Origin: Planctomycetaceae bacterium
Lineage (GTDB): Bacteria > Planctomycetota > Phycisphaerae > SM23-33
Assembly: GCA_021371965.1 (NCBI GenBank)
Contig: JAJFVE010000068.1
Coordinates: 1-36,920, forward strand
Reading direction: 5' to 3'
DNA length: 36,920 bases
Position 1 is the first letter of the stretch. Every line of letters begins with the position of its first letter. Of the stretch, positions 1-36,920 are shown one piece after another. Both the position numbers and the translations under genes were made by a program. Under the pieces are notes generated by a model, which ran no database searches, was not told where the DNA came from, and saw only the letters and a list, made by a program, of their open reading frames with translations.

Positions 1-1
1 G

Positions 2-559
2 CGGTCGCTGCACCTGGAGCTCAAGCTCATCGCCGACGCGGGACTGGTCGGCATGCCCAACGCGGGCAAGAGCACGCTGATCACCCGCCTGAGCAACGCG
101 CGGCCGAAGATCGCGGCGTACCCTTTCACGACGCTGACGCCGTGCCTGGGGATCGTCGAACTGGCGGGCTTCCGGCGGTTCGTGATGGCCGACCTGCCCG
201 GGCTGATCGAGGGCGCCCACGCCGGCGCGGGGCTGGGCGATGCGTTCCTGCGGCACGTGGAACGCACGCGGCTGCTGGTGCACGTGGTGGATATTTCGCC
301 GCTGGAGGGCGACCCGGTCAAGGCGTACAAGACTATCCGCAAGGAGCTGACCGAGTACTCCCCCGCCCTGGCCGAGCGGCCCGAGATCGTCGTGGCCAAC
401 AAGATGGACCTCACCGACAGCGACAAGCGCCTGGCCAAGTTCCGCAAAGCCATCGGCGCAGACGTGATCGCGATCTCAGCGGCGACGGGCAAAGGCCTGG
501 AAGAGTTCGGCGAGACCATCTGGAAGAAGCTGCAGGAGATGGGCAAGAGCGCCGAATAA
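2..559 (+). CDS. obg: Obg/CgtA family GTPase, C-terminal part (5' end outside window)
   Basis: Only the G domain is present; the reading frame is open to the window edge, so the glycine-rich Obg fold lies upstream. Visible motifs in order are the P-loop GMPNAGKST, the switch I stretch with PFTTLTP, the DLPGLIEGA switch II and the NKMD base-specificity motif. This order, with a phenylalanine-threonine-threonine switch and the LIEGA sequence, is typical of Obg. Members bind the large ribosomal subunit and act in late 50S assembly and the stringent response. The protein stops soon after the G domain (GKSAE), so it has no long C-terminal extension. coaX follows on the same strand after about 90 bases that hold a palindromic repeat, so the two may be co-transcribed. 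Identity is certain enough; only the amino terminus is missing. Confidence 0.93.
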
Positions 560-563
560 CCTC

Positions 564-632
564 GTTAGCGGCGGGTCTCGCCCCGCGCGGTTGTACGAGA
601 TTACGACCGCGTCGAGCAAGCTCGACCGCTAT
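564..632. repeat. Family A palindromic repeat (GTTAGCGGCGG type)
   Basis: Two imperfect hairpins back to back fill the obg-coaX gap. It begins GTTAGCGGCGGG and ends with the inverted half TCGAGCAAGCTCGACCGCTA. Related copies occur at 2141-2164, 7903-7930, 10290-10361, 22002-22072 and 33578-33594. Confidence 0.7.
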
Positions 633-649
633 CGTGCTAGGATGAGAAC

Positions 650-1441
650 ATGGAGATCGAAGAAATCCCGTCGGTTCTTGCCTGTGATGTGGGCAACACG
701 AACATTCGCATCGCGTGCATCAAGGGCGAAGACGTCAGCGATGTCGTTGTCGTGTCCTCGGACGACGAACACGCTATCGCGGCGGCGATCAAAGCCGCGT
801 GGGACGAAATTCCTGACCCCAAAGCTTTTGCCGCTTGCAGCGTGAATGCTTCGGCCTTGGCGCATCTGGAACGGGCGGCGATGGCCGCCGGGGCGCCGCC
901 GGTGCAGGTCGTCGGGCGGGATCTGCCGCTGCCTATCGAGACCACCCTGAAGCATCCCGAAGTCGTCGGCACGGACCGCCTTTGCGCGGCCGTGGCGGCG
1001 TACGACCGGCTGGGCGCCGCGTGTGTCGTGGCCGACTTCGGCACGGCGGTCACCATCGACTGCGTCGACGACGGCGGCGTGTTCCAGGGCGGGGCGATAT
1101 TTCCCGGGCTGCACCTGTCGGCCGCGGCGCTGCATGAGCACACCGCGCAGTTGCCGCAGGTAACCGTCGAGGCCCCGACATGGGCCTTCGGCGCCGACAC
1201 GCGCGAGGCCATTCTGGCGGGCCTCTTTGCCTCGGCCCGCGGGGCCCTGCAGATGCTCGTCGAGGCCTACGCGACGGCGCTGAACCATTGGCCGCTGGTG
1301 ATCGCCACCGGCGGCGACGCCGCGGCCGTCGTGGGCGAGATTGAAGAGTCCTCGCTGGTCCAAGCCGTCGTGCCCGACTTGGTCCTTCGCGGCGTGGCGA
1401 TGGCGTACTACAACGCCCTGGCCAAAGAAGACGCGGAATAG
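650..1441 (+). CDS. coaX: Type III pantothenate kinase
   Basis: The product (263 residues, the usual length) phosphorylates pantothenate in the first step of coenzyme A synthesis. The family is the ASKHA-fold type III kinase, which is unrelated to CoaA. The N-terminal phosphate loop DVGNTN is at residues 13-18, GTDRL lies near residue 104, and the block DFGTAVTID followed by GGAIFPGL near residues 125-150 holds the second phosphate motif and substrate-binding residues. ATGGDA near the end is the usual C-terminal glycine motif. The ATG at 650 has an AGGATGAG ribosome-binding site six to seven bases upstream. Cytoplasmic. It lies between obg and the mnmE-like gene. The assignment is firm; a purely structural BadF-type ATPase is the only alternative and fits less well. 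Confidence 0.93.
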   Translation: MEIEEIPSVLACDVGNTNIRIACIKGEDVSDVVVVSSDDEHAIAAAIKAAWDEIPDPKAFAACSVNASALAHLERAAMAAGAPPVQVVGRDLPLPIETTLKHPEVVGTDRLCAAVAAYDRLGAACVVADFGTAVTIDCVDDGGVFQGGAIFPGLHLSAAALHEHTAQLPQVTVEAPTWAFGADTREAILAGLFASARGALQMLVEAYATALNHWPLVIATGGDAAAVVGEIEESSLVQAVVPDLVLRGVAMAYYNALAKEDAE

Positions 1442-1619
1442 CCCCCTGGAGCGCGGCGGCAACGACCTGTCCCTCGGGGACGCCGCCCGGGATGTTGTTC
1501 GGGCCCGACGTGTGGCATAGGTGGATGGGGTAATGGATGGATAGGGTGGCATGGCGACACGCGTTTCTGTTTCTTGCGGGTCGTCATGGGTGCGCAGCGG
1601 GGGGTAACGGAACGATAGG
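1442..1619. repeat. Intergenic repeats before mnmE: ATGG runs and family K palindrome
   Basis: This gap has a GC-rich hairpin near 1454-1488 (GGCGGC paired with GCCGCC), ATGG-type minisatellite units at about 1520-1543, and a family K palindrome at 1544-1590 that begins GGGTGGCATGGCGACACGC. The same family K unit recurs inside the ATP-grasp gene at 20226-20260. Confidence 0.6.
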
Positions 1620-2828
1620 ATGAGCGAACGCGCTTCTTACGCTGCAGTTCTCACCCCGCCCGGGCGCGGTGGAATCGCGGTTATTTCGCTGTCCGGCGCG
1701 GGGGCTGATGACATTCTCGGCCACATCTTTGTGAAAAACATCCAAGGCGGCGTCCCCAAGGGACAGGTCGCTGCCGCCGCACTCCAAGGAATGCAGCTGG
1801 GCGTGATCAAACGCGGCGACGAAGTGCTCGACCAGGTCGTGCTCTGTCGCACATCGCAGGGGTTCGAGATCAACATCCACGGCGGCCCGGCTGTCGCCCG
1901 AGCGGTGCTGGAACTGCTGGCCTCGCACGGGGCGCAGGTTCTGCCGGCCGACCAGGCCCCGCCCGCCCTTTCGGCCGCCCATCCCAAATGGAACAATCCG
2001 GCGATCGGGCGCGAGATGCTCTCGGCCGTCATCGACGCCCGCAGCCCACGCGTGCTGGCGGCGATCAGCAATCAATGGTCGGCGGGGCTGAGCCAACTGG
2101 CCTGCGAGTTGATCCAGACACTCCTGCACGGGGTAAGACCCGCGGAGCAAGCTCCGCCGCTAACAAGCGAGTCGCTTCGCGAGGCCGCGCGGACGCTGCC
2201 ACGCATGCGGCGGCTACTCGATCCGCCCGACGTCGTGCTCGTCGGGGCGCCCAACGTCGGCAAGAGCACGTTGATCAACGCCCTGACGGGGCGGGCGGTC
2301 AGCATCGTGCACGACCAGCCCGGCACCACGCGCGATTGGGTGCGCGAACCGGCGCTGCTGCGCGACCTGCCGGTGTATCTGACCGACACGGCCGGACTCT
2401 GGTCGGGTGCGGCCGAAGCCATCGACCAGCAGGCCATCGATCGCGCCCGCGCTTGCGCAGCTGCTGCGGACCTGGTGCTGCTGCTGGACGATCGCGCGCC
2501 GACGGCGCCGCAGTGGTTGGCCAAGCAGAACGTGATTTGCGTGCGGACGAAAAGGGACTTGGAAACCGCGAACAAGGAACCGGGCAAGATGGAACCGGTT
2601 CCCCAGTTCCCCATTCCCATTTCCGCCCGCAGCGGCGAGGGGCTTGACGATCTGGCGGATGCGATACTTGAGCGGCTGGATTTGCTCGATCTGGATCCGC
2701 GCGCGCCGGCGGCGTTCACGCAGCGACAAGCGGACTTGCTGATTCGCGCAGCCGATGCGCTCGGCGACAGCGACACTGCGAGCGATTCTCCCGCAAAACA
2801 AGCACTTTTCGAGTTGCTGGGGCGATGA
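1620..2828 (+). CDS. mnmE: MnmE/TrmE-like GTPase lacking the C-terminal CIGK motif
   Basis: The 402-residue protein has the MnmE order: an N-terminal tetrahydrofolate-binding domain opening with TPPGRGGIAVISLSG, a helical domain, and an inserted G domain with GAPNVGKST (about residue 209), PGTTRD, DTAGL (about 256) and TKRD. MnmE with MnmG normally modifies U34 of certain tRNAs. Two points are odd. It is some 50 residues shorter than usual, with loss in the N-terminal domain. It also ends FELLGR, without the FCIGK tail whose cysteine is needed for tRNA modification in Escherichia coli; no downstream frame restores that tail. The G4 motif is TKRD instead of NKxD. A family A palindrome half-site is read in frame at 2141-2164 (about residues 174-182). 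It may be a divergent MnmE or a related GTPase with a changed role. It lies just upstream of the dnaA region. Confidence 0.8.
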   Translation: MSERASYAAVLTPPGRGGIAVISLSGAGADDILGHIFVKNIQGGVPKGQVAAAALQGMQLGVIKRGDEVLDQVVLCRTSQGFEINIHGGPAVARAVLELLASHGAQVLPADQAPPALSAAHPKWNNPAIGREMLSAVIDARSPRVLAAISNQWSAGLSQLACELIQTLLHGVRPAEQAPPLTSESLREAARTLPRMRRLLDPPDVVLVGAPNVGKSTLINALTGRAVSIVHDQPGTTRDWVREPALLRDLPVYLTDTAGLWSGAAEAIDQQAIDRARACAAAADLVLLLDDRAPTAPQWLAKQNVICVRTKRDLETANKEPGKMEPVPQFPIPISARSGEGLDDLADAILERLDLLDLDPRAPAAFTQRQADLLIRAADALGDSDTASDSPAKQALFELLGR

Positions 2829-2879
2829 ACATCGTCATGCGACGCATCCTTCTGGCCAGATGGCGTCAGAGTGGGCGAA

Positions 2880-2965
2880 TAAGCCTGTGCATAACTTGTG
2901 GAGGAAGTTTTTTTTTCCAACCCAACTCCACCAGTCATCACGCCTTGAGCGTTGTGGATAAGAAA
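2880..2965. other. Candidate oriC segment with DnaA boxes
   Basis: The gap upstream of dnaA holds a perfect DnaA box on the minus strand (TGTGGATAA, 2953-2961), a one-mismatch box (TGTGCATAA, 2887-2895) and a weak site near 2900-2908. A run of nine T lies between them in otherwise GC-rich DNA. Boxes next to dnaA are common at bacterial origins and also at autoregulated dnaA promoters, so either role is possible. Confidence 0.5.
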
Positions 2966-3056
2966 CGCCGTGTTTTGTAATTGTACTGACGCTCAGACGT
3001 GCTTAGATTCAGCACTCGTTGCAGTTGATTTGGGTTCGGGCAATCGCTTCGCCGCA

Positions 3057-3109
3057 AGTGACACAGCCTTTTCAGGCTGTGACTCACAGGCTGGAAGGCC
3101 TGTGCCGCC
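3057..3109. repeat. Family B palindromic repeat (GACACAGCC / GGCTGTG type)
   Basis: Two inverted units (ACACAGCCTTTTCAGGCTGTG, then CACAGGCTGGAAGGCCTGTG) lie 50 bases upstream of dnaA. Related copies are at 10618-10687 and 36417-36482. Confidence 0.65.
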
Positions 3110-3159
3110 GAGGATAGCGGGCGTCGGCCCGCGGCAGCCCAGGGACAGGGAAAAAGAGC

Positions 3160-4578
3160 ATGACGGCATTAGCGCCATCGTTGCGCGCAGACAATCCGCC
3201 CCGCACCATCCTGGCCATGCTGGCTCATCGCATCGGCCCGCAGCGCTTCAACGCCTGGTTCCGCCACGGCACGCGGCTGGACGTCGAAGACACCCACGTG
3301 CGCGTCAGCGTCCCCAACCCCTTCGTGGCCAACTGGATGGAGACGCACTTCCAGGCCGAGATCGCGGCCGTCGTCACCGAACACACCGGCCGCACGCTGC
3401 CGGTTATCGTCACCGTCGACGCGGCCCTGACCGGCGAGTGCCGCAAGAACGACCTGGACACCCAGGCCGACCTGGTCGCCAAGGCCCAGCAGGGGCGCCT
3501 GCGTCCGCGCCGCGCGCCGGCGACGGCCCCGTTGCGGGGCGAGCTGGATGATTTCGTCGTCGGCGCCAGCAACCGCATGGCGTACTCGGCCGCCCTGGCG
3601 GTCACCGAGGCCCCGAACCCGCCGTTCAACCCGCTGTTCATCCACGGACCCTGCGGGGTGGGCAAGACGCACCTGCTGCAGGGCATCTGCAACGCCGTCT
3701 CGCGCCGCCGCCGCGACGGGCGGCCGTGCACGTGGCGATACGTCACCGGCGAGCAGTTCACCAACGAGTTCATCACGGCCCTGCGGGCCAAGCGCGTCGA
3801 CGAGTTCCGCGGGCGATACCGTAACCTCGACATACTGGCCATCGACGACGTGCACTTCCTGGCCGCCAAGAAGGCCACGCAGGACGAGTTCCTCCACACC
3901 TACAACACCATCGAGGCCGGCGGGCGGCAGGTCGTCATGGCCAGCGACGCTCACCCGCGACTGGTGGGCGAGTTCAACCCGCAGCTCGTCAGCCGCTTCG
4001 TCGCCGGGATGGTCGTCAAGATCGACTCGCCCGACAAGGACACGCGGATGGAGATCCTCGCCCGCCGCAGCCGCGTGATGAAACTCCGCGTGGGCGCCGA
4101 CGTGCTGGACTTCGTGGCCACGCACATCCGCGGCTCCGTCCGCGAGCTCGAAGGGGCGCTGATCAAGCTGGCCGCGCTGTCCGAACTGGGCGGCAAGGGC
4201 ATCGACCTGCCGCTGGCCGTCAACGCCCTGTCCGACCACCTCGCCCGCACCGACAGCGCCTTGACGCTGGGCGACATCGAGTCGGCCGTCGCGGCGTACT
4301 TCGCCATCACCGCCGCCGACATCCATTCCTCGCGCCGCACGCGACCGGTCTCGGCGGCGCGGATGATCGCGATGTTCCTGGCGCGCCGCCACACGACGAT
4401 GAGCTTCCCCGAGATCGGCCGGGCGATGGGCAAGCATCATTCCTCCGTCGTCCAGGCCGTCCAGCGCGTCGCCGAGATGATCACGGCCGGCGAGCCGCTG
4501 ACCTGGACCGGACCGGCCGGCCCAAAGTCCGTCCCGACGGGCGAACTGATCGAGACGCTGTCGCAACAACTGAAATAA
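3160..4578 (+). CDS. dnaA: Chromosomal replication initiator DnaA
   Basis: The 472-residue protein has all four DnaA domains. Residues 1-95 form domain I (FNAWF, then VPNPFVANWMETHF). A basic, Ala/Arg-rich linker is near residues 105-128. The AAA+ domain has Walker A GPCGVGKTH at 163-171, Walker B ILAIDDVHFL near 224-233, and LVSRF for sensor and arginine-finger functions. Domain IV ends with the DnaA signature MGKHHSSVVQAVQRV from about residue 422, which binds the DnaA box; HHSSV replaces the more usual DHTTV. The protein opens the origin and loads the replicative helicase. The ATG at 3160 has only a weak purine stretch upstream. Two DnaA boxes about 200 bases upstream suggest the local origin and autoregulation. 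A strong terminator follows at 4739. Confidence 0.96.
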   Translation: MTALAPSLRADNPPRTILAMLAHRIGPQRFNAWFRHGTRLDVEDTHVRVSVPNPFVANWMETHFQAEIAAVVTEHTGRTLPVIVTVDAALTGECRKNDLDTQADLVAKAQQGRLRPRRAPATAPLRGELDDFVVGASNRMAYSAALAVTEAPNPPFNPLFIHGPCGVGKTHLLQGICNAVSRRRRDGRPCTWRYVTGEQFTNEFITALRAKRVDEFRGRYRNLDILAIDDVHFLAAKKATQDEFLHTYNTIEAGGRQVVMASDAHPRLVGEFNPQLVSRFVAGMVVKIDSPDKDTRMEILARRSRVMKLRVGADVLDFVATHIRGSVRELEGALIKLAALSELGGKGIDLPLAVNALSDHLARTDSALTLGDIESAVAAYFAITAADIHSSRRTRPVSAARMIAMFLARRHTTMSFPEIGRAMGKHHSSVVQAVQRVAEMITAGEPLTWTGPAGPKSVPTGELIETLSQQLK

Positions 4579-4579
4579 G

Positions 4580-4646
4580 CTGTCGGCTGTCAGCTATCAT
4601 CTGATGACTGAGAGCTGAGAGCTGATAGCTGATAGCTGAGAGCTAA
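4580..4646. repeat. AGCTGATAGCTGA minisatellite (family F)
   Basis: Degenerate tandem units of GCTGATA / GCTGAGA directly follow the dnaA stop. Similar units occur at about 11846-11866 and 11975-11997. No coding signal is seen. Confidence 0.6.
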
Positions 4647-4738
4647 GTTTCTTCCCGTCCCGGAAGGCGCCGGGCGAGCTTGGTCAGGGACCGACCCCGT
4701 ACCGGATGGCGTCGGTGCGTCTTTATACATCACGGATG

Positions 4739-4778
4739 GGCGCCCGGGTTTGGATGCCCGGGCGCCGACGTTTTTTTT
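4739..4778 (+). terminator. Rho-independent terminator after dnaA
   Basis: A perfect 10-bp stem (GGCGCCCGGG at 4739-4748 and CCCGGGCGCC at 4757-4766) with an 8-base loop is followed by eight T at 4771-4778. The rest of the 4579-4929 gap has repeats and no gene that I can support. Confidence 0.85.
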
Positions 4779-4929
4779 GCAGGGAAGAAACCCCGGCGCG
4801 GGCATGGCCTGCAGCTCATTGCGCTTCTGCGGCCGATGAACCAAGCCTCTGGTACCGCTGAGGATGTAAGCAGACAAAGCGACTTCTTCCTCTGAGTCCT
4901 CAGCGACCTCAGCGGCCAATTCAATCCCG

Positions 4930-5835
4930 CTAATCCCGCTCTCCCCGCCCGCTGTTGCGGAGGGTCTGCAGGATCAGGCGCTCGAAGGGTTCGTCGGCCG
5001 ACGCGGCGATATACGTGGCGCCGCGGACGGCGGCGATGCGCTGGCAGCCGCTCTGGAACGCCTCCCATCTCTGGCGGTACGCGGCGGCCAGCTCTTCGGT
5101 CACCTCCACCGTCATCGGCCTGGCGGTTTCGGCGTCGCGCAACAGCAGCGGACCGCGCCAAGGCGGACGTGCTACCTCCGGCGACTGCACGTGCAGGAGC
5201 GTGGTTTCGCCCGGCCGCTGCTGCAGACACGCCAAGGCGTCGGAGAGTTCGCCCACGCTGTCGAGAAGGTCGCTGACGATGTACACGCCGGCCGGCCCGG
5301 CGGCGCGGCGGCAATACTCCCCCACGCAGCGCAGCAGGTGCGTGTGTCCGCCGCAGTCCAGGCCCGCCAGATACTCCAGCAGCGGCAGGATCTGGTCGCT
5401 GTTGCGGGCCGTGCGCATCTCCGTCCCCAGCTCTGCACTGAAGGGCCAAATCGTCACGCGGTTGAGGGCGCTCATGGCCGCGTACGCCAGGCACGCCGCC
5501 ACGCGCAGGCTGTAGTGGAACGTCTCCTCCCGCCCGCCGGGGGCCATCGAGCCGGAGGTGTCCAGCAGGATCGCCACGTCGGCCTCGTGGTGCTGATGGA
5601 ACAGCCGCAGCAGCAGCTTCTCCATGCGGGCGTAGTACGGCCAATCGATGAACCGCACGTCGTCGCCGCGGGCGTAGGCGCGGTGGTCGGCGAACTCCAG
5701 CCCGTCGCCAAGCTGGCGGCTGCGCTGCTGACCGCCCGAGCCGCCGCGGGCGAGGGTTTTGACGAGAAGCCTCAGCCGCCCCAGGCGGGCCAGGAACTCT
5801 TCGTCGAAGATCAGTTGCGTGCGGTCAGAGGGCAC
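4930..5835 (-). CDS. DUF58 domain protein (VWA-like)
   Basis: This 301-residue protein has the DUF58 signature: a conserved RAYARGDDVRFIDWPYYAR block (residues 52-70) followed by a von Willebrand A-like domain with the metal-site sequence DTSGSM at 92-97. DUF58 proteins are usually encoded beside MoxR AAA+ ATPases and batI-type membrane proteins, and are thought to act in chaperone-like or cell-envelope complexes. No MoxR partner is visible here, so it may lie elsewhere. No membrane segment is seen. The start is a GTG at 5835 preceded by AGAAGG that overlaps the smpB stop region; the 12-base gap implies co-translation with smpB. Function is known only at the family level. Confidence 0.85.
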   Translation of the reverse strand: MPSDRTQLIFDEEFLARLGRLRLLVKTLARGGSGGQQRSRQLGDGLEFADHRAYARGDDVRFIDWPYYARMEKLLLRLFHQHHEADVAILLDTSGSMAPGGREETFHYSLRVAACLAYAAMSALNRVTIWPFSAELGTEMRTARNSDQILPLLEYLAGLDCGGHTHLLRCVGEYCRRAAGPAGVYIVSDLLDSVGELSDALACLQQRPGETTLLHVQSPEVARPPWRGPLLLRDAETARPMTVEVTEELAAAYRQRWEAFQSGCQRIAAVRGATYIAASADEPFERLILQTLRNSGRGERD

Positions 5836-5847
5836 GGGTGCAACCTT

Positions 5848-6327
5848 CTAGCGATGCCGCATCGCGCGCTGCATTTCCCGGTTCTGCTCGCGCTTGCGGA
5901 TGCTCTCGCGCTTGTCGTACTGGCGTTTGCCTTCGGCCACCCCCAGTTCGACCTTTGCCCAGCCGCGGGCAAAGTAGATCGCCAGCGGCACCAGCGTCTT
6001 GCCCTTCTGGCGCACGTGCGATTCAAGCTGCTCGATCTGGCGGCGGTGCAGCAGCAGCCGCCGCTCGCGGTCGACCTCATGCTGCAGCGTCCCGGCCGCA
6101 TGGGCGTAATGGGCGAAGGACGATCCGATCAGGAACACCTGCCCCCCGCGGATGCGGGCAAAGGCCTCGTCGATCTTGGCCTGCCCGGCGCGGAGGCTCT
6201 TGATCTCGGTCCCGGTCAGTTCGATACCGCATTCGACGCTTTCGATAATGAAGAAGTCGTGCCGCGCCTTGCGGTTGGCGATGCGCACCTCACGCGGTTT
6301 CTGATCTTGGGGTTTCTTTTTGGCCAT
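5848..6327 (-). CDS. smpB: SsrA-binding protein SmpB
   Basis: The 159-residue basic protein matches SmpB along its length: NRKARHDFFI, GIELTGTEIKSLRAG, the oligonucleotide-binding core ending VPLAIYFARGWAKVELGVAEGK, and the C-terminal tail KRQYDKRESIRKRE that enters the ribosomal A site. It binds tmRNA and delivers it to stalled ribosomes for trans-translation. Cytoplasmic. The N-terminal KKKPQDQKP is a normal lysine-rich lead. DUF58 follows 12 bases downstream. The tmRNA gene itself is not in this window. Confidence 0.96.
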   Translation of the reverse strand: MAKKKPQDQKPREVRIANRKARHDFFIIESVECGIELTGTEIKSLRAGQAKIDEAFARIRGGQVFLIGSSFAHYAHAAGTLQHEVDRERRLLLHRRQIEQLESHVRQKGKTLVPLAIYFARGWAKVELGVAEGKRQYDKRESIRKREQNREMQRAMRHR

Positions 6328-6344
6328 GACTGAAACAGTAAAGA

Positions 6345-6457
6345 ACCTATACCTATAGGACCTATTGGACCTATGGGACGTATGTTCCTGCCCGCCGGGC
6401 GGACGAGTTTTTCATAGGTCCAATTGGTCCCATTGGTCCTATGTCTTTGGTCCTATG
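6345..6457. repeat. GGTCCTATTGGTCC minisatellite pair (family H)
   Basis: Two arrays of CCTATTGGAC / GGTCCTATTGGTCC units face each other in inverted orientation around a GCCCGCCGGGC core. The rsmB stop codon (minus, 6453-6455) lies inside the right-hand array. Confidence 0.6.
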
Positions 6458-7832
6458 TTTTTTGCAGAATAGCAACAAATCCCCCGTCGTGCCACTGGGC
6501 GGGGTTTTCCGCCCCGCCGGGGCGGGTTACTTTCTGCGAGATCACCCGCATGCGGGGGTGGCGCTTGATGAACCGCTGGATGAGCCCTTCGCACTCCTCG
6601 GTCTCCATGCTGCACGTGCTGTAGACCAGCCGCCCGCCGGTGCGGACGAACGCCTGGGCGGCCGCGATCAAAAACTGCTGGTCCCGCGTCACGTCAGCCA
6701 GGAACTCCTGCGTGAAGTGCCATTTCGCCTCCGGCCGCCGTGCCAGCACGCCGGTGTTGGTGCAGGGCACGTCGGCCAGCACCAGATCGAAGGTTTCCGC
6801 CGGTAGTTCGCCCAGGCGGTCGGTCGGCCACGTCGAAACGATGTCCACGCCCAGCCGCCGGCAGCCCTGCTCGATCAGCGACAGCTTCTCGCTCACGTCG
6901 ACAGCCGTGATTCGCCCGCGGTTGCCCATCAGCTCGGCCAGGTGCCCGGTCTTGGTGCCGGGGGCGGCGCAGAGATCCAGCACGTTTGACCCGCCCTGCG
7001 GCGCCGCGGCCAACGAGACGGCGGTGGCCGTGGCGTCCTGGGGCTGAATCCAGCCCTCCTTGAACGCTGTCAGGTTGGTCAGCCCGCCGCCGATGAGGAC
7101 GATGCTGTGGCCGTTGTCGTGGGCGACGGCCTCGCCGCCCTCGGCCTTGATCGACGCCAGCGTCGCACGGACGGAGGACTTAAGCGTGTTGACGCGCGCC
7201 ACCAGCGCCGGGCTGGTGCACGCGTGCAGCGCGGCCTGCATCGCCGCCCGCGGCAGGCCCAGGCGCTTGAGCCAGCGCTGGGCGAGCAGCTCGGGCATGC
7301 TGCCGGCCGCGGCGAGATAGCCGACCTCGTCACGCTCGGGATCGGGGAAGATCGCCTTGCTGCAGCGCCGCATGGCGCTGGGGCCGACGGGGATCACGTC
7401 GGAGGCCTGTACGACCTCGCCGCGCTGCAGCGGCTCGAGGCCGCGGAGAATCGCCCGGAGCACGCCGTTGACCAGCCCGCGCTGGCGCGGATAGCCCATG
7501 CGCGAGGTCTGCTCGACGGCTTCATTGACGGCCGCAAAGTCCGGGACGCGGTCCAGGAACAGCACCTGGTACATCGCGACGGAGAGGATTTTCCAGATCG
7601 GCTCGGGCAGGCGCAGGTCGGGCTTTTCCAGAAAGGCCCGCAGCACGGCCGTCAGCGTGGCCTTGCGGCGGATGCTGCCCAGGGTGATTTCGCGCGCCAG
7701 CGCCGCGTCGGCCGATGACAATTCGCCCGCGGTGATCGCCATGTCAAGCGCCGAAGCCGCGCGGGCGGGCCCCTCCAGCAGCGCCCGCACAGCGATGTCG
7801 CGAGCGGAATGTTGTACGTTCTTCTTGTCCAT
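6453..7832 (-). CDS. rsmB: 16S rRNA (cytosine-5) methyltransferase RsmB, NusB-like N-terminus
   Basis: The 459-residue protein has an N-terminal NusB-like RNA-binding domain (ARDIAVRALLEG to about residue 150) and a C-terminal Rossmann methyltransferase. The SAM motif is LDLCAAPGTKTGHLAELM. The two catalytic cysteines of the RsmB/Nop2 family are visible in DVPCTNTG (C357) and YSTCSME (C407). The family methylates C967 of 16S rRNA. A GC-rich hairpin at 6498-6518 is translated as a loop (PGGAENPAQ) just before the final strand, and the stop codon lies in an intergenic-type repeat. fmt lies upstream on the same strand, a common rsmB-fmt association. Site specificity is inferred from the family. 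Confidence 0.93.
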   Translation of the reverse strand: MDKKNVQHSARDIAVRALLEGPARAASALDMAITAGELSSADAALAREITLGSIRRKATLTAVLRAFLEKPDLRLPEPIWKILSVAMYQVLFLDRVPDFAAVNEAVEQTSRMGYPRQRGLVNGVLRAILRGLEPLQRGEVVQASDVIPVGPSAMRRCSKAIFPDPERDEVGYLAAAGSMPELLAQRWLKRLGLPRAAMQAALHACTSPALVARVNTLKSSVRATLASIKAEGGEAVAHDNGHSIVLIGGGLTNLTAFKEGWIQPQDATATAVSLAAAPQGGSNVLDLCAAPGTKTGHLAELMGNRGRITAVDVSEKLSLIEQGCRRLGVDIVSTWPTDRLGELPAETFDLVLADVPCTNTGVLARRPEAKWHFTQEFLADVTRDQQFLIAAAQAFVRTGGRLVYSTCSMETEECEGLIQRFIKRHPRMRVISQKVTRPGGAENPAQWHDGGFVAILQKT

Positions 7833-7851
7833 AGTGTCAGGGAAACAACTT

Positions 7852-7892
7852 TACCACAGAGGGCACAGAGAACACTGAGGGAAAAGACATAC
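7852..7892. repeat. ACCACAGAGGGCACAGAG repeat (family D)
   Basis: This unit begins ACCACAGAGGGCACAGAGAA. Related units are at 9278-9358, 11871-11972 and 23671-23752, mostly as inverted pairs. It separates fmt and rsmB. Confidence 0.6.
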
Positions 7893-7902
7893 CCCGTCCA
7901 CT

Positions 7903-7930
7903 TTAGCGGCGGGGCTTGCCCCGCCGCTAA
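7903..7930. repeat. Family A palindrome overlapping the fmt stop
   Basis: A perfect inverted repeat: arm TTAGCGGCGGGGC, two central bases TT, arm GCCCCGCCGCTAA. The fmt stop codon (7927-7929, minus) lies in its right arm. Confidence 0.8.
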
Positions 7931-8868
7931 CTTACCCAGACCATGCGCTCGCCGGGCGTAGGATGGGCGCCGTTGACGAACGACGGCCAGTCCATCAGGC
8001 GCTTGCCCGCGGGCTTGAGCTCGCGGATCTTCAGGCGGCCGCGGCCGCAGGAGATCGTCAGGTCGTCGGCCAGCGTCCCCGGTTCGCCCGCTGGTGGCGC
8101 GTCGAGCGATTCGGCACGGGCGATGATGACGGGCTGTTCGCGCCCGTCGCGCCGGCGCAGGACTGTCTGCCCGCCCGGCCAGGGCCACGTTCCGTGAATG
8201 CGGTTGCGGATGGCAACGGCGTCTGCGGACCAGTCGATCACGCCGTCGGCCTTGGCCATCGGCGGGGCGAGGGTGGCTTTGGATTCATCCTGCGCCGTGC
8301 GTATCGCCGTGCCCGCGGCAAGCAGGTCGAGCGTGCGACAGGCCAGGTCCGCGCCGAGTGCGGCCAGGCGAGTCGCAAGGTCCTCGGCCGTTTCACGCGG
8401 GTCGATGTCGGTGGCTTGCTGCAAGTAAATGTCGCCGGCGTCCATCTTGGGCACCAGGGAGAAGGTCGTCACGCCGGTGCGGGCAAATCCGCGGATGATG
8501 GCCCAGTTGATCGGCGCGGCCCCGCGGAGTTCCGGCAACAGCGAGGCGTGGACGTTGAAGGCCCCGTGTTTGGCCGTCGCACAGGTGGGGTCCTTGATGA
8601 ACTGCCCGTAGTCGGCCACGACGATCACATCCGGCGCCAAGGCGGCCAGATGCTCGCGCGTCGGCGCAGCATTGATGGCCGCGCACTCCTGCATGGCCAG
8701 GCCCAGCGCGGCCGCCGCCTGAGCGACGGGCGTGGGCTGCACGTGGCGCCCCCGCCCGCTCTGCCGCGGCGGCTGCGTGAAGACCTCGAGGACCGTGTGG
8801 CCGGCGCGGGCGAGGGCGCTCAGGATGGGCACGGCCAGCGATCCGCTGCCGCAGAACACGATTCGCAT
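7927..8868 (-). CDS. fmt: Methionyl-tRNA formyltransferase
   Basis: The 313-residue protein formylates initiator Met-tRNA with 10-formyl-tetrahydrofolate. The N-terminal domain starts MRIVFCGSGSLAVPIL, carries the conserved loop SLLPELRGAAPINWAI, and has MDAGDI just after it; the C-terminal OB-like domain has IRNRIHGTWPWPG. The length is normal. The start has an AGAGGG ribosome-binding site. The last codons run into a family A palindrome, which supplies the TAG stop, so the C-terminus has probably been reset by repeat insertion. rsmB lies downstream on the same strand after 94 bases of repeat DNA. The role is firm. Confidence 0.95.
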   Translation of the reverse strand: MRIVFCGSGSLAVPILSALARAGHTVLEVFTQPPRQSGRGRHVQPTPVAQAAAALGLAMQECAAINAAPTREHLAALAPDVIVVADYGQFIKDPTCATAKHGAFNVHASLLPELRGAAPINWAIIRGFARTGVTTFSLVPKMDAGDIYLQQATDIDPRETAEDLATRLAALGADLACRTLDLLAAGTAIRTAQDESKATLAPPMAKADGVIDWSADAVAIRNRIHGTWPWPGGQTVLRRRDGREQPVIIARAESLDAPPAGEPGTLADDLTISCGRGRLKIRELKPAGKRLMDWPSFVNGAHPTPGERMVWVS

Positions 8869-8975
8869 AGAACCCTCTGCATAGAATAAACGCGGGCAAA
8901 GTTACCGCCGTAATTCTACCGATATAGGAACTGCGAATCACGATCGGACGGATCAATTATTAGAAAGGGCCGGCC

Positions 8976-9179
8976 ATGATCCAGCGAGACGTGCCAAGGG
9001 AATCGATAATGGACCTCTGGGACGACGAAGATATCAAAGGGGACGACGACGTCGAAGAACTCGATGACGAGGACGATGAGGACGAGGACGAAGACGACGA
9101 GATCGACGACGAAGACCTCGACGAAGAACTCGACGAGGACGAAGACGAGGACGAAGACCTCGACGACGACGAAGAGTAA
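8976..9179 (+). CDS. Small extremely acidic Asp/Glu-rich protein
   Basis: The 67-residue open frame starts ATG after GAAAGGG at good spacing. From residue 15 onward it is almost only Asp and Glu with a few Leu and Ile. No domain is recognised. Such low-complexity acidic tails mimic nucleic acid or bind cations or basic proteins in some families, but no function can be assigned. The antisense frame is a poly-Ser artefact. It is transcribed divergently from fmt. The GAC/GAG/GAA codon pattern resembles the short GACGACGAGGACGAGGACGA repeat between genes at about 21952-21973, so the possibility that this is repeat expansion and not a gene should be kept open. Confidence 0.5.
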   Translation: MIQRDVPRESIMDLWDDEDIKGDDDVEELDDEDDEDEDEDDEIDDEDLDEELDEDEDEDEDLDDDEE

Positions 9180-9277
9180 CCTTCCCGCCGCATCGAGTGG
9201 CTTCCAGGGGATTGAATAAGCCGCTGAGGTCGCTGCCTGCCCCCCGCGAAGGCAGGAGACCGTTGAGGAAGAACCAA

Positions 9278-9358
9278 CATTGCCACGGAGATCACAAAGA
9301 TCACGAAGAAAAGAACAAGAAAGTAATCTCCCCTTCTTTCTCTCTGTGGCAAAGTTTC
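9278..9358. repeat. Family D inverted pair downstream of the epimerase gene
   Basis: GCCACGGAGATCACAAAG at the left is matched by CTCTGTGGCAAAG at the right, with A/G-rich DNA between. It lies between the acidic gene and the epimerase stop. Confidence 0.5.
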
Positions 9359-9362
9359 TTCT

Positions 9363-10619
9363 TCAAGCGTCAAGGCGTCGCAGGAGCTGACTGCAGCGGA
9401 AGACTCTCGCGGGATCGACGCTAATGCCCAGAGGGCGCTGGGGCGTCGCGGCGGGCAGGGGCTTGAGTTTGCCGGCGTAACCGAATCGCAGCGAGCGGAC
9501 AGTCAGGTCTTCTTTCACCAGCAGGCGGCCGTAGTTGCCCTCGACGAACCGCGCGGGCGGGGCGTATTGCAGCAGGCGGCGCTGGGCGGCGGAGAGAATG
9601 CTGCTCTCGCCGACCATGGCCCCGCAGAGCCAGGTCACGCCGGCCTCAGCCGCTTGTCGAGCCAGCAGCAGCGAGTTGACCAGGCCGCCGTTCTTGCACA
9701 GGCGGATGTTCCACCAGATCTTTTTCGGCTCGGCCAGCAGCGTTTCGGCGTCGGCCGGCGTCAGCAGGGCCTCGTCGGCAATCAGCGGCAATGAGCATGC
9801 GCGGGCCAGTTCCACAAAGGCCGCGGCGGGGACGTACACCGGCTGTTCGACGGCGCAGACGCCCAGGGCCTTGAGCTCGTCGACTCGCGCGGGGGTCTCG
9901 TCGACGGCCCAGCCCCCGTTGACGTCCACACGCAGGGTGCAGCGTGCGGCCAGAATGTCACGACCGATCAGGCCCAGCACGGCAGCGAGGTTCTGGCGGT
10001 CGAGGTCTTCGCCCAGGCCGAGCTTGAGCTTGAAGTCGCGCAGGCCCGCCAGGCGCATCAGGCGCGTTCGCTTGGCGGTCTTGGCGACGCTGCGGCTACC
10101 CAGCACGCCCGAGACACGCGAGACGATCGTATTGCTCAACGGGGGCGAGTCGACCGTATCCAGTCGGCGCAGGCACGCCAGGTCCATCGCGCAGGCGGCG
10201 GCGTTAATGCACCGTCCGGCGGCGTCGGTAGAAGGCATCGCGAGGGAAGAAAGAGCATTGCCATCGCAGCAGGGCGACGGACCTTCCGTGTCAGCGGCGG
10301 GGCTTGCCCCGCGCGCCGGCTGGGAATTGAACAACCGCGGCGAGCAAGCTTCGCCGCTGACGCTGCCCGCCAATGTCTTCTTCCATAGCGAACCGTTCAG
10401 TGCCGCGGGCCATAGGATGTTCTCGATGTCTTCGGCGACGGATTCGAGGGTTTCGCCGGTGACGTAGGGTCGCGGGAGGGTCTGGCCCCATCCGGCCAGG
10501 CCGTCGGAGAACTCGACGCGGATGACGATGGACTCGGCCACGTCGCGCGTGGCGGCGGCGTGCTCGAAGGTTCGCATCGCCGTGGTCGCACGATAGATGA
10601 ACAGGCGCTGCGGTTCCAT
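9363..10619 (-). CDS. Enolase-superfamily enzyme, dipeptide epimerase-like, with repeat-derived insertion
   Basis: I chose the ATG at 10619 (418 residues); the frame stays open upstream, but that part is repeat DNA. It has the enolase-superfamily order: a capping domain (to about 135), then a barrel with FKLKLG (K197, K199), RVDVNGGW (D232), AVEQPV (E258), IADEAL (D282) and NIRLCKNGGL (from 304). The layout fits the muconate-lactonizing/dipeptide epimerase subgroup. The lysine usually found on the strand after DEAL is R306 here, with K309 present, so the second acid-base may be altered and the reaction (epimerase, racemase or dehydratase) is uncertain. Residues about 87-110 come from a 72-bp family A repeat, making it longer than the usual 320-370 residues. 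A family B repeat lies just upstream of the ATG. Confidence 0.72.
   Translation of the reverse strand: MEPQRLFIYRATTAMRTFEHAAATRDVAESIVIRVEFSDGLAGWGQTLPRPYVTGETLESVAEDIENILWPAALNGSLWKKTLAGSVSGEACSPRLFNSQPARGASPAADTEGPSPCCDGNALSSLAMPSTDAAGRCINAAACAMDLACLRRLDTVDSPPLSNTIVSRVSGVLGSRSVAKTAKRTRLMRLAGLRDFKLKLGLGEDLDRQNLAAVLGLIGRDILAARCTLRVDVNGGWAVDETPARVDELKALGVCAVEQPVYVPAAAFVELARACSLPLIADEALLTPADAETLLAEPKKIWWNIRLCKNGGLVNSLLLARQAAEAGVTWLCGAMVGESSILSAAQRRLLQYAPPARFVEGNYGRLLVKEDLTVRSLRFGYAGKLKPLPAATPQRPLGISVDPARVFRCSQLLRRLDA
10290..10361. repeat. Family A palindromic repeat inside the epimerase gene
   Basis: This 72-bp double hairpin starts GTCAGCGGCGGGGC and ends TCGCCGCTGAC. Its length is a multiple of three and keeps the frame open. 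The translated stretch (VSGEACSPRLFNSQPARGAS) has no counterpart expected in the enzyme family. Confidence 0.8.
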
Positions 10620-10687
10620 GTGGCACGGGCTTTCCAGACTGTGACAGCCACAGGCTGGACCACAGCCTGGAGAGGCTGTGCCACCGG
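10618..10687. repeat. Family B palindromic repeat between two minus-strand genes
   Basis: It starts GTGGCACGGGCTTTCC and ends GGCTGTGCCACCGG. It occupies almost the full gap between the membrane-protein gene and the epimerase start codon, so it lies where the ribosome-binding site would be. Confidence 0.75.
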
Positions 10688-10705
10688 ATCGTCTGAGCGT
10701 CGTGG

Positions 10706-11752
10706 TCAAGAGGTTATCGGGCCGTTCTGTCCGGCCGACGGCGAGGCCGCGGCCGCGCGCGTGCGAAGCTGTCCGAGCTTGTCGCGCACTTCCTGGGCCA
10801 TGCGGCTGTTGGGATAGCTGCGGATGATTTCCTCGCCGACGGAGACGGCCTCGGCCCACTGCTGCTCGCTGACTCGGATGGCGAACTGGACGCCGAGGTT
10901 GTGAAGCTTGGCGCGGAAGACGCCGCGGGCGCTTTCTCGCAGCGCCCCGGCCTCCTGGGGCGTCAGGTACGAATCCAGCTCGGTCAGGAGCTGGATGCCG
11001 GCGTCGACGTCGTTCTTTCGGGTGGCTTCGCCGTAGGCCTGCAGCAGTTCGCTCTTGCGTTTGAGGCGGGCCTGCTCGACGTGCTCGCCGAGGGAGGCGA
11101 TCTTGGGATTGTCGGGGAAGAGGTTCTGCAGGCGTCGCGTTTCGCGCGTCGCGCGCGACCAGTCGTAGCGGGCGACGATGCTCATCACGCGCCGCACGGC
11201 GGTGTCGATCTTCTCGTCAAGGCTGGCCTTGCGGTTCGACTCCATCTCGTCGCGGAGGCGCGAGGCCTCGTCGGCATAGCCGAGCTTGTGCTCGATCGAG
11301 TCCAGCAGCGACTGGGCCGAGCGGTAGTCCTGGCGGATCAGGTCGGCGTGGATGGCCTCGCGGAAGGCCTCGACCTCGACCTCGTGGTACACCAGGCTCT
11401 TGGCCTGGTCGGAGAGCTTGCCCAGGTCGACCAGCATGTGCATCGAGTCGCGCTGGTCGGCGAAGATCGGCTCCAGGTCGGCCAGGCGGTCGGCCATCGA
11501 CGAGACCGCCTGCTCGTTGGAGACGACGGTCTTGATCAGCCCGTACAGGGCGACGGTCCACGCCGCCGCGGCCGCGGCGCAGACGATCACGCCGGCCAGG
11601 GGCAGAGCCTGCATGGCATGACCGCGAACGATTTCGACGACGGCGCCAACCGCCGCGGCCAGCACCGCCAGCGCCAAGGCGCCCAGCGTGACCCACAGGG
11701 CAGTCTGTGCGGTTTTGATGACCCAGTCAAACTGTCCGCTCTTGTCGGCCAT
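10706..11752 (-). CDS. Membrane-anchored helical (TPR-like) protein of unknown function
   Basis: The 348-residue protein has two predicted membrane helices near residues 15-40 and 50-75, joined by a short basic loop, so both ends should face the cytoplasm. The rest is long, charged and helical, with heptad-like stretches at about 80-110 and 165-215 and a TPR-like C-terminal part (AEAVSVGEEIIRSYPNSRMAQEVRDKL). The start ATG has AAAGGAAA upstream. I do not recognise a catalytic motif. It may be a scaffold or sensor in the inner membrane. It is upstream of the epimerase gene on the same strand, but the family B repeat between them weakens a case for close coupling. Confidence 0.7.
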   Translation of the reverse strand: MADKSGQFDWVIKTAQTALWVTLGALALAVLAAAVGAVVEIVRGHAMQALPLAGVIVCAAAAAAWTVALYGLIKTVVSNEQAVSSMADRLADLEPIFADQRDSMHMLVDLGKLSDQAKSLVYHEVEVEAFREAIHADLIRQDYRSAQSLLDSIEHKLGYADEASRLRDEMESNRKASLDEKIDTAVRRVMSIVARYDWSRATRETRRLQNLFPDNPKIASLGEHVEQARLKRKSELLQAYGEATRKNDVDAGIQLLTELDSYLTPQEAGALRESARGVFRAKLHNLGVQFAIRVSEQQWAEAVSVGEEIIRSYPNSRMAQEVRDKLGQLRTRAAAASPSAGQNGPITS

Positions 11753-11845
11753 ACCGTTTCCTTTCGTAATCAGCCATTCCTTCAGGAGGATGACATGCCA
11801 GTGCCTGCACTGTAGCTTTCGCCACCGTACATGTCAAATCCGGGA

Positions 11846-11997
11846 AGCCATCAGCTATCAGTCAAAAACTTACCACAGAGGCACAGAAAGCCCAGAGGAA
11901 GACGCATGAACGGGAACGTCATGTCTTTGTTTCTACCTCAGTGATCTCTGTGCCTCTGTGGTTAATCTTCTTCACGGCTGATAGCTACTATCGGCTC
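11846..11997. repeat. Family D inverted pair flanked by family F units
   Basis: ACCACAGAGGCACAGAAAG (about 11871-11889) is mirrored by CTCTGTGCCTCTGTGGT near 11946-11962. Outside these lie ATCAGCTATCAG and CTGATAGCTA units. The 11753-12020 gap holds no other feature that I can support. Confidence 0.65.
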
Positions 11998-12020
11998 TCC
12001 GTATGCGTTAGGATAAGGGT

Positions 12021-12731
12021 ATGCCCCGCGAACAGATGACCGACAAGCAGGTGTCCGCGTACCTGCAGATGGACCTGCGCGAGGTCCAGAAGCTCGCCTC
12101 GCGCGGGATCATTCCCTGCCGCAGGAGCGGCTCGCGCATGGTGTTCGTCAAGGGCGAGGTGGACCACTGGGTCGAGCAGCGCCTCCATGAGATGGACCGC
12201 CGCCGCCTGCGCGACGTCGCCCGCGGCGTCAGCGCCCATCACGGCTTCGACCATGAGGCGCTGCTGATCGCGCCGATGATCCCCATCGGCGGCCTCGCCG
12301 TGCCGCTCCACGCCCGCACGCGCGATTCGGTTTTGCGCGGGCTGGTGGCGCTGGCCGGCGACCTGGCCTACCGCAGCGACCACGTCCTGGACGAAACCCG
12401 CGCCCGCGAGGACATCTGCTCGACGGCCCTGATCCCCGGCGTGGCCCTGCCGCACCCGCGCCACCCGCTGGAGTACGACATCGCCGAAAGCTTCGTCACC
12501 GCCGGCGTCACCCACAGCGGCGTGCCCTTCGGGGCCGTCGACGGCTCGCTGACGCGCCTGTACTTCCTGATCTGCTGCAAAGACGAACGCACCCACCTGC
12601 ACGTGCTGGCCCGCCTCAGCGCGATGCTCCACGAAGGCCGGTTCGTCCAGGACCTGCTCGACTGCCCCGACAGCGACACCCTCCGCGCCAAGCTCCTGCA
12701 GCGCGAAAAACTCGTCCTGACCGGCGGGTAA
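12021..12731 (+). CDS. HTH (excisionase-like) fused to PTS EIIA (PtsN/fructose type) domain
   Basis: The 236-residue protein has a MerR/excisionase-like helix-turn-helix at about residues 6-55 (TDKQVSAYLQMDLREVQKLASRGIIPCRR, then a wing with GEVDHWVEQR). From about residue 80 it has a mannitol/fructose-type EIIA domain. The active-site histidine is H145 in GVALPHPRHP, equivalent to the PHGR histidine phosphorylated by HPr. No EIIB or EIIC is near, so it is likely regulatory rather than for sugar uptake: the phosphorylation state of the EIIA part could tune DNA or protein binding. No HPr or EI gene is in the window. The start ATG has AGGATAAGGG upstream. The domain calls are firm; the regulatory role is inferred. 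Confidence 0.85.
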   Translation: MPREQMTDKQVSAYLQMDLREVQKLASRGIIPCRRSGSRMVFVKGEVDHWVEQRLHEMDRRRLRDVARGVSAHHGFDHEALLIAPMIPIGGLAVPLHARTRDSVLRGLVALAGDLAYRSDHVLDETRAREDICSTALIPGVALPHPRHPLEYDIAESFVTAGVTHSGVPFGAVDGSLTRLYFLICCKDERTHLHVLARLSAMLHEGRFVQDLLDCPDSDTLRAKLLQREKLVLTGG

Positions 12732-12757
12732 AGTCCTTCTCGCCCGCAATGGCCGAA

Positions 12758-12907
12758 TCAGCCGCCAAGGACGCTCTTTTCAGGCACGGGCGCGTCGGCC
12801 TGGCGGCTCTTGCGGACCGGCTGAAACGTGCGCCAGAAACAGAAGGCGGCCAGGCCGATGATGATGGCCCAACTGGCGAGCATAAAGATCCAGCCGTAGG
12901 CGGTCAT
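12758..12907 (-). CDS. Small MetS-like subunit of NSS transporter
   Basis: This 49-residue protein has a single membrane helix (about residues 5-26, GWIFMLASWAIIIGLAAFCFW) then a basic, cytoplasmic tail (FQPVRKSRQ). Its ATG overlaps the symporter stop in an ATGA arrangement, so translation should be coupled. This size and placement fit the small MetS-type subunits of NSS family transporters, as in Corynebacterium methionine uptake, where the small protein is needed for activity. It lies convergent to the HTH-EIIA gene with only 26 bases between. The helix and overlap are seen directly; the MetS comparison is by context. Confidence 0.72.
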   Translation of the reverse strand: MTAYGWIFMLASWAIIIGLAAFCFWRTFQPVRKSRQADAPVPEKSVLGG

Positions 12908-14553
12908 GCGAGTTCTCCTTGCTCCTGGCGGTTGCGGCGGCGCCACACCGACCAGACCAGCAGGCACAGGATGGCGAAGATGAACAACAGCATTACGCGC
13001 GTCATGATGCGCACGGGCATCTCGGCGGGGGGCACGCCCTTGAGCAGGATCGTGTCGCCGAGCTTCTGGTACGCCCACGTACCCAGGATCGCCAGCAGCA
13101 ACAGCGGCGTGATGTACTTGATCACGAAGCGGTAGAAACCCGGAATCCGGATGTCCGAACCGCTGTGCAGTTCCGTCCAGGCCCGCTGCATCCCGAAGAC
13201 CCAGGCGAACAGGATCGCCTCGACCAGCGCGAAGACCACCAGGCAGAAGTTGACGGCCCAGAAGTCCACCTCGTCGATGACCGGCACGCCGCCGAAGACG
13301 ACGGCCTGGCAGAGGATGAACGTCGTGACGCCGAAGACCAGCACCGCCTCGCGCTTGGTGAGGTTGAACTCGTCTTCCAGGAACGCCACCGCCGGCTGCG
13401 ACAGCGACACGCTCGACGTGATGCCCGCCAGGAACAACAGGAAGAACCACGCGAACCCGAAGATCTGCGAGCCGGGCAACTGCTCCAGCACCAGCGGCAT
13501 GGCCAGAAAGCCCAGGCTGAACGTGCCGCCCTTGGCGAAGTCGGCAGTGGCCTGCCCGCCCAGCAGCACGAAGGCCGCCGGGATCACGATGCTGGCGCCC
13601 AAAATCACCTCGGCGAACTCGTTGACCGTCGCGCTGGTCAGCCCCGCCAACGCCACGTCGTCTTCCTTGCGCAGATAGCTGGCGTAGGTCAATATCGCCC
13701 CGATGCCCACGCTCAGGGTGAAGAAGATCTGCCCCGCGGCCGCCAGCCACATGTCGGCGTCGATCACGTGCGCCAGGGCGTTGAGCCGCCCGCCGACACC
13801 GAGGGGCTCGCCCTTGGCGCCGACGCCGGAAACGGCTGCCGACCATTGACCGGGGTCGGCCAGCTTGGACATGTCCGGATTCCACAGATACCCCAGGCCG
13901 TTGGAGATGTTCCGATCAGGATGGGCCGCGTCCGGCGTGCCCAGCGTGAAAACGCGAACCACCAGCACGATCGCCAGGACGAACAGCGCCGGCATGGCCC
14001 ACTTGCACAGCCGCTCGATGCCGCCCTTGAGACCATAGTACACCACCACGATGTTGATGACGAACGTCAGCAGGAAGAACCCGTAGGCCGCAAGCATCGA
14101 ACCGAAGTGCTCGCCCCCGCCGCCGATGTACTGGCCCAGAAACGATCCGATCGACTCCTTCGTCGTGCAGGCGGCGTACTTCCCCGTGGCCGCAAAGACG
14201 CTGTACCCCAGCAGCCAGCTCTCGATGTAGACGTAGTAGATGAAGATGATCACCGGCCCGAAGATGCCGATGACGCCGAAATACTTGATGAACCGGTTCT
14301 TGTTCCACATCGTCTGGAACGCACCGGGGGCGGTGCTGTGGCCGAAGCCGCCGCCGAAGCGCCCGATCGTCCACTCGACCCACATCAGCGGCAGCCCCAG
14401 CAGCACCAGGGCGATGAAATAAGGAATCATGAACGCCCCGCCGCCGTGCTGGGCCGCCTCTCCGGGAAACCGCAGGAAATTGCCCAACCCGACCGCGCTG
14501 CCCGCCACGGCCAGAATCACGCCCAACTTGCTGCCCCAGCGCTCTCTCGCCAT
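12904..14553 (-). CDS. Sodium-dependent NSS/SNF family transporter
   Basis: The 549-residue protein has about twelve hydrophobic segments and the NSS signature in helix 1, AGSAVGLGNFLRFP, where the unwound helix binds Na+ and substrate. Substrate is probably an amino acid, but cannot be read from sequence. It is longer than a typical bacterial NSS protein (about 440-510 residues) because of extended loops, among them the region around DPGQWSAAVSGVGAKGEPLGVGG. I chose the ATG at 14553, with GGAG eight bases upstream, directly before the family's ERWGSKLGVILA start; the frame is open further upstream but that part is shared with the divergent queE leader. The MetS-like subunit overlaps its end by four bases. 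Confidence 0.9.
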   Translation of the reverse strand: MARERWGSKLGVILAVAGSAVGLGNFLRFPGEAAQHGGGAFMIPYFIALVLLGLPLMWVEWTIGRFGGGFGHSTAPGAFQTMWNKNRFIKYFGVIGIFGPVIIFIYYVYIESWLLGYSVFAATGKYAACTTKESIGSFLGQYIGGGGEHFGSMLAAYGFFLLTFVINIVVVYYGLKGGIERLCKWAMPALFVLAIVLVVRVFTLGTPDAAHPDRNISNGLGYLWNPDMSKLADPGQWSAAVSGVGAKGEPLGVGGRLNALAHVIDADMWLAAAGQIFFTLSVGIGAILTYASYLRKEDDVALAGLTSATVNEFAEVILGASIVIPAAFVLLGGQATADFAKGGTFSLGFLAMPLVLEQLPGSQIFGFAWFFLLFLAGITSSVSLSQPAVAFLEDEFNLTKREAVLVFGVTTFILCQAVVFGGVPVIDEVDFWAVNFCLVVFALVEAILFAWVFGMQRAWTELHSGSDIRIPGFYRFVIKYITPLLLLAILGTWAYQKLGDTILLKGVPPAEMPVRIMTRVMLLFIFAILCLLVWSVWRRRNRQEQGELA

Positions 14554-14686
14554 TGTCCATACTCCGACGCACGACCTGTGCGCCTCTGTTTTAAGAAAAG
14601 ACAAAGCATTCCGCAAGCAGGATGCGCCGGCGCCCGAACTCGACAGGTTGTTTCCCCGACCTCCACTCTTGGCGTACAATGACTTC

Positions 14687-15331
14687 GTGAGCACACTGAT
14701 CGTCAACGAGATCTTCCGCAGCATCCAGGGCGAGGGCACGCGCGCGGGGCGGCCTTGCGTGCTGGTGCGGCTGACGGGGTGCAATCTCGCCTGCGACTGG
14801 TGCGACACGCTCTACGCCTGGAATGAAGGCACGCCCATGAACATCGCGGCCGTACTCGATGCGGTGGCCGCCCTGGGCGGGCCGTTGGTGGAAGTCACCG
14901 GCGGCGAACCGCTCATGCAGCCGGCGACGCCCGATCTCCTGACGGCCCTGTGCGACGCGGGGTACGAGACGCTGCTGGAGACCAACGGCTCGCTCGACAT
15001 CGCCGCCTTGGACGGGCGCGTGGTGCGGATCGTCGACTTCAAGTGCCCCTCCAGCGGCCAAAGCGCCTCCAATCGCTGGGACAACGTCCAGAGCCTGCGC
15101 CGCAGCGACGAAGTCAAGTTCGTCATCGCCGACCGTGCCGACTACGAAATGGCCCGTGAGGCCGCCGTCGACCACAACCTGCCGCATCGCTGCACAGTGA
15201 TCTTCAGCCCTGTCAACGCCCGCCTCAGCGGCGCCGACCTGGCGGGGTGGATTCTGCAAGACAAGCTGGACGTGCGGCTGGGCCTGCAGCTACATAAGAT
15301 CCTGTGGCCCAGCGCGACGCGCGGGGTATAG
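14687..15331 (+). CDS. queE: 7-carboxy-7-deazaguanine synthase (radical SAM)
   Basis: The 214-residue protein makes 7-carboxy-7-deazaguanine from 6-carboxytetrahydropterin on the path to preQ0 and queuosine. The N-terminal substrate motif EIFRSIQGEG is followed by the QueE-type cluster motif CNLACDWC (C32, C36, C39; CX3CX2C) and GGEPL near residues 72-76. The start is a GTG at 14687 (STLIVNEIF). No Shine-Dalgarno is seen; a TACAAT box ends seven bases upstream, so the message may be leaderless. queD follows 120 bases downstream, with ATGG repeats between. The sequence continues upstream in frame, but that part is antisense to the NSS gene. Confidence 0.93.
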   Translation: MSTLIVNEIFRSIQGEGTRAGRPCVLVRLTGCNLACDWCDTLYAWNEGTPMNIAAVLDAVAALGGPLVEVTGGEPLMQPATPDLLTALCDAGYETLLETNGSLDIAALDGRVVRIVDFKCPSSGQSASNRWDNVQSLRRSDEVKFVIADRADYEMAREAAVDHNLPHRCTVIFSPVNARLSGADLAGWILQDKLDVRLGLQLHKILWPSATRGV

Positions 15332-15336
15332 TGCGG

Positions 15337-15385
15337 ATGAATGGATGAATGGATGGATGGATGGATGGATGGATGATTGGATGAT
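15337..15385. repeat. ATGG minisatellite between queE and queD (family G)
   Basis: Several ATGG and GATGAATGG units run in tandem. Similar runs are at about 1520-1543, 16614-16665 and 33608-33640 (complement). Confidence 0.75.
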
Positions 15386-15451
15386 GGACTTGTGAGTTGT
15401 TTCGTCCTCGTCCTTGTCGTCGGTTGTTCGTTTGCCTCACTGGAGTCATTG

Positions 15452-15811
15452 ATGGACTACGAACTGGTCAAGACCTTCCGATTTGAAGCCGCGCATTCGT
15501 TGCCCAACGTGCCGGCCGGGCACAAGTGCAGCCGCATGCACGGGCACGGGTACCGCGTGGACGTTCACGTCAGCGGCTCGCCGGATGCGCGCACGGGTTG
15601 GGTGATCGACTTCGGCCAGATCAAGCAGGCCGTCGAGGGCGTACTGAGCGAGTTGGACCATCGCTGCCTCAACGAGATCGCCGGCCTGGAGAACTCCACC
15701 AGCGAAGTGCTCTGCAAATATCTCTGGGACCGCATCAAGCCCGCCCTGGGGCTGCTGTCAGCCATTGAAGTCTGGGAAACCGACACCTCCCGCTGCATCT
15801 ATCGCGGGTAA
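15452..15811 (+). CDS. queD: 6-carboxy-5,6,7,8-tetrahydropterin synthase
   Basis: This 119-residue protein converts dihydroneopterin triphosphate to 6-carboxytetrahydropterin, the step before QueE. The zinc ligands are H15 (FEAAHSLP), H30 and H32 (MHGHGY); C26 in GHKC is the catalytic cysteine, with LDHRCLNE near residue 70 and the C-terminal WETDTS glutamate. Length is normal for QueD. The ATG at 15452 has GGAG about seven bases upstream; the frame remains open before it without a better start. With queE it makes a two-step block of queuosine or preQ0 synthesis; queC and other members are not in the window. Confidence 0.93.
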   Translation: MDYELVKTFRFEAAHSLPNVPAGHKCSRMHGHGYRVDVHVSGSPDARTGWVIDFGQIKQAVEGVLSELDHRCLNEIAGLENSTSEVLCKYLWDRIKPALGLLSAIEVWETDTSRCIYRG

Positions 15812-15827
15812 AGAGTTCGTCCTGACG

Positions 15828-15874
15828 CCGTAAGGCGTTTCCGAATTCCACGTCTCCCGAGAGACGCCTTACGG
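15828..15874. repeat. Hairpin between convergent queD and phosphatase genes
   Basis: CCGTAAGGCGTTTC at 15828-15841 pairs with GAGACGCCTTACGG at 15861-15874 with one mismatch. There is no T run. It may act as a two-way terminator or be another repeat; GCGTAAGGCGTT recurs at 16811-16822. Confidence 0.5.
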
Positions 15875-15879
15875 TGCCA

Positions 15880-16581
15880 CTACGAGCGGAGTGTGCGATG
15901 TAACATTTCGACATACCCCTCAAGCGCGCGGATCTGGTTGGTTCTGAGGCGGATGGTCTTACGGTGTCGGCGGATGAGTTCCAGCGCCTCGCTCGCGGTG
16001 GCGGCTTTGCCTTCGGCTAACAGGTACGCGGCGACGATGGTCGGCCCGCGGCCGTGGCCTAGTGCGCAGTGCACGTATACCGCTCCGGCGGCCAGGCAGC
16101 GGCGGATGTGCTCGACGCCCAAGTCGAACTGCTCCTTCGTCGGGGCCGTGCCGTCCAGCGTCGCCAGCAGCAGATAGTCGTCGCTGGAACGGAAGATCGA
16201 GTTCTCGCTGAACTCGGCTGTCAGGTCGACGACGCCCGCCGGCGTGGGCGTAAAGCGTGCCGCCTCGTAGGCCGTGAGCTTCTGGCCCAGGAACAGGCCC
16301 GGGACGATCTCGTGAGCCGGCGGTTCAGGCCAGAATATGCGCTGGAGGTAGAACACCGCCGCGTTGGCGATGAAGTACGGCCAGTACAGCAGCCACGCCG
16401 CCGGGTGGACGACGCCGCGGCGGCTCTTGAGAAACCACTGCGGGCGGTTGAGGAGGTAGAGCATCGCCACCATCCCGAAGCCGGCCGCAGCGTACGTGAG
16501 CATAGCGGCGGCCGCCGGGCGTGTATGCCACGCGCCGATCAAGCACGCCGCGATCATGGCTGTGAAACTCAACAAATACAT
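15880..16581 (-). CDS. Membrane-anchored dual-specificity phosphatase-like protein
   Basis: The 233-residue protein has two or three N-terminal membrane segments (about residues 2-18, 26-44 and 60-80) and a cytoplasmic-type dual-specificity phosphatase domain. The P-loop is HCALGHGR (C172, R178; the CX5R signature) and the likely general acid is D143 in TLDGTAPT. Such enzymes remove phosphate from proteins, lipids or nucleotides; the substrate here is unknown. It is convergent with queD. No kinase is near. It could be a phosphatidylglycerophosphate-type phosphatase, which also can be membrane-bound with this fold, but nothing in the context fixes that. Confidence 0.82.
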   Translation of the reverse strand: MYLLSFTAMIAACLIGAWHTRPAAAAMLTYAAAGFGMVAMLYLLNRPQWFLKSRRGVVHPAAWLLYWPYFIANAAVFYLQRIFWPEPPAHEIVPGLFLGQKLTAYEAARFTPTPAGVVDLTAEFSENSIFRSSDDYLLLATLDGTAPTKEQFDLGVEHIRRCLAAGAVYVHCALGHGRGPTIVAAYLLAEGKAATASEALELIRRHRKTIRLRTNQIRALEGYVEMLHRTLRS

Positions 16582-16613
16582 TACTGGATTCTATCGCCGA
16601 TGAGAGCGGGATG

Positions 16614-16665
16614 GGTGGATGAATAGATGGATGGAATGGATGGATGGATGGATGAATGGACGAAT
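16614..16665. repeat. ATGG minisatellite upstream of the tetR region (family G)
   Basis: Tandem GATGGATGG units with some GAATGG variants. The rest of 16582-16822 has no open frame that I support. Confidence 0.75.
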
Positions 16666-16822
16666 GCAGCAAACGTGAAACACTGCGAACATATTTCAAA
16701 CACCACCTATTGGGTGGGCGTATGTACTCCAGCACCAGAAGATTGCTTCGACAGTAGCGTATGCAACAGCAATAGAATGGCTAAGGCTTCACTGCGTCCC
16801 CCAATAGATAGCGTAAGGCGTT

Positions 16823-16841
16823 AAAAAACTTGAAGTTTTTT
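16823..16841. promoter_or_regulatory. AAAAAACTT/AAGTTTTTT palindrome upstream of tetR promoter
   Basis: A perfect 9+1+9 palindrome that lies just before the promoter with tandem operators. It may serve as an upstream terminator (the right arm ends in six T) or as an AT-rich protein site. Confidence 0.45.
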
Positions 16842-16849
16842 GTAAATTG

Positions 16850-16885
16850 TTGTTGACCTTATGGTCGTTGTTGACTAAAAAGTCG
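16850..16885 (+). promoter_or_regulatory. TetR promoter with two tandem operator palindromes
   Basis: Two 18-bp direct repeats lie side by side (TTGTTGACCTTATGGTCG and TTGTTGACTAAAAAGTCG). Each has a perfect 12-bp inverted repeat: GACC-TTAT-GGTC and GACT-AAAA-AGTC. A -35 box TTGACC (16853-16858) is 17 bases from TAAAAA (16876-16881), so each palindrome covers one promoter element. The tetR ATG follows at 16913. This is an autorepression layout by inference. Confidence 0.62.
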
Positions 16886-16912
16886 AAATCGGGAGGTTAG
16901 TCGGTCCTGAGT

Positions 16913-17587
16913 ATGATGATTGTTGAAGATGCAAAACCGAAGCGGAGTCCTTCACGCCAGCAGCGGCGCTTGAAGGTCACGCGCCGCAAGCTGCTCGACG
17001 CGGCCCGCACGGTCTTCGCCACGCGGGGGATCGACTTGGCTCGGATCGACGAAATCTCCGACCGCGCGGATGTCGGCAAGGGAACGTTCTACTACCACTT
17101 CAGCGGCAAGCCTCAGCTCGTGCGGGAGTTGATCAAGGAAATGCTCGACGGGCTGATCGCGGCCATCGAGCGCGGCTGCAGCGGCGAGACCGATGTCATC
17201 GGCGTGCTGGACAAGTTGATCGCCGCGCACATCGAGTTCTTCGCCAATCGCTGGGAAGACTTCGTGCTGTACTTCCAGGGCCGCAGCGACCTGACGCTGC
17301 AAGAGGGCTACCAGGGCATCGAGACGCCATTCATCAAGTACCTCGAATGCGTCGAGGGGTTGCTGGCATCGGTGCTGAAGTACCGCCCGCCCCAGCCGGT
17401 GCTGCGGCGGATCGCCTGTGCCGTGGCGGGATTCGTGTCGGGATACTACTCGTTCGCGGCGATCTCGTCGCAGGACGAGAACATTGACGAAACGTTCGTC
17501 TCGTTGCGTGGGGCGATGGCCTCGAGCCTGGCGCGGTTCATCCAGGAAGCCGGCCATCAACAGCCCCCCGAGGCGGCAAAAGGATAA
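16913..17587 (+). CDS. TetR family transcriptional regulator
   Basis: The 224-residue protein has a basic N-terminus, then a TetR helix-turn-helix at about residues 24-70 (TRRKLLDAARTVFATRGIDLARIDEISDRADVGKGTFYYHFSGK) and a helical ligand domain. The GTFYYHF motif is the recognition part. The ligand cannot be read from sequence. Two tandem palindromes that cover the promoter (16850-16885) point to autoregulation. An AT-rich leader and GGAGG at 16892-16896, somewhat far from the ATG, precede it; the second ATG at 16916 is an alternative start. The four following genes are on the same strand with tight spacing for the first three, so TetR probably controls them too. Confidence 0.9.
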   Translation: MMIVEDAKPKRSPSRQQRRLKVTRRKLLDAARTVFATRGIDLARIDEISDRADVGKGTFYYHFSGKPQLVRELIKEMLDGLIAAIERGCSGETDVIGVLDKLIAAHIEFFANRWEDFVLYFQGRSDLTLQEGYQGIETPFIKYLECVEGLLASVLKYRPPQPVLRRIACAVAGFVSGYYSFAAISSQDENIDETFVSLRGAMASSLARFIQEAGHQQPPEAAKG

Positions 17588-17657
17588 CTCGTAGAAAATA
17601 TTTGGCACGGGCGCCGCGGGCATTGTGCCGGCGGCGGTTGGGCCCAGAGGAGAGACA

Positions 17658-18047
17658 ATGAAAACCCAAGAGGCGGTGGAACCTGAGGTCAAGCTATCGG
17701 CGTGGGGTTTGGCCACGAGCATCGACATCTACGACTGCGAGCCGGCGGCCATTCGCGACGCCGAGAAGATCAAGCAGTTCGTGGCCGAGCTCTGCGAGCT
17801 GATCGAGATGAAGCGCTTCGGCGAAACGCTGGTCGTCCACTTCGGAGAAGACGAGCGCGTGGCCGGATATTCGATGGTGCAGCTCATCGAGACCTCGCTG
17901 ATTTCCGCGCACTTTGCCAACCTGACCAACACGGTCTACCTCGACGTGTTCAGCTGCAAAGGGTACGACCCGGAAGTCGTGGCCGAGTTCGCGCAGAAAT
18001 TCTTCGGGGGTTCGCACTGCATTACGCACAGCAACCTGAGGCACTAG
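17658..18047 (+). CDS. speD: S-adenosylmethionine decarboxylase (SpeD)-like pyruvoyl enzyme with altered pocket
   Basis: The 129-residue protein matches class 1b AdoMet decarboxylase. Compared with the Thermotoga maritima enzyme, the self-cleaving serine (S63) is S80, and S55, H68 and C83 are S72, H85 and C100, each shifted by exactly 17 residues. So autocleavage to a pyruvoyl group looks possible. However, the residue before the cleavage serine is T79 instead of Glu, L81 replaces His64, and the TWPE pocket segment is FANL, so W70 and E72 are lost. This suggests a changed substrate. SpeD relatives that became ornithine or arginine decarboxylases are known in bacteria, so that is one option. 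No speE aminopropyltransferase is near. The ATG at 17658 has AGAGGAGAG upstream. It is the first gene after tetR and is tightly followed by the acyltransferase-like gene. Confidence 0.78.
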   Translation: MKTQEAVEPEVKLSAWGLATSIDIYDCEPAAIRDAEKIKQFVAELCELIEMKRFGETLVVHFGEDERVAGYSMVQLIETSLISAHFANLTNTVYLDVFSCKGYDPEVVAEFAQKFFGGSHCITHSNLRH

Positions 18048-18050
18048 AGC

Positions 18051-19016
18051 GTGTATCGGTACCGGGTCATCACGGACCTCGACGCCTGCCGGGACCTCTG
18101 GCAGCGTGCGGTCGTGCAGGAGTCGTTCACTGACCGCTGGGATGTGCGTATGTGCTTCCAGCGGCATTTCCAGCGGGCGCCCCTGTTCATCGCGGCCGAA
18201 GAGGACTCCCTGGTGCGCGGGCTCCTGCCGCTGAGCTGGATCGCCGAGGGCGGCTGCTACGGGTACTTCCCCGGCGAGACCTGGGGCGGCAAGACCTGGC
18301 TCGAGCAGAACCGCCTGATCGCCGGCGACGAGGCGATGCTCGAGGGCCTGCTGGCCCTGTGCCCCGGGCCGCGGCACCTGCGGTATCTGCTGCCCGCCGG
18401 CAACGGCGCCACCGACCGCTGCGAGATCGACGAGATCGGGTATCTCTTCGAGCCGCCGCGATACGGGTACGACATGGAGAACTACTGGGGCGGCGAGTTC
18501 TCGCACAAGTCGGCCAAGCGCATCCGCCGCGAGCTGGACGCCTTCGAGCAGCGCGTCACCTGGCGGCTGGACGACGCGGCCGACTTCGACCGGATGGTCG
18601 AGTTGAACTTGGCTGCCTTCGGCGAGCGGTCGTACTTTGCCGACGGACGGTTCCGCGAGGGCTTCCGCAGCCTGATGGAACTGGCCCGCGCCAACGGCTG
18701 GCTGCGCATGACGGCGCTGCTGGTGGACGGGCAGGCGGCGGCTGTGGACATGGGCATCGTCTACAACAACCACTACACGCTGGTGGCCGGCGGGGCGGAC
18801 CGCTGCGTGCAGGGCGCCGCCAAGCTGATCAACGTGTACCACATGCGCCGCGGCTGCCGCGAGCGGTTCGACCGGCTCGACTTCCTCTGCGGCGACTTCT
18901 CGTGGAAGACCCTCTTCCACCTGACCCCGCGCCCCTTGTACTTGCTGAGCAACATCCCCCACCACGCCGAGCACGCATGCCATGAAGAGTCCAGGAGTGC
19001 AGCGTGTGCTAAATGA
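18051..19016 (+). CDS. FemAB/GNAT-like (Acetyltransf_6 type) transferase
   Basis: The 321-residue protein starts with GTG three bases after the SpeD-like stop, so translation is likely coupled. It resembles the two-GNAT-lobe FemAB/BioF2-like group (often called peptidoglycan-biosynthesis GNAT proteins): an N-terminal lobe with PLFIAAEEDSLVRGLLPLSWI and GYFPGETWGGKTW, then a C-terminal lobe with the pattern WLRMTALLVDGQAAAVDMGIVYNNHYTLVAGG and FDRLDFLCGDFSWK. Members transfer acyl or aminoacyl groups to amines. No membrane segment or signal peptide is seen. Donor and acceptor are unknown; in this context the acceptor may be an amine made by one of the two decarboxylases. The 3' end overlaps the next gene. 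Confidence 0.7.
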   Translation: MYRYRVITDLDACRDLWQRAVVQESFTDRWDVRMCFQRHFQRAPLFIAAEEDSLVRGLLPLSWIAEGGCYGYFPGETWGGKTWLEQNRLIAGDEAMLEGLLALCPGPRHLRYLLPAGNGATDRCEIDEIGYLFEPPRYGYDMENYWGGEFSHKSAKRIRRELDAFEQRVTWRLDDAADFDRMVELNLAAFGERSYFADGRFREGFRSLMELARANGWLRMTALLVDGQAAAVDMGIVYNNHYTLVAGGADRCVQGAAKLINVYHMRRGCRERFDRLDFLCGDFSWKTLFHLTPRPLYLLSNIPHHAEHACHEESRSAACAK

Positions 19017-20340
19017 CTGCGTCCTGGTGGCCGGCACCACGACGGACTACGTCGATATCATCCGCCAGCAGTTGGGGGACCGCGCGATCTTCCTGACCAA
19101 CTTCGCCCACCGCGCCGCCGCTACCGAACCTGCGCCGCCGCCTGGGCAGGAACTGCTAGCCGATCTATCTCTGCCACACGAGCAGCTCCTGGCGCTGGTG
19201 ACGGCGCACGCGGCGCGGTTCAAACACAACATCGTCGGCGTGGCGTGCTTTGACGACGAATCGATGGCCTTGGCCTCGTCGCTGGCCAAGGCGATGAACT
19301 TGCCGTATCCATCCGCGGCGGCGGTGGCGGCGTGCCGCAGCAAGCTGGCGTGCAAGCAGGCCTGGAGCGCAGCGGGATTGCCCACGCCGGCGGCCCGCCT
19401 GGTGCGCACGGCCGCCGATGCGGCGGACTTCATGCACGCGGTCGCCGGAGCGGCCGTGCTCAAGCCACTCACCGGCAGCGGCAGCGAACTGATCTTCTTC
19501 TGCCGCAGCGCCGCCGAGGCCGCCGACGCCCTGGCGACCATCACGGCCCGCCTGGCCACTCATCACGACGCCCGCATGTACGGCGCGGGGGCAGCCGGCG
19601 GCGCCATGGTCGACTCGCGCAGCGTGGCCGTCATCGAGGAGTTCGTCCAAGGCCCGGAATATAGCTGCGACTTCGTGATCGAAGGCGGCCGCGCGCGGAT
19701 CATCCGCCTGGCGCGCAAGATCATGGACCACTCTCAAACGCTCGGGACATGCACGGCGTACATCGTGCCGGCCCCGCCGCCGGATCTGTCGCTGGACGCC
19801 TTTACGGGGCAATTGGCCGCCGCCTGCCGCGCCGTCGGCATAGAGCGGTCGATCTGTATGCTGGACTTCATCGTGCGTGACGGCCGCGCCGTCATGATCG
19901 AGATCGCCCCGCGGCCCGGCGGCGACTGTCTGCCCCCGCTGCTCAAGGCCTGCTGCGGGATGGACATGCTCGCCAGCGCAGTGAACTTCGCCGCCGGCGA
20001 GCCGGTCCTCGTGCCCCCGTCGACGGCGTGGAAGCAGATGGTCGGCCTGCGACTCTTCGCAAAGCGCAGCGGCGTGATCCAGCGCCTGGACGCCTCGGCC
20101 ATCAGCGCCGACCCGCGCGTCAGCGAAGTCTATCTCCGGCGAGCCCCCGGCCACGAAGTGCGCCTCCCCCCCGCCGACTACGACTCTCGCCTGCTGGGCC
20201 ATGTCATCTTTGACCCCTCGGTTTCGGGTGGCATGGCGACACGCCAAGCGGGTCGCCATGATGTCCCCAGCATCGAGCAACAATGCACCGAACTGTCCGG
20301 GCGATTCATCGTTGAATATGGGGGTGGAATTTCAAGATGA
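19006..20340 (+). CDS. ATP-grasp ligase
   Basis: I prefer the GTG at 19006, with AGGAG eight bases upstream and an 11-base overlap with the previous gene; ATG 18982 is an alternative. The 444-residue product has the ATP-grasp order: an N-terminal Rossmann-like part (VLVAGTTTDYVDIIR), lid and ATP part (AAVLKPLTGSGSELIFF), a metal/phosphate segment VIEEFVQGPEYSCDFVIEGG and MIEIAPRPGGD, then a C-terminal domain. Relatives form amide or thioester bonds with ATP, often on amino acids or small peptides, as in carbamoyl-phosphate-like and BtrJ-type ligases. No ACP is seen nearby. Residues about 407-419 come from a family K palindrome near the end. The context suggests it joins an amino acid to an amine. 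Confidence 0.82.
   Translation: MLNDCVLVAGTTTDYVDIIRQQLGDRAIFLTNFAHRAAATEPAPPPGQELLADLSLPHEQLLALVTAHAARFKHNIVGVACFDDESMALASSLAKAMNLPYPSAAAVAACRSKLACKQAWSAAGLPTPAARLVRTAADAADFMHAVAGAAVLKPLTGSGSELIFFCRSAAEAADALATITARLATHHDARMYGAGAAGGAMVDSRSVAVIEEFVQGPEYSCDFVIEGGRARIIRLARKIMDHSQTLGTCTAYIVPAPPPDLSLDAFTGQLAAACRAVGIERSICMLDFIVRDGRAVMIEIAPRPGGDCLPPLLKACCGMDMLASAVNFAAGEPVLVPPSTAWKQMVGLRLFAKRSGVIQRLDASAISADPRVSEVYLRRAPGHEVRLPPADYDSRLLGHVIFDPSVSGGMATRQAGRHDVPSIEQQCTELSGRFIVEYGGGISR
20226..20260. repeat. Family K palindrome inside the ATP-grasp gene
   Basis: CATGGCGACACGC pairs with GCGGGTCGCCATG, with a short CAA between. It is read as GMATRQAGRHD. The same unit, less perfect, is at 1544-1590 between genes. 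Confidence 0.75.
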
Positions 20341-20374
20341 GCGTTCCTTTATTATCCTTGGCAACTTTGCCGAT

Positions 20375-20594
20375 GCGGCCCGAAGGGGCCGCTTGGGATT
20401 TAGCCGGGGGCGCAGCGGCGGCGTTTCTGCCGCCGCGCAGCCCCCGGATAGCTCTTTTGAATTACCCGCCCCATAGGGGCGGGCGGGTTGTTGCATATCC
20501 GCAAAGCCCGTCGCCCCTGCGGGGCTCAGATCGTTTTAATATCGCATTCCGGGGGCTGCGCCCCCGGCTAAATTCTCATCGCCCCTTCGGGGCG
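20375..20594. repeat. Inverted-repeat element of about 220 bp (family I)
   Basis: TTTAGCCGGGGGCGCAGC at 20399-20416 is matched exactly by its inverse GCTGCGCCCCCGGCTAAA at 20555-20572. Outside these lie GCGGCC-CGAAGG-GGCCGC on the left and CGCCCCTTCGGGGCG on the right. A large internal hairpin (GCGGCGGC / GCCGCCGC) is at about 20412-20440. It fills the gap between the ATP-grasp stop and the decarboxylase start and has no open frame. It looks like a non-autonomous element or a hairpin-rich repeat. Confidence 0.7.
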
Positions 20595-20623
20595 AGTAGT
20601 AGCCTTCACTGGACGTTTCTGCC

Positions 20624-21931
20624 ATGCATGACGCCGACGCCATCTTGAAATCTGCCGCTGAGTTGCTCGCCCAGCCGACGCCGCAACTGGACACCGGCGA
20701 GCTGCATGCGTTTGTCGAGGGCTTCATGAACCGCCGCGGACAGTTCCTCGATCTGGCGGGCCGACATGGCAGTCCGCTGTACGTGCTCGATCGCCCGGCA
20801 CTGCGGGCGGCGGCACGCGAGTTTGTCGCGACCTTCGGCAAGCACGTCCAGCAGTTCCGGCCCTATTACGCCGTCAAGAGCAACAACTGCCCGCTGATCG
20901 CCGCGACGCTGGTGGGTGAGGGGATCGGCCTGGATGTATCGAGCGGCATCGAGCTGCAAATGGCCCTGAACGCCGGCAGCAGGGATATCGTCTTCAGCGG
21001 CCCTGGCAAGACCCTGGCCGAGATGCAACTCGCGCTCGATCACGCCGACCGCGTCGTCGTGCTCATCGACAGCTTCGGCGAACTGGCTCGCCTTCAGGCG
21101 GCCGCCGCCGCGGCGGGCGTCACCATCCGTGCCGGCGTGCGACTGACGACGCTCGAGCACGGCCTATGGCGTAAGTTCGGGATCAATCTGTCGCGTCTGG
21201 GCGAGTTCATGACCGCCGCGAAACAGTGCGACCGCGTGCGCCTCTGCGGGCTGCAGTTCCACACAAGCTGGAACCTCGACCCGCAGCGGCAGGTGCAGTT
21301 CATCGCATTGCTGGGCCAGACGCTCGCTGCGCTGGCGCCGCAGCAGCGCGGGCAGATCGAGTTCATCGACATGGGCGGGGGCTTCTGGCCGGGCGCGGGC
21401 GAGTGGCTGCAGGAGGCCGGCACGCCGGCGGGCATGCTGCGGGCGGCCACCACGGCCGGATGGCAGGCATCGCTGACGCACTACCGCATCGCCGCCCAGC
21501 CGCTGGAGGTTTTCGCAGCCGCCATCGCCGAGGCTCAGCAGCAGCACCTGGCGCCGCACCTGAATGCCCGTCTCTGCGCCGAGCCGGGGCGGTGGTTGTG
21601 CCACAACGCCATGCACCTGCTGCTGACGGTGATCGACCGCAAGGCCGACGACCTGGTCATCACCGACGCCGGCGCCAACGCCGTCGGATGGGAGCGGTTC
21701 GAGACGGACTACTTTCCCGTGATCAACTTGACTCGCCCGGCGCTGACCGAGCGGGCATGCATGGTCATGGGGTCACTATGTACGCCCCACGACCTGTGGG
21801 GCTACGGGTACTTCGGCCAGGATATCCTCGAAGGCGACGTACTTCTGGTCCCCACTCAGGGAGCGTATACGTATAGTCTCCGGCAGGAATTCATCAAGCC
21901 CCTGCCGATGGTGACGTGCCTTGAGGAGTGA
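20624..21931 (+). CDS. PLP-dependent fold III decarboxylase (LysA/ornithine decarboxylase type)
   Basis: The 435-residue protein has the fold III decarboxylase pattern: barrel domain with PLP lysine in YYAVKSN (about residue 87), FSGPGKT, QFHTSWN, the PLP phosphate loop MGGGF, and EPGRWL, then the C-terminal beta domain with GSLCTPHDLWGYG, whose cysteine comes across the dimer to the partner's active site. The group includes diaminopimelate, ornithine/arginine and carboxynorspermidine decarboxylases and BtrK, which acts on an acyl-carrier-bound amino acid. The residues visible do not fix the substrate. A 67-residue lead precedes the barrel. It lies 283 bases after the ATP-grasp gene, with a hairpin-rich element between, so it may be transcribed less or independently. 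Confidence 0.85.
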   Translation: MHDADAILKSAAELLAQPTPQLDTGELHAFVEGFMNRRGQFLDLAGRHGSPLYVLDRPALRAAAREFVATFGKHVQQFRPYYAVKSNNCPLIAATLVGEGIGLDVSSGIELQMALNAGSRDIVFSGPGKTLAEMQLALDHADRVVVLIDSFGELARLQAAAAAAGVTIRAGVRLTTLEHGLWRKFGINLSRLGEFMTAAKQCDRVRLCGLQFHTSWNLDPQRQVQFIALLGQTLAALAPQQRGQIEFIDMGGGFWPGAGEWLQEAGTPAGMLRAATTAGWQASLTHYRIAAQPLEVFAAAIAEAQQQHLAPHLNARLCAEPGRWLCHNAMHLLLTVIDRKADDLVITDAGANAVGWERFETDYFPVINLTRPALTERACMVMGSLCTPHDLWGYGYFGQDILEGDVLLVPTQGAYTYSLRQEFIKPLPMVTCLEE

Positions 21932-21951
21932 GGGAAGAAGAGGGGAAGAAA

Positions 21952-22104
21952 CCGACGACGAGGACGAGGACGAAGAACGGAACGGTGTTCTTTCGTCGAA
22001 CGTTAGCGGCGGAGCTTGCTCCGCGTGTTCTTCAGGAACCGTACAACCCGTCGAGCAAGCTCGGCCGCTGACAGAACGAAACTGATCGAGTCGTCGTCGG
22101 TTTT
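21952..22104. repeat. GACGAGGACGA tract and family A palindrome
   Basis: A GACGACGAGGACGAGGACGA tract (about 21952-21973) is mirrored in part by GTCGTCGTCGG near 22093-22103. Between them is a 71-bp family A repeat (22002-22072: GTTAGCGGCGGAGC, then GAGCAAGCTCGGCCGCTGAC). The 21932-22125 gap holds nothing else. Confidence 0.65.
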
Positions 22105-22125
22105 TGCTGTTGGTTCCGAGATTGA

Positions 22126-23664
22126 ATGCGTATGCCGACTGAATGGAAAGTACTCCTGGGCAGCGTGGTCCTGGCCGGCTTGCTGGTGGCGGGGCTGGCG
22201 TGGTTGTCGGGGCATGAATCTGTCTCCGGCGACCGGCTGATGTTGTATTGTGCGGCCGGCTCGCAAAAGGCCGTCGCGCCGACTGTCGAACGCTATCGCA
22301 AGGACTACGGCGTGGCGGTCGAGGTGCAGTACGGCGGGTCGGGCACGCTGCTGAGCAGCCTCAAGGCCTCCGGGGCAGGTGACCTGTACCTGGCGGCCGA
22401 CCAGAGCTACATCCAACTCGCCCAGTCGCAGGGCCTTCTGGCCGAGGTGCTGCCGCTGGCGCGCACCATGCCGGTCATCGTCGTGCAGCGCGGCAACACG
22501 TCCGTCACCGGCCTGGACGACCTGCTCAAACCGGCAGTCCGCGTGGCGATGGGCAACCCCAAGGCCGCCTCCATCGGCCGCACGGTGCAGCAGGCCCTGA
22601 CGCCCAGCGGGCAGTGGGCCTTGCTCGATCAGGCCGTGCAGCAGCACGGCGTCTTCAAACCCACCGTGTCCGACATCGCCAACGACGTGGCCATCGGGGC
22701 CGTCGACGCCGGGATCGTCTGGGACTCCACCGTCGCACAGTATGGGCAGCTCAAGGCCGTCCACGTGCCCGCCCTTGATGCGGCCGTGCAGGAAATCTCC
22801 ATCGGCGTGCTGAAGAGCTCTCGGCACCCCACGGCCGCGTTGACGTTCGCGCGATACCTTGCCGCGCGCGACCGCGGGCTGGATCGCTTCAAGGCCGCCG
22901 GCTTCACGCCCGTCGACGGCGATACGTGGGCGGTGCATCCGCGGCTGAAGTTCTATTGCGGGGCGGTGAATCGCCGGGCGGTGGAGGAAGTCGTCAAGGC
23001 CTTCGAGGCCCGCGAGGGCGTGACGGTCGAGACCGTGTACAACGGCTGCGGAACTCTGACGGGGCAGATGAAGTCGATGGGGCCGGCCAGCGCCAACTTT
23101 CCCGACGTGTACATGGCCTGCGACCGGTATTACCTCAACAACGTTCGCGACTGGTTCCAGGAAGACGTGGACATCTCCGACGCCGATATCGTCATCGCCG
23201 TGCCCAAGGGCTCGACGGGCATCAAGGGCCTGGCGGACCTGGCGCGGCCGGGCGTGCGAGTGGCCGTAGGGCAGGGCGAGCAGTGCACTATCGGCGCCCT
23301 GACGCGCATCCTGCTGCAGAAGGAAGGGCTCTACGACGCGGTGATGAAGAACGTGGTGATGCAGACGGCCTCGTCGGCGATGCTCGTGCCGACGGTGACA
23401 ACCAAGTCGGTCGATGCGGCCATCGCGTACCGTACCGATACCCTGGCCGAGCGCGGGCGGATCGACGTCGTCGCCATCGACTCGCCGTATGCCAAGGCGG
23501 TGCAGCCCTTCAGCATCGCCCGCGGCAGCCCGCACAAGCAACTCGCGCGGCGATTCTTCAGCGTCATCGCCGCTGCGCGCGAAAACTTCAAAGCGGCGGG
23601 GTTCAACTTCAGGTACAACGACAAAGACGCCAAGCCGCAAGCGGCGACCGCCCCGAAGGAATAA
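22126..23664 (+). CDS. Tandem double ModA-like substrate-binding protein
   Basis: The 512-residue protein has one N-terminal hydrophobic anchor (residues about 9-27) and no lipobox, then two ModA/extracellular binding protein domains in one chain. Domain 1 spans about residues 37-265 (LYCAAGSQKAVAPTVERY, YGGSGTLLSSL, AADQSYI, GAVDAGIVWDSTV). Domain 2 spans about 270-490 (FYCGAVNRRAVEEVVKAFE, YNGCGTLTGQM, ACDRYYL, DAAIAYRTDTL). Each has the serine/glycine turn motifs that bind tetrahedral oxyanions in molybdate and tungstate proteins. Two fused domains are unusual; normal ModA is about 250 residues. It feeds ModB and ModC encoded next. Molybdate or tungstate is the likely ligand by family. Confidence 0.85.
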   Translation: MRMPTEWKVLLGSVVLAGLLVAGLAWLSGHESVSGDRLMLYCAAGSQKAVAPTVERYRKDYGVAVEVQYGGSGTLLSSLKASGAGDLYLAADQSYIQLAQSQGLLAEVLPLARTMPVIVVQRGNTSVTGLDDLLKPAVRVAMGNPKAASIGRTVQQALTPSGQWALLDQAVQQHGVFKPTVSDIANDVAIGAVDAGIVWDSTVAQYGQLKAVHVPALDAAVQEISIGVLKSSRHPTAALTFARYLAARDRGLDRFKAAGFTPVDGDTWAVHPRLKFYCGAVNRRAVEEVVKAFEAREGVTVETVYNGCGTLTGQMKSMGPASANFPDVYMACDRYYLNNVRDWFQEDVDISDADIVIAVPKGSTGIKGLADLARPGVRVAVGQGEQCTIGALTRILLQKEGLYDAVMKNVVMQTASSAMLVPTVTTKSVDAAIAYRTDTLAERGRIDVVAIDSPYAKAVQPFSIARGSPHKQLARRFFSVIAAARENFKAAGFNFRYNDKDAKPQAATAPKE

Positions 23665-23670
23665 GAGCTT

Positions 23671-23752
23671 TGCCACAAAGATCACAAAGAACACGAAGAA
23701 GAATGGACAATGAGACTTCTCTTCGTGCCCTTTGTGATCTTTGTGGCAAGGT
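23671..23752. repeat. Family D inverted pair between modA-like and modB
   Basis: TGCCACAAAGATCACAAAG on the left is matched by CTTTGTGATCTTTGTGGCA on the right, with a 45-base centre. It forms a long potential hairpin just before the modB start. Confidence 0.75.
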
Positions 23753-23773
23753 TGTCAGGATTGTGATCGCGAC

Positions 23774-24700
23774 ATGAACCAAGAGCTCGCCGCCGGACAA
23801 CTCGAAGCCGAACACCTCGCCGCCGACCGGCGCGACGGGGCGATTCGTCTGCGCGACCGCGGGTTTCTGGCGGGGCTGGGGATCCTCGGCGGCTCGTACG
23901 TGCTGCTGATCGTCCTGCTGCTGCTGGGCGACATCGCCTACATGCTCCAGCGCACCATCGCGCAGGCGTGGGAGTCGCCCCAGCCGTGGCTGGCCCTGCT
24001 GGCGGAGAACCCCATCGTCAAGGCCATGGGCCAGCCCGAAATCCGCCACTCGGTGCTGTTGAGCCTGGCCTCGTGTACGCTGGCGGCTGTCGTGTCGGTG
24101 TGGATCGGCGTGCCAATGGGCTACCTGCTGTCGCGCGTGAAGTTCCGGGGGCGCGGGGCCGTCGACGCCATCCTCGACATCCCCATCGTCCTTCCGCCGC
24201 TTGTGGTGGGCTTGAGCCTGCTGATCCTCTTCCAGTTCTGGCCGCTGACGGCCCAGGTCGGCGGGCGATCGCTCAACAGCCTGGTCGTCTACCAGGTGCC
24301 CGCAGTCGTGCTGGCGCAGGTTTCGGTGTCGGCGGCGTTCGCCGTGCGGACGATGAAGGCCACCTTCGACCAGATCGACCCCCGCTGCGAGCAGGTGGCC
24401 TTGGCGCTGGGCTGCAGCCGCATGCAGGCGTTCATGCGCGTGGTGCTGCCCGAGGCGCGCAGCGGCATCCTGACAGCCCTGACGCTGGCCTGGGCCCGCG
24501 CGCTGGGCGAGTTCGGCCCGCTGCTGATCGTCGCCGGCGCTACGCGAAACAAGACCGAGGTGCTCTCGACCAGCGTCTTCCTCGAGATGAGCATCGGCAA
24601 CATCGAGGCCGCGGTGGCCGTCTCAATCATCATGCTCGTTGCGGCAGTGGCCGTGCTGATGGTGACGCGGTTATGGGGGGCGCGCAGACTGTCGTTGTGA
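23774..24700 (+). CDS. modB: Molybdate/tungstate ABC transporter permease
   Basis: The 308-residue protein has an extended N-terminus, about six membrane helices and the EAA loop with ALGEFGPLLIVAGATRNKTEVLS, the ModB/CysT-type permease signature that contacts the ATPase. It carries molybdate or tungstate inward by family. I chose the ATG at 23774; an earlier ATG in frame lies in repeat DNA. It is longer than the typical 220-240 residues, mostly from the N-terminal lead before helix 1 (GLGILGGSYVLLIVLLLLG). It sits between the double binding protein and the ATPase. Confidence 0.9.
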   Translation: MNQELAAGQLEAEHLAADRRDGAIRLRDRGFLAGLGILGGSYVLLIVLLLLGDIAYMLQRTIAQAWESPQPWLALLAENPIVKAMGQPEIRHSVLLSLASCTLAAVVSVWIGVPMGYLLSRVKFRGRGAVDAILDIPIVLPPLVVGLSLLILFQFWPLTAQVGGRSLNSLVVYQVPAVVLAQVSVSAAFAVRTMKATFDQIDPRCEQVALALGCSRMQAFMRVVLPEARSGILTALTLAWARALGEFGPLLIVAGATRNKTEVLSTSVFLEMSIGNIEAAVAVSIIMLVAAVAVLMVTRLWGARRLSL

Positions 24701-24709
24701 AGAGACACT

Positions 24710-24834
24710 AGCCGGTAGCCGGTGGGCGCCACGCACAACTCCGTTGTGCGTGTCCCCCGTGCGGGCTCATAACGGTCCTGCTGGTCATTGGCTAAGACAC
24801 GGGCTACTGGCTACCGGCTACGGGCTACTAAACT
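24710..24834. repeat. GTAGCCGGTAGCC inverted units with internal hairpin
   Basis: AGCCGGTAGCCGG at the left and GGCTACCGGCTACGGGCTAC at the right are inverted relatives. Inside, CACGCACAAC (24730-24739) pairs exactly with GTTGTGCGTG (24743-24752). It fills the modB-modC gap and has no T run. Confidence 0.65.
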
Positions 24835-25506
24835 ATGATATCCCTTGAGAACATCACGATCCGGGCGGGCAACTTCGCGATGAGCGACGTCTGTTTGACC
24901 GTGCCCACCGGCGCCTACGCCGCGCTGATGGGCAAGACCGGCACCGGCAAGACGACGCTGCTGGAGGCCGTCATCGGCCTGCGGACCGTCGACGCGGGCA
25001 TCATTCGCCTCGACGGGCGCGACGTGACGCATGCGCCGCCGGCTGGTCGAGGCGTGGGATATGTGCCCCAGGACGCGGCGCTGTTTTCGACCATGACCGT
25101 GCGGCAGCACCTGGCCTTCGCCCTGGAGATCCGCAAGGCCGACCCGCAGCATATCTCCGATCGCACGGAAGAGCTGGCCGACCTGCTGGGCCTCTCGCAC
25201 CTGCTGCCCCGCACGCCCCGCGGACTCAGCGGCGGCGAACGCCAGCGCGTTGCCCTCGGCCGCGCGCTCTCGTTCGGTCCCAGAACCCTGCTGCTGGACG
25301 AACCCCTCAGCGCCCTCGACGACGACACCCGATGCGGCATGATCGATCTGCTCAAACGCGTTCAACATGTCACCGGCGCCACCGTCCTGCACGTCACGCA
25401 CAACCAGGCCGAAGCCCAGGCTCTGGCCGATATGATCTTCTCAATCCGCGACGGCGCGGTCGTTGCCCATGCAGGAACGGGGATCGCGGGATTACCTGAT
25501 CAATAG
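24835..25506 (+). CDS. modC: ABC transporter ATP-binding protein, ModC-like
   Basis: The 223-residue ATPase has Walker A GKTGTGKTT, Q-loop VPQDAALFSTM, signature LSGGERQRVALGRAL, Walker B LLLDEPLSALD and switch histidine VTHNQ. It powers the importer formed with the two preceding genes. It lacks the C-terminal TOBE (molybdate-sensing) domain that makes full ModC about 350 residues, so regulation by bound molybdate is not expected. The start is ATG 24835 next to repeat DNA; no clear ribosome-binding site is seen. Confidence 0.88.
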   Translation: MISLENITIRAGNFAMSDVCLTVPTGAYAALMGKTGTGKTTLLEAVIGLRTVDAGIIRLDGRDVTHAPPAGRGVGYVPQDAALFSTMTVRQHLAFALEIRKADPQHISDRTEELADLLGLSHLLPRTPRGLSGGERQRVALGRALSFGPRTLLLDEPLSALDDDTRCGMIDLLKRVQHVTGATVLHVTHNQAEAQALADMIFSIRDGAVVAHAGTGIAGLPDQ

Positions 25507-25731
25507 GATAACCAACGAAAGATTTGAGGCCGTTGCCCGCGTCCTTGGCGGAATACCTAGAGTAGAATGCCTACTATTACGGTCCACGAATACCACAACT
25601 GGAAGGCGGATGCCGAAACCGCTGTGAAAAGTACAACAAAGTGCAAGAAAAGTGCAATTGTGGTATAGCCCATACCGCTTTCGTGGACGATCCGTCCGGT
25701 AATCCCGCACTCCCCCCGACCCCGCAACGCG
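25507..25731. other. Non-coding gap with nested inverted repeat
   Basis: GTCCACGAA followed directly by TACCACAA (25582-25598) is matched by TTGTGGTA (25658-25665) and TTCGTGGAC (25680-25688). The nested arms suggest an operator, attenuator or another repeat. No open frame is credible here. Confidence 0.45.
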
Positions 25732-27723
25732 CTAAGACTGCTTGCGCCGGGGATCCGGCGTCGGGGCCGCGGGCTGGCCGATGGCGGCGCGGATGCGGTC
25801 GGCTTCGGCAGACTTGCCGACGTCCTGGAGCAGCGTCGCCAGGCGCTTGCCGATCTTTACGTAGGCGGTCTGGTTCAGGAAGACCATTGCCGCACGGTCG
25901 GGCTTCTTGGTCTTGGCGAACATGTCGGCATAGAGGCGGATGGCCACGTCGAGCTTGCGCGCGTCGCGGAGGATGTTCTCGGCCTTGGTAGCGGCATCAT
26001 ATCCCAGATCGCCGCGGTTGAGCCCGTAGTTGGCGGCCTGACCGTAGAGGGTCAGCGCGGCGGCCTTGTTGCCGGCCTTGTCCTGCTCGTCGCCCATGGC
26101 GATGACGATGCGGCACTGCAGATCGGGCCGGGCCGCCCACAGCGCCAAGGCGCGGCGGTACAGCCCCTGGCGGTCTTTTTCGTTTTCGTACGTCGGGATC
26201 AGCCGCATCACGATCTCGTAGGCGTAGTCGGGATACGCCGCCGCGGTCGCGCGCGTGAGATAGTTGATGAACTCGTTAACGTCCTTGTCGGACATCAGCT
26301 TCTGCTGGCGCAGGTAGATGACACGCTGCCAGGCGAGATGGTGGGCGAGGTTCAAGTCCAGAGCCGTCGTCAGCAGCTCGACGGCCATCTCGGCGTCGAG
26401 TTCCCGCCGCGGCGCCGCCCAGTCGGTAGAGGCCTTGAGCGGGGCGTGGCCCTTGGCCGCGACGGCGGCGGTGTAGTCCTGGGCGAGGGTCTTGAGGATT
26501 TCCACATCGCCGCGCGCAGCGGCATCGACCACCAGCCGCGCCGTTGCGGCCGCGGCGTCGGCCTGCTCGCGCCGCTCCAGGGGCAGTTGGGCGATCTGCC
26601 CGGTGAGCATCAGGGTCGAGTCCAGTTCTTCCTTGCCGTCGACGGGGCTGTTGAGATAGCCCACATCATATTGCTGGACGGCATAGCGGCCGGTCTGGCA
26701 GTCCCACTGCCCGCGCCCGCCGGCGACCTTGAGATAACCCACCCAGGCGTGGCCCATGCCCGTGGAGCCGGCGCCATGGATCACCGTGGCGGGAATCCCC
26801 AGCGTCTTGCAGATTTCCGCGGCATAGTACGCCTGGTCGACGCAGATGCCCCCGACCTTGCGCAGATTGGGCAGCGTGTACGGCAGCGACTCGATCTTGC
26901 GCGGAACGCCCTGGGCATACGCCTCGGTGTCGTACTTAAGATCGAAGTACGCCTTGGCCGGAACGGGATGGCTGCCGTAGTTGCGCAGCACCCACTGCCG
27001 CTCCTCCAGGCTCAGGCGGCTGTCGACGACGTGCTGCAGCAACTCGAAGGGGCACGCCCGCATATCGACGCGGAAGCTGCCCCCGCGCGTGTAGAAGCGG
27101 AACACCTCCAGCGCCGTGGCCTGGACCCGATCGCCCTTACCGCCCGAGCGCCGCGGCGGCTGCGCCGTCACCAGCGCCACCGTCAGGTCGGGGTACTCCA
27201 GGACCTTCTTTTCCTCGGCCGCCACGAGCTGACCGAGCAGCTTGAGCGGCTCGCCGCCGCGCCGCGTGGCGCTGGTGGCGCGAAACAGCACGCGCGCAAA
27301 CGCCTCGTGCTTGAGCAGCCACGCAGCCAGGGCCTTGCGCGGCATGCCCTTGGCAGCCGCCTCATCGCCGCCGGCCTCGGTGTAGCCATCGAGCCCCTGC
27401 GCCGCCCGGGCCAGGAAGACCATCTCGGCCAGCGTGGCAGTCTTGTCGATCTTGCCGCACCGCAGGCGAGCCAGCAGGATGTCCTCCATCTTTTCGGCGA
27501 GCTTGTCGTAGTTGTCGGCGTCGACCGCCGCCTGGAACTGGGCCCGCATGGCCGGCAGGAGCCAGGAGTCCTGGATAGGCACGAGCCTGGGTTTGGGCCC
27601 AGCCGAAACAGCCTTCTTAACCCCCGGCTGCACCGCATCGCCTCGCGGTACGACGCCTTGGCCCGTGGCCGAATACGTCAACAGCCCCATTAGCAAAAGA
27701 CACGTTGCAACGTTGAATCTCAT
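25732..27723 (-). CDS. Exported transglutaminase-like protein with helical repeats
   Basis: The ATG at 27723 gives 663 residues with a signal peptide (MRFNVATCLLLMGLLTYSATG). A transglutaminase-like cysteine-protease fold spans about residues 275-345: GGICVDQAYYAAEIC has the catalytic C294, GHAWVGYL has H325 and WDCQTGRY has D341. The C-terminal half is helical and TPR-like (about 400-640). The family includes peptide hydrolases, transferases and inactive members; the intact triad points to activity, perhaps on cell-surface proteins, but the substrate is unknown. The esterase-TPR gene lies 43 bases upstream on the same strand, and both are exported, so they may work together. Confidence 0.8.
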   Translation of the reverse strand: MRFNVATCLLLMGLLTYSATGQGVVPRGDAVQPGVKKAVSAGPKPRLVPIQDSWLLPAMRAQFQAAVDADNYDKLAEKMEDILLARLRCGKIDKTATLAEMVFLARAAQGLDGYTEAGGDEAAAKGMPRKALAAWLLKHEAFARVLFRATSATRRGGEPLKLLGQLVAAEEKKVLEYPDLTVALVTAQPPRRSGGKGDRVQATALEVFRFYTRGGSFRVDMRACPFELLQHVVDSRLSLEERQWVLRNYGSHPVPAKAYFDLKYDTEAYAQGVPRKIESLPYTLPNLRKVGGICVDQAYYAAEICKTLGIPATVIHGAGSTGMGHAWVGYLKVAGGRGQWDCQTGRYAVQQYDVGYLNSPVDGKEELDSTLMLTGQIAQLPLERREQADAAAATARLVVDAAARGDVEILKTLAQDYTAAVAAKGHAPLKASTDWAAPRRELDAEMAVELLTTALDLNLAHHLAWQRVIYLRQQKLMSDKDVNEFINYLTRATAAAYPDYAYEIVMRLIPTYENEKDRQGLYRRALALWAARPDLQCRIVIAMGDEQDKAGNKAAALTLYGQAANYGLNRGDLGYDAATKAENILRDARKLDVAIRLYADMFAKTKKPDRAAMVFLNQTAYVKIGKRLATLLQDVGKSAEADRIRAAIGQPAAPTPDPRRKQS

Positions 27724-27766
27724 AGCGTCCTCACGATCCAATCTCCCATTGCCGCCGCGGCAAGGG

Positions 27767-29293
27767 TCACTGTCCGTCAAGCTGGGCCAGGCGTTCGCGG
27801 GCTCTTTTGGCCCAGGGGGTCTGGCCGTGCGTCTCGATGACGTTGCGCAGACACTCGCGGGCCTTATCGGTCTTGCCGGCGCCGACGTAGCTCTCGGCCA
27901 ACTGCAAATTGCGTTTACAGAAGTGCTCGGCCTCCCCCTTGTTGACCTTGGCCGTCACGGCCGGGTCTTCCTTGAGGGTCTTGAGGTGGTCGGTCACTTC
28001 CTGGAAGCGTGTGGCCTGTGGGTAGTCCTTGACGTAGCGTTCGTACAGCGGCAGGGCGGCGGCGTAGTCCCCCCGCTCTTCGGCCTTTTTGGCCTGGGCT
28101 TCGAGGGCGTCGGCCTTGGCGTTCACCGCGTCGCGATTCATCTGCGCCTCGGCGTCGGGGTCGGCCTTGATCTCATCGAGTCGCTTCTGGGCCTGCTTTC
28201 CGAACTCGCAGCCCTGGTATCGCATGGCCAACACCTTGAGCAGGCCCGAGCCCTTGGGAAAATCCTTCTCGGCCAGCGCCTTGTCGGCCAGAGCCAGTTG
28301 AGCTTTGGCCTGATCGGCCAGCGCCGCGGCGCCCTTGGCGGCCGCCAGAGCGTCGCGGTTCGTCGAGGAGATCGCCGCCAGCGTCTGGTAGAGCAGATAG
28401 GCCTTGCCCTGCTTGCCGCCGCGTTCGAGCTTGCGTGCGGCGCCTAAGTCCTCATTGAGCGTCTGCAACGGCCCGGCCTCGAGCAGCCACTTGCCCAGTT
28501 GGGTCTTGTCGTAGTCGATCTCGATGCCCGAGGCCCACTTCTCCAGGCGCACCCGCGCGCCAAGCTTGAGGTAGCATTCGGCGGCGTCCTGGGCGACTGG
28601 GAGCATGGCCGCGTCTTCGGCGCCAACGCCCACAAAGACGCACTTGCCTCGCACCAGCTCGGCCGGCGGAGGATTGCCGCCGTTGAGGTAGAACCGCCCG
28701 CCCGACAGCAGCACCAGTCCTGCCACGTTGCCCATGAGCTTCTCGCCGATGGCCGTGGCGGCGAACCCGCCCATGCTGTAGCCGCCCAGGAAGATCAGCT
28801 TGGGCGAAAGCTCGACCTCTTTGCCCAGCGCCTGCCAGGCCTCGCGGAAGGCGTCGACCTCGCCGCCGACGCCGGCCGGCGAGGGCGAGGCGTAGAACGC
28901 CTTGCTGGCGTAGTTCATGCCGACGATGACGAACCCCTTGCCGCCGGTGACTTTCAGGAACGGCTCGACGTTGGCGAACTGCCACTTGTCGCTCTGGTAC
29001 CGCGCGTGATAGTTGAAGATGACCGGCCAGCGCCGCTCGGGGATGTAGTCGGTGGGCACGTAGACGATCATCGAGCCCTTGACGCCCGGCAGAGGCACCT
29101 GCGTCTGCATCCCCGGCGAGAACCTGAGCTTGGCCGGGGCGTTCTTGTCGTCGGGCTCCTTCACGACCTGATCGATCGTCTTGGTCTGGTCCTTGGACGC
29201 ATCCTTGGGAGGATTATCAGCCGAGGCGGCCGCCGCGCCCGCGACCACCACCAAGACCATCACCCTGGCCAAAAATGCCCAACGCCATCGCAT
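27767..29293 (-). CDS. Exported alpha/beta-hydrolase (esterase-like) with TPR-like C-terminus
   Basis: The ATG at 29293 gives 508 residues and has AGAGGTG upstream. A signal peptide (about residues 1-26, ending AASA) is followed by an alpha/beta-hydrolase of the feruloyl/acetyl-esterase or phospholipase type: PVIFNYHARYQSDKWQFANVE, then the nucleophile elbow GYSMGG with S173. The C-terminal half (about 285-505) is helical with TPR-like units (YAAALPLYERYVKDYP; SYVGAGKTDKARECLRNVI). The protein is exported and may bind or cleave an ester in surface polymers. The transglutaminase-like gene lies just downstream. Substrate unknown. Confidence 0.8.
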   Translation of the reverse strand: MRWRWAFLARVMVLVVVAGAAAASADNPPKDASKDQTKTIDQVVKEPDDKNAPAKLRFSPGMQTQVPLPGVKGSMIVYVPTDYIPERRWPVIFNYHARYQSDKWQFANVEPFLKVTGGKGFVIVGMNYASKAFYASPSPAGVGGEVDAFREAWQALGKEVELSPKLIFLGGYSMGGFAATAIGEKLMGNVAGLVLLSGGRFYLNGGNPPPAELVRGKCVFVGVGAEDAAMLPVAQDAAECYLKLGARVRLEKWASGIEIDYDKTQLGKWLLEAGPLQTLNEDLGAARKLERGGKQGKAYLLYQTLAAISSTNRDALAAAKGAAALADQAKAQLALADKALAEKDFPKGSGLLKVLAMRYQGCEFGKQAQKRLDEIKADPDAEAQMNRDAVNAKADALEAQAKKAEERGDYAAALPLYERYVKDYPQATRFQEVTDHLKTLKEDPAVTAKVNKGEAEHFCKRNLQLAESYVGAGKTDKARECLRNVIETHGQTPWAKRARERLAQLDGQ

Positions 29294-29374
29294 CAATTGT
29301 CACCTCTGTTGGCGAAAGAGTATTTTCTCCCCCGGCGCCCGCTGTTTCAATCGCTGATTTGCGATTTTGGCCTG

Positions 29375-30151
29375 TCAGAGTTCCATGATCGCCGTTGCGG
29401 CGTAACGCGTGGCGACGCGGATGGGCAGTTTGCCGCCCAGGCGGTCGAGATGCGTCTGCAGGGCCAGCTCGGGGGTGTTGTTCTCGTGCGAGAGATGCGC
29501 CAGACATGCCCATCGCAGGCGGCCCCCCGCCGCGGCGGCCAGCAGCTCGGCCGATTCGCTATTGGAGATGTGCCCGCCGGCGCCGCGAATGCGGGCCTTG
29601 AGGAACGCCGGGTACGGCCCGCCATCGAGCATCTGCTCGTCGTAGTTGCTCTCCAGCAGCACCGCGTCGCAGCCGGCGACGGCCTCGGCCAGACCGGCGA
29701 ACACGTGGCCCAGGTCGGTCAGAATCCCCAGGCGGTGACGCCCGTCGTCGACGATGAACGCCACGCCCTCGCACCCGTCGTGGGGCGTGGGAATGGTCCG
29801 CACCTCGACGTCGCCGATGCGCACGGCCGCGCCGGGCAGAAAATGCCGCACGTCCTCAAGCTGCCCCAGGGGCATGCGCTCGCGTGCAGCCGCCAGCGTG
29901 CCTGCCGTGGCGTGCAGCGGCAGATGCAGCGCCCGCTGATAGACCCCGGCGCTGCGGACGTGGTCGCTGTGATCGTGCGAGATCAGCAGCGCCGCCGCGC
30001 CCTCGGCCGACAACCCCAGCGCGGCCAACCGCACCCGCGCTTGGCGCATGGAAATGCCCGCGTCAAAGAGCAGCCGCACGCCGCCGGCCTCGACATAGAT
30101 GCAATTGCCGTTGCTTCCGGATTGAAGAGCCACGACCCTCACATGGGCCAT
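29375..30151 (-). CDS. MBL-fold metallo-hydrolase (YycJ/WalJ-like)
   Basis: The 258-residue protein has the metallo-beta-lactamase pattern HDHSDH (H59, H61, D63, H64), PTPHD for the later histidine, DLGH and a C-terminal LSHENNT. It starts ALQSGSNGNCIYVE as in YycJ/WalJ-type proteins, a group linked to DNA processing and cell-wall control in Firmicutes but of unclear activity elsewhere. Cytoplasmic. The ATG at 30151 was chosen from the family start; the frame is open further upstream across non-coding sequence. It is divergent from the PEP-CTERM gene. Confidence 0.87.
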   Translation of the reverse strand: MAHVRVVALQSGSNGNCIYVEAGGVRLLFDAGISMRQARVRLAALGLSAEGAAALLISHDHSDHVRSAGVYQRALHLPLHATAGTLAAARERMPLGQLEDVRHFLPGAAVRIGDVEVRTIPTPHDGCEGVAFIVDDGRHRLGILTDLGHVFAGLAEAVAGCDAVLLESNYDEQMLDGGPYPAFLKARIRGAGGHISNSESAELLAAAAGGRLRWACLAHLSHENNTPELALQTHLDRLGGKLPIRVATRYAATAIMEL

Positions 30152-30241
30152 TATATGAAATGATGGCCTGTCGCGAGCGGTAAAAGGAGTCGTGTCGGCC
30201 GCCGGGGGGCAATCTGTCAAGATTTTTCTCGCCGGCCCGGA

Positions 30242-30276
30242 TTTGACCTTGTCAAATTTCGAGATCCGGGTATAAT
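30242..30276 (+). promoter_or_regulatory. Promoter of the PEP-CTERM gene with operator-like palindrome
   Basis: TTGTCA (30249-30254) and TATAAT (30271-30276) are 16 bases apart, a strong sigma-70 type promoter. TTTGAC-CTT-GTCAAA (30242-30256) is a perfect inverted repeat that overlaps the -35 box, a likely repressor or activator site. Confidence 0.7.
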
Positions 30277-30337
30277 CATGCCATCTGACGGAGTGGACCA
30301 GTAACGTCGGAAGGGCCTGTTGAAAAGGAGAGTGCAG

Positions 30338-30937
30338 ATGCGTTTTATAACGGTCGCAGTGGCGTGTGTCGCTTTGTGTGCAGCCTCGGCAAATGCGGGC
30401 ATCACGGGTTATACCATCAACAACGACGGCGATGGGGCAATCAATTGCGCACTCGACAGCTGGATCGACGAGGGTGAAGCGACTTATTCCATGACCATCG
30501 TGGGCGACCAATTCTGGAGCCCCGGACACATGGTCGGTGAGTTTGTCGCCCCGGAAGATCCCAGCGTCCGCGTCCGCAACATCATCAATAATGACACGAC
30601 GTTTGCCTGGACGTCTTATCGCGTGAATGTCTACATGAACAAGGTCTTCACGATCTCGACCGCCCCGGCAGATCTGCTGGTTTACGGTCCGGCCGGATGG
30701 ACCGCGACGCTCACGCAGCAGGCCGCACCCATTGTCGGCGGGCAGTACATGGCCATTATCGACTACACCGGCGCCGCTCCGCTGGCCATCAATGACACGC
30801 TGGATTTCGGATACAAGATGTCATTCCTGGGAAGCATCCAATACTGCCAGGAGATGATCCCGATCCCCGAACCGGCAACAATGTCGCTGCTGGCCATCGG
30901 CGGCCTCGCCGCCCTGCTCCGCCGCAAACGCAACTAA
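30338..30937 (+). CDS. PEP-CTERM sorting-domain surface protein
   Basis: The ATG at 30338 has AAAGGAG seven bases upstream and gives 199 residues. A signal peptide (MRFITVAVACVALCAASANA) is followed by a beta-rich, Asn/Asp/Thr-containing body and a C-terminal PEP-CTERM tripartite signal: IPEPATM, a hydrophobic helix, then RRKRN. Such proteins are cut and sorted by an exosortase, and often are part of surface or exopolysaccharide layers. No exosortase is in the window. The body is not recognised. A strong promoter and a terminator bracket it as a single-gene unit. Confidence 0.87.
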   Translation: MRFITVAVACVALCAASANAGITGYTINNDGDGAINCALDSWIDEGEATYSMTIVGDQFWSPGHMVGEFVAPEDPSVRVRNIINNDTTFAWTSYRVNVYMNKVFTISTAPADLLVYGPAGWTATLTQQAAPIVGGQYMAIIDYTGAAPLAINDTLDFGYKMSFLGSIQYCQEMIPIPEPATMSLLAIGGLAALLRRKRN

Positions 30938-30966
30938 CCGTCTTTCCCAAGATGATCCCCCCATGC

Positions 30967-30992
30967 ACGGGCGGCCCAACCAGGCCGCCCGT
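30967..30992 (+). terminator. Hairpin after the PEP-CTERM gene
   Basis: ACGGGCGGCC pairs exactly with GGCCGCCCGT around a six-base loop and is followed by TGCTTTGC. The T run is weak, but place and strength fit a terminator. The remaining sequence to 31185 shows nothing that I support. Confidence 0.6.
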
Positions 30993-31185
30993 TGCTTTGC
31001 GCTTGCTGAAAAGACTGCAAAGGCATGAACGCTTAATACGATTGGACATCGAATCGCAGCAATTTGCGAGGCAGCACGTCGTCCAGATTCTGCACGTCTG
31101 CCTCGTTGAGCTACGAAACACGTTTGATACTCACATTCTTCTCGCTTCAATATCACCGCAAACTCCGGCGCTCCCCGATCCCGTT

Positions 31186-32016
31186 TCAGCAGTACTCCAG
31201 CCCGCAGCGGGTGCAGAGATCCTGCAGCGCCTTGGCGGCGGTGGCGAACATCTGCGGGCCGGTGTGGCCGGTGAATTGTCCCGCGGCCGCCAGGTGCGGC
31301 TCGAGCGTGGCCACGCCCGACCACCCGCGCCGCGCCATGTCGGCGAAGATCTCGGCGAACTGCCCGTCGCCCGTACCGGCCGGAACGCACACGCCTTTGG
31401 CCTCGTCCTTGTCCTTGACGTGGAAATACTGCGTCATCTCCGCCAGGCCCGCCGCCCAGCCTTCGTCGTAAGGCCGTACGCCTTCCTCGACATAGTTGGC
31501 CGGGTCGAACACGCCCAGCAGATTCTTTGCGCGGATGCTCGTCAGCAGGTCGCGCACGCCGGCCGGCCGCGCGCCGTAGATGGCCTTTTCGTTCTCATGC
31601 ATGAGGATGAAGCCGTCCGCCTCGGCCAGGCGCACCATCGCGGCCATGCGGTCCATCACGCCGGTTCGCTGGTCGGCGATGTTCTTTCCCGCACCGCTGT
31701 AGAAACTGAACACGCGGATCAGCCGCGTGCCGAAAATGTCGGCGATCTCGAAACAGTGCCGCAGCAGGTCCAGGTGCATCTCGAAGTCGTCGTCCATCGT
31801 GATCTTGCCGATGGGCGAGCCGATGCACGGCACCGCGAACCCGCCGTCGTCGAGCCGCCGGCGGTACCCCTTGGCCTGCTCGGGCGTGAACTTTGAAACA
31901 TTCACCCCGTCGATGCCTCGCACGTCGATGTGCCGCACCCCCGAGGCCGCACACGTCTGCATCTGAAGCGCAAGGTCCGGTCCAATCTCGTCGGCAAAGG
32001 CACTGATGGTGATCAT
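31186..32016 (-). CDS. Sugar phosphate isomerase/epimerase family TIM-barrel protein
   Basis: The 276-residue protein starts at ATG 32016 (ITISAFADEIG). It has the AP-endonuclease-2/xylose isomerase-like TIM-barrel pattern: VRHIDVRGIDG, IGSPIGKI, GTRLIRVFSFY, ILMHENEKAIYG, GVFDPANYV, HVKDKDE and TLEPHL. The Glu, Asp, His residues in HENE, FDPAN, HVKD and LEPH are likely metal ligands. Members isomerise or epimerise free sugars or inositols, and the exact substrate is not known. The cytoplasmic protein has no export signal. It is transcribed toward the PEP-CTERM terminator. Confidence 0.85.
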   Translation of the reverse strand: MITISAFADEIGPDLALQMQTCAASGVRHIDVRGIDGVNVSKFTPEQAKGYRRRLDDGGFAVPCIGSPIGKITMDDDFEMHLDLLRHCFEIADIFGTRLIRVFSFYSGAGKNIADQRTGVMDRMAAMVRLAEADGFILMHENEKAIYGARPAGVRDLLTSIRAKNLLGVFDPANYVEEGVRPYDEGWAAGLAEMTQYFHVKDKDEAKGVCVPAGTGDGQFAEIFADMARRGWSGVATLEPHLAAAGQFTGHTGPQMFATAAKALQDLCTRCGLEYC

Positions 32017-32134
32017 GGCAGGTTCCAGTAAGCAGTGAGCGGTAACCGGGAATCGCTTACAACTTACCAGCCATAGCGAGGTTCGGCAACCAGACAGATG
32101 GACCGAGGCCAAAGAAACCTTTTGCCGGTTCGAC

Positions 32135-32163
32135 TTGACTTACGCCCCCCCAGACCCTATAAA
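32135..32163 (+). promoter_or_regulatory. Promoter for tRNA-Val
   Basis: TTGACT (32135-32140) and TATAAA (32158-32163) are separated by 17 bases, 54 bases before the tRNA. It is the clearest consensus promoter of the window. Confidence 0.75.
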
Positions 32164-32216
32164 CTTGCGCAGCGGCATCTTATGGAGGCCGCGATTGTCC
32201 CCGCAAAGATTCACCG

Positions 32217-32290
32217 GGGCCGCTAGCTCAGTTGGCTAGAGCGCCTGCTCGACACGCAGGAGGTCAGTAGTTCAAGTCTACTGCGGCCCA
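32217..32290 (+). tRNA. tRNA-Val(GAC)
   Basis: The 74-nt cloverleaf closes fully: acceptor GGGCCGC with GCGGCCC, D-stem GCTC/GAGC, anticodon stem CCTGC/GCAGG with loop TCGACAC (anticodon GAC at 32251-32253), T-stem AGTAG/CTACT with loop TTCAAGT, discriminator A. CCA is not encoded. The base before the anticodon is C33, where nearly all elongator tRNAs have U33. Confidence 0.93.
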
Positions 32291-32293
32291 TTC

Positions 32294-32554
32294 ATGGGGT
32301 ACGTTGTCTACATTCTTCAATCGCTGAAAGATGGCAGCCTGTACGTGGGCCAGACCGACAATCTGCAGCGGCGATTGGCCCAGCACAACAACAGCGCCAA
32401 GTAGAGTTACACCGCTTCCCGCGGGCCCTGGGTCATGAAACACTCCGAGATGCACGAAGACCGCAGTGCGGCCGTCAAGCGAGAGTCATTCCTGAAGAGC
32501 CACGCCGGCTCACACGATAAGCGGAGCCTTGCGGGTATCTGGAGCGGCCCCTAG
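32294..32554 (+). pseudogene. GIY-YIG endonuclease-like gene (UPF0213/YhbQ type) broken by an amber codon
   Basis: The reading frame starts three bases after the tRNA: MGYVVYILQSLKDGSLYVGQTDNLQRRLAQHNN carries the VVYIL and YVGQT halves of the GIY-YIG motif and the RRL arginine. A TAG at 32402-32404 interrupts it after 36 residues; the same frame continues as SYTASRGPWVMKHSEMHEDRSAAVKRESFLKSH, which matches the second half of the family (YT..RGPW, then the EA..RE...K helix), and ends at 32552. No frameshift is needed, so it is a recent single-base break or a read-through gene. Full product would be 86 residues, the normal size. Confidence 0.8.
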
Positions 32555-32727
32555 GGCAGGTCGGCGATCACCACCTCTTCTTCCCCATTTGCGATTCGTG
32601 GACATTCGCGGACAAATTGCAGGTGTTTTTTGCTTTGCACTGTTCGATCTGCCGGACAGCGTTATAATTCCTTCCAGTGGCCGGACGCCCAGATCCGTTT
32701 TCTGCTGTCGTCGCTTCAAACGAGTGC
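32555..32727. promoter_or_regulatory. Leader of the LuxR-type gene with TATAAT box
   Basis: TATAAT at 32663-32668 is 60 bases before the ATG; no convincing -35 is at 16-18 bases. ATTCGTGGACATTCGCGGAC near 32594-32613 resembles parts of the 25582-25688 inverted repeat. Confidence 0.4.
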
Positions 32728-33435
32728 ATGAGCAAACCAGAACCGTCGGCATCTCGAACTGTTCCAACGCCGCCCGCCCAGACGGTGCGCTTGGCCGGCG
32801 GGCGGCGAATCATTCGCGAGGCCATGGCGTTACTGCTCCAACAGGCCGGCCTGGCGGTGTCGGGCATCTACCATGACGAGACCGCCCTGGCCGCCGACAT
32901 GGGCGCTACGTTGGCCGGCAAGGACGTCGTCGTCCTGCTGCTGTCGGGCTCGGGGCCCTTCCAGTCGTTCCAGTGCATGCGCGACCTGATGGCCAAGATC
33001 GGCCCGCTGCCGCTGGTCGTCGCCAGCGACCGCATCGCCAGCGGACAGGTCCAGGGCGCCCTGCGCGTCGGCGCCAAGGGCTTCGTCAGCCTCGACGCCG
33101 ATCCGGCCGAACTCACCCACGCCATCCTCCAGGCCGCCAAAGGCCAGCCGTACCTGACGGCCGACGCCTCGCAACTCCTGGCCCAGGACATCAGCAACGG
33201 CCTGGGGCGCGGGGCCCACAGCCCGCGCCGCGCCGGCGTCGACCTCTCGCACCGCGAGATCGAGATCGTCCAGCTTCTCTGCGAAGGCCAGAGCAGCAAA
33301 GAGATCGGCCGCCACCTCCAGATCAGCCCCAAGACTGTCGAGAACCACCGCTACAATATCTACCGCAAGTGCGAAGTCGAAAGCATCGCCGAACTCATCC
33401 GCCACGCCATCAGCCGCGGCCTGGTGGCTATTTAG
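32728..33435 (+). CDS. LuxR/NarL-type regulator with degenerate receiver domain
   Basis: The 235-residue protein (ATG 32728) has a receiver-like fold at about residues 18-150 and a LuxR HTH at about 170-232 (LSHREIEIVQLLCEGQSSKEIGRHLQISPKTVENHRYNIYRKC). The receiver has lost the acidic pair after strand 1 (RLAGGRR), the phospho-acceptor Asp (L71 in VVVLLLSG) and the conserved Lys (GFVSL). It should not be phosphorylated and may respond by ligand or be constitutive. No histidine kinase is near. Upstream frame reaches an earlier GTG at 32677, but ATG 32728 fits better with family length. Confidence 0.87.
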   Translation: MSKPEPSASRTVPTPPAQTVRLAGGRRIIREAMALLLQQAGLAVSGIYHDETALAADMGATLAGKDVVVLLLSGSGPFQSFQCMRDLMAKIGPLPLVVASDRIASGQVQGALRVGAKGFVSLDADPAELTHAILQAAKGQPYLTADASQLLAQDISNGLGRGAHSPRRAGVDLSHREIEIVQLLCEGQSSKEIGRHLQISPKTVENHRYNIYRKCEVESIAELIRHAISRGLVAI

Positions 33436-33447
33436 AAACAGTAATCA

Positions 33448-33632
33448 GTAGCCGGTAGCCCGTAGCCTGTTCAGTTCCATCATCCCATTCCGGCATTCTT
33501 CCATTCGTCCTCGTCGTCGGTTTTTGCTTTCAAACAACCGCGCGGGCATCCGCCTTCGCCAAGGCTATGGCGTGACGAGAGCCCCGCCGCTAACGAAACA
33601 GGTTCCATCTCTCCATCCATCCATCCATCCAT
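33448..33632. repeat. Mixed repeats after the LuxR-type gene
   Basis: This gap has GTAGCCGGTAGCCCGTAGCC (33448-33467), a TCGTCCTCGTCGTCGG tract near 33507-33522, a family A half-site AGCCCCGCCGCTAAC near 33580-33594 and CATC units (33612-33632), which run into the end of the next gene. Confidence 0.65.
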
Positions 33633-35597
33633 TCATCCACCAATCCCTCTGCCCAGGATCTCCGCCGTCTGCACTTGCGCGAACTGCATCGTGTAGAGGC
33701 GATAGTAGCGGCCGCGGCGGGCGATCAGGTCCTGGTGCGTGCCTTGCTCGACGATGCGGCCGCGGTCGATCACGGCTATCAAATTCGCGCGGCGGATCGT
33801 TGAGAGGCGATGGGCGATGACGAAGCTGATGCGGCCGGCCAGGACGGTGTGCATGGCGTCCTGGATGGCTTTTTCGGTGGCGGTGTCGACGGAGCTGGTG
33901 GCTTCGTCCATGATGAAGATCTGCGGGTCGGCTAACACCGCGCGGGCCAGGGCCACGAGCTGGCGCTGGCCCAGCGAGATGCGTTCGCCGCGGTGGCCCA
34001 CTTCGGCGTCATATCCGCCCTCGCCGGCGGCGATGAACTCGTGGGCGTGTACCAGCCGGGCAGCGGATTCGACCTCGGCGTCGGTGGCGTCCAGGCGGCC
34101 GTAGCGGATGTTCTCGCGAACCGTTCCGGTGAACAGGTGCGGTTCCTGCAGCACGATGCCCAGGCTGGACTGCAGCCAGTGCAGGCTGCGGGTGCGGTAG
34201 TCGCGGCCATCGAGGAGGATGCTGCCGGCGGTGGGTTCGTAGAAGCGGCACAGCAGCGAGACGATGGTGGTTTTTCCGCCGCCGGTGGGCCCGACCAGGG
34301 CGACGGTCTGTCCGCGGCGGGCGGTGAGGTTGAAATCTTCCAGCACCGGCTGGCCGGGCTTGTAGGCGAAGGACACGTGCTCGAAGCGCACCTCGTCGAT
34401 GCGCGCCGGCAGGCCGTCCTCGGCGAGCGTAGCATGGGCGTCTCGCCCATGAGTAGCACGGGCATCTTGCCCGTGGTCTGGTGTGGCATGGGCGTCTCGC
34501 CCATGCTCTTGCTTCTGCATGGGCGGGACGCCCGTGCTACGGGAGACGCCCGTGCTACTGTCCACGATCTCGGGCTTGGTGTTGATCAGGCCCAGGAGTC
34601 GTTCGGCGGCGGCCTGGCTGGTCTGGAGTTCGGCGAAGACTCGCGACATGTCGAGGATCGGAAAGACGAACTCGCGGGCGACGAACAGGAAGAAGATCAG
34701 CGTCTCGATCTCGATGGCGCCGCGGAGCACCGACGCGCCGCCGGCCCAGAGCGCCAGGCCCGTCACGATCGTGCCGATGGTGAAGACGATCGGGTAGTAC
34801 GTGTTCGACAGCACCGCGTTGCGGACGGCGGAGGCGTACATCGAGCCGCTCTGCTCCTGGAACGCCGCGAGGTTGTCCCCCTCGCGCGTCAGGCTCTTGG
34901 TGGTGCGGATCGCCGCCAGGCACTCGGCGTATGAGGCGGTGATCAGCGAGTTGGTCTTGCGCACGTTGCGCGAGGTGCGGAGGATCCACTTCTGAAAGAG
35001 GAAGCTGACGGCCGCCAGAACGGGCAGGCAGGCGACGATCACCAATGCCAGCGTCGCGTGGATGTAGAACATCGCCGCGGCCATGCCCGTCAGCAGGGCG
35101 GTGCCCCAGACGATGTCGAGGAAGTCCCATGAGACGGCGTGAGAGAGTTTGTCGCAGTCGCTGGTGAGCCGGGCGACGAGCCACCCGGCGGCGTGGCGGT
35201 CGTAGAACGAGAACGACAGGTCCTGCAGGTGGTCGAACGCGCGGCGGCGGATGTCGTGGGCGAAGTTGGTCGACAGCCGCCCGGCGGCGCGAATGAACAG
35301 CCCCACGGCCAGGCTCCAGGCCGCCGCGACGGCGAAGTAGACCGCCCCCATCTCCCATAGGTTGAACCGGTGGCCCAGGAGGGTCCACCGCTCCGGGTGC
35401 TCGCCGCGGACGATAGAGAGGATAATCCACGTCAGGATGGGAAACGCCACGTCGCAGGCGGCCATCACCACTCCCAGCAGCGCCAGGCGGATCAGCAGCT
35501 TGCGGTAGACGCCCACGAATCCCAAGACGCCCCGCCACAGGGCCAGGTTGAACCGGCCGGTGTACTCGTGCTCCTGCATGGCGTCGAGATCGGTCAT
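33633..35597 (-). CDS. ABC exporter half-transporter (MsbA/LmrA type), second of a pair
   Basis: The 654-residue protein starts at ATG 35597, whose ATGA overlaps the stop of the preceding subunit. It has an N-terminal region with six membrane helices (about residues 25-325) and a C-terminal ATPase: Walker A GPTGGGKTT, Q-loop VLQEPHLFTG, signature ISLGQRQLVALARAV, Walker B IFIMDEATSSVD and the H-loop VIAHRLST. The signature is SLGQ instead of SGGQ. Between the two parts, about residues 347-390 are a repeat-derived linker with GRDAHAT units (34428-34558). With the partial gene upstream it forms a heterodimeric exporter of lipids, peptides or drugs; substrate unknown. The last codons overlap the CATC minisatellite. 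Confidence 0.92.
   Translation of the reverse strand: MTDLDAMQEHEYTGRFNLALWRGVLGFVGVYRKLLIRLALLGVVMAACDVAFPILTWIILSIVRGEHPERWTLLGHRFNLWEMGAVYFAVAAAWSLAVGLFIRAAGRLSTNFAHDIRRRAFDHLQDLSFSFYDRHAAGWLVARLTSDCDKLSHAVSWDFLDIVWGTALLTGMAAAMFYIHATLALVIVACLPVLAAVSFLFQKWILRTSRNVRKTNSLITASYAECLAAIRTTKSLTREGDNLAAFQEQSGSMYASAVRNAVLSNTYYPIVFTIGTIVTGLALWAGGASVLRGAIEIETLIFFLFVAREFVFPILDMSRVFAELQTSQAAAERLLGLINTKPEIVDSSTGVSRSTGVPPMQKQEHGRDAHATPDHGQDARATHGRDAHATLAEDGLPARIDEVRFEHVSFAYKPGQPVLEDFNLTARRGQTVALVGPTGGGKTTIVSLLCRFYEPTAGSILLDGRDYRTRSLHWLQSSLGIVLQEPHLFTGTVRENIRYGRLDATDAEVESAARLVHAHEFIAAGEGGYDAEVGHRGERISLGQRQLVALARAVLADPQIFIMDEATSSVDTATEKAIQDAMHTVLAGRISFVIAHRLSTIRRANLIAVIDRGRIVEQGTHQDLIARRGRYYRLYTMQFAQVQTAEILGRGIGG
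34428..34558. repeat. Family C palindromic repeat cluster inside the ABC exporter gene
   Basis: About five units such as AGCATGGGCG-TCT-CGCCCATG and GGGCGGGACGCCCGTGCTAC form adjacent hairpins. They are read in frame as HGRDAHAT, HGQDARAT and HGRDAHAT. A similar unit is at 36332-36377 in the other subunit, with the same central CATGCTCTTGCTT stretch. Confidence 0.85.
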
Positions 35598-36920
35598 GCG
35601 GTCTCCTCGGCCGTCGCCAGGTCTTCGTCGAGACGGTTCTGGATTTCCCACAGGCGGCGGTAGAGGCCTTCCTGCTGCAGCAGTTCGGCGTGCGTGCCGT
35701 TCTGGACGACGCGTCCGCGGTCGAGCACGACGGTGCGGTCGGCGCGCATCAGCGTCGCCAGGCGATGGGCGATCACGATCGTCGTGCGCCGCCCGCGACG
35801 CTGCTCGAGGGCGGCGAGGATAGCCGCCTCGGTCTGCGTGTCGACCGACGACAGCGCGTCGTCGAGGATCAGCACCGGCGGGTCCTTGAGCAGCGCCCGG
35901 GCGATAGCCACGCGCTGACGCTGCCCGCCCGAGAGCGTCACGCCGCGTTCGCCCACCAGCGTGTCGTACCCGCGCTCGAACTGCACGATGGCCTCATGCA
36001 CCCCCGCGGCAGACGCGGCGGCGATCATCTCTTCGTCGGCGGCGCGCGTGCGGCCGTGCTTGATGTTCTCGCGCAGCGTGCGCGAGTAGAGGAACGGCTC
36101 CTGCAGCACCACGCCGATGCGGGAGCGCACTTCGTGGCGGCTCAGGCGCGAGAGTTCGACGCCGTCGAGGGTGATCGAGCCCTGGCCGTAGTCGTAGAAT
36201 CGCAGCAGCAGGCTGACCAGCGTGCTCTTGCCTGAACCGCTGGGCCCCATGATCGCCAGCGTCTGCCCCGGCTCGACGGAAAGCGACACGCCCGCCAGCA
36301 CCATAGCCTGGGCGTCCGGCCCTTTCTGTGTGGCATGGGCGTCCCGCCCATGCTCTTGCTTTTGCACGGGCGAAACGGACGCATGCGAGAAATAGAGGTC
36401 CTGCACGACAATGCGGCCGGGTGGCACAGCCTTTCCAGGCTGTGGCTCTTGGGACACAGACTGGAAAGCCTGTGCCACCGGATATTCTTCCATCGGCGCG
36501 TCGAGGATCTCGTTCACGCGGCCGATCGAAACCAGGGCCTTGCCCAGGTCCATGAGCATGCGCCCGAGCATGCGGATCGGCCAGAGCATCATGCCGACAT
36601 ACGCCAGATACGCGTAGAGCGTGCCGATGCTGATGCGGCCCGTTCCCATGAAATACCCGCCGACGACGAGCACGAGCCCCTGCTGGCCCATGGTGAGCAT
36701 GTTCGAGATCGGCCAGTACCAGCTCATCAGCTCGATCATGCGGTACCACAGGTCGCGGTAGGCGCGGTTTCCGGCGCCAAACTTGGCCCGCTCGTGCTCC
36801 TGCCGCGCGAACGCCCGCACCACGCGAATGCCCCAGAGATTCTCCTGCAGAATCGCCGTCATGCGGCCTTCCGCTTCGTCCATCTCCTTGAACGAGTACT
36901 GCACGCGGGCGAAGAACACC
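35594..36920 (-). CDS. ABC exporter half-transporter, first of a pair (N-terminus outside window)
   Basis: The 442-codon open part covers the last membrane helices and the full ATPase. The transmembrane end has LQENLWGIRVVRAFARQEHE and IGTLYAYLAYVGMM. The ATPase has Walker A GPSGSGKST, Q-loop VLQEPFLYSR, the canonical signature LSGGQRQRVAIARAL, Walker B LILDDALSSVD, where Asp replaces the usual catalytic Glu, and IAHRLAT. A degenerate catalytic carboxylate in one member of a pair is typical of heterodimeric exporters. The linker between helices and ATPase carries two different repeats (36417-36482 and 36332-36377). The 5' end is beyond the window; the stop overlaps the next gene's ATG by four bases. 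Confidence 0.92.
   Translation of the reverse strand, partial: VFFARVQYSFKEMDEAEGRMTAILQENLWGIRVVRAFARQEHERAKFGAGNRAYRDLWYRMIELMSWYWPISNMLTMGQQGLVLVVGGYFMGTGRISIGTLYAYLAYVGMMLWPIRMLGRMLMDLGKALVSIGRVNEILDAPMEEYPVAQAFQSVSQEPQPGKAVPPGRIVVQDLYFSHASVSPVQKQEHGRDAHATQKGPDAQAMVLAGVSLSVEPGQTLAIMGPSGSGKSTLVSLLLRFYDYGQGSITLDGVELSRLSRHEVRSRIGVVLQEPFLYSRTLRENIKHGRTRAADEEMIAAASAAGVHEAIVQFERGYDTLVGERGVTLSGGQRQRVAIARALLKDPPVLILDDALSSVDTQTEAAILAALEQRRGRRTTIVIAHRLATLMRADRTVVLDRGRVVQNGTHAELLQQEGLYRRLWEIQNRLDEDLATAEETA
36332..36377. repeat. Family C palindromic repeat in the first exporter subunit
   Basis: GGCATGGGCGTCCCGCCCATGC and a second half TTTTGCACGGGCGAAACGG are read as QKQEHGRDAHATQ. It shares the CATGCTCTTGCTT core with 34500-34516. 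Confidence 0.8.
36417..36482. repeat. Family B palindromic repeat in the first exporter subunit
   Basis: GTGGCACAGCCTTTCCAGGC and the inverted CTGGAAAGCCTGTGCCACCGG lie in the linker and are read as VAQAFQSVSQEPQPGKAVPP. Same family as 10618-10687. Confidence 0.85.

Follow-up and report, generated by a model that had tools for sequence, protein, structure and literature searches.

What do a TetR-family regulator and four enzymes, encoded one after another on a single strand of a planctomycete contig, make together? The window, by which we mean the whole stretch of 36,920 nucleotides that was analysed, carries five open reading frames in the region 16850..21931, all of which are confirmed, and their Pfam matches and common strand agree with the families and the five-gene cluster proposed in a preliminary description (Table 1). 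Our preferred reading, to which we give about an even chance, is that of a dedicated NRPS-free operon for a putrescine-containing amide, in which putrescine is joined to amino-acid units. Its basis is the gene content and order, the co-inheritance of the genes, the SpeDC signature, the fold classes and the operator- and promoter-like sites; from these we infer the substrates, the product, the order of the last three steps, the use of tRNA and a ligand for TetR.

Gene organization and conservation of the operon

Three bases separate the SpeD-like gene from the GNAT gene, which in turn overlaps the ATP-grasp gene by 35 bases, so that genes two to four are as closely spaced as had been described. 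The SpeD-like frame starts best at ATG 17658, with GAGGAGA ahead of it, while an upstream GTG at 17625 is disfavoured. The gap between the ATP-grasp and PLP decarboxylase genes measures 283 bases in the window and 30 bases or less in 57 of 60 loci, counted by first possible start. A search for RNA features returned a tRNA-Val only, and none of the five proteins has a PADLOC match to anti-phage defence at 0.001.

Table 1. Features of the regulated unit in the window.
Feature	Position	Strand	Evidence
Distal operator-like palindrome TTGACC-TTAT-GGTCGT before tetR	16853..16868	.	second copy 18 bp downstream
Proximal operator-like palindrome TTGACTAAAAAGTCGA before tetR	16871..16886	.	pattern match
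TetR-family regulator, first gene of the unit	16913..17587	+	Pfam PF00440 TetR_N, 2.1e-14
SpeDC-type pyruvoyl decarboxylase, predicted L-ornithine to putrescine	17658..18047	+	AdoMet_dc, 1.3e-22, and residues
Fem-type (double GNAT fold) transferase, predicted aminoacyl-tRNA-dependent amide former	18051..19016	+	PF13480 Acetyltransf_6, 7.5e-21
ATP-grasp ligase of L-amino-acid ligase type	18982..20340	+	Pfam ATP-grasp_4, 5.8e-12
Fold-III PLP decarboxylase, predicted to act on a conjugated amino acid	20624..21931	+	PF02784/PF00278
Terminator-like hairpin, 3' of the last gene	22009..22024	+	weak: 1 found, mean 3.5 in shuffles

The last four genes are a conserved operon, beyond chance neighbourhood. 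Among 80 loci collected with the transferase as the only query, 61 have enough flank to read the four-gene order, and SpeDC, transferase, ATP-grasp ligase and decarboxylase are all present with order and strand kept in 54 of them. The homologous genes of relatives are neighbours and the cluster reading stands, although its planctomycete frame proves too narrow: the transferase occurs in 3 of 294 genomes of the window's own phylum, and the operon is found across many bacterial phyla, in scattered members. In another phylum the transferase is present in 11 of 297 genomes, and it is these 11 that also have the decarboxylase. Named carriers include Desulfoluna butyratoxydans, Desulfospira joergensenii, Desulfogranum marinum and Dethiosulfatarculus sandiegensis. 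Several observations count against the preferred reading, the wide gap before the window's decarboxylase gene among them. The genome of locus L068 has matches to SpeDC, transferase and decarboxylase and none to the ligase. Three genomes (G478, G618 and G007, the last with a remnant and masked bases at its locus L028) have no SpeDC match at 1e-10, so the amine there may differ or come from elsewhere. Stops fall within the matches of one transferase (G452) and four decarboxylases (G478, G377, G616, G023), and two split loci (L056, L064) rest on contig ends.

The four enzymes and the readings they allow

The transferase has no sequence match in the PDB at E<=1 and was compared through its AF2 model (pLDDT 85) by Foldseek and VIA. 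VIA ranks FemX, Sba18, Sbb17 and FemA first among solved structures, with the CoA-dependent tandem GNATs behind at 14.8 and below; Foldseek likewise matches Sba18 and FemX, with the CoA-dependent VipF ranked fourth and close to FemX. The tandem GNAT fold lies closest to FemX/FemA. GNATs bind CoA through the motif Q/R-x-x-G-x-G/A, whose first position is Q or R in 8 of the 74 sequences parsed (of 81) and neither in the other 66, while G-x-A/S is kept, a mixed result on CoA binding. On the model comparison the protein is predicted to be a Fem-type, aminoacyl-tRNA-dependent amide former, which narrows the earlier label of FemAB/GNAT-like transferase. It is 8-14% identical to the known Fem-type proteins FemX and, with streptothrisamine, Sba18/Sbb17, and in contrast to these relatives its core operon has no peptidoglycan or streptothricin context. 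The first alternative is a transferase that uses acyl-CoA or acyl-ACP, giving an N-acylated putrescine or fatty amide that the ligase and decarboxylase would modify. The Acetyltransf_6 label, the retained G-x-A/S of the CoA loop, the rank of VipF and a large upstream frame at about 4-6 kb in four loci (L056, L059, L070, L073), which by eye looks like a PUFA synthase, agree with it, but the order of structures in VIA and the lack of Q/R in those 66 sequences speak against it, and we consider this alternative unlikely.

The ligase model is closest to an L-amino-acid ligase and has the fold of BL00235/BacD. After 3vot, however, RizA (28.5), 4dim (28.3), PurK-type carboxylases (28.0) and BacD are tied; fold and profile are shared with BL00235, BacD and RizA, whereas the LAL_C2 domain of Pfam stays below its cut-off (21.5 vs 29.4 bits) and the second-ranked ligases cannot be separated from PurK-type enzymes. 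No NCBIfam cut-off is exceeded. Three genomes (G615, G616, G619) have a SpeDC-type match some 2-5 kb away from the ligase, in a frame of 309-327 aa that is probably a SpeD-SpeDC fusion.

The PLP decarboxylase carries Orn_Arg_deC_N (Pfam, 2.2e-26) and the motif GSLCTPHD. Profile comparison places FslC nearest among solved structures, followed by a DAPDC, BtrK and 6knh, which we take to be SbnH. Every NCBIfam cut-off is missed, including those for diaminopimelate decarboxylase (TIGR01048, 144.9 vs 297.9 bits), the N-citrylornithine decarboxylase FslC (NF041039, 75.4 vs 500 bits) and an exosortase-linked relative (TIGR03099, 98.9 vs 478 bits). The carboxynorspermidine decarboxylase NspC (TIGR01047) does not appear among the NCBIfam matches of the window protein at 0.01, and the host operon decarboxylases listed for it score at most 31.5 against a cut-off of 409 bits. 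The protein is a fold-III decarboxylase like FslC, BtrK and SbnH, with C-T-P-x-D also present in BtrK and 6knh and replaced by C-M-Q-H-D in FslC, but its family has the stretches GWERFETDYFP and SLRQxFIKP of its own. The analogy drawn earlier with BtrJ and BtrK of butirosin synthesis holds in part: the profile fits BtrK, but the closest solved relative is FslC. A butirosin-type carrier pathway, in which the ligase would load an amino acid on ACP, the decarboxylase act on the thioester and the transferase off-load to putrescine, finds support in BtrK, a Glu-ACP decarboxylase with LCTP-x-D in common, and in the TIGR03099 score. The conserved core has no carrier gene (ORFs of at least 80 aa, neighbours annotated in part) and, counted from first possible starts, its genes follow each other tightly in most loci. 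Both points weigh against a carrier route, which we hold to be improbable, although a carrier may be encoded elsewhere.

In the SpeD-like protein the cleavage site and pyruvoyl residue S80, H85 and C100 have the spacing of class 1b SpeD, with offsets of +5 and +15 that the L062 fusion shares in its canonical-looking N-terminal domain. The diagnostic Q75, T79, F86 and Y94, matched by residue order rather than by the columns of the published figure, are present, and all 77 of the 77 ORFs have the Gln, Thr, Phe, Tyr set, read by eye in two. The cut-off of the canonical AdoMet decarboxylase model is missed (TIGR03330, 27.7 vs 75.65 bits), and no solved relative appears by phmmer at 0.001 or by profile at 0.01. 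Seven phage records, all from Sinorhizobium phages, are related at 34% identity and do not clarify the class. The family called earlier is confirmed and can be sharpened: the protein is predicted from its residues to belong to the SpeDC class of ornithine decarboxylases, and since it carries the published markers of that class putrescine should be its product. It resembles the SpeDC proteins of Li et al. 2023 (PMC10407285) in the Ser/His/Cys spacing and the ordered Gln, Thr, Phe and Tyr; those, in the portion of the paper available, pair with spermidine or homospermidine genes in ordinary polyamine clusters of other bacteria, unlike the window operon, and the words GNAT, ligase and ATP-grasp are absent from its text. 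Such clusters, together with the three genomes in which the ligase stands apart from a probable fusion, would suit ordinary polyamine housekeeping, with SpeDC feeding spermidine synthesis beside unrelated neighbours. This was dropped as the main reading and appears very improbable, because a spermidine-route gene lies elsewhere in 23 of 25 hosts, the four genes are tightly linked and, in each of the two phyla counted above, few genomes have the transferase. Since most hosts hold that separate gene, the operon looks dedicated, and the cluster reading withstands the objection that its enzymes are house-keepers.

Least probable of all is a siderophore or metallophore route like that of rhizoferrin, in whose synthesis citryl-ornithine is decarboxylated by FslC: no solved structure stands nearer to the PLP decarboxylase than FslC, but the core has no NIS synthetase, receptor or iron transporter (neighbours annotated in part) and the FslC model gives 75 bits against a cut-off of 500.

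A proposed route to a putrescine amide

In the preferred route to a putrescine-containing amide, SpeDC would decarboxylate L-ornithine to putrescine, and the Fem-type transferase would then use aminoacyl-tRNA to load an amino acid onto an amine, for which putrescine is the simplest candidate. The ATP-grasp ligase would attach a further amino acid by an amide bond, and the PLP decarboxylase, modelled on FslC and BtrK acting on conjugated substrates, would strip the alpha-carboxylate of the conjugated residue, so that the molecule ends in an omega-amino acyl or diamine group. Expression of the route would be under TetR or, in other lineages, under a sigma-54 activator. The amide of decarboxylated amino acids proposed earlier, and its sensing by TetR, are best regarded as putative. 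More tentatively, and with doubt outweighing confidence, the operons may represent a class of tRNA-dependent, NRPS-free molecules, aminoacyl-putrescines with a decarboxylated omega-amino cap, spread over many phyla under two unrelated controls; where a RimK-type ligase and a C39-like peptidase are neighbours, as in some lineages, these may couple the molecule to peptides or free it from them.

In literature covered mostly at the level of titles and abstracts, no paper was found that describes this four-gene set. The PSP-linked AdoMetDC operons with a glutathionylspermidine-synthetase-like ATP-grasp enzyme, in the available part of PMC11237479, are another gene set; the accessible portions of PMC2922099 and PMC9992855 also treat other sets, and the text of PMC12945691 has none of the six terms sought. 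The E-64 pathway, as far as the available part of PMC12568646 describes it, is similarly NRPS-independent and employs an ATP-grasp enzyme, but is fungal. If the proposed route is correct, it would be compact and wide-spread and may go unnoticed by cluster finders that look for NRPS, PKS or NIS cores. It would give SpeDC a role beyond general polyamine synthesis, one not found described in the literature searched, set a Fem-type transferase to work on a small amine and add a new metabolite tightly regulated by anaerobes and uncultured lineages. The same unstudied pathway would recur in many phyla under two kinds of control and, with only four genes present in named species, it is directly testable.

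Two probable modes of transcriptional control

Two palindromes of the form TTGAC-N6-GTC lie directly before tetR, 18 bp apart, and the proximal copy is the sole site in the window that matches TTGACN6GTCRA with 0 mismatches. Operator-like sites with up to 2 mismatches are found in 28 of 31 tetR upstream regions, the window included, against 2.8 in shuffles, counts that are partly circular, the pattern having been picked from k-mers found in those very regions. As a control, the stretch ahead of speD in tetR loci has the pattern in 0 of 31 cases at 1 mismatch and 2 of 31 at 2 (shuffles 1.3); for sigma-54 loci the figures are 0 of 34 and 4 of 34 (shuffles 3.5). The tandem palindromes and their recurrence support the earlier description of the cluster as self-regulated. 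The system can nevertheless do without TetR: of the 69 testable loci, 29 have an upstream TetR match, and 36 have an upstream ORF from a family of which a single member was scanned, a sigma-54 activator. Many loci that lack tetR display a sigma-54-type regulator and promoter-like sites instead.

Conservation and co-inheritance of the four-gene operon

The cluster comprises tetR followed by genes for a SpeD-like protein, a PF13480 transferase, an ATP-grasp ligase and a fold-III PLP decarboxylase (see table). The window SpeD-like protein and the transferase have their nearest relatives, at 95 and 94% identity respectively, in proteins named after a Planctomycetaceae MAG. A species-genome collection was scanned with a transferase alignment, yielding 147 confirmed places, and the gene content of the best 80 of these 147 loci was established by tblastn with the window proteins and counting. 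Among these best 80, SpeD lies immediately 5' of the transferase in 74 of the 77 loci whose upstream sequence reaches 500 bases or more (all except L028, L059 and L070), and ligase and decarboxylase follow 3' in 57 of the 63 with at least 3.8 kb downstream, being absent or partial in L010, L052, L059, L068, L070 and L073. The ordered set of four enzyme genes occupies 54 of the 61 loci testable on both sides, which upholds the preliminary description of these genes as a cluster. Locus names within the best 80 include Planctomycetota, Zixibacteria, Deltaproteobacteria/Desulfobacterales, Armatimonadota and Omnitrophota, as well as Deferribacteraceae, Nitrospirae, Verrucomicrobia, Lentisphaerae and Eisenbacteria. 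In L028, a locus with masked bases, the transferase ORF (9896-10951) opens with residues that by eye resemble a SpeDC (pyruvoyl ornithine decarboxylase) start, and SpeDC was therefore apparently lost by in-frame deletion.

Features of the tetR-enzyme cluster and its 3' surroundings in the window
Feature	Position	Strand	Basis or observation
Operator-like palindrome before tetR	16853-16868		window pattern search
Operator-like palindrome before tetR	16871-16886		window pattern search; only perfect TTGACN6GTCRA site in the 36.9 kb window
tetR	16913-17587	+	ORF and Pfam family match
SpeD-like gene	17658-18047	+	ORF and Pfam family match
PF13480 transferase gene	18051-19016	+	ORF and Pfam family match
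ATP-grasp gene	18982-20340	+	ORF and Pfam family match
Gap before decarboxylase	20341-20623		several short GC-rich hairpins; GCCCC-N3-GGGGC present three times exactly and once as a near match
Fold-III PLP decarboxylase gene	20624-21931	+	ORF and Pfam family match
ABC-set binding protein	22126-23664		two SBP_bac_11 matched stretches within one 512-aa chain
Two ORFs, 682 aa and 509 aa long	25732-29296	-	no Pfam match at 1e-5

Since the 80 loci had been picked via the transferase, a second test was made on an even sample of the L080 (Desulfoluna) phylum, comprising 297 genomes. Of these, 11 encode the transferase, and two of the 11 (the sample centre G025, and G005) were hits known beforehand. 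The decarboxylase (E<=1e-80) occurs in the same 11 genomes and adjoins the transferase in 10, in keeping with the cluster reading of the preliminary description; in G452 the two genes lie on two contigs, the transferase close to a contig end. SpeDC (E<=1e-20) was found in 14 of the 297, including 10 of the 11 transferase genomes, where it adjoins the transferase. In-frame stops interrupt the match of one transferase (G452) and two decarboxylases (G478, G377). In the planctomycete phylum of L042 the transferase occurs in 3 of 294 genomes, one being the sample centre. Thus, from the locus counts and both phylum samples, operon occurrence is sporadic, yet its parts are co-inherited.

A few loci are split. 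L059, L070 and L073 have no ligase or decarboxylase beside the transferase despite enough downstream sequence; two of their genomes (G616, G618) carry the pair side by side elsewhere, and G619 has the genes on two contigs, the decarboxylase match being partial. In L056 and L064 the sequence runs out close to the transferase; of their genomes, G615 carries the pair together on a separate contig, and the G617 pair begins at a contig edge, so that the G617 split is possibly a contig break only. G615, G616 and G619 each show a SpeDC-type match, in frames of 309-327 aa, at roughly 2-5 kb from the ligase. These few cases hint at two modules, SpeDC with transferase and ligase with decarboxylase. The L052 genome gave neither a ligase nor a decarboxylase match, and that of L068 no ligase match and a decarboxylase match interrupted by a stop. 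A big ORF resembling, by eye, a polyunsaturated fatty acid synthase lies some 4-6 kb 5' of the transferase in L056, L059, L070 and L073.

The gap before the decarboxylase, counted to the first possible start, is at most 30 bases in 57 of 60 other loci; the hairpin-bearing gap of the window may represent a repeat-element insertion or an attenuator. Across the whole window, GCCCC-N3-GGGGC-type sites number 10 against 5.9 expected, an excess that is not significant. On the 5' side of the cluster are a gene of PTPS/QueD type, an ORF that by eye resembles QueE, and an opposite-strand phosphatase gene; an ABC-transporter set (permease and ATPase assigned by eye) lies on the 3' side.

SpeDC signature and predicted chemistry

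Li et al. 2023 (PMC10407285) give Ser63, His68 and Cys83 as the T. maritima catalytic residues and Gln, Thr, Phe and Tyr as diagnostic of SpeDC ornithine decarboxylases. The window SpeD-like protein displays S80, H85 and C100 together with Q75, T79, F86 and Y94, sharing with SpeDC the order of the four diagnostic residues, which were compared by order only. All seven residues were recovered by pattern in 75 of 77 SpeD ORFs from the best 80 of 147 loci, and by eye in the other two. The window protein scores 27.7 bits against the AdoMet decarboxylase equivalog (cut-off 75.65) and fails it. In L062 a SpeD-SpeDC fusion and a spermidine synthase gene (4006-5800, Pfam) adjoin the operon on the opposite strand; the S-H and H-C offsets of the window protein equal those in the canonical-looking first domain of this fusion, and the second domain is 63% identical to the window protein. 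A similar pair, also on the opposite strand, lies at L051 2679-4473 (by ORF cluster). Li et al. 2023 (PMC10407285) report ornithine decarboxylase activity for the second domain of a Desulfotignum SpeD-SpeD fusion. L030 has a second SpeDC copy outside the operon (16341-16754, 71% identity to the window protein).

The simplest chain using all parts would convert ornithine to putrescine, after which the Fem-type enzyme would aminoacylate, the ligase would form a second amide and the newly added residue would be decarboxylated. An order in which ligase and decarboxylase act first and the transferase last fits equally well.

The operon looks dedicated and not part of polyamine housekeeping. A separate house-keeping role for the enzymes, which would have overturned the cluster reading, was looked at in 25 host genomes, and a spermidine-route gene, assigned by score, was found elsewhere in 23: AdoMet_dc above 100 bits (the operon's own scoring 70-84) outside the operon in 13, NspC above cut-off in 11, and both in one. 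G004 and G007 gave no strong SpeD or NspC match. Spermine_synth matches occur in 19 of the 25 hosts, many within long fused frames, and a further fold-III decarboxylase match in 24, all except G004; many of the latter are probably lysA.

Regulation and neighbouring families

Among the 69 loci of the best 80 of 147 with enough upstream sequence, a TetR match precedes the operon in 29 and an ORF of one large cluster, whose one scanned member (L059) is a sigma-54 activator, in 36; both kinds occur in one locus and neither in five. A -24/-12 consensus site (at most 2 mismatches) was found in 25 of 34 upstream regions of loci with this ORF family, against about 0.85 in shuffles, and in 1 of 31 of the TetR set, against 1.25. 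Before tetR, TTGAC-N6-GTCAA occurs at up to 1 mismatch in 19 of 31 regions, including that of the window (shuffles 0.28), and at up to 2 in 28 of 31 (shuffles 2.82), counts that are partly circular because the pattern was derived from the same regions. Two sites stand exactly 18 bp apart in 16 of 31 (counted by hand). Neither the regions before speD in the TetR loci nor those of the 34 sigma-54 loci gave any site at 1 mismatch. Thus tetR and the enzymes are probably transcribed as one self-repressed unit in the window lineage, in support of the self-regulation proposed earlier.

Clustering of ORFs of at least 80 aa from 81 sequences, with families annotated in part, gave, apart from core genes and both kinds of regulator, no family recurring in more than 15. 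Nine loci have a C39-like peptidase close to the operon, some of them together with a RimK-type ligase; Pfam covered five of the nine peptidases. A RimK-type ATP-grasp protein and the peptidase are found 3' of the operon in L018 (14294-16587), L027, L036 and L068 (14814-17013), the L018 peptidase being fused to a GNAT domain and the L027 and L036 proteins aligning to it. Separate peptidases adjoin the operon in L014, L016, L028 and L049, and a fragment in L010. This neighbourhood may offer a lead.
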